Shown here one piece after another: positions 1 to 40,575 of a DNA stretch of 40,575 nt (position 1 is the first letter of the stretch; each line of letters starts with the position of its first letter). The notes beneath the pieces are model-generated. The model made no database searches. It had not been told where the DNA came from and saw only the letters and a list, made by a program, of their open reading frames with translations. Origin of the DNA: a virus; the IMG/VR virus record IMGVR_UViG_3300036852_000358, positions 1-40,575 of that record; one strand, given 5' to 3'. A program made the translations under genes and the position numbers.

Positions 1-127
1 CGCCGCCGCTGCCGCCGCATGTCACGCCCTGCACAGCTGTCATGCCGTTACCGCCGCCGCCGCCGAAGGCCACGAGCAGCGAGCCGAACGACGTAGTCCC
101 GCCATTGGCGCCCACGTTTGGACGCAA
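1..127. repeat. Terminal direct repeat, left copy (circular-join overlap)
   Basis: These 127 bases are identical to 40449-40575. The fibre gene reads in frame through the join if one copy is removed, so the repeat marks a circular or circularly permuted molecule and not two real repeats. An overlap of exactly 127 bp is a common k-mer size in de Bruijn assemblers, so I infer an assembly overlap. A physical terminal redundancy cannot be excluded from sequence alone. Confidence 0.95.
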
Positions 128-985
128 CCCAGCTCCAGAGCTACTCGACTGGCCCGCACCGCCCGCACCGCCGAGCGGGATGGTCATGGCGATGGGGAGC
201 GCCGTCACCAACGCCGACCGCGCGAAGGTCCGCCGGTTGTAACAGCCGCCTCCACCTCCGGGAGAGCCGTTTTCCTGGGATTGGAAGATGGGCGCGCCGC
301 CCGTGCCACCGCCTCCGGACCCGACCGTGACGACATCGAACCAGTTGCCGGTATCGAGGTCCGTCGATGACGTGTAGGTCGTTGCCGCCTCGACCGTGAC
401 ACCCAGGAACGTCGTGCCCACGAGTGCAGAGCTCGCGTTGGCGTAGACGTGCAAGCTGGCATAGCCGTTGGCTGCGCCGGTGGCGCCTGCGAAGGTTCCG
501 GTGGCGCCCGTCGGTCCCGTCGGTCCCGTCGGTCCGGTCGCGCCAGTAGCACCCGTGGCTCCCGTGGACCCAGCGGGCCCCCGGCTCTCGCTCCATTTGT
601 CCGCCCCATTGCTGATGAACGAGACCGCGCCCGCGGTCGAGTAGCTCCGGGTCTCGTCCCCGTCGATCGAGGGCCGCCCCGAAGGACCCGCCGGGCCATC
701 CTGGGAGACAAAGACCCGAAGGGCCCCGGACGGCTTTTCGATGATCGCGGTGATGGTTGCGCCGCGGTTGTCTGCCGAAGGGGGCGGCAGCACGAAGCCC
801 ATGCCTGCCGGCGGTGGACAGACGCGCTTGACCTCGCCCGGGACAGGCCGATACGTCGAGCCCGCGATCGCGACGTCCCCGGGGCGAGCGGTGAGCGCGG
901 CGACGTCGTCAAAGAGCTGGCGGAAGGCCTCGCCTAGGGTCGGCGGGAACTCCTTCGGTAGCTTCGGCGGGCGAAAGTTCGGCAT
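1..985 (-). CDS. Collagen-like, glycine-rich tail fibre protein, N-terminal part (gene crosses the circular join)
   Basis: The ATG is at 985-983, behind a GGTGAG ribosome site and 12 bp after the upstream gene. The frame is open to base 1 and continues at 40448 down to a stop at 39796, giving 545 residues. Residues 1-130 look like a globular virion-attachment region. Residues about 136-175 are a collagen-like Gly-X-Y tract (GATGATGATGPTGPTGPTG). Then comes a mixed domain and a long Gly/Ser/Asn-rich C-terminus. Collagen triplets and poly-glycine sandwiches are known in phage fibres and adhesins, so receptor binding is the likely role. It is the last virion gene of the run that starts at the capsid gene. 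The exact receptor and fold are unknown. Confidence 0.8.
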   Translation of the reverse strand, partial: MPNFRPPKLPKEFPPTLGEAFRQLFDDVAALTARPGDVAIAGSTYRPVPGEVKRVCPPPAGMGFVLPPPSADNRGATITAIIEKPSGALRVFVSQDGPAGPSGRPSIDGDETRSYSTAGAVSFISNGADKWSESRGPAGSTGATGATGATGPTGPTGPTGATGTFAGATGAANGYASLHVYANASSALVGTTFLGVTVEAATTYTSSTDLDTGNWFDVVTVGSGGGGTGGAPIFQSQENGSPGGGGGCYNRRTFARSALVTALPIAMTIPLGGAGGAGQSSSSGAGLRPNVGANGGTTSFGSLLVAFGGGGGNGMTAVQGVTCGGSGG

Positions 986-997
986 GCGCTCACCGCC

Positions 998-1753
998 TCA
1001 CCGGTGATAGTGCCGCACGTCCCGCGTCCAGGAACGGACCCCGTCCCGGGTCTCGTCCGCGGTGAATTCCCCGATGGCCTTGGCGGCCTCGTCGCTCATG
1101 TCCTTGGCGGCGCGGTACCTACCGGCGGAGTCGTTGTCGCGCATCCCGCAGATCTCCATCACCCCCTGGGCGACGTGGTAGTCGTACCAGCACTGCTCGC
1201 GGTAGAGGAACAGGTAGGTGTCGTTGCCCGCGATCGCCGTCCACTCGGGCAGGTACCAGATCGCATAGTCACCACTGATGGGGATGGGGAAGATCGCGAT
1301 GGTGCCGGCGGTGAGCACCGTGGTCGCAACCGAGCCGTGAGAGAGTACATCCCAGGCGTATGGGCGGGGCGAGTCGCCAAACTCGGCCACGCTCGAGTCC
1401 TGGTGATCGCGACGCTCGCACCAGCCGTCGAGGTGCTTCAGGCGCCTCCAGACGCCGCTCTCGAGCACGTCGAACCCGCGGATGTGTGTGGCGCCGGTGG
1501 GATAGGCAACGGTCGCGTACTGCTCGCCGGTGACAGCCGCGGTCGTAGGCAGAGCTGCGGTGGCTCCCCGCGTGAGGAACTCTTTGAACCCGCGCCGGGT
1601 GACCTCTCCGCGCGTGCGGCGATAGGTCTCGTCCGCGATCTCGTCGACGTAGCTCGTCTGGTGCCGAAAGGTCGCGCCGCTTCCCACTTGCCCGACGGTG
1701 TCGGACAGGACCGTGACACGGGTCTTCCATTGGGCGAGGGTCTTGGTGAACAT
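998..1753 (-). CDS. Virion structural protein, possible head-tail adaptor
   Basis: This 251-residue protein starts at ATG 1753 and ends 12 bp before the fibre gene. The N-terminal 60 residues are charged and probably helical (SYVDEIADETYRRTRGEVTR). The middle is beta-rich with aromatic patches (IWYLPEW, WYDYHVAQG). The C-terminus is helical, with a KDMSDEAAKAIGEF stretch. Mixed helical/beta proteins of this size between capsid and fibre genes often act as adaptors or tail-completion proteins in short-tailed phages. That role is inferred from position only. I recognise no family signature. Confidence 0.45.
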   Translation of the reverse strand: MFTKTLAQWKTRVTVLSDTVGQVGSGATFRHQTSYVDEIADETYRRTRGEVTRRGFKEFLTRGATAALPTTAAVTGEQYATVAYPTGATHIRGFDVLESGVWRRLKHLDGWCERRDHQDSSVAEFGDSPRPYAWDVLSHGSVATTVLTAGTIAIFPIPISGDYAIWYLPEWTAIAGNDTYLFLYREQCWYDYHVAQGVMEICGMRDNDSAGRYRAAKDMSDEAAKAIGEFTADETRDGVRSWTRDVRHYHR

Positions 1754-1761
1754 TCATCGCC

Positions 1762-2592
1762 TCAGCTGAGCAGGATGCCGGTCGGGTTGCAGCGGTTCGC
1801 GAGCTTCACGCGGTTGGGGCGCGATGGAATGCCGTTGGCGTAGTAGGCGGCAGCCCAGTCGGTGGTGTCGGCGTCCGACGCCGTGGCGTTTCCACAAGCG
1901 ATAGCAATAAATGCATTGCCGTCGAAGATAGAGGCCGGCATCGCACCTACCGACTCTGTGACAGTGCGCGTCTGCAACACGAGGTCAGAAAAAATCTTCC
2001 CTCGGTCTGCAGTCGGGCTACCGCCTAGCACTAGCAGAGGGTCGAATATCCATTCTAACCAGTGATATCCCGCGCCGACTAGCGTGCTGGCCACGGCGTT
2101 GCGGCTGGTCGCGCCTCCCACCCCGGTGGCATTGCAGGTCAATCCGATGTTGTCGCCGCCGGTGGTTCCGGAGACACAGATGATCCGACCCTGGCTCCCT
2201 GTTGTGTTGTTATGTGAAAAATACGTTCCAGCTCCGGTGGTATCCCCGCTCGCATCCGGCTGACGAAACCACCCTCCAATATACGTAGCGCCGGTCCATC
2301 CCGCCTGCACTGCTCCCGACACTACCCGACTCGGATTGGCATCCACCTGCTTGCGCATCCGAAACTGAGTCCCACCGTTCTCCGTGAGCAACGTCGGCTG
2401 GTTCGCGACGGTGGCTTGCACCAAGTCGAACGTCGAATGCCCGTTGCCCTCGATCACCCGGAAGCCCGTGGTGCCAAAGCCCGTGGTGTTGCCGGCCTCC
2501 CAGAAATACCCCGCGGCCACCTCGGGTACATCGCGCGGAGAGAATCCGGGGCCCGCCCCGAGTTCCCAACCCGCGCGGCTCCTGCCGGCCAT
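1762..2592 (-). CDS. LamG/concanavalin-like beta-sandwich virion protein
   Basis: This 276-residue protein starts at ATG 2592, 2 bp after the upstream stop. It is rich in Gly, Thr, Asn and Ala, has little charge and no signal peptide. Alternating beta-strand segments with aromatic edges (YIGGWFRQPDASGD, YHWLEWIFDPLLV) and a jelly-roll-like spacing resemble laminin-G/concanavalin domains, which phages use on decoration proteins and fibres to bind glycans. Neighbours are structural genes on both sides. The lectin-like fold is a pattern judgement, and binding is inferred. Confidence 0.5.
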   Translation of the reverse strand: MAGRSRAGWELGAGPGFSPRDVPEVAAGYFWEAGNTTGFGTTGFRVIEGNGHSTFDLVQATVANQPTLLTENGGTQFRMRKQVDANPSRVVSGAVQAGWTGATYIGGWFRQPDASGDTTGAGTYFSHNNTTGSQGRIICVSGTTGGDNIGLTCNATGVGGATSRNAVASTLVGAGYHWLEWIFDPLLVLGGSPTADRGKIFSDLVLQTRTVTESVGAMPASIFDGNAFIAIACGNATASDADTTDWAAAYYANGIPSRPNRVKLANRCNPTGILLS

Positions 2593-2594
2593 GG

Positions 2595-3191
2595 TTACTG
2601 CACCCGGTAACAGCCGACGATGACCGCGAGCCTACCGACGCCAGTCGCGCCCATGGTGATCTCGTTGTTGATCACCAGGCCCTCGTTGGCTTCGAGCACC
2701 AGGGGAATACCGTCCTCGGGAGTCCAGTCTTCGTAGACGCCCGGTCCCGTCGAGCTCGCGCCGACGGCGTAGCACTCGAGCTCATCGGTGTCCTCAGCCG
2801 TGTAGGTCGCCCCCGTGATCGCGGCCGTGTCCGAGATGTAGGAGCTGATTTCCGTGAGCGGCACGCGATCGCCGGCTGCTGTTCCCCGGCGCTGGCTCTG
2901 CCTGCGAAAGTGGGCCTGAACCGACGTGCCGCCTGCACTGTGGATCGCCGTAAACCCGTAGACCTTGTTGACGCGGAAGGCGAGCGACTGGGCCGCGCCG
3001 AAGGCCGTGGTCGTGACCCAGCGAAGACGGATCCAGGCCACCGCGATCGCGTCCTTGGTGCTCAGGATGTTGCGCATCCCGAACACGTCCGCGTCGGCCG
3101 CGATGACCGTCATGAGTCCAGACCTCGCCCCCACGAGGAAGCCCTCGGCCTGGACCAGGTTCCTGTCGACGCGCGCTAGATTCTCGCCCAT
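2595..3191 (-). CDS. Minor virion protein, beta-rich (unknown)
   Basis: 198 residues from ATG 3191. It ends 2 bp before the LamG-like gene, so the two are probably translated together. The C-terminal half reads as beta strands with a hydrophobic end (EANEGLVINNEITMGATG, then a short VIVGCYRV strand). This kind of sequence is seen in phage head-fibre or decoration proteins beside LamG-like proteins. There is no catalytic motif, signal peptide or membrane segment. A structural role follows from its position between capsid and fibre genes. No family is recognised. Confidence 0.5.
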   Translation of the reverse strand: MGENLARVDRNLVQAEGFLVGARSGLMTVIAADADVFGMRNILSTKDAIAVAWIRLRWVTTTAFGAAQSLAFRVNKVYGFTAIHSAGGTSVQAHFRRQSQRRGTAAGDRVPLTEISSYISDTAAITGATYTAEDTDELECYAVGASSTGPGVYEDWTPEDGIPLVLEANEGLVINNEITMGATGVGRLAVIVGCYRVQ

Positions 3192-3267
3192 GGCTCTCGA
3201 TCGCTCCTGAGTGTTCCCGCGGCGCGCCCCGGACGCGGAGCGAGTGCGCCCGAGGGCGCCGAAGGTG

Positions 3268-4161
3268 TTACGAGCCCTGGAAGGCTACTTGGACGGCCCT
3301 GCCGATGAAGACTTCCACCCGGTGGCGGGTCTCGTCGGAGGCAACGCCGGTGATCTGGACCTCGACGCTGTTCGAGTTCATGACCAGGTCGCAATCGCCC
3401 GGGGGCAGGATGAAGAACGAGACTTCGAGCCGCCCGTCGTCGTCGAACCCGTCCGCAGACGGTGTCGCCGTGTCCGCGGTGAAGATCGACATGGTGGTCG
3501 AGTTGATGGGGAAGACGCCCGCCTGGAGCGACTCGCTTGCCGTCGCCACGTCGGGGGAGGCATTGACCCCGAGGATGCGCTTGCCCGCGTCGCGCGCGAC
3601 CGGGTGGGTCAGGGTGGCGGTATTGGTCGAGATGTTGCCGACGGAAGAGCCCGCCGTGCTGCCGTCCGCGATCGAGCCGGCCACGGCCGTGAGGATCGCG
3701 GTGTCGCTCGAATCGTAGTTGGCCACCGCATGGCAGACCCCGTAGGCCACGGTGGTGCCGGCAATGACCCCGTGCGCCTGGATGGTCCGGCGCGTCCCGA
3801 GCAGAACGGGGGTGGTGCCGCCCAGGATCCAACGCTCGTACTCGACGTACCAGCGATCGTTGTCGGTCTGCTCCCAGTGCCGCCACTTGATCTGGCGCAT
3901 GGTGGCCGCCGGGAAGGTGCAGCCCTGGGCCGTGAGGTCAATCACCTTGGTCGCGACGGGGGTCAGGCCATTGTCCACCACGGCCTCCGCGATGAGGTCG
4001 GGCTCGCCGAATAGGCGGTTCAGGTAGAGGGTCTGAGTCGCACTCGGCGAGACGGCCTTGGCCATCACGAGCGACAGGGCGCCGTCGATGGCGCTCATAT
4101 CGAGCAGGGCGGTGCCGCCCGGGTTCTGAACGAAGCTGATGGTGGTGACTTGATTCGCCAT
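3268..4161 (-). CDS. Structural protein of the head/tail module (unknown)
   Basis: 297 residues from ATG 4161, 11 bp after the upstream gene. It is Ala/Thr/Ser-rich, beta-rich and acidic, with hydrophobic strands (LEVSFFILPPGDCDLVM) near the C-terminus and a Gly/Ser/Thr linker near residues 165-180. No membrane segment, signal peptide or catalytic site is seen. Its composition matches its structural neighbours. A 76-bp spacer separates it from the next gene. It may be a decoration or tail-completion protein. I do not recognise the family. Confidence 0.5.
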   Translation of the reverse strand: MANQVTTISFVQNPGGTALLDMSAIDGALSLVMAKAVSPSATQTLYLNRLFGEPDLIAEAVVDNGLTPVATKVIDLTAQGCTFPAATMRQIKWRHWEQTDNDRWYVEYERWILGGTTPVLLGTRRTIQAHGVIAGTTVAYGVCHAVANYDSSDTAILTAVAGSIADGSTAGSSVGNISTNTATLTHPVARDAGKRILGVNASPDVATASESLQAGVFPINSTTMSIFTADTATPSADGFDDDGRLEVSFFILPPGDCDLVMNSNSVEVQITGVASDETRHRVEVFIGRAVQVAFQGS

Positions 4162-4172
4162 GTTTCAGAGCC

Positions 4173-4589
4173 TCAGGTGCCGCATTGAATGTCGAGAAAC
4201 GCGCTCAGCGTGGTGCCGTCGGCCGAGTCGCTCACGTCGCCGTCGTCGCCCGCCGTGACGATGACGTTGGCCGTGCCGAGGGCGAGTGAGATGTCACTCC
4301 AGGTGACAATCCTGCCGCCGGCCACGTCCGGACTCGAGTCGTTGTTGATGATCGAGCCACCGCTCGCGAGCACCCGGATCCCGCCCGTGATCGGCAGGTT
4401 CGCCAGGGCGTAGAGCCCCGCGCTGGTACGAGTGGCCGTGGTGCTGCCGCTGGTTGCTGCCGCGGTGACCGTGACGGCCCCGGTCGCCCCGATCGCCGCG
4501 TTGAAGTAGACGCGGCGGATGAACCCGAACTTCACGTCCGTTTGGACGTTGCCCGGGCAGCTGTCGCTCAGGACCGTGGTGGTAGCCAT
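4173..4589 (-). CDS. Small virion protein, candidate capsid decoration protein
   Basis: 138 residues from ATG 4589, 6 bp after the capsid gene. It is Thr/Ala/Gly/Asp-rich, has few Lys/Arg and appears to be all-beta (TGAVTVTAAATSGSTTATRT). Small all-beta acidic proteins encoded right after the major capsid protein are often capsid-cementing or decoration proteins. That role is inferred from size, composition and position. There is no signal peptide or enzyme motif. Confidence 0.5.
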   Translation of the reverse strand: MATTTVLSDSCPGNVQTDVKFGFIRRVYFNAAIGATGAVTVTAAATSGSTTATRTSAGLYALANLPITGGIRVLASGGSIINNDSSPDVAGGRIVTWSDISLALGTANVIVTAGDDGDVSDSADGTTLSAFLDIQCGT

Positions 4590-4595
4590 GGCAGT

Positions 4596-5897
4596 TTACG
4601 CGAGCGAGAACACGCCGTGCGCGTGAGGAGGACCGACGCCGTGCTGGCCCATCCAGAACGGACGAGCCTCGAAGTCGTTCGAGGAGGGGGCTGCCACGAG
4701 CATGCCGTTGCCCATGCCGAAGGACACCAGGTTCACGAGCTTGCCCGTCATGCTCGCGAGCTTGAGCACCTTCGGCGAGACGAGCCGGGCCGTGCCCTTT
4801 AGCTGGGTCGGCTCGGCCACCACATCGGTGACGCCGAGCGCGGTGCGGATCTGGATCGCCTCGTAGCCGTCGACGGCGACTTTTTCTACGCCGCGCTCGA
4901 CTCGCGCATTCTGCTGGTCCTCGAACGTGTCCCAGTCCTCGGGGTTCAGGATGAGCTTCTGAGTCTTTCCGATCGCGTTCTTGGTGTCGCCCAGGCGGTT
5001 CATGCACTTGGCGACGAGCTTTTTCATTCGGCGCGCGTAGGTACCAGTGGACTCGCTCGACAAGAGCCGTGCGCCCGAGAGGAACGAGTCCGCGCCGCGG
5101 TTCACGCCATACAGCGTGCTGGTCTGACGCGAGGAGGGCACGTACGCGCTCCAGGGCACGATGATCCCGTCCGGCACGCCCTTCTGTTGATCGCCGAGGC
5201 GGTACACGTAGTAGGTCGTGGCCCCGGTATCGTCCCAAAGCCCCGGGTTGGCCGCGACCGTGGGGGACGAGGTGCTGGCCATCTGCAGGTACCCGTTGTC
5301 CGAGTCCTTGTCGATGACCACGCCTGCGGCGGCGATGGTGGTGTCACTCGTCCCGGTGCCGTCGACGGTCGAGACCTCGACGTGATCGCCGGTCTGAATG
5401 GGGCCCAACGCCTCGGGCGTCGTGGAGAAATTCAGCGAGAACACCGGGCGTGCGCCGGACGCTGCCGAGTGGAACGTCGCCGTGCCGAAGCTGCCGCCCA
5501 AGGTGCCGTTCAGCTGGTAGGCGAGGTCTTGGGCGAAACCGGCGATGCCGGACTCCATGTTGGTGTCGAGCAGGTCCGCGCCGTACTCGGGGTCCGCCTC
5601 GGCCTTGACCAGCTCTTCGAGCGTGAACTTGATCGAGCCTTCCATGCGACCGTACGGGACGGTGAAGCGGAAGTATTCGCTGTTGCGCTTGATGTTGCTG
5701 ATCTGCTGGGCTTGCGCCAGGGTCCGGGCAAAGCCGCGCGGGCCGCGCAAGATGAAGCGCATCGTCATGCTCTCGGAGCCGCGGCTCTTCTCCACGCCGT
5801 ACATGGCGAGGAGAGGCTGGGCCCGAAGCGCGATGTCGTTGGCGTCGTCGGGGTCTAGTTCCCAGCGACTCAGGTAGTTGTTGACGAATTCACCCAC
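4596..5897 (-). CDS. Major capsid protein
   Basis: 433 residues from GTG 5897 (GTG GGT GAA), with a GGAG about nine bases upstream. The length, an N-terminal helix, a long acidic helical stretch (FTLEELVKAEADPEYGADLL) and alternating beta segments resemble HK97-fold coat proteins. The C-terminal end (NDFEARPFWMGQHGVGPPH) is typical of coat proteins whose mature surface ends in a short arm. It heads a run of structural genes and has a 308-bp hairpin-rich leader upstream. No protease gene is seen nearby, so processing may be absent. The capsid call is by position and character. The nearest family is not named. Confidence 0.75.
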   Translation of the reverse strand: MGEFVNNYLSRWELDPDDANDIALRAQPLLAMYGVEKSRGSESMTMRFILRGPRGFARTLAQAQQISNIKRNSEYFRFTVPYGRMEGSIKFTLEELVKAEADPEYGADLLDTNMESGIAGFAQDLAYQLNGTLGGSFGTATFHSAASGARPVFSLNFSTTPEALGPIQTGDHVEVSTVDGTGTSDTTIAAAGVVIDKDSDNGYLQMASTSSPTVAANPGLWDDTGATTYYVYRLGDQQKGVPDGIIVPWSAYVPSSRQTSTLYGVNRGADSFLSGARLLSSESTGTYARRMKKLVAKCMNRLGDTKNAIGKTQKLILNPEDWDTFEDQQNARVERGVEKVAVDGYEAIQIRTALGVTDVVAEPTQLKGTARLVSPKVLKLASMTGKLVNLVSFGMGNGMLVAAPSSNDFEARPFWMGQHGVGPPHAHGVFSLA

Positions 5898-6205
5898 GGC
5901 GACCGACTCCGGATGGGCACGCGCAACGGCGTGCTCAGAGGGTCATCGCAAAACGCAGGCGAATCGTGGCTGCTGCCCCCGAGTCGAGAGACTCCGGTGG
6001 AACACTCGGGGTGTTCCCTGCCTTTCAGCAGAGCGGCCTACATCGAGGTAGGCTCCGGCAGGGACTGTGCCGATACCGTCCAAGGTGACGGATGGATCGG
6101 GACGTTGTCAAGAACCTTCTTGCAAATCCCTGAGGCCGATACAGAAACTGAGCGCCACCCTCCGCGCGAAAGTGGACTCGCCGAAACCGCGGGGTGTTCC
6201 CCCTC
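5898..6205 (-). promoter_or_regulatory. Hairpin-rich leader upstream of the capsid gene
   Basis: This 308-bp gap has no convincing gene. On the plus strand it contains three perfect inverted repeats: GAGTC-4-GACTC (5981-5994), GGAACAC-5-GTGTTCC (5999-6017) and GCCTAC-6-GTAGGC (6036-6053). The 12-mer CGGGGTGTTCCC occurs at 6007-6018 and again at 6190-6201. A TTGACA hexamer reads toward the capsid gene at 6111-6106, but its -10 is poor. I infer a late promoter with operator or terminator hairpins. The exact start site is unknown. Confidence 0.55.
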
Positions 6206-6601
6206 TCAGCTCTTCAGGATCGCGCTCACGCGTTCGAAGAACTCGCGCCAGATGCCGAGGTAGAGCTCGGGGTTGCCGTCGATCTCGCGCGCCTCGTGGA
6301 TGTTGCTGACCAGGTACATCGTGTGCTCGGCGCAGTGGTGGTCGGGGTAACGCGCCTTGTCGCGGCAGTTGCTGCAGTACTTGCCCTTTGCCTGTCTGCC
6401 GCGCTGGTAGACGATCGCAGTCTCGTCGAGGTAGCGCCGGACCCGGCCGAGCAGGAGCTTGTCGGCCGAACTCCGCGCGCGCGCCAGGGCTTGGGACAGG
6501 GTCTCGGGGCGTGGCTCTCCCTCGCACTCGTCGGCATGGGCGTCGGGTTCCCCACACTGCTCACACGGTGGGTGAAGAACGGGTCGGTTCAGAGCGGACA
6601 T
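6206..6601 (-). CDS. Cysteine-containing small phage protein (unknown)
   Basis: 131 residues from ATG 6601, behind a GAGGTG ribosome site. It overlaps the end of the upstream minus gene by 13 bp. There are Cys pairs near the N-terminus (CEQCGE) and in the middle (YCSNCRDKARYPDHHC), consistent with a zinc-binding knuckle. The C-terminus is helical with aromatics (YLGIWREFFERVSAIL). No enzyme motif is seen. It belongs to the two-gene minus unit upstream of the capsid leader. Function is unknown. Confidence 0.6.
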   Translation of the reverse strand: MSALNRPVLHPPCEQCGEPDAHADECEGEPRPETLSQALARARSSADKLLLGRVRRYLDETAIVYQRGRQAKGKYCSNCRDKARYPDHHCAEHTMYLVSNIHEAREIDGNPELYLGIWREFFERVSAILKS

Positions 6602-6816
6602 TGCCACCTCGGCACTCCGGGGATGCTCGCGACACCACGGATCCAGCCGATGACCGCGAGCAGCCGCCACCACTGGTAGCGGTTGCCGATCCAGCGCAAG
6701 CCAATGATCGGGCGCAAAGGATTCTCGGGTACGGGCTTGTGGGTGAGCCGCTCCAACAGGGGCCCGTCGCCTCTGGCCATCCCCTCGTTCAGCTGTCGCT
6801 CTGCTTCGCTCATCAT
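6589..6816 (-). CDS. Small aromatic-rich protein, possibly membrane-associated
   Basis: 75 residues from ATG 6816 (or the adjacent ATG 6813). The second half is Trp/Arg-rich and hydrophobic (IGNRYQWWRLLAVIGWIRG), which could be a short membrane-interacting helix. The stop overlaps the next minus gene by 13 bp, so they are probably coupled. It is divergent from the lysis genes across a 62-bp gap containing a palindromic operator. Function is unknown. A membrane role is inferred from composition. Confidence 0.5.
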   Translation of the reverse strand: MMSEAERQLNEGMARGDGPLLERLTHKPVPENPLRPIIGLRWIGNRYQWWRLLAVIGWIRGVASIPGVPRWQCPL

Positions 6817-6835
6817 GCCCCGATGGTATCACCCC

Positions 6836-6879
6836 GGGTGCAATTTGACCCAGGCCCTGCACAGGCGCAAACTGGGTCA
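6836..6879. promoter_or_regulatory. Palindromic operator and large inverted repeat between divergent genes
   Basis: GGGTGCAATTTGACCC at 6836-6851 resembles the hyphenated palindromes at 8734-8750 and 38439-38454. TGACCCAG (6846-6853) also pairs with CTGGGTCA (6872-6879) across 18 bases. The TTGACC inside reads as a possible -35 toward the plus-strand lysis genes. The gap lies between genes starting at 6816 (minus) and 6879 (plus), so a divergent operator is the natural reading. Confidence 0.6.
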
Positions 6880-7097
6880 TGCTGCAACCGATCCTCGGGG
6901 GATGTGGGCTCGGCGTCGTCCTGTTCTTTCTCGGCGCGGGCGTCATCGGCGCGTGCAGTGCGCCGGCCTTGCTCCAGTGCCGCGCGGAGGCGGTGGCAGC
7001 GCTGCCGCTCGACCCGGACACCATCACGCTCGGGGACGTGAAGGAGGTCGCTCGGCGCGTGAAGGCGTGCCAGGCGCAAGGGGACAGTGGGCCATGA
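6879..7097 (+). CDS. Small lipoprotein at the head of the lysis cassette
   Basis: 72 residues from ATG 6879. A hydrophobic N-terminal segment (LGVVLFFLGAGVIGAC) ends in I-G-A-C, which fits a lipobox with Cys at about residue 26. The rest is a soluble tail with a second Cys. The stop overlaps the next ATG by 4 bp (ATGA), so it is coupled to the holin-like gene. Small outer-membrane lipoproteins in lysis cassettes can act as outer spanins. That function is possible but not proven. The start lies immediately after the operator. Confidence 0.6.
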   Translation: MLQPILGGCGLGVVLFFLGAGVIGACSAPALLQCRAEAVAALPLDPDTITLGDVKEVARRVKACQAQGDSGP

Positions 7098-7456
7098 CCG
7101 ACGAGATGCGTCCACCCCCGTACCCTCCGCCGTACCCGGTAGCCAGGGACGAGATCACCCAGCCCGGCATGGGCCTGGACGTGGAGAAGCTCACGCTCAA
7201 GCGCGAGAACATGCGCCTCCGAAAAGAGCGCAACGAGGCGCGCCAGCAGCTCTCCCGCGCCCTGACCGAGAGCGCGTCGGGCTCGGTTCCGCCGGATCTC
7301 ACGCGCAAGCAGAAGGCGGCCCGGCTCGGTCTGTCGGCAGCGACCGTAACCCTGCTCACCGCGGTAGTGGGCGTGCTGGTCCCGATCATCGAGCGCAACT
7401 GGCCGGCGTATGCAGGGATCATCAAGGCGATCCAGCAGAACCTGGGCCTGCAGTGA
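7094..7456 (+). CDS. Holin-like membrane protein with coiled coil
   Basis: 120 residues from ATG 7094 within an ATGA overlap. The N-terminus is Pro-rich. Residues about 30-60 form a charged coiled coil (EKLTLKRENMRLRKERNEAR). A single C-terminal membrane segment follows (LSAATVTLLTAVVGVLVPII), then a short amphipathic tail. Its place directly before a CHAP endolysin (4-bp overlap) suggests a holin or inner-membrane lysis partner. The single helix and coiled coil would also fit a spanin-like role. Confidence 0.6.
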   Translation: MTDEMRPPPYPPPYPVARDEITQPGMGLDVEKLTLKRENMRLRKERNEARQQLSRALTESASGSVPPDLTRKQKAARLGLSAATVTLLTAVVGVLVPIIERNWPAYAGIIKAIQQNLGLQ

Positions 7457-8040
7457 CCCCCGAGGACGTCCGCGAGTTCCAGCGCGCACACGTGGATGTC
7501 TTCGATCGGCCGCTGTCCGTCGACGGCGCGATCGGTCCGCTCACCCAGTGGGCCCTCGATCTGTTCAGCTGCAGCCCCCGACGGCGCGCGGTCGTGCGCC
7601 GGGCTCAGTCCGCGCTCGGCATGACGGAAGAGCCGCCGGGCAGCAACCGGGGCCCGAGGCTCGACGAGTGGCTCCAGCGCTGCCATGTCTCGACGGGCTT
7701 GCCCTGGTGCGCGGCCTTCGCCTCCTGGTGCCTCGAGACCGTGGCCATTGCGGGGGCCCAAGCCCTGGGAGCTCACTTCCCCGCCGTCGACTCGCCTCTG
7801 CCGGGAGATGTGATGTGGTTCCCGACGGGCGCGGGCAAGGGCCACTGTGGGCTCGTGGTGGGCCTCGGCCCTCACGAGGTCATGACCATCGAGGGCAACT
7901 GCCACGACGCCGTCCGTTGTGTCCGCAGGGCGCGGGATCTGGTTCGGTTCAGCTCCACGGGCAGCGACATTGCCGGGACGTGCCCGTCGGCCATCGCGAG
8001 CGCCCCGTTCTACGCGACGACGCCCGAGGGCACGCGGTGA
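7453..8040 (+). CDS. CHAP-domain endolysin with a peptidoglycan-binding-like N-terminus
   Basis: 195 residues from GTG 7453 (GTGA overlap). Residues about 5-37 contain VDGAIGPLTQWAL, the VDG-x-x-GP-x-T pattern of peptidoglycan-binding type 1 repeats. The CHAP amidase/endopeptidase core follows, with catalytic Cys86 in PWCAAFASWC and His131 in GKGHCGLVVG, after the PGDVMWF segment typical of the fold. It cleaves the cell-wall peptide at lysis and needs the neighbouring membrane protein for release. No signal peptide is seen. Confidence 0.85.
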   Translation: MTPEDVREFQRAHVDVFDRPLSVDGAIGPLTQWALDLFSCSPRRRAVVRRAQSALGMTEEPPGSNRGPRLDEWLQRCHVSTGLPWCAAFASWCLETVAIAGAQALGAHFPAVDSPLPGDVMWFPTGAGKGHCGLVVGLGPHEVMTIEGNCHDAVRCVRRARDLVRFSSTGSDIAGTCPSAIASAPFYATTPEGTR

Positions 8041-8276
8041 TGTTGGGAGTGCTCGGCAGGGCGATCTACTGGACGCTCGGCGCCGTCCAGACCGTGGGCG
8101 AGCTCGTCGGCTCAGGGGCGAGACTGGTCAGGCAGATGAGGAAGGGCAAGGTCCCGATCGTCTCCCTCGACGATACCGATCCCATCCCGCTCACTCACCG
8201 GGACGCCGAGCGGATCGCGGAGTTTGGGCGCAATGCGGGGCATGAGCGAGCCAAGCCTCCGCCGCTCAAGCGCTAG
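8040..8276 (+). CDS. Small amphipathic protein, last gene of the lysis cassette
   Basis: 78 residues from ATG 8040, overlapping the endolysin stop (TGATG). The N-terminal 35 residues are hydrophobic and amphipathic (MLGVLGRAIYWTLGAVQTVG), followed by a basic and then an acidic/proline tail. It could be an accessory lysis protein or antiholin. The 3' end overlaps a convergent minus-strand reading frame by 11 bp. No family is recognised. Confidence 0.6.
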   Translation: MLGVLGRAIYWTLGAVQTVGELVGSGARLVRQMRKGKVPIVSLDDTDPIPLTHRDAERIAEFGRNAGHERAKPPPLKR

Positions 8277-8394
8277 TCGGCCGTTTTTTCGCGGATCGGC
8301 GCCGCTCGTAGCGCCGCACCCACCATTGCAGGATGAGGCACGCCCACCACCCCAGCAGCCAACCCGCGCAGAAGTCGGGCCAGATCCATGTCAC
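8266..8394 (-). CDS. Small Trp-rich membrane protein
   Basis: 42 residues from GTG 8394, which overlaps the upstream stop (GTGA) and follows a GAAGGGG ribosome site. A single hydrophobic, Trp-rich segment (FCAGWLLGWWACLILQWW) is followed by a very basic tail (RRYERRRSAKKR), giving a predicted membrane protein with a cytoplasmic basic tail. Small proteins like this can be holin-like. It is convergent with the plus-strand cassette and overlaps it by 11 bp. The short length keeps this tentative. Confidence 0.5.
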   Translation of the reverse strand: MTWIWPDFCAGWLLGWWACLILQWWVRRYERRRSAKKRPTSA

Positions 8395-8582
8395 CCCTTC
8401 CCCTGTCTCCGCGGCGCCCTCGGGTCCGGCTCGGTCCCAAAGACCCGGAGCCACTGAGCGATCTCCGCCTCATACCGGAACAGCTGCAGGTCCCGGGCAC
8501 ACTTGGCGCACAGCGACCAGGGCCTGCAGCGGCAGGAGCCGGGCTCGGGGCGATCTGTCAGGTCGAGGGTAGGGGTGTTCAT
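8391..8582 (-). CDS. Small zinc-ribbon-like protein
   Basis: 63 residues from ATG 8582, behind a GAGG site eight bases upstream. Cysteines in SCRCRPWSLCAKCARD form a zinc-binding knuckle in the middle. The C-terminus is basic (RAPRRQGKG). The stop overlaps the downstream GTG gene. It lies below a 184-bp intergenic region with a large inverted repeat and an operator copy. Function is unknown. It is one of about ten small Cys-rich proteins in the genome. Confidence 0.6.
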   Translation of the reverse strand: MNTPTLDLTDRPEPGSCRCRPWSLCAKCARDLQLFRYEAEIAQWLRVFGTEPDPRAPRRQGKG

Positions 8583-8766
8583 GGTCGTGTCCTCGGGAGG
8601 CCTTGCCCCGCGCGCATGATGCTTCACCGGTAATAACCGCGCACTAGCGGCGTTGGCAGCTGGCACCGGCGCGCGGGCAAGGCCCGCTGAGGTAGCGCCC
8701 CGGACCCGATCAAGCTCGATCGAGCCCGAGGAGCTGGGTCAATTCTGACCATGGGGCGGGTCAGTG
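8583..8766. promoter_or_regulatory. Intergenic region with a large inverted repeat and an operator copy
   Basis: No gene is seen. A near-perfect inverted repeat pairs 8599-8615 with 8669-8684 (arms of 16 bases, one extra base in the left arm), enclosing about 53 bases and the small stem CGGT-AATA-ACCG (8628-8639). A perfect 12-base palindrome GCTCGATCGAGC is at 8714-8725. The shared operator GGTCA-ATTC-TGACC is at 8737-8750 and carries the TGACCCAG octamer on the minus strand at 8741-8734. A terminator plus promoter/operator for the downstream minus genes is the likely reading. Confidence 0.55.
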
Positions 8767-9219
8767 TCAATCTGGGGCCTTGTCGCCCCACATGTCGATC
8801 GCATCGTGCGCGGCCTTCAAGCGCATCTCGAGGCCCCGCGCCTTGGCCTCTGCAAGCATCTGCGCCTGCACGTGCGCGCGGGTCTGCTCCTGCTCGTCTT
8901 CTAGGCGCTGCTCGAGTTCCGCCACCCGGGCTTCCAGCCCCGCCACCTGATCCGGGCTCTCCAGCACCAGGTACTCGATTCGCGCGTTGGCCTTCTCCAG
9001 CAGTCGCATCGTCTCGTTACGCTCGCGCTTGAGCTCGTTGCATTCCAGGCAACCGGCACCCACCCGGGCCTGCAACCGATCGTGGATGTGGAGGAGCTTG
9101 GCCACCGCGCGCCGGAGCGCGATCTCGGGGGCCGTCACACGAGGCATCGCGCACGCTGTGACTATTCGCGCCCGCTCTTCCTCGGTGAGCCGCTCCTCCA
9201 CTTTCTCAGACTCGCTCAT
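8767..9219 (-). CDS. Coiled-coil protein (unknown)
   Basis: 150 residues from ATG 9219. It is almost entirely helical: a charged N-terminus, a possible Cys pair (GCLECNEL) near the middle, then a long coiled coil (LEARVAELEQRLEDEQEQTR). There is no membrane segment or catalytic motif. It sits downstream of the ribbon-helix-helix gene on the same strand with a 28-bp gap, so it may be co-transcribed with that regulator. A structural or regulatory partner role is possible. No family is recognised. Confidence 0.6.
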   Translation of the reverse strand: MSESEKVEERLTEEERARIVTACAMPRVTAPEIALRRAVAKLLHIHDRLQARVGAGCLECNELKRERNETMRLLEKANARIEYLVLESPDQVAGLEARVAELEQRLEDEQEQTRAHVQAQMLAEAKARGLEMRLKAAHDAIDMWGDKAPD

Positions 9220-9247
9220 TCGCTCCTCCCGTCTCAGACTGAAACAC

Positions 9248-9457
9248 CTACCGCCGAGGAGGCCTCTTGCCCATCGCCACGAGTCGCGCCCGCTCCTCTT
9301 TCAACAATCGGCGGATGAGATCCGACACGCTCACGAGCAAGTATTCTGCCAAGGCATCGATCTCCGCGTGCTCCTCTGGGGTGACCCGGGCTCGCACATA
9401 ACTCATTGACAGAGAGGTCGTCCCGATGCGAGCGCCTCCGCGTTTTCTCGTAGTCAC
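9248..9457 (-). CDS. Ribbon-helix-helix DNA-binding regulator
   Basis: 69 residues from ATG 9457. After a basic N-terminus, the segment SYVRARVTPEEHAEIDAL and the helix DLIRRLLKEERARL match the ribbon-helix-helix fold (Arc/CopG type), in which the beta strand VRARV inserts in the major groove. It is divergent from the excisionase/integrase operon across a 462-bp region with several palindromes. It is the best candidate for a lysogeny regulator. No other repressor gene is visible. Confidence 0.7.
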   Translation of the reverse strand: MTTRKRGGARIGTTSLSMSYVRARVTPEEHAEIDALAEYLLVSVSDLIRRLLKEERARLVAMGKRPPRR

Positions 9458-9919
9458 GTTTGGTCACCATTAGCTTGCGCGACTTATGTTGCGTGGTCAA
9501 ACTCACACGGGTGATACCAGAAACCCACATGCGCGTACCGATTCGCGCGAGTGTGTCAAATGAGTCTGGCGCGTTCCGCGATGGTACCGTAAACAGGTTT
9601 CACTCAGTGAGTCGTCGCCAATTGCAATCCCTGCAAACAGGGAGGCGGGCCGCGAAGATCACCGAGTGCCCCGGGCGAGTGCCGCCAATTGCACGATATT
9701 GGAACGACGGTGTGACCGGCAACGGTGGGCGCCGTTCGGCACTCGGGGTGGGGACGATCAGAGGGGAATAGGGGTTGGCTACATGACGATCAGGGCAGCA
9801 GCGATTCCGGACGTAGCCGTAGCGGGCCTGCGGTATCACAAAGTAACCCCCCCCCCCAAGCGGATAAGTAATCCGCGCGGTCGGCGTTGCGATCTGGGCT
9901 GCCCGAATCGGGGGCCCGA
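9458..9919. promoter_or_regulatory. Divergent regulatory region between regulator and integration operon
   Basis: No gene is seen over about 460 bp. It contains TTTGACA- and TTTGACC-type -35 boxes reading left (9559-9554 and 9500-9495) and palindromes ACTCA-G-TGAGT (9602-9612) and CCCTG-4-CAGGG (9629-9642). GCCAATTGCA is repeated at 9617-9626 and 9684-9693. A run of 11 C (9847-9857) is followed by a stem GCGGAT-5-ATCCGC (9860-9876). This is probably the lysis-lysogeny control region. The binding partner of each site is unknown. Confidence 0.5.
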
Positions 9920-10336
9920 ATGAGCGGTGCACTCGAGCAATTCCCGCTCCTGATGGCCGCGCTCAAGGACGAGCTCCGTGCCGAGCTCATCCTCGAGATG
10001 CGCAAGGGACTCTGGTTCGATCAGGGACCTGGGCCGCAAGCGTCCATCCTCGGGCGCAATCGCCACGTGCAGGCCTGCCAGAGGCTCATCCGCAAAGACA
10101 GCCCCGACGCCTACTACGATGCCTCGACGGGCCAGTGGTGGCTCCGACAAGGCGCGGTCGACCGGGAGATCCTCCGGCTGAACCGGAAGCAGGCGCAGAA
10201 GCTGCCCGAGAAGGCGGCCCCGATGGCTCCGGTGGTAGCCGAGCCACTTCCCCTGGCCAAGGCCGAGCCCTCGGACTTCGAGGGCGAGACGGGCGTCTAC
10301 GAGCGGGCGCTGCTCCAGAGGGTGGGGCTGCGATGA
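9920..10336 (+). CDS. Excisionase-like helix-turn-helix protein
   Basis: 138 residues from ATG 9920; an in-frame TTG at 9887 is less likely. The segment GRNRHVQACQRLIRK, followed by a WWLRQGAVDREIL stretch, resembles the winged-helix excisionase/HTH layout in which an N-terminal helix pair is followed by a strand and wing. The C-terminus is Pro/Ala-rich. It opens the plus operon that leads to the integrase, which fits an excisionase. The 4-bp ATGA overlap couples it to the next gene. The excisionase role is inferred. Confidence 0.55.
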   Translation: MSGALEQFPLLMAALKDELRAELILEMRKGLWFDQGPGPQASILGRNRHVQACQRLIRKDSPDAYYDASTGQWWLRQGAVDREILRLNRKQAQKLPEKAAPMAPVVAEPLPLAKAEPSDFEGETGVYERALLQRVGLR

Positions 10337-10629
10337 GCCAGCCACTGCTTCGTGGCAGCTGCATGGACTACGACGCGATCGTGGCTCGCGCCGTCGAGAT
10401 GGCCCGCAAGAGCCCCGACGAGGTGCGCCGCATGAACCTGAGCCCCCGCGAATCCTGGCAAGTGGCGCTCGCGGCCGCATCCCTCGGGGCGGGCCCCTCC
10501 CGCGAGCTGACCGATGAGCTCTTCGAGGCCGTGCTCGACTTTGGAACGTTGGCTTTTGGCGAGCCCTGTTCCACTTCGGAACCGGCTTGCGTCGCGTCCA
10601 ACGTGGTTCAGCTTCGAGGGAAGATATGA
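10333..10629 (+). CDS. Hypothetical protein before the integrase
   Basis: 98 residues from ATG 10333 (ATGA overlap). Mostly helical and mildly acidic, with a Ser/Pro-rich centre and a C-terminal NVVQLRGKI tail of the kind often seen ending phage regulators. No cysteine cluster, membrane segment or enzyme motif is seen. Overlap on both sides puts it in a tight translational unit with the excisionase-like and integrase genes. Function is unknown. Confidence 0.65.
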   Translation: MSQPLLRGSCMDYDAIVARAVEMARKSPDEVRRMNLSPRESWQVALAAASLGAGPSRELTDELFEAVLDFGTLAFGEPCSTSEPACVASNVVQLRGKI

Positions 10630-12377
10630 CCCTCACTCCCAAGCGCACCGGCTTCGAGATCCGCCTCCGGTTCGGCAAGGGTCAACGCGACCGGTTCACG
10701 CTCTCGACCCTCGACGAGGCCCTGGCGCTCGCGCTCGAGCCGCGCATGGAAGCGATGGCCAAGAGGTTCGCCGACGCCACGAGCGACAAGGCGCGCGAGC
10801 AAGCGCATGGCCTGCTCAAAGAGGCGTGCCTCGTCGCGAGCGATCCGAAGAAATTCGCCGCCGTCGAACGGGTGGTGAGCAAATTGTGTGCGGAGGCGGC
10901 TGCTGACACCCCCCCGGCAGTCGCCTCCGCACCTTCTACGTTCCGGGACGTGGCCGAACTCTGGACGAGCGGCAAGCTCACCGAGCTGTACCCCGACCAC
11001 GACCGCTGCCCGCCAAAGGACGCACAGGCCCGCAAAGAGGACCAGGGGATCGTCTCGACGTTTTTCCCCGCGCTCGGGGCCAAGCCCATCGCCGCCCTGG
11101 CCCACGAGGACATCGACGCTGCCCGCAGGCTCATCCCGAAGGACTTGCACCCCAATACCCGGCGCATCTACGTCGTCAAGCTCCGGTTCGTTCTGCGCCT
11201 GGCCGAGAGCCCGCTGCGCATCGTCGAACGGGCGGTTCAGGTCGACGTGCCCAAGCGCAAACCGAGCAACCTCTTCGGGTATCTCTACCCCCAAGAGGAG
11301 GCGCAGTTGCTCGGGTGCCAGGGCATCCCGCTCGTCTACCGCATGCTCTACGGCTACCTCGCCCGCAACGGCTGCCGCGTCGGCGAGAGCCTCCAGCTCA
11401 CCTGGGACCATATCGATCTCGAGACCGGCGACATTCACATCGACAAGCGCTGGACCAAGACCAGGGTCGCCCGAAAGTGGGTGCTCGACCCGGACGTGCT
11501 CGCGGCGTTCGCGATCTATCACCGCGTCCTCGGCAAACCCGAGGGCCTCGTGTTCACCGGGCGGACCCGCAAGGCCATCCGCGCCGGCACCATCTGGGCG
11601 CGGTTCATCAAAGACCTCCGGGAGGCAGGGGTCACCCGCAAAAGCATCCTCGACGGCGCCGACGGCATCAACCCGATCCGGGTGCATGATCTCCGGGCCT
11701 CGTTCGTGACCCTCTCGCTCCGGGGCAAGCGGGACCTCAAATGGATCATGACCCGCACCGGTCACGAGACGCTCGGGGTGCTCAAGGGCTACGACCGACT
11801 CGTCCAGGATGCCGAGGAGCACCGGTTGGCCACGTGGTTCGATCCCATGGATCGGGCCATCCCCGAGCTGCGCACCACCGCCCTGGGTGGGCCAACTGCT
11901 GGGCCAATGGTGGGCCAACCCACCAAAACGCTCGGTGTTTCTGGCCCATTTCGATCGTTCATCACGGAGCCTCGATCCGAGGAGAGCCAGGCAAAAACCT
12001 CGGGGAAAACGCTAGTCGCTCCTGCTGAAACACCACTTTGGCCCACCTCGGGCCCAGCTGAATTTAAGGGGGTGGGCCAAGTTGGCCCACCCTTGTCCAC
12101 AGAAGTGGAGGTTGTCCCGTCCTCCGTCGGGGGGGTGGGCCAGGTTTTGGACACCTGTCCAGAGGAGCGGAATCCGTCCCCGTCGGCTCCTCCAGAGCCC
12201 GCCGAGAGCGTCGTCGATCGGGCCCTGGCGAGCGCTCTCGCTGCCGCGCAACAGGCCCAGCAATGGGACCTCTGCCAGGAGATCGTCCGGGAGCTCTCCG
12301 AGCGTCGACGGGCCCGGCTGGCCCCGGGCGTGACCTCTCTGAGCGATGCGCGCAAGAAGCGGGAGGAGAAGCCGTGA
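10626..12377 (+). CDS. int: Tyrosine recombinase (integrase) with a long C-terminal extension
   Basis: 583 residues from ATG 10626 (ATGA overlap). Residues about 130-210 look like the SAM-like core-binding domain. The catalytic set is present: Arg251 (NGCRVGESLQLTW), a beta-hairpin Lys (KRWTKTRVARKWV), His354-x-x-Arg357 (HDLR), His380 (TGHETL) and the nucleophile Tyr389 (KGYDRL). The domain ends near residue 400, but the protein continues for about 180 residues of Gly/Pro/Ser-rich and then helical sequence. The extension is encoded by DNA rich in GGTGGGCCAA repeats. The last residues (SLSDARKKR) recur at the end of the next protein. Site-specific integration is the known role of the family. 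Confidence 0.9.
   Translation: MTLTPKRTGFEIRLRFGKGQRDRFTLSTLDEALALALEPRMEAMAKRFADATSDKAREQAHGLLKEACLVASDPKKFAAVERVVSKLCAEAAADTPPAVASAPSTFRDVAELWTSGKLTELYPDHDRCPPKDAQARKEDQGIVSTFFPALGAKPIAALAHEDIDAARRLIPKDLHPNTRRIYVVKLRFVLRLAESPLRIVERAVQVDVPKRKPSNLFGYLYPQEEAQLLGCQGIPLVYRMLYGYLARNGCRVGESLQLTWDHIDLETGDIHIDKRWTKTRVARKWVLDPDVLAAFAIYHRVLGKPEGLVFTGRTRKAIRAGTIWARFIKDLREAGVTRKSILDGADGINPIRVHDLRASFVTLSLRGKRDLKWIMTRTGHETLGVLKGYDRLVQDAEEHRLATWFDPMDRAIPELRTTALGGPTAGPMVGQPTKTLGVSGPFRSFITEPRSEESQAKTSGKTLVAPAETPLWPTSGPAEFKGVGQVGPPLSTEVEVVPSSVGGVGQVLDTCPEERNPSPSAPPEPAESVVDRALASALAAAQQAQQWDLCQEIVRELSERRRARLAPGVTSLSDARKKREEKP
11885..12142. repeat. Cluster of GGTGGGCCAA-type repeats inside the integrase 3' extension
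   Basis: Copies or near copies lie at 11885-11895, 11900-11907, 11909-11918, 12071-12080 and 12134-12142 on the plus strand. On the other strand they lie at 11942-11948, 12038-12047 and 12082-12091; a partial copy is at 12050-12056. 12070-12092 forms a perfect inverted repeat with 11-base arms and one central base. Because the copies occur in both orientations and different codon phases, the conservation is at DNA level. Arm-type integrase sites with attP, or replication iterons, are possible. Confidence 0.6.
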
Positions 12378-12589
12378 GGTGCGCAGCGTGCGGCGACCAC
12401 GCCCAGGGCAACGCCTCGATTCACCGGGACGGCTTCGGCGAGGGCCCCGAGGTCGAGCTTTGCGACGCGTGCGGCATGGCCGAACTGCCGACATGTGAGG
12501 AACTCTGGAAGCAGATTGCCGAGCGCCGAGCGTCCCCGGTGGTCTCCCTGAGCGACGCGCGGAAGAAGCGCGATGGGGAGGGCAAGTGA
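12374..12589 (+). CDS. Small zinc-ribbon protein
   Basis: 71 residues from GTG 12374 (GTGA overlap with the integrase stop). CAAC near the N-terminus and CDAC in the middle form a two-knuckle zinc ribbon with an acidic loop between. The C-terminus SLSDARKKR matches the end of the integrase. No catalytic residues are seen. DNA or protein binding is possible. Function is unknown. Confidence 0.65.
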   Translation: MRCAACGDHAQGNASIHRDGFGEGPEVELCDACGMAELPTCEELWKQIAERRASPVVSLSDARKKRDGEGK

Positions 12590-12804
12590 GGCGCCAGACC
12601 ATCCACTCGCGCCTCTACCAGACCACGCTGGCTGTCTACCGAGCGATCCTCGCCCTGACCCCGCGGCAGAGACGCGCTGCTCTGCGTGAGCTCGACAAGC
12701 TCACCCACACCAATTGCGGGTGGCACCTCTACGCGATGCGTGAGCCGCTCCGGGAGTTCATCCGGGTGGCGGCGCCCAGGCGCGCTCGAAAGGAGAAGTC
12801 ATGA
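12586..12804 (+). CDS. Small basic helical protein (unknown)
   Basis: 72 residues from GTG 12586 (GTGA overlap). Highly basic and helical (LTPRQRRAALRELDKL), ending in a basic tail. No cysteine cluster or membrane segment. The basic character suggests nucleic-acid contact. No family is recognised. The overlap on both sides supports reality. Confidence 0.55.
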   Translation: MRRQTIHSRLYQTTLAVYRAILALTPRQRRAALRELDKLTHTNCGWHLYAMREPLREFIRVAAPRRARKEKS

Positions 12805-13004
12805 CCTTCCCCGCCCGTCAGCAACCGAGCCTCCACCACCCGCCCGGGGAGCGCTTCGGCCTCGTGCGCGTCATTGGCCCCGCTCCCTCACGGGGACGCG
12901 GGCGGCGCTGGCTCATTCGCTGCGAGTGCGGAAACGAGCGGGTGGTCGACGGCTTCTCGCTCCGGCAACGGCCACCGAGGACCCACCGGAGATGCAAGGC
13001 GTGA
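12801..13004 (+). CDS. Small zinc-finger-like protein
   Basis: 67 residues from ATG 12801 (ATGA overlap). After a basic N-terminus, RWLIRCECGNERVVDG followed by a distal Cys near the C-terminus resembles the short phage zinc modules that often precede AP2 or HNH domains. Here the module stands alone, with no nuclease domain. DNA binding is likely but the role is unknown. Confidence 0.55.
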   Translation: MTFPARQQPSLHHPPGERFGLVRVIGPAPSRGRGRRWLIRCECGNERVVDGFSLRQRPPRTHRRCKA

Positions 13005-13096
13005 GTTCGCCGAAAGGACAGCAAATATCAAACGCGAGCGTCCAAGCCATTCGCGCGCTCGAGACACAAGTCAAAGCCTTGAAGGAGAAGACATGA
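13001..13096 (+). CDS. Very small helical peptide
   Basis: 31 residues from GTG 13001, overlapping the previous stop (GTGA) and the next start (ATGA). After a polar N-terminus it is a short amphipathic helix (VQAIRALETQVKALKEK). Its reality rests mainly on the precise overlaps at both ends. It may be only a translational-coupling link. Function is unknown. Confidence 0.4.
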   Translation: MSSPKGQQISNASVQAIRALETQVKALKEKT

Positions 13097-13341
13097 ACAA
13101 CGGAGACGTATTCGGCTTTCGCATGCCCCCGCTACTCGGCACGCCACAAGCCCCAACCGTGGACCGCTCCACCCACCGGGAGCGCGAGATCGAGATCAAG
13201 CAAGTGAGCGGCGGGTTCATCGTTCGCCTCGTCGGCGGGGGCACCGAGTGGCATCAGCGCGTGGCCACCAACGAGGATGTTCTCGTGGGCATCGTGCGGG
13301 GGTTCTTCAACGGCACCCTCGACGCAAAGGAGACCCCGTGA
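13093..13341 (+). CDS. Hypothetical protein (unknown)
   Basis: 82 residues from ATG 13093 (ATGA overlap). The middle has a beta-like stretch (IEIKQVSGGFIVRLVGGG) and the C-terminus is helical. No cysteine cluster, membrane segment or enzyme motif is seen. It is coupled to the ribbon-helix-helix gene by a GTGA overlap. No family is recognised. Confidence 0.6.
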   Translation: MNNGDVFGFRMPPLLGTPQAPTVDRSTHREREIEIKQVSGGFIVRLVGGGTEWHQRVATNEDVLVGIVRGFFNGTLDAKETP

Positions 13342-13514
13342 AGAAGAAACGCAAGCTCGACTCCATCCACGTCCGGCTCGACCCGGATCACGAAAAGAAG
13401 CTCTCGGCGATCATGGACGCGATGGAGCCCCTGGTCGGACAGGTCAACCCGTCTCAGGCGGTGCGGTTCGCGATCCACAAGGCCTTCGAGCGGATGGAGA
13501 AGCCGGCGGCATGA
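13338..13514 (+). CDS. Ribbon-helix-helix-like small regulator
   Basis: 58 residues from GTG 13338 (GTGA overlap). IHVRLDPDHEKKLSAIM followed by the helix QAVRFAIHKAFERM fits a strand-helix-helix DNA-binding fold of the CopG type. It is a second small regulator beside the one at 9248-9457, and precedes the replication-initiator-like gene. It may regulate the early operon or the origin. The fold is a pattern judgement. Confidence 0.55.
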   Translation: MKKKRKLDSIHVRLDPDHEKKLSAIMDAMEPLVGQVNPSQAVRFAIHKAFERMEKPAA

Positions 13515-14338
13515 GCTGGCTCCGCCTCGACGACGACATGCTCGACCACCCCAAGTGGGTCCGGGCCATCCGAGACGGCGGGAGCGCGGCGCTGCACATG
13601 TGGCTCGCCCTGTGCTCGTGGTGTTCGAGGCACCTGACGGACGGGGAGATCCCGGCAGACATCGTCCCGACGCTGACCCAACAGTGGCGCGCTCGTGACC
13701 GAGCCAAAGCCATACAAGCGCTCGAGTCGAGCCAGCTCGTGGCCATCACCGAGCCGGGAGCGATCCACATCGTGGACTATCTGGAGCGCAATCCAAGCCG
13801 AGCCGAGACCCTAGAGCGCCGCAGTCGGAAGGCCGACAACCAAAAGAATCACGCGGTTAGGAAAAAGCTGACCGGTCAGCGTCCAGTGGTGGTGGTCGAC
13901 GACGGACCGGCGCCTGACCCTCTCCCGATCCCGTCCCGTCCCGATCCCGTCCCGACCCCAGAAGAGGGAGAGAGAAACGCGCGCGCGCCCGGTGGTTCAC
14001 CTTCGGAGGTCAGGACCCTGCAGCCGTCGAAACGGGAGCGAGCCCGTGAAGCCGCTGCCGTCGCGCTCACCCGGTTGCGCCACAAGTACCCGCCCGATTT
14101 CGAGCCCACCGTGGACAACCGCTCCCGCGCGGTCGAACTCGGGCTGACCGAAGCCGAGACCTGGCAGCGCTGGGACGAGTGCCGGGACAAGCGCTACCCA
14201 GCGCCCTTCGACGACCCGGTGGGTCAATTCAATCGCGAGCTCGCTTGGGCCAAAGCCGACAAGGAAAAACGCATGTTCAAGACCCAGACCGAGCGCGAAG
14301 CGTTCGAGATGCCGGGGCGGGAGAGGAGACCGGCGTGA
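13511..14338 (+). CDS. Replication-initiator-like protein
   Basis: 275 residues from ATG 13511 (ATGA overlap). The N-terminus (MSWLRLDDDMLDHPKWVRAI) and the helices after it resemble the winged-helix start of phage replisome-organiser/DnaD-type proteins. A Pro-rich linker around residues 137-160 is encoded by tandem CCCGA/CCCGT units. The C-terminal half is helical and basic (ALTRLRHKYPPDFEP). Lambda O carries its origin in the same way, so this gene may hold the phage origin. No helicase or polymerase gene is present, so host replisome recruitment is likely. Function is inferred. Confidence 0.55.
   Translation: MSWLRLDDDMLDHPKWVRAIRDGGSAALHMWLALCSWCSRHLTDGEIPADIVPTLTQQWRARDRAKAIQALESSQLVAITEPGAIHIVDYLERNPSRAETLERRSRKADNQKNHAVRKKLTGQRPVVVVDDGPAPDPLPIPSRPDPVPTPEEGERNARAPGGSPSEVRTLQPSKRERAREAAAVALTRLRHKYPPDFEPTVDNRSRAVELGLTEAETWQRWDECRDKRYPAPFDDPVGQFNRELAWAKADKEKRMFKTQTEREAFEMPGRERRPA
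13924..13955 (+). repeat. Tandem pentamer repeat in the initiator-like gene
   Basis: Two tandem 16-base units (CCCGATCCCGTCCCGT and a copy differing in the last base) are built from CCCGA/CCCGT pentamers. They encode a proline-rich linker. Repeats inside an initiator gene can be origin iterons, as in lambda O, but the unit is short and the protein linker alone could explain it. Confidence 0.4.
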
Positions 14339-14958
14339 GCCCCTACTACTCGCACGCGGGGATCGAGATCTTCCACGGGGACGCCCGAGCGCTGGCCCCG
14401 CTCATGGATGCCGCGGTGCTCAGCCTGGATCCGCCCTACGGCACCAACGAGCACGGCGGCTATGGTCGGCGGCAACTCGGGCTCGAGACCATCGAGAACG
14501 ACGCGGATACTTCCCTCCGTGACGACCTGCTCGCATGGTGGGGCGCTCGGTGCGCGGTCGTCTTTGGCTCCCCGCGTCGACCCGAGCCACCGGGCGAATG
14601 GATGTTCCGCCTCGTGTGGGACAAGCGCTCGCCCGGCATGGGCTCTCCGTGGCGCTGGCAACACGAGATGATCTACCTCCGCGGCGAGTGGCACAACCAG
14701 CCCGGCATCGCCTCGGTGTTGAGCTTCTCCGTTGGTGGAGCGATGCGCGACCGGTGGCACCCGCATGAGAAGCCGATCCCGCTCATGTGCGCGCTGCTCC
14801 AGGGCACGACGGGCAAGATCCTAGACCCGACCATGGGGAGCGGCTCGACGCTCCGCGCTGCCAAAGAGCTAGGCCGTGAAGCGATCGGCATCGAGATCGA
14901 CGAGAAGCGCTGCGAACAAGCGGCGATCCGGCTCTCACAAGAGGTCCTATTCGCATGA
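14335..14958 (+). CDS. DNA methyltransferase, first copy
   Basis: 207 residues from GTG 14335 (GTGA overlap). Motif IV DPPYG is at residues 32-36. The SAM-binding motif (ILDPTMGSGSTLRAAKELGR) follows at about residues 160-180, the beta-class order of amino-methyltransferases. DPPY is typical of N6-adenine or N4-cytosine methylation. Its N-terminus MSPYY and C-terminus QEVLFA recur in the methyltransferase at 17505, as do the start and stop DNA. No endonuclease partner is seen. It may protect phage DNA. Confidence 0.8.
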   Translation: MSPYYSHAGIEIFHGDARALAPLMDAAVLSLDPPYGTNEHGGYGRRQLGLETIENDADTSLRDDLLAWWGARCAVVFGSPRRPEPPGEWMFRLVWDKRSPGMGSPWRWQHEMIYLRGEWHNQPGIASVLSFSVGGAMRDRWHPHEKPIPLMCALLQGTTGKILDPTMGSGSTLRAAKELGREAIGIEIDEKRCEQAAIRLSQEVLFA

Positions 14959-15308
14959 CCGACGAAGAACTCGAGGCCTCCCTCGCCTCCCGTCCCCGCC
15001 CTCCCGCTCCACCGATGAAGACCCGCCCCGTGAGCGAGATCCTTGGCTGCTCGGATGACCACGCACTCGCAATCGCCAAGAGCAAGGGCCTCATCGACAG
15101 GGACAACATGCTGCATTGCTGGCACTGCAAGGCGATCTGTGACTGGCACGTGAGCCTCCACTGCTTCGATTGCCGAGCAGGAGCCCCAGCGCGCAAGCGG
15201 GAACGTGAGCAGCAGGAGCGCGAGCGCGCAGCGGCAGAGCGGCGGGAACAGGAACAATCGCGGCCCGTGCAGAGGGTCGGCGGGAGGAGTTTTCGCGATG
15301 GGTACTAG
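14955..15308 (+). CDS. Zinc-finger and coiled-coil protein (unknown)
   Basis: 117 residues from ATG 14955 (ATGA overlap). The centre has a Cys/His cluster (CWHCKAICDWHVSLHCFDC) consistent with zinc binding. The C-terminus is a highly charged coiled coil (REREQQERERAAAERREQEQ). It overlaps the queC start by 11 bp. No enzyme motif. Function is unknown. Confidence 0.6.
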   Translation: MTDEELEASLASRPRPPAPPMKTRPVSEILGCSDDHALAIAKSKGLIDRDNMLHCWHCKAICDWHVSLHCFDCRAGAPARKREREQQERERAAAERREQEQSRPVQRVGGRSFRDGY

Positions 15309-15927
15309 ATCGCTGGTTCTGCTCTCCGGTGGGCTCGATTCCGTCGCCGCCCTCCTGCTAGAGACCAAGTGGGGCGCAGACAACGTAGAGGCGGTATTCT
15401 TTCGCTACGGGCAACCGATGGCCGCGCGCGAGTTCGCTTCCGCGCGCCGGGCCTGTGAAGCGTTATCCGTGACGTTGCACATGCGGAACCTGGAGCCCGT
15501 CTTTCATGCGTTCACGGCGGGACTCATGGCCTCACCGGCGAGCGGCAAAGACGACTCCGGAAAGGACACGGCGTTTTTGCCGGGCAGGAACGCGGTTCTT
15601 ATCGCCGTGGCCGCGAGCATGGCCGACCAGTCCTGGCGCGAAGGAGCCTCTCTCATTGTCGGATTCAATCGCGGCGACGCGAGCGGCTTTCCGGACTGTC
15701 GAGCGGAATTCTGTGGGCTACTCGAGGACTCGCTTCGGTCAGGCGGGTCGAGTGTTCGCATTCGTGCCCCCTGGGTGAAGCACACGAAACGCGCGATCGT
15801 CGAGTGGGTGCGGCGGGAGACCCCGACGGGGATCGCGCTGCTGGAGCAAAGCTGGTCCTGCTACTCGGGATCGGGCCCGTGCGGGGTCTGTACCGCGTGC
15901 TTGAGTCGAGCGGATGCGCTCGCGTGA
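15298..15927 (+). CDS. queC: QueC, 7-cyano-7-deazaguanine (preQ0) synthase
   Basis: 209 residues from ATG 15298, behind a GGAGGAG site. The PP-loop ATP site SGGLDS is at residues 10-15. The C-terminal zinc cysteines are Cys188, Cys195, Cys198 and Cys201 (CYSGSGPCGVCTAC). QueC converts 7-carboxy-7-deazaguanine to preQ0 using ATP and ammonia. FolE, QueD and QueE are not seen in this genome, so the precursor probably comes from the host. It is directly followed by DpdA, with a GTGA overlap, so the product is most likely used on DNA. Phage queC-dpdA pairs are known to make deazaguanine-modified genomes. Confidence 0.9.
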   Translation: MGTRSLVLLSGGLDSVAALLLETKWGADNVEAVFFRYGQPMAAREFASARRACEALSVTLHMRNLEPVFHAFTAGLMASPASGKDDSGKDTAFLPGRNAVLIAVAASMADQSWREGASLIVGFNRGDASGFPDCRAEFCGLLEDSLRSGGSSVRIRAPWVKHTKRAIVEWVRRETPTGIALLEQSWSCYSGSGPCGVCTACLSRADALA

Positions 15928-16613
15928 TTCGCTATCTCACCGGCGCCTCGTCGGTGGGAGTTGAAGCCGTCGCTTTCGAGAGAGGGATCGGTCTGATGAT
16001 TCAACCTGGCAACTCCTACCATCTGAAGGTCGATCGCTACCCCTTCTGGGCCGCGGACAACGGGGCCTTTACCCGAGCTCCGGGCGGCTTCAGTGAGGAG
16101 AAGTTCCGCACCATGCTCAATCGGCCCATACTGAGGGAGCACGCGGCCAGCTGCATGTTCGTCGTGGCGCCCGATAAGCTGGTCGTACTCGAGGACGGCA
16201 GCGTGGTCGGTGACGCCATAGGCACACTGAACCAGTTCTACGACTGGGCCACCGAGATCCGCGCCGCGGGATTCCCCGTGGCACTGGTTGCCCAGAACGG
16301 ACTCGAGCGGCTCTTGCATTGCGTGGCCTGGCACATGGTCGACGTGTTGTTCATTGGCGGCAACACCGAGTGGAAGCTATCCGACGAGGCCCGGCAATGC
16401 ATCGTCGAGGCCAAGCGCCGCGGCAAGATGACGCATATGGGCCGTGTGAACAGCTTCTCACGGCTCGCGCGCGCCTCCGAGATGCTCTGTGACACAGCCG
16501 ACGGCACGTTCCTCATGTTCGCGCCCAAGACGAACCTCCCTCGCCTGCTCCACTGGCTCGCCAGAATCAAGCAAGGCGTCCAGGCACACCTACCCTGGGG
16601 GAAAGCATCATGA
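15924..16613 (+). CDS. dpdA: DpdA-family DNA transglycosylase (deazaguanine insertion)
   Basis: 229 residues from GTG 15924 (GTGA overlap with queC). Short blocks match the phage DpdA/TGT-like family: WAADNGAF near residues 42-49, FVVAPDKL, DVLFIGGNTEWK, and MTHMGRVNSFSRL near the C-terminus. The family exchanges guanine in DNA for a 7-deazaguanine base. With QueC upstream and no later modification enzyme visible, preQ0 in DNA is the simplest prediction. It would shield the phage from host restriction. The exact base is not readable from sequence. Confidence 0.85.
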   Translation: MIRYLTGASSVGVEAVAFERGIGLMIQPGNSYHLKVDRYPFWAADNGAFTRAPGGFSEEKFRTMLNRPILREHAASCMFVVAPDKLVVLEDGSVVGDAIGTLNQFYDWATEIRAAGFPVALVAQNGLERLLHCVAWHMVDVLFIGGNTEWKLSDEARQCIVEAKRRGKMTHMGRVNSFSRLARASEMLCDTADGTFLMFAPKTNLPRLLHWLARIKQGVQAHLPWGKAS

Positions 16614-17335
16614 ACACCGATCACGTCCAGTGCTACACCTGCGAGGTCAGCTGCAACCACTGCGGCCTCGCCCCGACCCTCGATGCCATGTCGGCAGTCG
16701 CGCTCATCGACGTCGTCCGGGGCTTCCTGCTCATGCACCGGCGCTGTGAGAAGCCGCTGGAGCCGAGCCGGCAAGTGGATCTGTTTGATGAGCTGGCCGC
16801 GAAGGAGCCGGAGCTGGTTGCTCCCAAGTGTTGCGGCCAGCGCGTGCGCTGCATCAACTGCCCGATCCCTATCGAGGTGTTCGACAAGTTCCCCGGGGCA
16901 CTCCCTGGCATCGACGGCATGAGCGACGAGCCCGATCCGGAGACGGATCCGCCGGAGCACGACCAGCCCGCCCTCACCGACGAGGACGATGCGTTCGGCA
17001 GGGCCTACCCGATGGCCCGCGATCACCTGAGCCTGCGGATGAACCTCGAGGTCGTCTTTCAGGGCCCGGCTCCTTCCACCGGGCAGCTCGCGATCTACCC
17101 GGTGGGCTCCCCCGAATTCGACACCATCGCGCACTGGTGCCGGATGCAATTGGCCGAGATGAACAAGCGCTCCCACCCGGAGCTCGACGTCTACCTGCCG
17201 AAACCGCCCCAGCCCATGCCCAAGGTTCTGAAGGCGTTGATGAAGCCGAAGCGCGGGGCCAGGCCGCTCACGCAACCGAAGAGGCGAAAGCCACGGAGCG
17301 AGCAGTCCTTTCACGGAAGCGGAGGGGTGGATTGA
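16610..17335 (+). CDS. Cys-rich protein of the modification cluster (unknown)
   Basis: 241 residues from ATG 16610 (ATGA overlap). The N-terminus has CYTCEVSCNHCG and the middle CCGQRVRCINCPI, so at least two zinc knuckles. The rest is acidic, then a basic C-terminal tail (KPKRGARPLTQPKRRKPR). It sits between dpdA and the second methyltransferase unit, so a modification accessory role is possible. No enzyme motif is recognised. Confidence 0.55.
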   Translation: MNTDHVQCYTCEVSCNHCGLAPTLDAMSAVALIDVVRGFLLMHRRCEKPLEPSRQVDLFDELAAKEPELVAPKCCGQRVRCINCPIPIEVFDKFPGALPGIDGMSDEPDPETDPPEHDQPALTDEDDAFGRAYPMARDHLSLRMNLEVVFQGPAPSTGQLAIYPVGSPEFDTIAHWCRMQLAEMNKRSHPELDVYLPKPPQPMPKVLKALMKPKRGARPLTQPKRRKPRSEQSFHGSGGVD

Positions 17336-17508
17336 TGACCGCTCACCCGCGCACCGCGCATCCACCCGGGAGCAAGACCCAGTGCAAGCGCTGCCCGCGC
17401 GTGTTCAGGCGGAGGCGCGGCCGACGCTTCTGCATGGTCTGCTCCGGCTATCGGATCCCGAAGCGTCTACGCGACGAGCTCGCGCGCAATCCGAGGGAGA
17501 CGCCGTGA
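17335..17508 (+). CDS. Small zinc-ribbon protein
   Basis: 57 residues from ATG 17335, overlapping the previous stop (TGATG). CKRC and CMVC (about 17 residues apart) form a zinc ribbon within a very basic stretch (VFRRRRGRRF). It is coupled to the second methyltransferase by a GTGA overlap. DNA or RNA binding is likely. Function is unknown. Confidence 0.6.
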   Translation: MTAHPRTAHPPGSKTQCKRCPRVFRRRRGRRFCMVCSGYRIPKRLRDELARNPRETP

Positions 17509-18191
17509 GCCCCTACTACGACCACGGCGGGATCACCCTCTATCTCGGCGACTGCAGAGAGATCCTTCCCACCTTGGGCAAGTTCGATCTGCTGCTCACA
17601 GACCCGCCATACGACTTCGGGCACTACGCAACGGACACCAAGCCCTCGATCGCTCTCATCATGGAGAGTGCCCCAACGGCTGCACTGTGGGGATATCCCG
17701 AGGTTCTCTGCGGGTGGTGCATCGAGATCGGGCGCGCGCCCGACGAGTGGATCACCTGGTGGCCCACGAACGCTGCCGCCAAGACGGGAGGGAGACACGC
17801 CAACGTGCCGCGCCAGGTGGAGACGGTGGCCATCTTCGGGAACCGGCTGTTTGCCGATCTGGTGCGCGAGCCACGCGCCCGCGGAGTGATTCTCGGCAAA
17901 GAACTCTCGGAAACTGTGCGCGCCTCGGATGTGTGGCGCGACGCCAGCCCTGGAATCGGGTTCAACGCGCGCGAGCGCCTCCACCCAAACGAGAAGCCCG
18001 TTTCCGTCATGGGGAAGTTACTCGATCTATGCGCTGCACCCGGCGCCACCGTCGTCGACCCCTACATGGGCTCGGGCCCCGTCGCCAAGGCATGCAAGGA
18101 TCGCGGGCTGCGATACGTCGGGATCGAGCTGGTCGAGAAGTATTGCGAGATCGCCGCCAAGCGCCTGGCCCAAGAGGTCCTCTTCGCATGA
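17505..18191 (+). CDS. DNA methyltransferase, second copy
   Basis: 228 residues from GTG 17505 (GTGA overlap). Motif IV DPPY is at residues 33-36, and the SAM motif (VVDPYMGSGPVAKACKDRG) near residues 185-205. MSPYY at the start and QEVLFA at the end match the first methyltransferase, as does the start/stop DNA, so the two are paralogs. The middle differs, so the recognition sequence may differ. No cognate endonuclease is seen. Confidence 0.8.
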   Translation: MSPYYDHGGITLYLGDCREILPTLGKFDLLLTDPPYDFGHYATDTKPSIALIMESAPTAALWGYPEVLCGWCIEIGRAPDEWITWWPTNAAAKTGGRHANVPRQVETVAIFGNRLFADLVREPRARGVILGKELSETVRASDVWRDASPGIGFNARERLHPNEKPVSVMGKLLDLCAAPGATVVDPYMGSGPVAKACKDRGLRYVGIELVEKYCEIAAKRLAQEVLFA

Positions 18192-18221
18192 CCCATTCCG
18201 GGAATCGACACCGACCCGAGC

Positions 18222-18256
18222 AACGTAGCTTGAACGTGACTACGTTTGCGTAATAC
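18222..18256 (+). promoter_or_regulatory. Candidate internal promoter with overlapping inverted repeat
   Basis: AACGTAG (18222-18228) and CTACGTT (18240-18246) form a perfect inverted repeat with an 11-base gap. A TTGAAC -35 (18230-18235) lies in the gap and TAATAC (18251-18256) is a -10 candidate with a short 15-base spacer. The next gene starts at 18276. ATTCC-G-GGAAT at 18195-18205 is another small palindrome. The upstream gene ends at 18191, making this the first clear break in the early operon. I read it as a regulated internal promoter. Confidence 0.55.
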
Positions 18257-18275
18257 TAATGAGGTGAGCCAGACC

Positions 18276-18470
18276 ATGCCCCGCCACAAGTTCCTGTTCA
18301 GCAACCGCGCCGCGCAATCGGCCGAGGCCCTCCGCAACGCGAAGGAAGCCAAGGACCTGGCCGTCAAGTGGGCCCCGAAGCGCACGGAATCCGAGCAGCC
18401 CGAGACGACGGCCGCCGGAGCCTGCTTTCGGAACGTGACCCGGATCCTGGCCGGCAAGGGAGCCAAGTGA
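18276..18470 (+). CDS. Small basic/helical protein (unknown)
   Basis: 64 residues from ATG 18276, behind GAGGTGA. The N-terminus is basic (MPRHKFLFSNRAAQ), followed by a charged helix and a C-terminal RILAGKGAK. No cysteine cluster. It follows the candidate promoter and is the first gene of the second half of the early operon. No family is recognised. Confidence 0.65.
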   Translation: MPRHKFLFSNRAAQSAEALRNAKEAKDLAVKWAPKRTESEQPETTAAGACFRNVTRILAGKGAK

Positions 18471-18658
18471 GCCTGAACCGCGAAGACTTCGAGCCGGTCC
18501 ACGTCGAGACCTGCTCCGGTTGCGGCGCCACGTTGGGCCAAGATTGCATGTCGTGCCCGAACTGCGACGGTCCTTGCCCGCACTGCGACGACGAGCCCGT
18601 GTGCCCCTTCCACTCCTCCGGCAACCAAGGCCGCTGCAACTACTGCGAGGACCAATGA
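18467..18658 (+). CDS. Multi-zinc-knuckle protein
   Basis: 63 residues from GTG 18467 (GTGA overlap). It carries about ten cysteines, in CSGC, CMSC, CDGPCPHC and CNYC groups, enough for two or three zinc sites in a very small protein. The rest is acidic. Small zinc-ribbon proteins in phage early operons may bind nucleic acid or host factors. Function is unknown. Confidence 0.65.
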   Translation: MSLNREDFEPVHVETCSGCGATLGQDCMSCPNCDGPCPHCDDEPVCPFHSSGNQGRCNYCEDQ

Positions 18659-18981
18659 CCCGCTTCGCTCTCGAGTTCATTCCCCGCCGCTCCTGGCAAC
18701 AGGACGTGGACCCCGCCGATCAGCGCTGGACCCGCACCCCCAACGTGTTCAGCGGCACCGAGGCAGAGGCCACGCTCGAATGCTCGGAACTCGAGGCAGC
18801 CTATGACCGTCAGGTCACCTTCCGCGCCGTGCCCATCGACACGCTCGATTCCGAGCACCACTACTGCCCGGGATGCGGCGGCGACTACCGCGAGCGCATG
18901 GGCCATCCACTCGCCTGCACCTGCCCCCTGGCCATCGCCTCGACGAGTGGAGTCCGCTGGACGGAGGAGAAAGCGTCGTGA
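18655..18981 (+). CDS. Small protein with a zinc pair (unknown)
   Basis: 108 residues from ATG 18655 (ATGA overlap). The N-terminus is mixed strand/helix with aromatics (FALEFIPRRSWQQD). The C-terminal third has a YCPGCGGDYRERM knuckle and CTCPL. It is coupled to the Lar-like gene by a GTGA overlap. No enzyme motif. Function is unknown. Confidence 0.55.
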   Translation: MTRFALEFIPRRSWQQDVDPADQRWTRTPNVFSGTEAEATLECSELEAAYDRQVTFRAVPIDTLDSEHHYCPGCGGDYRERMGHPLACTCPLAIASTSGVRWTEEKAS

Positions 18982-19175
18982 AGGCCACCGCCTGTCCCGG
19001 TTGCGACCAAGCGCCGCAGGCCCGCACCTGGCACCACGGCTACTTGGTCCGGTGTGCCGACTGTTACGACCCGACGCCCGACGAGAGCGGGGACGCGGGC
19101 GGCGACGTGTCCGGATTCGGCATCACCCGGGATGCTGCGATTCGGGATTGGAACGAGTCTGCAGAAAGCCACTGA
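18978..19175 (+). CDS. Lar-like restriction alleviation protein
   Basis: 65 residues from GTG 18978 (GTGA overlap). CPGC near the N-terminus, then VRCADC, and the final AIRDWNES segment follow the short Lar pattern (C-x2-C, a second C-x2-C, then A-I-x-x-W-N). Lar proteins alleviate type I restriction, usually by stimulating modification. This fits the defensive genes around it. The match is by motif only, so it is a candidate. Confidence 0.65.
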   Translation: MKATACPGCDQAPQARTWHHGYLVRCADCYDPTPDESGDAGGDVSGFGITRDAAIRDWNESAESH

Positions 19176-19184
19176 GGAGGGAAC

Positions 19185-19358
19185 GTGACCGAGAAGAACC
19201 CAGCCTGGTTGCCCATCGTGCGCATCGAGCCCGATCCCATCGAGCGCGCGCTGTCGATCATTTGGCTCTACGAGACCTGCCCACCACGGATCCAGCGGAG
19301 CCAGCGCTATTCCCTGGCGCTGACCGAGTTGCCGAGCCCGAGGGATCCGACATGCTGA
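19185..19358 (+). CDS. Small protein (unknown)
   Basis: 57 residues from GTG 19185, with a GGAGGG site five bases upstream. Mixed polar and hydrophobic (LSIIWLYETCPPRIQRS), with two cysteines and no clear fold. The stop overlaps the next start (ATGCTGA). Function is unknown. Its ribosome site and overlap favour a real gene. Confidence 0.5.
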   Translation: MTEKNPAWLPIVRIEPDPIERALSIIWLYETCPPRIQRSQRYSLALTELPSPRDPTC

Positions 19359-19519
19359 CCTTGGAGCGCTACACCGAGGAGACGACCGAGACCGTGGACG
19401 TGCCCATCACCAGAGAGGACGCGCTCGATCTGGCCAACGAGACCCTGAGATGCGGCTCCTACGAGGCGAGCGGCTTTTACTTCGAGCTCGCGATCGGGCT
19501 CGGGATGGAGCTGCCATGA
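19352..19519 (+). CDS. Small acidic protein (unknown)
   Basis: 55 residues from ATG 19352, overlapping the previous gene by 7 bp. Acidic and helical (TREDALDLANETLR), ending in a hydrophobic FELAIGLGMELP stretch. It is coupled to the next gene by an ATGA overlap. No motif is recognised. Confidence 0.5.
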   Translation: MLTLERYTEETTETVDVPITREDALDLANETLRCGSYEASGFYFELAIGLGMELP

Positions 19520-19791
19520 AGTTCGCTTGCCCCTTGGATGAGCTGCAACACTGGCTCGGCCTACTCGAGGTGGACCTTCGCCTGGGGGTCGCCCGCCGGC
19601 ACGTCGAGGCCACGGCGCGGCTCTGTTGGCTGCTGGTCGACAAGCTAGAGAAGGATCCCAAGATGGACCAGGAGATGTTCACGCTCCTGAGCCTCCGCCT
19701 GCTCGACTTGCAGCGGCAGATGTCACCGGTGAAGCCGGGTCCGAAGGCGAGACCGGAGGGCGGCCCGAAGCTGTCTCTGGTGCCGCGCTAG
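19516..19791 (+). CDS. Helical protein with a basic tail (unknown)
   Basis: 91 residues from ATG 19516 (ATGA overlap). Mostly helical with a leucine-rich core (LQHWLGLLEVDLRLG, EMFTLLSLRLLDLQRQM), ending in a Lys/Pro-rich tail (GPKARPEGGPKLSLVPR). It ends the unit before a 92-bp gap with a strong stem. It may be a small scaffold or DNA-associated protein. No family is recognised. Confidence 0.55.
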   Translation: MKFACPLDELQHWLGLLEVDLRLGVARRHVEATARLCWLLVDKLEKDPKMDQEMFTLLSLRLLDLQRQMSPVKPGPKARPEGGPKLSLVPR

Positions 19792-19883
19792 GGCGTTTCA
19801 AAGAGGCGAGCAATCTCAGGCTCGCGCGAGCGGAACAGGCTGAAAACAAGCCTGTTCGTGATAATCTACGGGAGGAGCGAATC
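19792..19883 (+). promoter_or_regulatory. Stem-loop plus candidate promoter before the recombination genes
   Basis: A perfect stem GAACAGGCT (19833-19841) / AGCCTGTTC (19849-19857) encloses a 7-base loop. A GATAAT -10 candidate follows near 19860. The palindrome CTCGCGCGAG is at 19821-19830. No T run follows the stem, so a simple intrinsic terminator is unlikely. An operator or an attenuator before a promoter for the next gene is the better reading. Confidence 0.5.
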
Positions 19884-20408
19884 ATGGCACAAGACAAGTT
19901 CGAATCACGCGACGAGGACCTGGGCGCGACCGATTGGCGCGCGTACTTCGATAGCAGCTGCTTTCGCGTCTGGCACCTCGGCGGCAAAGAGCGCACGTTC
20001 AAGATCGGCAAAGTGACGCGCCTGACGAGCGAGATGGTCAACGGGGGCAAGCGCGAGATCAAAAAGCAACCGAAACTCGAACTCCTCGATTCCAAGGGCA
20101 ACCCGCTGCCCCTGCCGCTCCTCTTGAACAAGACGAACGCGAAAACGATCGCGCGCCTCTACGGCAACAACCCGGGCGCCTGGACCGGCAAGCTCATTAC
20201 CCTGTTCCCGGCCACGACCAGCGTCGGGGGCGAAGACGTGGACTGCATCCGGATCCGGAACGAGACCCCGAAGCGCACGGCCAAGCCGAAACCCGCCGCT
20301 GCTCCCGCACTCACCAATGGCCACGACGACGGTCCGCTCCCGCGCGAGCCCGGAGACGACACCGACGAGCCGCCAATCGGGGTCCTCGAGAGCGATCATG
20401 TCCAGTAA
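19884..20408 (+). CDS. Recombination-associated protein, likely ssDNA-binding
   Basis: 174 residues from ATG 19884, behind GGGAGGAG. Blocks such as LLLNKTNAKTIARLYG, WTGKLITLFP and VDCIRIRNETP resemble a small phage protein family usually found next to exonucleases and annealing proteins. The C-terminus is acidic and disordered (GHDDGPLPREPGDDTDEPP), a feature shared with ssDNA-binding proteins. It overlaps the exonuclease start by 11 bp. ssDNA binding in a recombination pathway is inferred. Confidence 0.55.
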   Translation: MAQDKFESRDEDLGATDWRAYFDSSCFRVWHLGGKERTFKIGKVTRLTSEMVNGGKREIKKQPKLELLDSKGNPLPLPLLLNKTNAKTIARLYGNNPGAWTGKLITLFPATTSVGGEDVDCIRIRNETPKRTAKPKPAAAPALTNGHDDGPLPREPGDDTDEPPIGVLESDHVQ

Positions 20409-21186
20409 CGACAACACGAGCCTGCTCGACCCGGTCCGCTTCTCGCGCCTGAAGCGGATGGGCAGGAGCGCGGCCCACTACGCACACGGCGTCGACGATG
20501 ACTCGTCGAGTTTGCGAGAGGGCAGCGCGACCCATGCTTATCTGCTCGGCCAGGCCCACCGGGTGGCAGTGTACGAGGGCGGCGCGCGCAACAAGAAATA
20601 CAAGAAGTACCGGGCGTTCCTCGACGAGCACCCGGACCAGCTCATTCTCTCGCCGGCCGAGTTCGGCTCGGTGGAGGGCATGCGCCGGAGCATCGAGCGA
20701 CACCCGCGCGCGATGGCTCTGCTTGACGGCATCCAGGAGCAGACCATCGCGTGGACCCTGTCCGGGCGCGCCTGCTCCGGCACCCCCGACGTGGTCCAGC
20801 TCCGCCCCGACGGCAGCAAGGTCCTGGTCGAGCTCAAGACCGGGCAGAGCTCGGCGCCCGACCTGTTCCGGTGGCAGGCGCGCAAGCTTGCCTATCATGC
20901 CCAATTGGCGTGGTACGCCCGCGGGCTCGAAACGGCGCTCGTGTATAAACCGGGCCCGGTCGTCGAGCAATACATCGTGGCGGTCGAGAGCTCTCCGCCC
21001 TATCCCGTGACCGTGTTCCGGGTGACGGACGCGCTCCGGCTGTCGGGCGACAAGCAGTGCCGGATCTGGTTCGAGCATCTGCTCGTGTGCGAGCGAACCG
21101 GCAACTGGCCCGGGTACGTCGAGTGCGACGTGGAGCTCGACGAGGACGAGGTGGAGCTCGAATGGGACGACGAGGCGGCAGCGTGA
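20398..21186 (+). CDS. PD-(D/E)XK exonuclease (RecE/YqaJ-like)
   Basis: 262 residues from ATG 20398. The catalytic line is Asp131 (GTPDVVQL) followed by Glu145-x-Lys147 (VELKTG), with QARKLAYHAQLAWY supplying the QxxxY helix typical of the recombination exonuclease/Cas4 group. The C-terminus is acidic (DEDEVELEWDDE). With the previous gene it likely resects double-stranded ends for recombination or concatemer processing. No RecT-like annealing gene is obvious. Confidence 0.75.
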   Translation: MSSNDNTSLLDPVRFSRLKRMGRSAAHYAHGVDDDSSSLREGSATHAYLLGQAHRVAVYEGGARNKKYKKYRAFLDEHPDQLILSPAEFGSVEGMRRSIERHPRAMALLDGIQEQTIAWTLSGRACSGTPDVVQLRPDGSKVLVELKTGQSSAPDLFRWQARKLAYHAQLAWYARGLETALVYKPGPVVEQYIVAVESSPPYPVTVFRVTDALRLSGDKQCRIWFEHLLVCERTGNWPGYVECDVELDEDEVELEWDDEAAA

Positions 21187-21872
21187 CCGATATTGGATCG
21201 GGAGCGCCCCAGGGATACGTGGAGGCGAAAGCGTTCAACGAGCAATGGAGGCTCCGTGAGGTAGCCGAGGCCGAGTTGCGCGAGACGGCAGAGGCGCTCG
21301 AGATGGCCTGTGCGCGCATGGTCAAAGTGGAGGTCCGCCTTTCCGAAGCGACCGCGCTGCTGGAGCAGTGTCGAGACGCGGTGCAGAAAAGGCAGGCACT
21401 GCAAAAGGCACTGGTGGGCTTTCTCTCCCGCACACCAGCGCAACCCGCCGCGCAAGCCTGGCACGTGCGCGGCAAGTCGGTCGAGCTCGGGCCCGCCGCA
21501 CCGGAGCCTGACATGCCAGAGGACCAGCGCACGCTCATCGACTCGTATCTTGGGCAGCCCGCCGCACCGGAGCCGAGCGCGGTCCAATGCGAGGAGTGCA
21601 GCCGCCGCCGCTGGCCGTGTCCGATGTGCCGTCCGATACTCAAGGAACGGGCTGACGGTTGGTACGCGATTCCGCCCGTGAGTCACGCCGAGCACGAGGC
21701 ATGGCAGAGGCGCGCGCAGGCCGCCGAATCCCAGCTCGCGGCCGTGCGCCGTGTCGTGGAGGACTACGGCGATGACGTGCCGGAGAAGGCAATCTACTTG
21801 ATTCGCCTTCAGCTCGACATGTCCCGCACCCCCGCCCCGAGCCCCGGCGCTGGGCAGGAGGGCGGCAAGTGA
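21183..21872 (+). CDS. Coiled-coil protein with a zinc pair (unknown)
   Basis: 229 residues from GTG 21183 (GTGA overlap). The first 100 residues form a coiled coil (EAELRETAEALEMACARM). A CEECSRRRWPCPMC zinc knuckle lies in the middle, then another helix. It is coupled to the next gene by a GTGA overlap. It could be a DNA-associated scaffold for the recombination unit. No family is recognised. Confidence 0.55.
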   Translation: MTDIGSGAPQGYVEAKAFNEQWRLREVAEAELRETAEALEMACARMVKVEVRLSEATALLEQCRDAVQKRQALQKALVGFLSRTPAQPAAQAWHVRGKSVELGPAAPEPDMPEDQRTLIDSYLGQPAAPEPSAVQCEECSRRRWPCPMCRPILKERADGWYAIPPVSHAEHEAWQRRAQAAESQLAAVRRVVEDYGDDVPEKAIYLIRLQLDMSRTPAPSPGAGQEGGK

Positions 21873-22498
21873 GCGGGTATATTCAGCGGCAGCGCGAGAC
21901 GATCGCGAAGCTGGTCGAGCAAGCCGAACAACTCCGCTCCGACCTCGCCGCCGTCACGGCCGAGCGGGACGCGATCAAGCTGTCACGGGACCAACACGCG
22001 CCCATCGAGGTGTTGGAGCGATTGGCGGATGCGACGAACGCAGTTGTGAGCGTAGCGGGGAGAGCCTCTGGAACAAGTGCGTGCCCTCTCCCGGCTCACT
22101 TACAAGAGTGGTATTCTGCACTGGACGCCTACCGCGCAGCCACGGCCCCGCTCAGGACCGAGACAGCGGTTGTCCTGGACATCGGCCACCACGTGCGCGC
22201 CTGCGTACGACTCGGCGAGCTCCGGATGACGGCTGACGAGAAACAGCGCCTGGAGGACTTGGCAAACGAGCACACCGCGCCTGCTCCCGAGAAGCCCCCG
22301 CTCCGGGTCCACGATCTGCGGGCCACCTTTTCCGGGTCCGGCTCCGATGAGCCCGAGGCCTGTAGCTGCGAGGAGGCCGAGGCGCTGAAGCGCAAGCTCC
22401 TGGACATCCGGACCGAGTACGAACTGTGGGAGACGTCTGCCAAGGGCGGCAGCGCGACCCTCAGCGCGATCGCGCTCATCCTCCGCGGCGAGCCATGA
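21869..22498 (+). CDS. Coiled-coil protein (unknown)
   Basis: 209 residues from GTG 21869 (GTGA overlap). Helical and charged, with a coiled coil at the start (ETIAKLVEQAEQLRSDLAAV) and an acidic CSCEEAEALKRK knuckle late. Similar in style to the previous protein. They may be partners or products of one duplication, but identity is too low to claim that. No enzyme motif. Confidence 0.5.
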   Translation: MSGYIQRQRETIAKLVEQAEQLRSDLAAVTAERDAIKLSRDQHAPIEVLERLADATNAVVSVAGRASGTSACPLPAHLQEWYSALDAYRAATAPLRTETAVVLDIGHHVRACVRLGELRMTADEKQRLEDLANEHTAPAPEKPPLRVHDLRATFSGSGSDEPEACSCEEAEALKRKLLDIRTEYELWETSAKGGSATLSAIALILRGEP

Positions 22499-22851
22499 CC
22501 CTCTCCCGCCACGCCATGCGCCGGGACGAGAACCACGCCCGGCTCCGCCTGACCTGGAGGCACATGGGCTTCTCCTGGGTGGATCTCTTTCCCTCCGAGC
22601 CCGGCATGCCCGATGCCTTGCTAGGGGCGCGCAAGGTCGATCAGCTGGCAGAGGTCAAGGCCCCCGACGAGGAGCCGCGAAAGGACCAGATCGAGTGGCA
22701 CCGAAAGTGGCGAGGGAGGCCCGTGGTGATCTTGCGGACCCCGAAGGACCTGGAACGGCTGGCAAAGGAGATGAACTGTCCGACGCCGAGCTCGCCTTCC
22801 GCGCCCTGCTCGGTCGCCCCAAAGACTATGCCCGGTGGGCAGAGAAGGTGA
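22495..22851 (+). CDS. VRR-NUC / PD-(D/E)XK-like endonuclease
   Basis: 118 residues from ATG 22495 (ATGA overlap). The core is Asp40 (GMPDALLGARK) and Glu53-x-Lys55 (AEVKAPDEE), then a QIEWHRKWRGRPVVILRT segment typical of VRR-NUC/Holliday-junction resolvase-like nucleases. A role in replication or recombination cleavage is likely. The last 25 residues are Pro/Ser-rich and look unlike the rest. They share DNA with another open frame, so the true C-terminus may differ. Confidence 0.65.
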   Translation: MTLSRHAMRRDENHARLRLTWRHMGFSWVDLFPSEPGMPDALLGARKVDQLAEVKAPDEEPRKDQIEWHRKWRGRPVVILRTPKDLERLAKEMNCPTPSSPSAPCSVAPKTMPGGQRR

Positions 22852-22883
22852 GGGCGGAGTGGCGGAGGAGGCGCGGGGCGTGA
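22695..22883 (+). CDS. Small overlapping gene, 5' end unresolved (possible frameshift of the nuclease)
   Basis: In the frame ending at 22883, the final segment (AELAFRALLGRPKDYARWAE) looks like a normal helical protein. Its stop overlaps the GTG of the primase (GTGA), as at many joints in this operon. The start is unclear: GTG at 22695 or 22707, or a CTG at 22776 behind AAGGAG. Alternatively it is the +1 continuation of the VRR-NUC-like protein after a frameshift near 22763-22770. Confidence 0.4.
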   Translation: MAPKVAREARGDLADPEGPGTAGKGDELSDAELAFRALLGRPKDYARWAEKVRAEWRRRRGA

Positions 22884-23512
22884 ATCCCAACGGCATGAGC
22901 ACCCTCGAGGCAGTCCAGTTCTACCTCGACCACGGCATGCGACCGATCCCGATGCATGGCGTCACCGAGGGCCGATGCAACTGCGGAGGCATCGACACCC
23001 AGACCCAAAAACCCTGCAACGCCGGCAAGCACGCGATCGCCGTCTCGGAGCCCTGGAAGGACGGCCGCAATTACTTCCCGGGCGATTTCGGGCCCCGGGA
23101 CAACATCGCGATCGCCTTGGGCCCTTGGAATCGCTCGAACTGGCTCGTGTGCCTCGATTTCGACGGCCCATCCGATCCCGGCGCGCTCTTTCCGTTTCTG
23201 CCCCCGACACTCACCCAGAAGTCCCCGCGGGGCAGGCATCTGTTTTTCACGGTCCAGGCCTTCGCGCCCTTCGGTAACTGGGTCGATTGCCTGGATTCGA
23301 AATACACGCTCGGCACGGGTGTCGATGTCCGCTACGCCCGGGGGAAGATCAACGTGGCCCCCTCGAGGTCCGCCTTCGGCGCGTACGAGTGGCAAGGCTG
23401 GACCGAGCCCGTCCCCTTGCCAGAGAGTGTCTCTGCGCGCATCTTCGCCGAGCGCCGCAGGCACGGTTTGCCCATCGAGTCCCGCTGGGACAGAAACGGA
23501 AAACGCCCATGA
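22880..23512 (+). CDS. Prim-Pol domain primase (AEP superfamily)
   Basis: 210 residues from GTG 22880 (GTGA overlap). It begins with LEAVQFYLDHGMRPIPMHGV and a CNCGG/CNAGKH zinc-like stretch, typical of bifunctional primase/polymerase N-domains. Catalytic residues are Asp93 and Asp95 (LDFDGP), His120 (SPRGRHLFF) and Asp149 (VDVRYARG). It stands alone with no helicase domain. It may prime replication or fill gaps with the host replisome. Confidence 0.75.
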   Translation: MNPNGMSTLEAVQFYLDHGMRPIPMHGVTEGRCNCGGIDTQTQKPCNAGKHAIAVSEPWKDGRNYFPGDFGPRDNIAIALGPWNRSNWLVCLDFDGPSDPGALFPFLPPTLTQKSPRGRHLFFTVQAFAPFGNWVDCLDSKYTLGTGVDVRYARGKINVAPSRSAFGAYEWQGWTEPVPLPESVSARIFAERRRHGLPIESRWDRNGKRP

Positions 23513-23745
23513 CCCCGAATGAACTCCGCAGCCGCTACGCGGGCCTGAACAAAGAGCAGGACCAGGAGCTCGACAAGATGGAGAAGGAGATCGCGGGCAA
23601 GTTTCGCCTGAAGGCCAAAGAACTCTTCCGTGAAGCCGGCGAGAAGGTCTCCCTCGATGCCGAACTCGAAGACGCCTACTACGATCACTTTCCCCCTCGC
23701 CTGGAGCCCTTGCCGCCGGACGCCAAGCTGGTCGAGTACGGCTGA
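23509..23745 (+). CDS. Small helical protein, last gene of the early operon
   Basis: 78 residues from ATG 23509 (ATGA overlap). Helical and charged (LNKEQDQELDKMEKEI), ending in a proline-rich tail. Its stop lies 3 bp from the convergent terminase stop, so the two operons meet tail to tail with no room for a stand-alone terminator. Function is unknown. Confidence 0.6.
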   Translation: MTPNELRSRYAGLNKEQDQELDKMEKEIAGKFRLKAKELFREAGEKVSLDAELEDAYYDHFPPRLEPLPPDAKLVEYG

Positions 23746-23748
23746 AGC

Positions 23749-25155
23749 TCACCCCTGCTGCTTCATCCAGCGGACCCGCTCCTCCCAGCGTTTTTTGCTC
23801 TCGCGCTCCTCCCACTCCATGGTCCCTGGCATCGGTTCGCTCTCGGATTCGCTGATGTGGGCCATGAGATACTCGAGCGCGTACAGGCCACCATCGAGGC
23901 AGTGGTCCTGGTACCTCTCGTGGTGGTCGTCCTTATCGTCGTTCCAGGGCGTGACCCGGGCCTCGTCCTGCCAGGGCTTGGTTTCCTCGTAGGTGACGAT
24001 CGTTTGGTTCGAGAGCATCGACCCGAACATCCAGATACGGTCTTTTTTGAAGCCCGCTTTTTTAGCGGCCACGATCGGCAGCTGGTAGACGCGTTGCAGG
24101 TCCGCGATCGACTGGGCTCCTCCGCCGGACGAGTCGCCCACGATGACGTTCGGATGGAAGCGGGTCCCGAGCATCTTGGTATGTGCCGAGACCTGCTCGG
24201 TCGTCATGCCCGCTTGCTTGTAGGCGTGGAGCATATGGATCTTGTGCATCGTGAAGATGCGGCTCTTGTCCTCGCTCGCGGCCCGTTCGGTAGTGAGCCG
24301 GAACACGACCCAGGCGTTCGGCTGGTGCTGGCCGAAGTCGACACCCATCACCGTCCAGCCGTGCTCGGGGGCGGCCCGCTGGGGGAACACGACGCCGTTC
24401 CAGCCGCCGTAGGGTAAGGCCTCGGTGTCGGGGCAGAACTCGCCCAGGTACTCGCGCCGGAACTCCGGCGTGCGCTCGGTCCAGCCGAGCTTTCGGTTAT
24501 CGTAGAGGACCTGCCGCAGGTAGGCCACGGCATCGGGAATGTGCGGGTTGTCCCGGACGGTCGCGAAATGTACGTTGGCCCCCGTCTCCCCAAGGCAGAC
24601 CCCATGCCAGTAGGTTTTGACGTTCTTGGACGGCGTGCCGATCATCGAGAGGCCCCGTCCACCGCGTCTCCACCAACGCATGAGAGCGGGCCGCGCGCAG
24701 GCGTCCGCGGTGTAGCTCAAGAGCTCGTCCCGGTAGGTGCCGCACTCCTCGATGCTGATCTCCGGCGGGGTGAAGCCACGGATCTTCTCCGCCTCGGCCA
24801 GGGTGGAGAGTCCGAGGAGCTGGACGATGCCGCCGTTCGGCATCACCAACTGGCTATCTGCCAGGCGCAGTTCGATCTTGGCGTCGTGCTCGCGGTTCAG
24901 CCGTTCGCAGATCGGCCATAGGAGATCGCGCGCCTTGTGAATGGTCGGGGCGAGGGCTAACGACGTGGTCCCGCTGATCGCGTTGCGCTTTTTGCTGACC
25001 CCGTTCCAGAAGGATTTGCCCCATTGACGGCTCCCGCACACCGCCCGGAGATGGTGCCGATCGTTCTCGATCTGCTGCTGCTTCGGGGTGAGCAGCGACA
25101 GGAGACTCGACCCCTGCCTAGCCTTCTGACAGTGGACGCGGCTCCTGCTGAGCAT
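23749..25155 (-). CDS. terL: Terminase large subunit
   Basis: 468 residues from ATG 25155, behind AGAGGAG. Walker A GSRQWGKS is at residues 41-48. The Walker B region reads ISIEECGTY, with Glu136/Glu137 where an Asp-Glu pair is more usual. The C-terminal RNase H-like nuclease has MGVDFGQ, VGDSSGGG and DHCLDGGLYA acidic blocks. It packages DNA into the prohead. It is the last gene of the late run, convergent with the early operon. The small subunit is not recognised. Confidence 0.85.
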   Translation of the reverse strand: MLSRSRVHCQKARQGSSLLSLLTPKQQQIENDRHHLRAVCGSRQWGKSFWNGVSKKRNAISGTTSLALAPTIHKARDLLWPICERLNREHDAKIELRLADSQLVMPNGGIVQLLGLSTLAEAEKIRGFTPPEISIEECGTYRDELLSYTADACARPALMRWWRRGGRGLSMIGTPSKNVKTYWHGVCLGETGANVHFATVRDNPHIPDAVAYLRQVLYDNRKLGWTERTPEFRREYLGEFCPDTEALPYGGWNGVVFPQRAAPEHGWTVMGVDFGQHQPNAWVVFRLTTERAASEDKSRIFTMHKIHMLHAYKQAGMTTEQVSAHTKMLGTRFHPNVIVGDSSGGGAQSIADLQRVYQLPIVAAKKAGFKKDRIWMFGSMLSNQTIVTYEETKPWQDEARVTPWNDDKDDHHERYQDHCLDGGLYALEYLMAHISESESEPMPGTMEWEERESKKRWEERVRWMKQQG

Positions 25156-25654
25156 CGCTCCTCTGGTAGCCCTTCTCCCTCAGAATGGCGTCGAGCTCGG
25201 CGGACGGATTGTCGAGCTCGTCGGCGTGGAACCAACGGGTCCTTCTCAGAGCGTCTCGGAGTTCCTGGTTGGGGTCCAAGTAGGTCTGATCGAGCGCGAG
25301 TTCCTCCACCCGTGGGGAGGCGAGAAGCGTCGTGATCGCCAGGGGATTGCCGCATGGCCAGCGGGTGTCGAACCATTTCCAGAGGGGCCCGACGTTGGCC
25401 TTGGCGCCCGGCAGACAGAGTGCCTCGATGACCCCGAAGATCTTCCGGGCGTACGCGGCGTCTCGCCTGCAGTATTCCTGGGTGAAGTCCCGCAGGTTGG
25501 GTGTGTCGTCTCCCGCTGCAGCGCCCCTCTCGAGCCAGTCCCGGAGCTCGCCGATCGTGTGCCCACACGCGTACGCCACCAGCTCGTGATACGGGTACTG
25601 ATCGCAGGCCAGGCAGAGCGCCGTGCTCGTCTCGACGTCGATGTCCTCAACCAT
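25118..25654 (-). CDS. Protein of the packaging module (unknown)
   Basis: 178 residues from ATG 25654; it overlaps the GroES-like gene by 8 bp and TerL by 38 bp. It is helical with several cysteines (ALCLACDQYPYHELVAYACGH) and aromatic patches (LWKWFDTRW). Its place just before TerL makes a small-terminase or packaging-accessory role conceivable, but no HTH is visible. Function is unknown. Confidence 0.5.
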   Translation of the reverse strand: MVEDIDVETSTALCLACDQYPYHELVAYACGHTIGELRDWLERGAAAGDDTPNLRDFTQEYCRRDAAYARKIFGVIEALCLPGAKANVGPLWKWFDTRWPCGNPLAITTLLASPRVEELALDQTYLDPNQELRDALRRTRWFHADELDNPSAELDAILREKGYQRSDAQQEPRPLSEG

Positions 25655-26492
25655 CGAAGCCCGTGATGAAATCCTGCCAGGGGCTCACCGTGAAGACTTG
25701 CCCGTGCAGGCGAAAGCGCGCCCGGTCGTTGGCCGAGGAAAAGCCGATCATCGTGCCCTCGGTGATCTGGTTCTCGACGAACACCCACTTTTTCCGCGGG
25801 CCAAACAGGCGCTCATCCCACAACGCCTTCACCCACCGGCCATTGCCAGCGGAGACCACGCGCTCGACCATCATGCGATCGGCCGAACCCACCGCGCTGC
25901 CCGACTTGGCGTTGCGACTCGTGGCCTGCTTGCAGGTCGGGCACCGGTGGGGTCCGGGTAACTCATGCACGCGGGTGACGATGCCCCAGGCGAGCTCCTC
26001 ATCGGTGAGCGGGGTCTGCCGGTTCAGGGCCCTCTGAGCGCCTTCGGGGTCCACCCGGGTAAGGATCTGGTCCGAGAGCGGTTCGGGCATGCCGCCCGCG
26101 CCGTTCGGGTGCCGGAGGCTGATGCCGTGCTCGTGGACCAGGTAGTAGGTGACGCTCTTGTCGGGATCGTAGAGTTCCCGGGAGATCCGGTTGCGCTTGT
26201 AGCTCACGAGATCGCCCACCTCGAGGCCGGGACGGTCCTGGGCGAGCTCCGGACGTCCGGGGCCAATCGCGACCACCTCCCCGAAGGTGAGGCTGTCCGG
26301 GTGGCTCTTGTAGTCCGCGCTGAAGGCGGCCAGGTGATGTAGCGGGATGAACCCCACCGTATTGGCCTGGGCCACGATCTTGGCCTGCTCGGGGGAAAGT
26401 TCCCCGTGGGTGAGCTTGAGCGTCGTGGTCTCTTCGGCGAGCTCGGGGCGGGGCAGGATCCAGACGTAGTCCCGAAGCGGCAGGAGCCTCAC
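25647..26492 (-). CDS. GroES/Cpn10-like co-chaperonin with extra domain
   Basis: 281 residues from ATG 26492, with a GTGA-type overlap with the scaffold stop. Residues 1-130 follow the Cpn10 layout: RLLPLRDYVWIL at the start, GEVVAIGPGRPE, GLEVGDLVSYKRN, then YYLVHEHGISLR. The segment between (residues about 25-60) is longer than a normal mobile loop. A CPTC knuckle near residue 190 and a C-terminal extension follow. Phage co-chaperonins such as T4 gp31 help fold the capsid with host GroEL. That role is inferred from motif order and from its position beside scaffold. Confidence 0.6.
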   Translation of the reverse strand: MRLLPLRDYVWILPRPELAEETTTLKLTHGELSPEQAKIVAQANTVGFIPLHHLAAFSADYKSHPDSLTFGEVVAIGPGRPELAQDRPGLEVGDLVSYKRNRISRELYDPDKSVTYYLVHEHGISLRHPNGAGGMPEPLSDQILTRVDPEGAQRALNRQTPLTDEELAWGIVTRVHELPGPHRCPTCKQATSRNAKSGSAVGSADRMMVERVVSAGNGRWVKALWDERLFGPRKKWVFVENQITEGTMIGFSSANDRARFRLHGQVFTVSPWQDFITGFDG

Positions 26493-27544
26493 GCGTGCCG
26501 CTCCCGGTCGCGCCGGGCAGCCCCGGTTTGCCGCAGAGCGCGCTCCAGGTGATGCTTGCGCTTCTCCTCTCGGGACATCTCCCGCAGGGGCTTGGTGGAG
26601 GACTCGCGCCGATCGGGGGTCTCGCGGGTGGCCGGGCGCGCACGCTTGCCCGTGAGCCGCTGGGCTCGCTCGAGTTCGGTCTGGTAGACTTGATCGGCGG
26701 CCTTCTTTTTGCTGAGCGAGTACTCTTCCAGATCTTCGTCCCAGCTATCGTGCCACTTGTCGAACGCCTTCTGGGTGAGCTCCGGGTCACCGGCGACGAG
26801 GAGCGGGTGAGCCTTCAGCGCCTTGTCGAACGTCGCCCGCAGTTGCCGGCTCTCGGCGGTCTTCTGCTCGGTCTCCTTCTCTTTGGTGGTCTGCTCGACG
26901 GTCTTCGAGAGCTTCTCCTCGAGTTCCTTCACCTTGTATTGGAGGTCCGCCGTAGCGAGTCCGTCCTTGCTCGCGTTCCAGAAGTTCCGGGCGATGTTCT
27001 CGAACTTGTCCCCGAACAGGTGCTCCACTGCGGCCTTGCTGGTGCGATAGTCTTTCTTTGCGTAGTCGGCGCGCGCCTGGGCCATCGGCGCGTATTCCTT
27101 GGTCACCGCGTCGTTGATGCGCTGGTCCTGAGCGCGTTGCTTCTCGAGATCGCGCTCGCGCTTGTCGAGCGCCTTGACCTCCTCGGTGAGCTTCTCTTTG
27201 GCCTTGGCCAGGTGCTTGTGGCTCTTGAGCTTGTCGAGCTTGCTCAGGCGCTCGCTCTTCTGCTCGTCGGTCTCTTCGGCCTCGTCCTTGTCGCCGTCCG
27301 CTTCTGCCGTCTCCGTGGGCTCGTCTTCGCTCTCGTCGGCGGTCTCCGCGGGCGCCTTGCCAGCGGCCTTCAGCGCCCGCTCGAAATGGGCTTTTCGCCG
27401 TTCCTCTCGGGAGGCCTCCGCCGCCTTCGGATCAACCGACTGCCGCGAGCGGGGCTCCGGTGCCGGGTCCGAGAAGTCCGGGCGGACTTCCGCCTCCGGG
27501 GGGTCCGAGGCTGGGGCCTCCGGGGATAGTTGTGGCTCCGCCAT
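26489..27544 (-). CDS. Scaffolding protein
   Basis: 351 residues from ATG 27544, behind the strong AGGAGGAG site, so the start is well supported despite its 113-bp overlap with the portal gene. It is highly charged: an acidic Glu/Asp/Ala N-half, a long central coiled coil (KVKELEEKLSKTVEQTTKEK) and a basic C-terminus, as expected for an internal scaffold. The motif SREERRKAHFERALKAAGKA near residue 45 recurs as SREEKRKHHLERALRQTGAA near the end, an internal repeat. Confidence 0.7.
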   Translation of the reverse strand: MAEPQLSPEAPASDPPEAEVRPDFSDPAPEPRSRQSVDPKAAEASREERRKAHFERALKAAGKAPAETADESEDEPTETAEADGDKDEAEETDEQKSERLSKLDKLKSHKHLAKAKEKLTEEVKALDKRERDLEKQRAQDQRINDAVTKEYAPMAQARADYAKKDYRTSKAAVEHLFGDKFENIARNFWNASKDGLATADLQYKVKELEEKLSKTVEQTTKEKETEQKTAESRQLRATFDKALKAHPLLVAGDPELTQKAFDKWHDSWDEDLEEYSLSKKKAADQVYQTELERAQRLTGKRARPATRETPDRRESSTKPLREMSREEKRKHHLERALRQTGAARRDRERHA

Positions 27545-29432
27545 TCGCTCCTCCTACTGCTGCTGGGGGCGCTCCGGCGCCCGGGTAAATTTGACTGACA
27601 TCGGCCGTGGCCGAGATCGAGGTATTGGCCTGCATCTTCTCCTGGTCGATGAGCACGCCGAGTTCTTCCAAGAACAGCTCGAAATACTCCAGGCGATCGG
27701 GAGGGCAGCCCATGCTCTCGGCGGCGAGCAACTCCTCCTGGACGCGCTCGGCGGCCGCGGGGAGATCGGTCCACTTGCGAGGGGACTGGTAGAAGTTCTC
27801 TTCCAGGCGCTCGCTGTCTTTGGCGTGGAGCCACTTTTCGATCTGCTTCTGGAGCCACTGCTTCTGCCGGCTCGTCCGGTCTGCTTCCCCGTCGGCGTCG
27901 AGGTGCTGGCGGAACTGCATGTACTCGCCGAGTGAGGCCTTCTCCTGCTGGACCAGTTGCTCGCCGAACTCGAGCAGGCTACTGACCGAGTTCTTCTCTT
28001 CGGAGACGGCCGCAACCCGGAGCATGAACTTGTTGTCGTCGAGATCGAGGTCCGAGACGTCGATCACCTCGCTGAGCGAGCCCTTCTCCCAGCGCCGCAT
28101 GATGTCCTGGCCGTCCTTGACCATGTCCTTGAGCGCCCGGACCTTGCGCCGTCCGGTCTGCACCGTGCGCGCGTGGATGATGCGGCGAGACTCGGGCGCG
28201 AAGGCCTCGGTGAAGTAACTCGCGTTGTACTTTTCGTGCTTTCCAGATGTGGCCTGCCGCCCCCCTCCACCCTGGTGCCGAGCGTCCACCATCGCGTCCT
28301 CATCGGCCCATTCCCCGTACAGGCGGATCAAGTCCAAGGCCGCGCTGTCTTTGGTGTCGAGATCGGTGATGCGCAGATCACTCTGCACCATGTCGCTCTC
28401 GATGACCATCGTTCCGCGGGTCTTGCCGCCCATCTTGTCGAGCGTCTCTTTGCTGCCTTGCACGATCCGCTGGGGGGAATTGATCTGCTTCTGGTCCTGG
28501 TCGTGAGCCATCTCGTTCTGCCGGCGGAGGACCTCATGCACGTAGGCCGTGAGCGGAGTGCCCCAGTCGCCGACCATCTGGCGCTCGAAGTGGTGGATGG
28601 TGCAGGGCAGTTCGTCGTACTCGTAGACCTGGTCCTTGCCGAGCCGGCTACCGTCCTTGAGCACCCAGAGTTGCCGGCCGTCTTCGCCTCGCACGCTGCA
28701 GCGGTAGCCAAAGTGCACCTGCACCACCCAGCGCTGTTCCATGCGAGGCTTGCGGCTCTCGGCCATGCCCCGACCGACGCCGACGCTCCACATCGTCTCG
28801 GCGTTCTTCTCGATCAGCTCCCGCTGGTTGGGAAACCGTAGACAGAGCTCCTCGGGCTCGTAGTAGTCGGTCCCGATGCAGCCGAGATAGGCTCCCTGAG
28901 GCCCAGAGGTCTCGAGTGCCATGGTCAACGTGTCGTTGATGCGGGACTCCGTCTTGCCGTACCCGGGCAGTTCGAAGACCGCAATCGAGCCCGTAGCGGC
29001 CATCTCCATCAACCCCGCGTGCCGCCAGAGATCGTGCTGGTTGTCGAACCGCCCCTGGGGCTGCTCGTACTCGGCATCGATGGCCCGGTTCAACAGGATG
29101 GCTTGCGTCTGGGTGTGCCAGGCCCCGCCCACACTCATGAATTGCGGCAAAGGATCGTCGTTGCCCCAGAGCTGCGCGTGCGCGCCCTTCACGATCGAGC
29201 GGGCCTTGCGCCGAAGCAAGGGCATGTTCACGCCGGCAAAGACGTTGCTGGTCTGCAAGGCATAGCCCACGGGCATGAAGCTCGTGAGCAAGGACCCTTC
29301 GAACAGGCTCGCATACTGGATGGCCAGGGCCGTTCGTTGGCGGTTGTCGGCGATGGCCGCCTGACACGCCTTCAGCAGGTGGACCGGTGCCTCGTCTTTG
29401 CTCTGCTTGTGCCAAGGGCGTTGATAGGCCAT
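27432..29432 (-). CDS. Portal protein
   Basis: 666 residues from ATG 29432. It has a helical wing-like N-half (LLRRKARSIVKGAHAQLW), a central region with many aromatic and Arg residues (EQRWVVQVHFGYRCSV), a long helical stem-like part (LRRQNEMAHDQDQKQIN) and a Gly/Pro-rich C-tail. Size, order and neighbours (internal virion protein, scaffold) fit a portal/connector of a short-tailed phage. Its last 113 bp encode the disordered tail and also the first 38 codons of the scaffold in another frame. Confidence 0.7.
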   Translation of the reverse strand: MAYQRPWHKQSKDEAPVHLLKACQAAIADNRQRTALAIQYASLFEGSLLTSFMPVGYALQTSNVFAGVNMPLLRRKARSIVKGAHAQLWGNDDPLPQFMSVGGAWHTQTQAILLNRAIDAEYEQPQGRFDNQHDLWRHAGLMEMAATGSIAVFELPGYGKTESRINDTLTMALETSGPQGAYLGCIGTDYYEPEELCLRFPNQRELIEKNAETMWSVGVGRGMAESRKPRMEQRWVVQVHFGYRCSVRGEDGRQLWVLKDGSRLGKDQVYEYDELPCTIHHFERQMVGDWGTPLTAYVHEVLRRQNEMAHDQDQKQINSPQRIVQGSKETLDKMGGKTRGTMVIESDMVQSDLRITDLDTKDSAALDLIRLYGEWADEDAMVDARHQGGGGRQATSGKHEKYNASYFTEAFAPESRRIIHARTVQTGRRKVRALKDMVKDGQDIMRRWEKGSLSEVIDVSDLDLDDNKFMLRVAAVSEEKNSVSSLLEFGEQLVQQEKASLGEYMQFRQHLDADGEADRTSRQKQWLQKQIEKWLHAKDSERLEENFYQSPRKWTDLPAAAERVQEELLAAESMGCPPDRLEYFELFLEELGVLIDQEKMQANTSISATADVSQIYPGAGAPPAAVGGANGGATTIPGGPSLGPPGGGSPPGLLGPGTGAPLAAVG

Positions 29433-29438
29433 GAGTCC

Positions 29439-32366
29439 TCAGGCTGCGTTGGTGACGCTGTTCTTGATTGCACTGATCGACCGAGACCCGGTCGCTAGCT
29501 GCCCCGGGCTCGGTCCCGACGAGCCGCCCAACTGTGCAGAGCCGCCCTTGCTCGAGCGCTCTGCCTTGGCGTCTTTGATCGCGCGCGCGAGCGGCCAAGA
29601 GAAGGCCCTGCCCGCGGTGCCGTCGCCGCCAAAGAGAATGTCCATCCGGAGCTTGCGCTGCGTGCTCATGCTCCCGGGGTTGTTTGCCACTTGTCGGACG
29701 AGTTCGAGCCGGAGCTTCTGGTAGATGTCCGGGTGCACGGCTTCCAAGGTGCGGAGCTGGGTGGGGGACGCCTTGCCATCGCGCACGTCTTCCAGCACCG
29801 AGGCGGGGTTGAGGGCAGAGTTGTATTTGAGCGCGAAGTCCCGGGCCGTTGCCCGAGAGAGCGGGATGCCGTTGGGGCGCACCATCGACGCGCTCATTTG
29901 AGAGGGCAGGTTTTCGTGCAGGTACTGCGCGGCCGCCTGAAGCCGTGCCGAGACCTGCCCGTAGACCTCCGGGGCCACCTTACTCATGGGCCCGAGGTGT
30001 TGAGCCACCGCGCGGTGCAATAGGAGCGGGTTCTTCATCACGTTGTCGAGCGTCTTGCGTCGTGCCTCGAACGCCGTCTGAACCGTCGGGTAGTCGCCTT
30101 GAAAGCGGGCCATGGCCGTTTGAGTGAGCGGCTTGGCAACGGCGCCGACCGCGCCGGCACTGGACTCGACGGCCCGGAGCGCCTTGGACGCGTTGCCGAG
30201 CACGGCGCCCCTGGCAGCAGACCCTATCGTGGCCTCCCCCGTGCGCCCGAGGGTGTCGAGGAGCCTCGACATGCGCAGCAGCTTGGTCCCGGTGGCGACG
30301 ACGGCGCCCAGGCCAAAGGAGTGGGCTGCCGCGCCCGCTGCAGCCCCGAGGAGGTTGCTCAGCAGCTCGCTCTTGCTCGCGTCGGCGGCGTCTCGGGCGG
30401 CCTGGTTGGCGCGTTCCTCACGGAGGGCCCCGGCTTGTTCCTTGTCGAACTTCGCCGATTCACGAGCCACGCCTTCGCGCTCGGCCACTCGCGTCTTTGC
30501 CCCCCGGACGTCGTCCGAGAGCCTCAGCTGTTCCCGCACCGAGTCGACCGCGCTTTGCATGCGCTCGATCTGTTCTTTGGGCGCGGTGCCGTACTCGCGG
30601 TGGGTTTGGATCAGCTGTTCAGCGCCCTGGAGCTGCTTTTCGATCTGCTCCGGCATCACCCCGCGCCCGATGTCATCCGCGGACAGGTGCTTGCGGATCT
30701 TGGACGGATCGAACCGCACCGAGCCGTCCTGCATTTCGCGCCCGAATTGGCCCTCCACCTCCCGGGCTCCGGCTCTCCAGTTGTCCTCTACCGCACGCGA
30801 GACGCTCTTTTGGTAGTCGCCGGCCTGGCCCCAGAGGTCCGTCCGCTCGCGGTCGAGGCGGAGCGAGGAGCGGTGCTCGGCGACCCGCGCCTGGAGCTCC
30901 TCGGCACCTTCCACGCCTTGCCGGGCGAGCTTGCGGAGGGTGTCCTCGTGGCGACCCAGGTCGCGTTCGAGTCTGCCGGCAGCTTCGTGCCAGTCCATGG
31001 CCTCGGTGGCCTCGTCGAGCTCCTTCGAGCCCTGGGTGAGGGTCTTGCGGAGTTTGCCGATGGGCCCTTTCAGCTCGGGGGAGGCCGAGAAGTTGCCGCC
31101 CACTTCAGGTGCCGCACCCTTGAGCGGGATCTCCCCTTCGAATGTGACCTTGCCCGTCTTGCCGTCGACGTACTGGCCGTAGACGGTGTCGCGCCCGAGT
31201 TCCTGGGCAGCTTGCAGGCGGTGCCGGCCGTCGCGCAACACGAGCTCCCCGTCGCCGTCGTCGACGATGGTGATGCCCTTCTTGCCGTCGTTGGACGTGA
31301 CCCGGCCCGTCTTGCTGAAGGTGGGGTCTTCCTTCAGCCGGCGCACGCGTTCGAGATCGCTCGCGTCCTCGATGGGCAGGGCTTTGAGGTCCTCGAGTGT
31401 CCTGCCTTCGAGCGTGAGCGGGGCAGCGGGCGCGGCCTTGCCCCGGGGCGCAATCTCGTTGCGGAGATCGAGCGCGGCCTGGCTCTGAGAGGCGGCCCAG
31501 TCCCTCTGCTCGGCATTGGTCTTGGCCATCAGGCTCTTGACCTTGCCGCGCTTGACGCCTTCGCCACTGGTCTCGGCCACGTCGCTCGCGAGCTGGTCGA
31601 GGGCCTTGCTCGTCCGATCGCTCGCTTGGTCGATGATCTGCTGATGGGCGTTGGCGAGGAACACGTCCCGGTCGGGCCCGACGGCAATGCCGTCCGCTAC
31701 GTCTGCAGAGGCCTCGAGAGCCCGGCGCTCGGCGCCTGCGAGGACTCCTTCACCGGTCTCTGCCGCGGCGCTGGCAAGGCGGTTGCGCAGCCCCGAGGCA
31801 CCCGCGCGGATGAGCCCGGGGATTGCCCTGCCGACGAGCTCCCCGCCCACCCCATACATGAGGATGTTCCCGACGCTCACGGGGCGGTTCTCTTGCCGGG
31901 CTTGCTCGACTTCTGCCGAGCCGCCACCGGTGAGGCCCTCGGCCGCGGCCACGCCTCCGCGCGCCAGAAGCCCTGCACCTTCCGCGCCGATGCCGGCCGC
32001 GCCCAGGACTCCGCCCGTGGCGAGGGCAGGGGCGGCCGCGCCCACGGCTTGGGCGAGGAAGTTCGTGACCGGCGACTCTTGCTGGAGCTGCGTGGATCTG
32101 CCCGCGATGTCCTCGGGGGCACCGAAGCCAGGCACCGCGCCGAAGGTCGCCGTCCGAACCGCCGTCTCTGCCGCGCCGAGCGCTTGCTGACCCGTGCTGC
32201 CGTACTGCGCGTATTGGGCCCGCTCTTCCAGGCGCTTCTGCACCTGGTCATCACCGGCGACGCTCCAGCCCTGATCTCGCGAGACCGTCGGGACGTCCTC
32301 GGGGGCCACCTGGTAGAGGTGACCTTCCTTGGACTGCATGACGACTTTGCCGTCGACTTCAGCCAC
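29439..32366 (-). CDS. Large internal virion (ejection) protein with ParB-like insert
   Basis: 975 residues from GTG 32366. After about 75 residues comes a long Ala/Gly-rich region (LAQAVGAAAPALATGGVLGA), typical of membrane-interacting ejection proteins. Residues about 310-410 hold LVLRDGRHRLQAAQELGRD, the DGRHRL pattern of ParB/sulfiredoxin-like domains. Coiled coils follow (VREQLRLSDDVRGAKTRVAE), then a conserved-looking C-terminus. It probably enters the cell with the DNA. The ParB-like domain could bind or cut nucleic acid. That is inference. Confidence 0.65.
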   Translation of the reverse strand: MAEVDGKVVMQSKEGHLYQVAPEDVPTVSRDQGWSVAGDDQVQKRLEERAQYAQYGSTGQQALGAAETAVRTATFGAVPGFGAPEDIAGRSTQLQQESPVTNFLAQAVGAAAPALATGGVLGAAGIGAEGAGLLARGGVAAAEGLTGGGSAEVEQARQENRPVSVGNILMYGVGGELVGRAIPGLIRAGASGLRNRLASAAAETGEGVLAGAERRALEASADVADGIAVGPDRDVFLANAHQQIIDQASDRTSKALDQLASDVAETSGEGVKRGKVKSLMAKTNAEQRDWAASQSQAALDLRNEIAPRGKAAPAAPLTLEGRTLEDLKALPIEDASDLERVRRLKEDPTFSKTGRVTSNDGKKGITIVDDGDGELVLRDGRHRLQAAQELGRDTVYGQYVDGKTGKVTFEGEIPLKGAAPEVGGNFSASPELKGPIGKLRKTLTQGSKELDEATEAMDWHEAAGRLERDLGRHEDTLRKLARQGVEGAEELQARVAEHRSSLRLDRERTDLWGQAGDYQKSVSRAVEDNWRAGAREVEGQFGREMQDGSVRFDPSKIRKHLSADDIGRGVMPEQIEKQLQGAEQLIQTHREYGTAPKEQIERMQSAVDSVREQLRLSDDVRGAKTRVAEREGVARESAKFDKEQAGALREERANQAARDAADASKSELLSNLLGAAAGAAAHSFGLGAVVATGTKLLRMSRLLDTLGRTGEATIGSAARGAVLGNASKALRAVESSAGAVGAVAKPLTQTAMARFQGDYPTVQTAFEARRKTLDNVMKNPLLLHRAVAQHLGPMSKVAPEVYGQVSARLQAAAQYLHENLPSQMSASMVRPNGIPLSRATARDFALKYNSALNPASVLEDVRDGKASPTQLRTLEAVHPDIYQKLRLELVRQVANNPGSMSTQRKLRMDILFGGDGTAGRAFSWPLARAIKDAKAERSSKGGSAQLGGSSGPSPGQLATGSRSISAIKNSVTNAA

Positions 32367-32381
32367 TGGACACCTCGGCCA

Positions 32382-34337
32382 TCAGAAGGGCGAGAAGCGT
32401 GCCGCGGCAGGCAAGCGCTCTCTCTCCTGTTGTTGCTTGGCGATCTCGGGTTGGGCGAGCAGTTCTTGGCGCGCGGCCTTGCGCTGCTCGATCTCGCGAA
32501 GTTGTTGCTGGTCCGCTTCGGGGATCGGAGCCTCGGGCGCGGGTGCCGCCGCCGGTCCGTTCTGCTTTTCGAAGGGCGCCGTGGGCGGGTTCGGCACTCC
32601 GCCATAGCTCGCCGAGTCGTCGAGCAGGATGCCGAGCATGTCTTGGCCCGCGCCGGGGAATTGCTGGGAGAGCGCCGTCCGCAGACCGTTGTTGTTGACC
32701 TCCCGGAGTCGGTCGAGCGCGCCGATGAACGTATCGGTGGTCGAGCCCATCTCACGGATCGCGCTCTCGCGGTCGCTCTCGGTGATGACCCCGCCGTAAC
32801 TCTTGGCGCGTTGGGTCACGTAGGAGTTCATGAGCGCGCCCACCTGGTCCGCGGTCATGCCCGGTTGGTAGCCGAGGCGGGCGAGTGTGGGAATGAGCGC
32901 CTGGGGGATGTTGAGCACGGCTTTGCCCGGCAAATTGCCGCGCGCCGCGGCGACGGATTGCAGGAAAGCGATATCGGCCTGGATCTGCTTGGTGGCAGTC
33001 GCGGCCTGGGCAATCGTCGGCGAGTTCTCCCCGGATTGCACCTTGCCGTTCAGGCCCTTGGTGAATTGCTCGGGGGTGTACCCGAGAGCCCGGATGCGCG
33101 CCTCGATGGGGTTGCGCGCGCCGCCGGCAACAGGCTTCGGTGGCTCGAGCGTGATGCTTTCGCTGCTCTTGCCCATCACCACGGCTTGCGCCTTGGTCCA
33201 GTCCTCGAGGGCACTGGCGCGCATGCCGGTCGCCGTCGCGGTGAGCTCGCGCTGCGCCTCTACCGTGCGGGCAAACTTCGCTTTGGCCTCGGCCATGTTG
33301 GCGAGCTCGTCTTTGATGCGCGAGCCACCAGCCAAGAGCGCCGCGTTCTTGTCGCCGAGCTGCTCTTCGAGCGACGAGATGAGGTTGCTCTTGTTGTAGC
33401 GCTGGGTGCTCTGCCAGTCGGTCACGATCTGCTGAAGCATCGGCAATGTGCTGCTCTTGTAGCGGCCTCCGCTGAAGCCTTCCGCGAAGCCTCCCGCGAT
33501 GCTGCCCAGGATCGATGTGGCCACGAACCAGTCCGGGAAATCGGGATGGTCGGCAACCGGGGCCTGCTTGACCTGAGCGAGCTTGGCTGCGGCGTCGTCC
33601 CGGGCTTTGGTGAGCGCCCCCATCTGCCCGAGGGCTCGTTGCTGGGCACGGTAGGCGTCGAAATAGTCTTGGTTGGCGAGCCCGGCCTGGGTCTGGTTGT
33701 TCAGCGCCTTGGCCTCGGTGCCTTGATCGATCGCGTCACCCTTGAGCTTGAGCGCGAGATCACTGCCTCCGCGGATGTTGGCCGCGCTCTCGGCGTCCGG
33801 GCCCTCGCTCTTGACCTCGGCCTTGCCCGCGATGAGCTGGGGCGCGTGCTGCTGGACGGCGGCGAGGGCCGCACCGAGCGGGGGAGCAGCTCCAGGGGCA
33901 GCGGTGGCTCCCACCTTCGGCAGGCTATTCGGATCCACCCCGTGATCGGCCAAGGCCTGGGCTGCCGGGCTCTGACCCGTTGGGGGCAGCCCGGGGGCGC
34001 CCTGGAGCGCTCGCTGTTCCGCAGGCGAGGCCTGGAGCGGCGCCTTCTCCGCGTCGGTGAGCGGGGCGCCTGAGGGCAACGGCGGTGCCGCTGGAACATC
34101 CGGGCTCGGGGTAGACGGCGGCAGCGGCGGGGAAGCGGCTCCGGTCAGGGCGGGTTGGGGGACGGCGACGGGAGCGGCCTTCGGCTGGGCGTTGTACCGG
34201 GCGCCCCATTGCCGGGCTTCCGCCTCGATGGAGCCATCGGGATCGGGCACGCTCGTCCGGGTGCCGTCGTCGTGCACCACGTCGCCCCAGGGTTGACCTG
34301 GCTCCCAACGCTCGAAGCCGATGGGAACGGCGGTCAC
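32382..34337 (-). CDS. Internal virion protein (Pro/Ala-rich)
   Basis: 651 residues from GTG 34337 (GTGA overlap). The first 170 residues are Pro/Ala/Ser-rich and disordered, with a WEPGQPWGDVVHDDGTRT start. A Gly/Ala hydrophobic segment (VATSILGSIAGGFAEGFSGG) and long helices follow, ending in a glutamine-rich charged tail (LREIEQRKAARQELLAQPEI). Composition and position match short-tailed phage ejection proteins. No enzyme motif is clear. Confidence 0.6.
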   Translation of the reverse strand: MTAVPIGFERWEPGQPWGDVVHDDGTRTSVPDPDGSIEAEARQWGARYNAQPKAAPVAVPQPALTGAASPPLPPSTPSPDVPAAPPLPSGAPLTDAEKAPLQASPAEQRALQGAPGLPPTGQSPAAQALADHGVDPNSLPKVGATAAPGAAPPLGAALAAVQQHAPQLIAGKAEVKSEGPDAESAANIRGGSDLALKLKGDAIDQGTEAKALNNQTQAGLANQDYFDAYRAQQRALGQMGALTKARDDAAAKLAQVKQAPVADHPDFPDWFVATSILGSIAGGFAEGFSGGRYKSSTLPMLQQIVTDWQSTQRYNKSNLISSLEEQLGDKNAALLAGGSRIKDELANMAEAKAKFARTVEAQRELTATATGMRASALEDWTKAQAVVMGKSSESITLEPPKPVAGGARNPIEARIRALGYTPEQFTKGLNGKVQSGENSPTIAQAATATKQIQADIAFLQSVAAARGNLPGKAVLNIPQALIPTLARLGYQPGMTADQVGALMNSYVTQRAKSYGGVITESDRESAIREMGSTTDTFIGALDRLREVNNNGLRTALSQQFPGAGQDMLGILLDDSASYGGVPNPPTAPFEKQNGPAAAPAPEAPIPEADQQQLREIEQRKAARQELLAQPEIAKQQQERERLPAAARFSPF

Positions 34338-35425
34338 GCGAGTGGCTTCCAGCCGAGGCTACCGGCGGCACCCAAGGCCTTCTCACCCGCACCGAGGAAG
34401 CCCATGACGTAGTCCATCACGCCTTTCTTGTTGGCCTCGGCCGCAGCCTTGATTTGGCCCGCGACCTGCTGGTCGATGTGATGGCTCTGGGCAATCTGAT
34501 CGAAGATGTCCATCTGCGTTTTGATGTCGAGAGAGGCGTAGTTGAACCCGAGCTGGTTGATGTCGTTGATCATCCCGCCGAGCAACTGTTGTCCCTGAAG
34601 GTCGGCGTTGATCTGCATGCCGGTGTCGGCGATGACCCGATCGATGGCTTGCAATCCGATCTGCGCGGTGTCGGTAGCGAGGCCCGCCTCTTGCCCGAAG
34701 GCCCCCGTCGCGGTCTGACCGATGGTGTTGGCGATACCTCCCGAGGTCTGCGCCTGCTGAATACGGGCCTGGAACATCTGCAGCTCTTCGTTGCGCGCCT
34801 GCTCCGCCGCTTGCCCGGCAATGGCAGGGGTCTGGTCGACGACCATGCCCCGGGCCGCGGCGACCGCTCCCGCTCCGCCCCGAGCGTTGGCTGCCAGGGT
34901 ATTGCCCATGGCCAGACCTCGCTCCTGGTAGCGCTGTTGCAAGGCCTGCTGCTCGACGGGATCGATCTTCAGGTTCATCGACTGCTCGAGCACCCGGCGC
35001 TGATCGGCTAGGGCTTGGTCTCGGGCGGCGCGAGCCTGGTCTGTTTGCGAGGTGTCGACCGTCGGAAGGGTCTGGCCCTGGACTTGCCCTGGCGTCTGGT
35101 TGGCGCGCGCCTTGTCGTACGCTCCGGTAGGGTCGAGCCGCGGGTCTAAAGCGGGCGCGTTGTTCGCGTAGTTCGTCCCGGCTGCCGCGAGCGATTGTCC
35201 CGCTGCCCACTGGTCGTACGCGCTCTGCTGCCCCGAGGGGATGACCCACGATTGCGTGCCCCGGTTCCACGCCCACCCGGGCCAACCGTCAGGCTTTGGC
35301 GTATCGGCCATGGCTTGGTCGTTGGCCGCGTTTGCGGTGGCGGCTTGCTGGGCGTCGTTGTACGGGTTGCTCGTCGCCTGACCCGTCGCCGGGTTGATTT
35401 CGTTTCCTGCTCTGTCAACGGCCAT
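34334..35425 (-). CDS. Internal virion protein (Ala/Gln-rich)
   Basis: 363 residues from ATG 35425, overlapping the upstream stop (TGATG); the longer open frame above it is not used. The start (MAVDRAGNEINPATGQATSN) is polar, then Ala/Gln-rich helices (VEQQALQQRYQERGLAMGNT) and a Gly-rich C-terminus (MGFLGAGEKALGAAGSLGW). One of three consecutive ejection-type proteins. Function inferred from composition and order. Confidence 0.6.
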   Translation of the reverse strand: MAVDRAGNEINPATGQATSNPYNDAQQAATANAANDQAMADTPKPDGWPGWAWNRGTQSWVIPSGQQSAYDQWAAGQSLAAAGTNYANNAPALDPRLDPTGAYDKARANQTPGQVQGQTLPTVDTSQTDQARAARDQALADQRRVLEQSMNLKIDPVEQQALQQRYQERGLAMGNTLAANARGGAGAVAAARGMVVDQTPAIAGQAAEQARNEELQMFQARIQQAQTSGGIANTIGQTATGAFGQEAGLATDTAQIGLQAIDRVIADTGMQINADLQGQQLLGGMINDINQLGFNYASLDIKTQMDIFDQIAQSHHIDQQVAGQIKAAAEANKKGVMDYVMGFLGAGEKALGAAGSLGWKPLA

Positions 35426-38406
35426 CAGTGCGTATCCCTTGCTGGCAAGCGCGCCATGCCGGGCGCCGTCGTGGTCTCTAAGGTGATCTCGTTGATGCGA
35501 ATGCCCTCGGTGCCGGACCCGCCGGTGACGTTGAACCGCAAGCCAAAGCGCGAGCACTCCCGGAGCGGCGGGGCCTTTTCGAGATTGACGGCCGCATTGG
35601 CCACGTAGTTGTTCGCCGTGGTGAGCGTGAAGGTCTCGATCGTCGTGTAGTTCAGGCCCGAATCGAAGGTGATATCGAGCGTGGCTGTGCAGTCGGCGAT
35701 CTTGGTGCCGACGACGCCGACTTTGACGATCTCGCCCCAACTCATGCCCGTGCCGAAATCGAAGTCGAACGTCTCGAAGCTCTGGTTCGGCATCGCCCCC
35801 GTCCCGGGGGTGGCGTGCTGCTGGAAGACCGCTCCCGCGCTGTCCACGTAGCAGAGCCGCCCCTGGTACTCGGCCAGGGCCTTGGCGTAGACGTCGTCGA
35901 TGAACCACGCCTTGCGCCGGAGGTCATAGACCAGGACCTCGCCTGCGTTCGCTGCCGCGTTCTCCACCGCGAAGGCCACGGCGTTCTGCTTGCGGAGGTA
36001 ACAGCTCGCCAAGACCACGGGGTAGGTCACGAGCTCGTCCCGGATCGCTTGCCCCACGGTCCAGTCGACTTCCCCGCGCTCGCCGAGAAAGCACAGTTGC
36101 TCGTCGTCTCGTTGGAAAAAGATCCCAGCATCGGTCTCACACAGGCTCTTCCAGCCGTCGACGCCGTTGATGCCACCTTCGCGCGAGAGAAAGCCCGAGA
36201 AGGTGAATTCCCCCTGGCCCGAATGGTCAGGGCCTGTCCCGGTCCAGAGCGAGATGGTCCGGCGGGTGAAGGCGACGAGCTGGCCCCCGATCGAGGCCAC
36301 GGCCAGGATCGCCTCATCGGTCGAGCCCTGGTACTGCGGCAGATCCGCATCGGAGAAGTGGGTGGCTTCCGCCGGGAACTTCAGCTTGCTCTGCAGCCAC
36401 TGGTTCGTGCGCGGGAGTCCGCCGATGGCTAGGCGCTCGTTCGTCGCCCAGAGGTAGGAGGCGGGAGGCGGGGCCTGGTGCGGGATCGGGGTCTGGCCCT
36501 GGGTGTAGATCGTCCCTTGGGTCTCGCCGAGCGTGCGCAGAGCCGCGTCGGAAGTGGTGAGCGTAAACGAGATGGCCGCGCCCCAGTTGCTCGAGCTCGA
36601 CGGGCAAGGGATGTGCGTTTCGCGGTACAGGTTCTCGCCTGCGGTCTTGTCCGCGAGAGCCGCCGTGCGACAGATCACGATCCGGTAGGTCGAGCCGTCC
36701 CAGAAGCCAGAATTGCGAAAGCTATGCAGGCCCCCGATGGTCCCGGTGATGGTGTCGTCCGCGGCACCGGTGGTGATCGAGTAGACGATCGACGGCGGGC
36801 CCCGGTGCACGTTGCCGCGCGCATCGACCATCTCGGGGAAGACCTGAATGAAGTAAGCGGCCGAGCTCGTGATCGCCCCGGGCGCCGTGTTACTCGAGGC
36901 GAGGGAGTAGACGATCGGCTTTTCCCCCCAGCTGATCTCGAACGGGAACCGCCCGTCGAAGATCAGAGGCAATGAGCCGGCGATGTGCAACAGGCCTCCC
37001 TGTACGGCGGCTTGCCGGCGCTCGGCCACGCCGTAACTCCACTCGGCGACGGCCGCGGTGCACTCGAGGTCGTTGTTCTGCCGCAGGCTGGTCGAGTAGA
37101 AATACCCCGAGACGCTATCGCGGGTGAGGCTGCCGATTCTGCCCGGGAATTCGAACGCGGTATCGAAGTCCCGGAACCAGACGGGGTAGCTCTGGACGTC
37201 TTGCACGCCCATGCCACTCACGCCGAAGGCAAAGCTTTGGGTTCCTTGCGAAAACCCGGCAAAAACGAGGTTGATCGGCGCGATACTCGTGCAGAGCATC
37301 TCGGTCGCCAGTTGCAGATCGCTCCAAGTGGCGGTGTCGACTTGGGTCCCGACGAACACGGCCTTGCGCGGGGTAGTGCTGGTGATGTTGCCGGCCACGG
37401 TCACGCCTCCACCGCTGTCGACGAACACCGTGATGGCCCCCGTCGTGGCGGTTGCGCTCAGCGTGGTGGGCCCGGCGATATCGGTCCCGGCGGTGAGAGA
37501 GATCGTCTTGTACTTGAGCAGCGAGTCGGCGTTGTCGAGGTAGCCGATGAGGATCACGTTGGCCGTGCTGTCCGCGGCCACGGTCAGGTAATTGGGCACG
37601 GTCGCGTTGATCGTGCGGGTCATCTGCTGGACGTTGCTATCGTTGAAGTGCTTGACGAGGATATCGCCCGCCAAGCAGTACACGACCACGTAGCCACCCG
37701 TCGCGCCCGCGACCGCGCACGCGGCGAACACGGTCTTATCGGTGGTGAGCGAGAGCAGCGCGGTCGAAAAGGCCTGGTCCGTCGAGGCCGTAAACGAGCA
37801 GGCCTGAATCAACAGACCCGTCCCCGCGTCGAGCCCGAAGACGTAGAACTTGTGCCCCACCGTGACCAGCGCCACCGCTGCGCCGGTCAACGGGAGGTGC
37901 TCGAACACGAGCGTCGCATCGTCTCGGGTGCGAAAGACGAGCGCGTACACCAGACCCACGGTCGCGCTGGTCACCGAGTAGGCGTGCACGGCGATGCCGT
38001 TGTAGACGGCGACGGTCGAGGTCTTGACGCCGCCGCTCTGGTCGGGAGGCGAGCCGATCTCCCGGAGCCGGGTGCCGCTCGGCAGATGCGTCGAGGTCTC
38101 CTTCCAGCCCTTCACCTCGCCCACGTACTCGAAGAGCGTGATGCGGTTGGCGGTGCCGGCACCACTCAGGTGCCCGAGCGCAAACAGGCGATCGTCATAG
38201 GAGAGCAAGTCATGGGCAACGAGCGTGCTCGAGCCTGCTGCATACACGCCTGTCGCCAACGCCGTGAACCCGGGCCTGACCCCGAGCTCGTTGTCCCGCC
38301 TCAGGCGGAGGTTGACGACCCGCCGCAAGAGTCCTTCTGTAGGCAGAAGCTTTCTCGCGGCCTGCTGGTTCGTCCCGCCGTCGAGGCGAAAGCGCGTGAG
38401 GGCCAT
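35425..38406 (-). CDS. Tail hub/nozzle-like beta-propeller protein
   Basis: 993 residues from ATG 38406, behind AGGGGA; the TTG at 38445 is less likely and would overlap the operator. The start (MALTRFRLDGGTNQQAAR) and VVNLRLRRDNELGVRPGFTA match large phage tail proteins with a beta-propeller, such as T7-type nozzle or stabilisation proteins. The middle contains repeating Thr/Val beta segments (ATVPNYLTVAADSTANVILI). It is in the right place for the tail of a short-tailed phage. The promoter candidate upstream contains the shared palindrome. Confidence 0.6.
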   Translation of the reverse strand: MALTRFRLDGGTNQQAARKLLPTEGLLRRVVNLRLRRDNELGVRPGFTALATGVYAAGSSTLVAHDLLSYDDRLFALGHLSGAGTANRITLFEYVGEVKGWKETSTHLPSGTRLREIGSPPDQSGGVKTSTVAVYNGIAVHAYSVTSATVGLVYALVFRTRDDATLVFEHLPLTGAAVALVTVGHKFYVFGLDAGTGLLIQACSFTASTDQAFSTALLSLTTDKTVFAACAVAGATGGYVVVYCLAGDILVKHFNDSNVQQMTRTINATVPNYLTVAADSTANVILIGYLDNADSLLKYKTISLTAGTDIAGPTTLSATATTGAITVFVDSGGGVTVAGNITSTTPRKAVFVGTQVDTATWSDLQLATEMLCTSIAPINLVFAGFSQGTQSFAFGVSGMGVQDVQSYPVWFRDFDTAFEFPGRIGSLTRDSVSGYFYSTSLRQNNDLECTAAVAEWSYGVAERRQAAVQGGLLHIAGSLPLIFDGRFPFEISWGEKPIVYSLASSNTAPGAITSSAAYFIQVFPEMVDARGNVHRGPPSIVYSITTGAADDTITGTIGGLHSFRNSGFWDGSTYRIVICRTAALADKTAGENLYRETHIPCPSSSSNWGAAISFTLTTSDAALRTLGETQGTIYTQGQTPIPHQAPPPASYLWATNERLAIGGLPRTNQWLQSKLKFPAEATHFSDADLPQYQGSTDEAILAVASIGGQLVAFTRRTISLWTGTGPDHSGQGEFTFSGFLSREGGINGVDGWKSLCETDAGIFFQRDDEQLCFLGERGEVDWTVGQAIRDELVTYPVVLASCYLRKQNAVAFAVENAAANAGEVLVYDLRRKAWFIDDVYAKALAEYQGRLCYVDSAGAVFQQHATPGTGAMPNQSFETFDFDFGTGMSWGEIVKVGVVGTKIADCTATLDITFDSGLNYTTIETFTLTTANNYVANAAVNLEKAPPLRECSRFGLRFNVTGGSGTEGIRINEITLETTTAPGMARLPARDTH

Positions 38407-38438
38407 TCGGTCCCCTAGCCTATTCTCCCGCGCGCCCC

Positions 38439-38456
38439 GGGTCAAATATGACCCAG
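38439..38456. promoter_or_regulatory. Palindromic operator between divergent tail and moron genes
   Basis: GGGTCA-AATA-TGACCC (38439-38454) with the extended octamer TGACCCAG (38449-38456). The site lies between genes starting at 38406 (minus) and 38512 (plus). In the minus direction TTGACC reads as a -35, with TAGGCT 17 bases later and an AGGGG site before the tail gene. This is the best-formed promoter candidate of the three operator sites. Confidence 0.6.
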
Positions 38457-38511
38457 CCCCGGGACTCGCTTGCGCGTCAAGAGCGCCGATCAGATGCCGT
38501 TCACTAGGGGC

Positions 38512-38997
38512 ATGAGAGCGATGCTCCTGGGCCTGCTGCTCGCCGCGTGCGCGACCGAGACCGAGACCGCGCCGGTCACCGACACTGCCTCACATGTGTT
38601 CGTGGTGGAGGGCGAGCTCGCCGACGCCGCGAGCCAGGCCGTGGAGCTCTGGACGAGCGCGAGCGGGGGAGAATTCGCGCCCGTCCTCGTCGCGGGGCAG
38701 GCCCCGGGCATCCAGATCCGCTTGGTCGATGCCGTCGACGACTGCGGTGCGACTGGCGAGCTTTTCGGGTGCTGGAAGGGCCACGACCAGGTCATCGAGA
38801 TCGCGCGCACGCTGGCCCCCGAGCTCCGGGCCTCGACCATTGCTCACGAGATCGGTCACCACCTCGGTCTCGAGCACGCCCAAGGGGGCGACGTGCTGAT
38901 GGACCCGCACCGTTCCAGGTTTCACCGCTTGGCCCCGTGTGTCAGCCGCGAAGACGTCGAGGCCGCTGGCTTCGAAGGGATCGGGGCGTGCCTGTGA
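38512..38997 (+). CDS. Lipoprotein zinc metalloprotease (metzincin-type), moron
   Basis: 161 residues if ATG 38512 is used; ATG 38494 and 38521 are alternatives. MRAMLLGLLLAAC is a lipoprotein signal with Cys13. Residues 112-122 read HEIGHHLGLEH, the HExxHxxGxxH zinc site of metzincins, followed by a Met-turn (VLMDP, Met130). A Cys pair is at 78 and 87. It stands on the opposite strand to the late genes, between fibre and tail genes. Lysogenic conversion or self-protection are possible roles. The substrate is unknown. Confidence 0.75.
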   Translation: MRAMLLGLLLAACATETETAPVTDTASHVFVVEGELADAASQAVELWTSASGGEFAPVLVAGQAPGIQIRLVDAVDDCGATGELFGCWKGHDQVIEIARTLAPELRASTIAHEIGHHLGLEHAQGGDVLMDPHRSRFHRLAPCVSREDVEAAGFEGIGACL

Positions 38998-39233
38998 AGG
39001 CCCTGGCCGCGCTACTGGTCGTGCTCTCGGTTGCCGTCCCTGCCCATGCGGAAGGCCGCACGCTGCTCGTCGCGATCGACATGGTGACCGGGGTGGTCCG
39101 GGGTCTGTGCAACCTGGAGTCGGAAGCGGTCTGCCTTGGTGCGGTCCGAATCAACCAGCCCTTGGGCTCCGCGGCGCGTCACCGCTATCAGGTGAGGACG
39201 GGCGAGCGTCTCGAGTGCCGCGTGCCGAAGTAA
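38994..39233 (+). CDS. Small exported protein, partner of the metalloprotease
   Basis: 79 residues from GTG 38994 (GTGA overlap). KALAALLVVLSVAVPAHA is a classical signal peptide with cleavage after AHA. The mature part is about 60 residues with three cysteines (GLCNLESEAVCLG, ERLECRVPK). Coupling to the protease suggests an inhibitor, substrate or co-exported partner. No family is recognised. Confidence 0.6.
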   Translation: MKALAALLVVLSVAVPAHAEGRTLLVAIDMVTGVVRGLCNLESEAVCLGAVRINQPLGSAARHRYQVRTGERLECRVPK

Positions 39234-39236
39234 CCC

Positions 39237-39255
39237 CCCGGGGGTGACCCCCGGG
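39237..39255 (+). terminator. GC-rich stem after the exported-protein unit
   Basis: CCCGGGGG (39237-39244) and CCCCCGGG (39248-39255) form a perfect 8-bp stem with a 3-base loop, starting 3 bp after the stop. No T run follows, so a classical intrinsic terminator is not fully met. A longer pair TAGGCCC/GGGCCTA spans about 39305-39361 before the minus-strand genes, so the segment may be a two-sided terminator region. Confidence 0.5.
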
Positions 39256-39357
39256 ACAGAACGCTACGCCGTTGCATGTTGCGCCGGTGCTAGAGTCCCG
39301 AGTGTAGGCCCTGCTCGTCCCCTGGTTTCCCCCCGGCCAGCGGTAGATGAGTGGGGC

Positions 39358-39465
39358 CTAGCCTTGTGCGGGCAGATTGAAGCGCCCCGTCTTGCGGAGC
39401 GGGTGCAGAAGGTCCCGCTGCTCCTGGTCCTGGTCGAGCTGGGCCAGCCGAGCGGTGTCCTTCAC
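39358..39465 (-). CDS. Very small hydrophilic protein (unknown)
   Basis: 35 residues from GTG 39465, overlapping the membrane protein's stop (GTGA). Mostly charged (ARLAQLDQDQEQRDLLHP), with an RKTGRFNLPAQG end. The overlap and composition suggest a real coupled gene, perhaps a lysis-partner fragment. Too short to assign. Confidence 0.4.
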   Translation of the reverse strand: MKDTARLAQLDQDQEQRDLLHPLRKTGRFNLPAQG

Positions 39466-39728
39466 GGCTTGAGCTCGGACTCGCTCTCGGTATCCTCGAC
39501 CAAGTCTCTGAGCCTCCGCGGCTGCTCGCGCAGAAAAGTCTCGAAGGCTGTCCTCCACGTCTCGCTGACTGAGCGCAAATCGCGCTGCTGCTGTCTTGCC
39601 ACAAGCTCGCGCGAGTAGCGTCTCTGTCGGTAGAGCAGCCAAATAGCGATCAGTAAGCAGCAGCCACCCAAGAGCCTTTCGTAAAGCTGATGGTGGACGA
39701 GGCTCAGCAATGGGTTCTCCGGATTCAT
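39462..39728 (-). CDS. Small membrane protein with coiled coil
   Basis: 88 residues from ATG 39728, between the fibre stop and the moron. A single membrane segment (LLGGCCLLIAIWLLY) follows a short polar N-terminus, then a basic turn and a coiled coil (QQQRDLRSVSETWRT). This is the layout of inner-membrane spanins or accessory holins. It is on the late strand, away from the endolysin cassette. Function inferred. Confidence 0.6.
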   Translation of the reverse strand: MNPENPLLSLVHHQLYERLLGGCCLLIAIWLLYRQRRYSRELVARQQQRDLRSVSETWRTAFETFLREQPRRLRDLVEDTESESELKP

Positions 39729-39795
39729 GGTTCATCGTCTTCTCTCTCCCGATCCCGATTCGTTGTCGTACCCGTCCCCGTACGAGGCAGGGGCC

Positions 39796-40575
39796 TCACG
39801 CGGGCAAGCCCATGACGATGATAACCGCATCGCCGCCGTTTCCGCCCTTGCCGGACGTGGCCGCGTTCGTTCCGCCGAAGGACGAACAGGCCCCGCCGCC
39901 GCCGCCGCCTCCGCCGGGGAATCCGCCCGCGCCGCCCGCGCCCGAGGTCGAGGTGCCGTTGCTGCTACTGGTGCGATTGGAGCCCGTTCCGCCACCGCCG
40001 CCCGAGCCGGCGTGATCCATCGTGCCGATAGCACCGTCTGCGCCTGGGTTACTGGTTCCGTTGCCAGCACCGGTACCACCTAGCCCGCCGAGCCCGGATT
40101 GTGCGGTCGCGACCAGCGCGGTCGTGGACGGGCCTGAAAGGCCCCCGTTGCCGCCAGATGCGGCGTTGGTCGCGGGAACCCCGTTGCTACACCCGCCGCC
40201 CGCGCCTCCGCCTCCGCCGCCACGCAGCGCCCGTCCCCCCGCGCGCCCGGTCGTGGTGGCGGACGTGCGGTTCGGGGCTCCGGAACCGCCCCCATCGCAC
40301 GCGGCCATGCCGTCGACTGACGTATTGGCGTTGGCCCCGCCAAAGCCATTTTGGACCAAAGTAGAATTGGTGGTGTCGAGGGAAGGGGTTCCACCCAGCG
40401 CATTAGCCACATTGGTAGCCACGGCGCCCACCCCAGGCCCTTGCACGCCGCCGCCGCTGCCGCCGCATGTCACGCCCTGCACAGCTGTCATGCCGTTACC
40501 GCCGCCGCCGCCGAAGGCCACGAGCAGCGAGCCGAACGACGTAGTCCCGCCATTGGCGCCCACGTTTGGACGCAA
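39796..40575 (-). CDS. Collagen-like, glycine-rich tail fibre protein, C-terminal part (joins 1..985)
   Basis: This is residues 287-545 of the gene starting at 985, counting through the join. The sequence is dominated by Gly/Ala/Ser/Asn runs (GGRALRGGGGGGAGGG, FPGGGGGGGGACSS), with Cys at intervals, and ends in GGDAVIIVMGLPA, a hydrophobic strand end typical of glycine-sandwich fibre tips. The frame has no start of its own at the window edge and is open across it. Receptor binding at the distal end is likely. Confidence 0.8.
   Translation of the reverse strand: MRPNVGANGGTTSFGSLLVAFGGGGGNGMTAVQGVTCGGSGGGVQGPGVGAVATNVANALGGTPSLDTTNSTLVQNGFGGANANTSVDGMAACDGGGSGAPNRTSATTTGRAGGRALRGGGGGGAGGGCSNGVPATNAASGGNGGLSGPSTTALVATAQSGLGGLGGTGAGNGTSNPGADGAIGTMDHAGSGGGGGTGSNRTSSSNGTSTSGAGGAGGFPGGGGGGGGACSSFGGTNAATSGKGGNGGDAVIIVMGLPA
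40449..40575. repeat. Terminal direct repeat, right copy (circular-join overlap)
   Basis: Exact copy of bases 1-127. Removing one copy gives a 40,448-bp circle in which the fibre gene is intact. Confidence 0.95.

Follow-up and report, generated by a model that had tools for sequence, protein, structure and literature searches.

A GroES-like protein with a probable second Cpn10 domain, encoded among the head genes of a small uncultivated bacterial virus

Results

One of the head-building genes of a small, uncultivated bacterial virus encodes a protein, probably of two domains, that resembles GroES, the lid of the protein-folding chamber of bacteria (25647..26492, minus strand, 281 aa). The window (the whole stretch of DNA analysed) comprised 40,575 nucleotides of the virus record. 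With regard to this gene, We lean towards the view that its product is a phage co-chaperonin in which one Cpn10 domain follows another head to tail, as in plastid Cpn20/Cpn23. The earlier note had placed the ORF exactly, giving no strand, and had described a GroES-like co-chaperonin in the head module resembling T4 gp31. Sequence profiles, best structural matches and synteny supported such a domain in this module. The C-terminal part, however, looks like a second Cpn10 domain, which would make the protein Cpn20-like rather than gp31-like.

The GTG-initiated ORF is a real gene. Its assignment drew on five homologues, all from IMG/VR contigs (L001, L002, L008, L018 and L019), with 72, 70, 63, 48 and 38% identity to the window protein, respectively. 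L008 was reached through the terminase large subunit (TerL), L018 and L019 through TerL alignment. BLAST detected no relative in INPHARED (annotated phages) or PLSDB (plasmids), nor did a pattern search of 84,980 species genomes (bacterial) with the GroES-like protein or with TerL. Purifying selection acts on both halves of the gene. When compared to L001, domain 1 showed dS 1.24 and dN 0.15 (dN/dS about 0.12) and domain 2, the faster-evolving half, dS 0.87 and dN 0.34 (dN/dS about 0.4).

The neighboring genes lie on the minus strand as well. TerL (23749..25155, 468 aa) was identified by its match to PHROG 2 (E 5.8e-26). The other names are less direct: a 178-aa protein (25118..25654) was called small-terminase-like (TerS-like) from its conservation and position before TerL, a charged, coiled 351-aa protein (26489..27544) scaffold-like from its sequence character and position, and a 666-aa protein (27432..29432) portal-like from size, position and conservation. 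Neither the TerS-like nor the scaffold-like protein had a family match in Pfam or PHROG, and the portal-like protein had no informative one there. The order portal-like, scaffold-like, GroES-like, TerS-like, TerL was kept in all six records (window and five IMG/VR contigs). The site between scaffold and terminase, as originally proposed, thus holds in each of them, with the scaffold-like gene on one side and TerS-like/TerL on the other. Again in 6/6 records, the scaffold-like gene ends 4 nt into the GroES-like gene. The 3' end of the GroES-like gene overlaps the TerS-like start. Since the 4-nt overlap recurs in every relative, translational coupling probably ties production of the GroES-like protein to that of the head proteins.

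Four large proteins encoded upstream of the portal-like gene (975, 651, 524 and 1006 aa; 29439-38445, minus strand) are conserved in all or most relatives. They had no family match save a very weak one of a single protein to internal virion proteins (PHROG 511), which makes a podovirus-like particle possible. The plus strand encodes an integrase (10587-12377; PHROG 1, E 1e-30), a replication-initiation protein, two DNA methyltransferases (14179-14958 and 17382-18191) and an exonuclease VIII-like gene, a combination that suggests a probably temperate phage.

Domain 1 (residues 1-128; 26109..26492, minus strand) is homologous to Cpn10. The strings on which the original assignment had been built were all found again in Cpn10 order: RLLPLRDYVWIL (residues 2-13), GEVVAIGPGRPE (71-82), GLEVGDLVSYKRN (89-101) and YYLVHEHGI (116-124). 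The window protein matched PHROG 3188, 'co-chaperonin GroES', with E 2.1e-4. Against Pfam Cpn10 (PF00166) it reached 17.5 bits (E 0.004), under the cut-off of 21.1, which the homologue L002 exceeded with 24.7 bits. In hhalign, the six-member profile of residues 1-128 aligned with a 15-member Cpn10 profile across 67 columns at P 6e-10. None of 400 column shuffles reached the real score of 57.1, the best one attaining 19.0. PHROG 931, named head morphogenesis, matched only L002 (E 0.019), and a match of the window protein to Pfam DUF7538 (E 0.12) was set aside as noise.

AlphaFold models, made with 3 and 6 homologues, were poor (mean pLDDT 36 and 38). Foldseek on the model with pLDDT 38 nevertheless returned Cpn10s as top matches (E 0.016). 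On re-alignment with VIA-align, the top 14 rows all belonged to the Cpn10 family, covered residues 2-134 and had Z scores of 4.7-5.8, the next, unrelated row having 2.9. Mycobacterium tuberculosis Cpn10 scored 5.8, Cpn23 5.5 and T4 gp31 5.4, and GroES was also in the top rows. The comparison with GroES and gp31 that had been suggested thus gave the Cpn10s, gp31 included, as best rows for residues 2-134, but on a poor model with domain 2 not folded. In view of this model quality we take the structural agreement of domain 1 as support, short of proof. Residues 135-281 had no structural rows; given the unreliable models, we draw no conclusion about a missing fold.

The mobile loop is changed in two respects. 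In a joint alignment, the GroES segment ETKSAGGIVLT is matched by ETTTLKLT in the window (residues 21-28; 26409..26432, minus strand) and by ETTSSGLVFT in L018. The window has lost the glycines, yet a hydrophobic motif remains at the place where GroES binds GroEL and is nearly canonical in L018. Domain 1 of the window protein no longer has an intact canonical GGIVL, and in domain 2 this sequence is hardly recognisable. In addition, the alignments confirmed the expansion of the mobile-loop region that the earlier note had noticed: about 38 residues (29-66; 26295..26408, minus strand), specific to this family, are inserted between the motif aligned with IVL of GroES and the GEVVAIGPGR strand. 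Conservation across the family is highest within this insertion, at G-[FY]-x-P-x-HHL.

The remainder of the protein (residues 134-281; 25650..26093, minus strand) is probably a second, degenerate Cpn10 domain. The tandem idea was first formed by eye and tested afterwards. Cpn10-like features in Cpn10 order are EPLSDQILTRVDPE, a long loop, ERVVSAGNGRW (ERVVATGPGRW in other members), a long insertion standing where GroES has its roof hairpin, and GTMIGFSSANDRARFRLHGQVFTVSPWQDFITGF; the closing segment after the long insertion reads GEMVMFSSANDRARFRLHGELFTVVPWQDFV. As family motifs, these correspond to a start PLxDxVLTRxDP, a VVAxGPGR turn and a C-terminal G-x-x-FTVxPWQDF. In hhalign, the domain-2 family profile matched Cpn10 with P 5e-5, and with P 1.6e-5 when a second Cpn10 set was used. 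Its score of 32.2 was reached by none of 399 shuffles (best 26.9, next 18.5), and 18 control slices from the unrelated TerL and portal scored at most 15.3. When 1,282 natural and reversed sequences were ranked with a plain Cpn10 HMM, the first five places all went to domain-2 sequences, of which the family has six; the same five were in the top six with an HMM of Cpn10 plus domain 1.

The window's own domain 2 had 2.3 bits with the Cpn10 HMM, no better than noise, and domain 2 alone found no match in Pfam or in PDB sequence searches, so that the tandem case rests on the family. When the whole-family profile was searched against the PDB (177,635 sequences), the best match was Chlamydomonas Cpn23 (E 0.0022) and the second Cpn20, both tandem Cpn10s. 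The alignment with Cpn23 ran unbroken from the end of domain 1 across the linker and into domain 2, where it took in the first strand and the loop, residues 69-177 facing 45-158 with nearly equal spacing. HMMER weakly aligned the domain 2 loop ALGRTLPLT with MGGVFLPET of Cpn23, the loop lengths being different. Taken as a family result, the balance tips modestly towards the tandem reading, and domain 2 is supported as a diverged Cpn10, though more weakly than domain 1.

A CPTC knuckle in a C-terminal extension had also been described. CPTC is indeed present within the domain 2 loop (residues 184-187; 25932..25943, minus strand), but the region is probably a second Cpn10 domain rather than an extension, and the knuckle is absent from three relatives. 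L001 and L002, the two closest relatives, have CPAC, and L008, L018 and L019 lack it, so that it cannot be essential to the family. With CPxC in 3/6 members and no second cysteine pair, a zinc knuckle was dropped as a defining feature.

Discussion

Three other explanations were weighed against a tandem co-chaperonin. The protein might consist of a single Cpn10 domain and an unrelated C-terminal domain; it would then be gp31-like, with a second half that has another task, such as keeping a scaffold or capsid client at the mouth of GroEL. Such a domain would fit with the failure of domain 2 alone to be recognised in Pfam or PDB sequence searches, with its faster evolution (dN/dS about 0.4 vs 0.12), with its not being folded by AlphaFold and with the CPxC knuckle of three members. 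Against it, the comparison of domain 2 with the Cpn10 profile beat all shuffles and unrelated controls, the start motif, the turn and the C-terminal motif occur in Cpn10 order, and the Cpn23 alignment crosses the domain junction. We consider an unrelated domain rather unlikely, if worth keeping in mind.

It is improbable, in our opinion, that a protein of Cpn10 fold was reused as a structural or packaging part, in head completion or decoration, and lost GroEL binding. The gene does sit in a head/packaging operon adjoining TerS/TerL, canonical GGIVL is altered, conservation peaks in the inserted G-[FY]-x-P-x-HHL and not in the GroEL-binding tripeptide, and other small phages have GroES-like genes within structural modules, too. 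The hydrophobic mobile-loop motif is however kept at the right place and is nearly canonical in L018. Moreover, the unrelated Xanthomonas phage PBR31 encodes an ordinary GroES of one domain almost at this location, two genes ahead of TerL, and the position may therefore go with a chaperone function. In favour of an accidental similarity to Cpn10, or of the ORF being no gene at all, one could point to the sub-threshold Pfam score of the window protein and to the antisense ORFs that are common in the GC-rich window record. The family evidence refutes this explanation, to which we accord next to no probability: five homologues share frame and position, dS is well above dN, no shuffle of domain 1 reached the real score and L002 passed the Pfam cut-off.

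If the protein is a tandem co-chaperonin, how would it work? In T4, gp31 plays such a part for gp23, and by analogy the present protein would most likely cap host GroEL. No Cpn60 gene was found in the records searched, which may be incomplete, so the partner would be the GroEL of the host. We infer that the two domains would assemble into a ring-shaped lid, and that the ETTTLKLT motif of domain 1, together with the long insertion, would dock on the apical domains of ATP-bound host GroEL. By displacing host GroES, the phage lid would create a chamber suited to phage head proteins; the virus would probably thereby supply its own lid for the folding of its shell proteins. The major capsid protein would be a reasonable client. 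The best candidate for it is a protein of 433 aa (46 kDa by length; 4596..5897, minus strand), which had no PDB, Pfam or PHROG match and a homologue of which directly follows TerL in the L019 contig. A counterpart of the candidate is found in L038 (6723-8033). TerL and the candidate capsid gene of the window are separated by a module that spans about 15 kb and is encoded mostly on the plus strand.

Phage co-chaperonins illustrate how a virus adapts the folding chamber of its host to viral proteins. Tandem Cpn10s are otherwise known from chloroplasts and related plastids. With a slight inclination only, we propose that the phage encodes a tandem Cpn10 outside plastids, probably of independent origin, coupled to the capsid operon and working with the seven-fold GroEL of its host. 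Plasmodium Cpn20, which can stand in for GroES in E. coli (PMC3542282), is a precedent for a tandem co-chaperonin on seven-fold GroEL. If our reading is true, the Cpn20 design would have a second, independent instance, and so would the symmetry problem that comes with placing domain pairs on a seven-fold chaperonin. The phage system would be small enough for tests with E. coli GroEL and GroES depletion. The coupling of the gene to the head operon would furthermore tie the design to a specific client.

Comparison with known systems

Domain 1 shares with bacterial GroES/Cpn10 (PF00166, PHROG 3188) the PLxDxV start strand, GEVVAxGPGR, VGDxVxYxR and the closing strand. It differs in that the window copy stays under the Pfam cut-off and lacks GGIVL, and in having the loop insertion and a second domain attached. 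T4 gp31 (1G31) is likewise a phage-encoded Cpn10 relative with a lengthened loop and a presumed role in capsid folding (Z 5.4, residues 6-128). It is, however, a 12-kDa single-domain protein, whose loop of 22 residues instead of 16 goes along with a larger chamber (PMC6318259); in the present protein the insertion is far longer, and a second domain follows.

The earlier note had pointed to the small genome of the phage. Co-chaperonin genes in small phages, even next to the terminase, are already known. In INPHARED, 90 records match E. coli GroES, a few of them being host DNA; most are from jumbo phages, but small phages are also found. Single-domain GroES proteins are encoded by PBR31 (40.0 kb), Shewanella phage 1/44 (49.6 kb) and phage 2.096.O (44.7 kb), and HTVC023P-type pelagiphages count GroES among their core genes (PMC9599517). 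In PBR31, 1/44 and 2.096.O, as in the window, the co-chaperonin gene lies in or beside the structural module. The proteins of these three phages have one Cpn10 domain of about 101-107 aa, though, and no BLAST similarity to the present protein. In PBR31 (L009, 5995-6318), a 40-kb phage, the order is GroES, one ORF, TerL, portal, scaffold, capsid, so that co-chaperonin genes may have been recruited beside packaging genes more than once. In 1/44 and 2.096.O, GroES belongs to the neck module. In Shewanella-infecting phages (L010, 5992-6297; L011, 5986-6306), the GroES-like gene is flanked by the genes for tail completion and for the major tail protein, and its product lacks the usual GxGR turn (MIANTLSF and VIPNTLSY).

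In its proposed build, the phage protein is like plastid Cpn20/Cpn23 (Chlamydomonas structure 7EKQ; Plasmodium and Arabidopsis Cpn20), with two Cpn10-like units joined head to tail by a short linker. The two GroES-like domains of Cpn20 are arranged in this way (PMC5780408), and both keep their mobile and roof loops (PMC3542282). The plastid proteins have about 200 aa as opposed to about 281 aa in the phage protein, whose domain 1 carries the 38-aa insertion. Domain 2 of the phage protein is much more diverged, and its loop, which bears the knuckle, is longer still. A phage tandem Cpn10 was not reported in the literature searched, which took in only a minority of subscription journals. Single-domain GroES in small phages being known already, the proposed tandem form is the new part. 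This family stands out by its probable two domains, by a loop insertion that is both long and conserved, and by a gene that is always coupled to the scaffold-like one.

Follow-up and report, generated by a model that had tools for sequence, protein, structure and literature searches.

A two-fold symmetric sequence, GGGTCA-N4-TGACCC (with GGGTGC as its left arm at the lysis site), is predicted to be an operator that overlies the core promoters of the lysis, structural and protease genes, the late operons of this phage. At the lysis and structural promoters the right arm would also be the -35 box (TTGACC), with a weak -10 box 17 bases further on and the start codon 5-10 bases after that. A dimeric or tetrameric DNA-binding protein would most likely bind both arms and block RNA polymerase, and the late operons would be held off together until the bound protein was removed. 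This picture of protein binding, repression and transcript starts is predicted from the sequence, conservation and positions of the sites and from their promoter-like layout. Joint gating of the late operons by a single dimeric regulator that is probably a repressor, acting at an operator over their core promoters, is proposed with modest confidence. Control of the lysis genes and, in most members of the group, the structural genes by one regulator is probable, because the 16-base motif sits on the start signals of those genes. The kind of switch is ordinary and well supported; it is new for this phage group.

The window (the whole 40,575-nucleotide stretch that was analysed) is an entire terminally redundant phage record, with a 127-base direct repeat at both ends. 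Terminal repeats of the same length are found in three relatives (G002, G003 and G007). The structural genes are read leftward in two blocks, one spanning 38406 to 23749 and the other starting at 6816 and continuing past the start of the record. The lysis genes (from 6879) and the early genes (from 9920) are read rightward; a tyrosine integrase is among the early genes, so the phage appears to be temperate. With this layout, each structural operon has one of the sites at 38439 and 6836 at its head, and so do the lysis operon and the protease gene.

Coordinates of the palindromes, putative promoters and candidate regulatory genes in the window
Feature	Position	Strand	Details
GGGTCA-AATA-TGACCC, perfect palindrome	38439-38454		Intergenic; leftward structural operon on one side (first gene 35425-38406), rightward lipoprotein-protease gene on the other
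GGGTGC-AATT-TGACCC, imperfect palindrome	6836-6851		Separates the leftward tail operon from the lysis operon
TGGGTCA-ATTC-TGACCAT, palindrome	8735-8752		Upstream of a small minus-strand operon (8582 to 8266); no clear -10
Inverted TGACCCAG octamer	6872-6879	-	Overlaps the lysis start codon
Putative structural-operon promoter	38417-38445	-	TTGACC 38445-38440, 17-base spacer, TAGGCT 38422-38417, ATG 38406
Putative lysis promoter	6845-6878	+	TTGACC 6845-6850, 17 bases, CAAACT, 5 bases, ATG 6879
Putative leftward tail-operon promoter	6823-6851	-	Weak -35 GGGTCA 6851-6846, 17 bases, TACCAT 6828-6823
RHH gene promoter	9464-9500	-	TTGACC, 17 bases, CAAGCT; without palindrome
RHH protein, candidate reader	9248-9457	-	Divergent from the early operon, a typical immunity-repressor position
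Small cysteine-rich protein (CxC...CxxC), candidate reader	8394-8582	-	First gene after the 8737 palindrome
First early-operon gene, possibly winged-helix/Xis-like, candidate reader	9920-10336	+	
Tyrosine integrase	10626-12377	+	Pfam PF00589 E=8e-13; PHROG integrase E=1e-30

Relatives (G001-G008 and G011) were found by protein searches of viral contigs and genomes. G011 is syntenic with the window throughout, mostly at 40-86% protein identity (47% for the tail protein). In G003, most early and lysis genes are more than 80% identical to those of the window, many more than 95%, and the structural genes are unrelated or distant. Sites shared within these exchanged blocks are therefore not independent; the G003 sites at 6836 and 8737, where most neighbouring genes are 82-99% identical, were left out as independent conservation. 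In the collections searched for cultured relatives, the portal protein had no match and the endolysin only matches below 36%. A whole phage of this group (L208, MGUL01000118.1) is found in a MAG labelled Elusimicrobia, a doubtful host assignment.

The original prediction described three palindromes, at 38439-38454, 8737-8750 and 6836-6851, and an inverted octamer at 6872-6879, and all four are present as described. Exact matches to GGTCAN4TGACC number two in the window (8737 and 38440), both intergenic. The expected number in first-order Markov genomes was 0.04, and none of 300 simulated genomes had two. The arms of the 6836 copy pair at only four of six positions. A looser count of palindromes, with up to 3 mismatches, showed no excess over chance. 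The three palindromes are real rather than products of chance.

The octamer TGACCCAG, considered as a unit, is weak alone: there are 5 copies (1.4 expected; 2 of 100 shuffles reach 5), one of them inside a gene (3014). Its copy at 6872, offered as a fourth instance of the motif, is there in the window but is not conserved in G002, G004, G007 or G011, and is probably incidental. An RNA hairpin or terminator is not favoured either – there is no T-run, and at the two best sites the palindrome is upstream of the predicted transcript start.

Conservation was scored with TGGGTCA-N4-TGACCCA at 12 or more of 14 positions in five phages (the window, G002, G004, G007 and G011). There were 11 sites, more than for any of the other 419 permutations of the palindrome (mean 0.71, with 7 for the runner-up). 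When spacers of 0 to 11 were compared in the same five phages, only a spacer of 4 was enriched. Eight of the 11 sites are intergenic and near gene starts; the other three (G002 27046, G007 35635 and G004 18085) are coding or gene-start coincidences. In a collection-wide scan for TGGGTCAN4TGACCCA, most of the matches listed are what chance would give in a collection of that size.

A scan of the genome and its relatives, which had been suggested as a check, found the palindromes conserved at 38439 and 6836. At the tail/protease site (38439), GGGTCAAATATGACCCA is identical in the syntenic G011, with diverged flanks. At the lysis site (6836), GGGTGC[AG]A[TA]TTGACCC is kept in G011, G002 and G007, with near-identical DNA in G003, and the counterpart in G004 is GGGTCATATTTGACCC. 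The left arm GGGTGC is therefore a conserved variant and not decay, since it is kept in diverged relatives. Further sites are found at other late operons: GTGGGTCATATTTGACCCAC at the divergent promoter between the protease and lysis genes of G004, CTGGGTCAAATGTGACCCAG upstream of the portal-side operon of G003 (with another at its tail operon), TGGGTCAAATGCGACCCA upstream of the leftward tail operon of G011, and sites at the tail and portal/terminase starts of G007. G001 and G005 lack the motif, and G002 has it at lysis only. The proposal of a common site at several operons was borne out by the permutation and spacer tests and by this conservation: the same symmetric site occurs at more than one promoter beyond chance and is kept at the equivalent operons of G011, G004, G003 and G007. 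At 6075-6090 the window has CCGTCCAAGGTGACGG where G003 and G011, placed by neighbouring shared sequence, have GGGTCAAATG(T/C)GACCC. This is possibly a palindrome changed on both arms.

The 8737 copy stands apart from the other two. It lies between two minus-strand genes, with no -10 at the right distance, and its sequence is known in one other phage only (G003), where the adjoining DNA has been exchanged with the window in nearly unaltered form. This copy may be incidental, or it may be an operator whose promoter is not recognised. Between this palindrome and the small minus-strand operon, an inverted repeat (8585-8700, GGCCTTGCCC...GGGCAAGGCC) could form a large hairpin.

The layout of the structural-operon promoter is the same in G011. 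At the putative tail-operon promoter the sequence reads as 6 bases from TACCAT to the ATG at 6816, and G011 has TATCAT at the same spacing. Since an arm of the palindrome is 17 bases from this leftward -10 too, a single -35/operator would serve the tail promoter and the divergent lysis promoter. A regular expression (TTGAC[CAT], 16 to 18 bases, [TC]ANNNT, 3 to 10 bases, RTG) had 12 matches in nine genomes. Nine of these are at motif sites, two belong to the RHH promoter and one is elsewhere. The Markov null was 0.16-0.23 per genome, and TTGACC was first of 180 permuted hexamers. All of the matches except one (18 bases) have a spacer of 17. At the motif sites the start codon is 5-10 bases past the -10, which suggests that leaders are absent or very short. 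The idea that TTGACC doubles as a -35 is supported at 38439 and 6836, where the layout is above chance, and is weaker at 8737.

The RHH gene promoter (9464-9520) has GGTATCACCC and TTGACC-17-CAnnCT in common with the lysis promoter, and lacks the palindrome. Across all viral contigs, the lysis-promoter pattern had 11 matches – five in group members or their near-copies, five in one unrelated family and one in an unrelated contig – and no new independent phage was found with it. In the unrelated family (L259 2144, L261, L263, L266 and L268) a perfect pattern lies inside coding sequence, a warning against annotating from the pattern alone.

The -10 boxes are weak (CAAACT, TAGGCT and CAGTAT), and this leaves room for activation of the late genes, in which a zinc or HTH protein of the phage would bind the palindrome and recruit RNA polymerase. 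The small cysteine-rich protein encoded beside the 8737 site, which is found in all full-length motif-bearing phages (weakly in G002), is a further point for such an activator. The position of the palindrome makes this reading unlikely: its centre is ca. 36 bases before the predicted start, over a good -35 at lysis, while in the tail promoters of G003 and G007 it lies on a -10-like hexamer close to consensus (TAGAAT or TACAAT) and stops a few bases short of the ATG. One activator is not likely to work from both positions. A steric repressor fits better, because the site lies across the -35 of some promoters and across the -10 of others.

The constant TTGACC-17 layout would also suit an extended -35 read by a phage-specific sigma factor or a modified RNA polymerase, the palindrome having no separate reader. 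G003 and G011 encode an HTH/sigma-region-4-like protein (94% identical), and a second, weakly sigma-like family is present in G003, G007, G008 and G002. This explanation is improbable: neither family was found in the window, a sigma element does not need the left arm and yet both arms are conserved, and the palindrome covers the -10 in G003 and G007.

A host transcription factor could be the reader, so that a host signal would tune late expression of the phage. The phage proteins considered are candidates only, and the predicted RHH contact residues differ among phages with the same site, both in keeping with a host reader. We consider it quite improbable, as different palindromes occupy the same place in some relatives, and in the 3.6-Mb MAG that contains G011 (which may not be the host) a related pattern occurred 3 times off the phage contig, against 3 for a reversed-pattern control. 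Chance palindromes around ordinary TTGACC -35 boxes would agree with the slight enrichment of the octamer alone and with the ordinary frequency of matches at up to 3 mismatches, but are hardly credible in view of the permutation and spacer tests and the identical site in G011.

Three protein families track the motif-bearing phages: the RHH, cysteine-rich and Xis-like proteins of the table. The RHH protein is the first-choice candidate reader, followed by the cysteine-rich protein; the two RHH proteins named in the original prediction, this one and a second (13338-13514), are only candidates. The first RHH protein matches Pfam NikA-like at 27.2 bits (cut-off 27), RHH_1 at 18.6 bits (under the cut-off of 20.5) and a PHROG Arc-like repressor (E=0.0023), and is present in G002, G003, G007 and G011. 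A monomer model predicts helices at 27-40 and 44-61 and no strand. Its predicted beta-strand residues (Y-V/I-R-A-R) are common to the window, G003 and G011, whereas G007 and G002 have other residues despite carrying the same sites. The cysteine-rich protein has strong matches in G003, G007 and G011 and a weak one in G002. Strong matches to the Xis-like protein are found only in G003, G007 and G011, and a search with the protein found G003 and G007 only. Its predicted structure is of low confidence (pLDDT 64) and had no significant PDB match. In G005, a LexA-like HTH reading frame was seen by eye at the RHH position.

The proposed module resembles several known systems in part. Arc/Mnt-type RHH repressors (P22) are small, and the short symmetric operators to which they bind lie across core promoters. 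Here too an RHH gene, as a candidate reader only, is at an immunity-like position, but phages with the same site differ in its strand residues. In P2 and P4, one symmetric site common to all late operons is read by Ogr/Delta zinc proteins, and the P2 sites are upstream of the -35, at about -55. The present phage is likewise temperate with a symmetric site at its late operons and a cysteine-rich protein as a candidate; unlike in P2/P4, the site overlaps a near-consensus -35 and the cysteine spacing differs. As in a sigma-70 promoter, TTGACC is close to TTGACA and is followed by a 17-base spacer and a -10-like hexamer, but the -10 boxes are poor matches and the -35 is part of a conserved palindrome. 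Cluster A mycobacteriophages (L5, Bxb1) have one regulator and several similar sites genome-wide, with sequences that differ between heteroimmune relatives; their stoperators are asymmetric, mostly off promoters and oriented with transcription, and block elongation (PMC6550527). Several similar sites are spread across the present genome as well, but they are few (3-4), palindromic and on late promoters, and for the last two reasons are not stoperators.

G001 and G002 carry another dyad at the tail start (TGATAA-N7-TTATCA and a near match), and in G005 the sequence at the lysis position is altered, consistent with swapped specificities. The fullest version of the proposal is distinctly doubtful as a whole: joint direct repression of the lysis and structural operons through an operator that is also the -35 of nearly leaderless late promoters, a single -35/operator being common to tail and lysis, with an undescribed small phage protein as reader and sister regulons of swapped specificity. 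The operator model offers a testable late-gene regulon, with predicted starts and three named candidate regulators, for phages that have no close cultured relative in the collections searched. If it is right, control of the late genes, lysis included, is exerted directly by an operator bound at each promoter and not through antitermination, and immunity groups among metagenomic phages can be predicted from the operator set.

A few other genes of the window may be of interest. A QueC-like gene (15298-15927, Pfam E=6e-38) is a hint of deazaguanine DNA modification. The regions 14331-14960 and 17501-18193 contain DNA stretches that are 71-74% alike, with a DPPY motif in their translations, and appear to be paralogous DNA methyltransferase-like genes. 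The lipoprotein encoded at 38515-38997 has a metzincin motif (HEIGHHLGLEH) and matches Pfam Matrixin just above the cut-off; its homologues adjoin tail or lysis genes in G001 and G004.

Follow-up and report, generated by a model that had tools for sequence, protein, structure and literature searches.

The window, the whole stretch of 40,575 nucleotides analysed here (IMG/VR record IMGVR_UViG_3300036852_000358), holds a complete temperate phage genome of 40,448 bp. A direct terminal repeat of 127 bp, found at 1–127 and again at 40449–40575, indicates that the genome is complete and circularly represented. An integrase is encoded at 10626–12377 and TerL at 23749–25155. By TerL and by a 666-aa late protein the nearest known phages are only distant Providencia phages, or none, and a TerL search of bacterial genomes gave no match. 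The early region carries QueC (E 6e-38; 15298–15927, + strand) as well as DNA methylase genes at 14335–14958 and 17505–18191, so that deazaguanine or another DNA modification is possible. A late gene at 25647–26492 (−) has a weak GroES-like match (phrog_3188, 2e-4), and a ribbon-helix-helix (Arc/NikA-like) protein encoded at 9248–9457 (−), adjoining a 463-bp gap, is a candidate lysogeny regulator.

Among the leftward late genes lies a cassette of two genes that is read rightward. Its features, and those elsewhere in the genome with which it is compared, are:

35425–38406, − strand: large late tail-type gene, 993 aa, 74% identical in the related contig L006
38433–38462, + strand: upstream element with the palindrome GGGTCAAATATGACCC (38439–38454)
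38512–38997, + strand: ORF of a predicted lipoprotein matrixin-type metalloprotease, 161 aa; Pfam Peptidase_M10; homolog at the matching site in the related contig
38512–38550, + strand: protease signal peptide and lipobox, MRAMLLGLLLAA followed by Cys, read from the sequence; the Cys column is invariant across 14 exported phage metzincins
38845–38877, + strand: protease zinc site HEIGHHLGLEH, aa 112–122, likewise from the sequence; motif invariant in the aligned set
38899–38901, + strand: protease Met130 in the Met-turn VLMDP, which pairs with ALMYP of MMP-1 in the family profile
38994–39233, + strand: putative exported partner, 79 aa, signal peptide with three Cys after it; GTGA overlap; coding support weaker
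39237–39255, no strand assigned: GC-rich inverted repeat between convergent transcription units, perfect 9-bp arms
6830–6859, + strand: copy related to that element, immediately before the lysis cassette; 23 of 28 bases agree over 6832–6859
6879–8276, + strand: lysis cassette of a small lipoprotein-like ORF, a holin-like ORF, a CHAP endolysin (7453–8040) and a small ORF
8727–8754, − strand: third, weaker copy of the element, facing the small gene 8391–8582 (−)

The gene map confirms that the cassette lies on the strand opposite to the neighbouring late genes, as an earlier note on this DNA had stated. It is divergent from the 993-aa tail-type gene and convergent with small ORFs at 39358–39735, and the lysis cassette is the sole other rightward late block. 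The status of the protease cassette as an independent transcription unit within a temperate phage genome is supported. An 88-aa ORF at 39462–39728 (−), with one membrane helix and a charged tail and perhaps i-spanin-like, overlaps the longer, codon-poor ORF 39358–39735. Beyond it, a Gly-rich fibre-like ORF of 545 aa spans the record ends, running from 985 down to 1 and then from 40448 down to 39796.

The protease begins with MRAMLLGLLLAAC, a short Sec signal with the lipobox LAAC (LLLAAC) and Ala at +2. From this lipobox the protein is probably lipidated at Cys13 and held in the envelope, most likely at the outer membrane. After a linker come a strand, a helix with AVELW, further strands, HEIGHHLGLEH, VLMDP and a final helix CVSREDVEAAGF, an order of elements that reads as metzincin-like. 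The zinc motif, Met-turn and lipobox from which the earlier note had proposed a phage-encoded surface metalloprotease are all present in the ORF. A single copy of HExxHxxGxxH is found when the window is translated in all six frames, and 100 random sequences matched to it in dinucleotide composition contain none. The GC content by codon position (0.73/0.49/0.86) and the codon score indicate that the ORF is coding. A pro-domain with a Cys switch is absent from the sequence, with only about 14 residues from Cys13 to the first strand; such a pro-domain is usual in animal MMPs and is not required of bacterial ones.

To which metzincin family does the protease belong? The family search proposed by the earlier note points to the matrixins (M10). 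Pfam Peptidase_M10 (PF00413) matches the protease at 25.1 bits against a cut-off of 24, a small margin, and the L006 homolog scores 17.5, below the cut-off. A motif scan of viral contigs (HExGHxxGLxH) found 120 loci, of which many encode small lipoproteins or exported proteins, and a family profile was built from 14 aligned exported phage metzincins, the window protease included. All 14 have in common the lipid Cys, a Trp in helix A and the zinc motif. Their profile matches MMP-1 over its catalytic domain (E 2.3e-12, profile positions 27–187 of 200) in an alignment that spans helix A, the Met-turn and the last helix, and on account of this match we classify the protease, by sequence, as a lipid-anchored matrixin (an M10-type metzincin) without a pro-domain. 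The AlphaFold model from a two-sequence alignment is poor (pLDDT 51); its element order fits a metzincin, and its best fold matches are MMPs and snapalysin, none below E 0.001. Animal enzymes of this build cut connective tissue. Members such as MMP-1 and the bacterial karilysin (MEROPS M10A; PF00413) have HExxHxxGxxH, the Met-turn, the helix-A Trp and the C-terminal helix in common with the phage protease, which differs from them in being very small, devoid of pro-domain and Cys switch, lipid-anchored and phage-encoded. The phrog_87 'metallo-protease' and M78/IrrE proteins resemble it in the HExxH helix (weak match, 1.6e-4) but are of a different family.

The partner ORF starts at a GTG at 38994, the final two bases of which are the first two of the protease TGA stop (GTGA). 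It corresponds to the translationally coupled signal-peptide protein with three cysteines that the earlier note had described. Its codon-position GC and codon score are positive, below those of the protease. No relatives of the partner were found in the searches and no Pfam family matched it. The single-sequence model is poor and all helical (pLDDT 62), as against the OB fold expected of a TIMP-like protein.

Contig L006 (IMGVR_UViG_3300048900_000016) is the single related contig that covers the locus; the other two TerL relatives are fragments in which no match was seen, and the locus comparison rests on L006. At the same place and on the same strand it encodes a 190-aa lipoprotein protease, 32% identical to the 161-aa protease, that keeps a zinc site (HELGHSLGLEH) and also has LMSHRS. 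Because this lipoprotein protease is syntenic, the gene is a resident of the phage lineage, one diverging much faster than the neighbouring tail gene, which is 74% identical. The partner gene is absent from the protease locus of L006, and for this reason the partner is optional in the phage group. The notion of protease and partner as a pair, to be sought in other prophages, therefore holds only in part: the two are coupled here and the protease recurs at the same site in L006, but there it stands without its partner. Close relatives of the protease were not found by tblastn or back-translation in phage, plasmid, viral and bacterial collections, the scan of the bacterial genome collection being one that detects only close relatives. 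The sole viral tblastn match, in contig L002, was rejected as a relative, as it is an M78-like protein without a signal peptide.

The 105-bp leader of the protease carries the palindrome GGGTCA-AATA-TGACCC at 38439–38454, a putative operator that bears out the 'operator side' ascribed to the cassette. On the same strand, the genome matches this leader best at 6830–6859, the leader of the lysis cassette, in the same orientation; on the other strand the best match is 8727–8754, upstream of the small leftward gene. Copies of the palindrome stand at 38439, 8736 and 6836, where 0.08 matches would be expected. A relaxed scan (two mismatches or fewer) gave 19 matches with 14 expected, and since this is near expectation only the strongest copies carry weight. 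All three copies of the element are intergenic, in a genome with an estimated intergenic share of about 5%. The common sequence, which has TGACCCAG on one side, is asymmetric; its orientation is toward the protease in one leader and toward the lysis genes in the other. The match score is not extreme, as one of 60 random regions scored higher and one came within 0.2. This score alone is unexceptional, but the intergenic placement of both best matches is exceptional. The palindrome sits between divergent genes, and could serve the tail operon only. At the corresponding site L006 has a different palindrome, TGATAA-N7-TTATCA, as would be expected if the cognate regulator differs. A sigma-70-like promoter was not found at the protease cassette, and an Rfam search gave no match. 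The GC stem that had been noticed after the cassette is there, with its perfect 9-bp arms and −19.8 kcal/mol, but with a z of −1.3 and no T-run it is at most a candidate terminator.

Exported matrixins are also found within lysis cassettes in viral contigs unrelated to the window phage. In contig L120 (5268–7246) a Phage_lysozyme gene is followed by a lipoprotein matrixin and then by a TM/coiled protein, and its close relative L103 has the same gene order where covered (422–1641). In contig L100 (2120–3629) a holin-like gene precedes an exported matrixin, whose gene overlaps the start of the M15-type endolysin that follows. When the neighbours of 48 exported viral metzincins were examined blind, lysis families were not in general excess.

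Listeria already offers examples of phage-linked metzincins that promote lysis. The Mtz-Tim pair, a metzincin and a TIMP-like protein of phage origin, lies downstream of the holin-lysin genes of prophages and increases both phage lysis and the release of virions about 5-fold, while induction is not raised; the lysis effect is seen only with an active protease (PMC8235301). Compared by arrangement, the two systems are alike in that an exported partner lacking a promoter of its own comes after a phage-linked exported metzincin, in one unit. They differ in that the lipoprotein here is the protease and not the partner, the partner is a different one and is dispensable in L006, and the host of the window phage is probably double-membraned.

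What, then, might the protease do? Our tentative preference is for a late-expressed protease of the outer membrane or envelope that assists lysis or virion release, a reading that draws on the shared upstream element, the matrixins inside the lysis cassettes of L120 and L100, and Listeria Mtz-Tim. Under it, a small matrixin would leave the cytoplasm through Sec, receive its lipid at Cys13 and stay attached to the envelope, most likely at the outer membrane. As it has no pro-domain, folding with zinc is predicted to suffice for its activity. The co-translated partner, exported and with three Cys, may be a regulator, an inhibitor or a first substrate. Expression would most likely be switched on in the lytic phase, because the upstream region has an oriented element in common with the lysis cassette. 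The protease would then cut envelope or surface proteins and so help the cell to burst or new virions to get away, for instance by loosening the anchoring of the outer membrane or by stripping receptors from debris. Several points speak against a lysis role. The lysis cassette is already equipped with an endolysin and a small lipoprotein-like ORF, the L006 palindrome differs, lysis genes are not in general excess near exported metzincins and the element score is not extreme; in addition, the palindrome could belong to the tail operon and the AlphaFold model, at pLDDT 51, is poor.

A less likely but serious alternative is a lysogenic-conversion moron, in which the prophage expresses a protease that trims proteins or receptors on the host surface, so that the lysogen excludes superinfecting phage or gains a new surface property. 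The phage is temperate and has an integrase, the cassette stands alone on the opposite strand between late operons, and the protease diverges fast compared with its neighbour (32% versus 74% identity), as surface-acting accessory genes do. Precedent is provided by Bor and Cor of lambdoid phages, lipoprotein morons encoded, like the protease, by lone genes among late genes; these lack a protease domain and exert their effect in the lysogen, whereas the protease has an upstream element common to lysis genes. That element, in the same orientation at the lysis cassette, and the homologs inside the lysis cassettes of other contigs argue against the proposal of the earlier note that the protease acts in the lysogen and alters its surface. 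The separate promoter of a moron was not seen either, and in place of a T-run terminator there are only the palindrome and the GC stem. Capture of a host accessory gene, of nutritional or predatory use to the host and of little use to the phage, is decidedly unlikely. Bacterial genomes are rich in matrixin-type proteases, with M10 over the cut-off in 5 of 14 control genomes, and the protease codon score (0.24 versus 0.34–0.45) falls below that of most late genes; yet the diverged L006 retains the gene, zinc site intact, at the corresponding position, and the gene has no match in the bacterial genome collection, where the scan finds close relatives only.

The order, coupling and export of the two genes agree with a strict Mtz-Tim-like module of protease with inhibitor or substrate, the partner being a TIMP-like inhibitor, and secreted (non-lipoprotein) forms of Tim are reported in other Firmicutes. 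Such a module is nevertheless very unlikely here, as the partner has no detectable relatives, its poor model is all-helical and not an OB fold, and it is missing in L006. Most improbable is a role of the protease in the virion or its assembly, connected with the tail gene or the adjoining Gly-rich fibre. The cassette does have the large tail gene on one side and the fibre gene on the other, and the exported metzincins of contigs L105 and L123 also adjoin tail or structural genes, but the lipobox and signal peptide direct the protein out of the cytoplasm, where virions assemble, and the strand is opposite to that of the late genes.

The usual account of how double-membraned bacteria are lysed names holin, endolysin and spanin. 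The protease resembles the outer-membrane spanins (Rz1-type lipoproteins) in being a small phage-encoded lipoprotein with a proposed action at the outer membrane during lysis. It was rejected as an o-spanin since it has an enzyme domain and no overlapping i-spanin gene; it would cut, not fuse membranes. A wider proposition concerns phages of double-membraned hosts: some of them would rely on a matrixin, anchored in the outer membrane, as a lysis factor that acts by proteolysis, either replacing the spanins with a cutting enzyme or assisting them, sometimes with a co-translated regulator. We consider this unlikely; under it the window cassette would be one case and the lysis cassettes of L120/L103 and L100 would be others. 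No description of a lipid-anchored matrixin in a temperate phage, tied to lysis genes by a shared element, was found in the open-access literature. If the lysis reading is true, a lipid-anchored outer-membrane protease would constitute a further class of lysis or release factor, the Listeria Mtz-Tim observation would extend to other phages, and a set of unnamed exported metzincins in viral contigs would gain a function.

Other arrangements of these genes were seen in the viral contigs. Two lipoprotein metzincins are encoded in tandem, overlapping, at 5488–6679 of contig L122. In two related arrangements (L013, 2336–3487; L123, 7478–8716) a lipoprotein matrixin ends a run of large structural-type genes and is found near a 55–56 aa protein with a single membrane helix; in L013 the matrixin comes directly after that protein and is followed by a small exported Cys protein.
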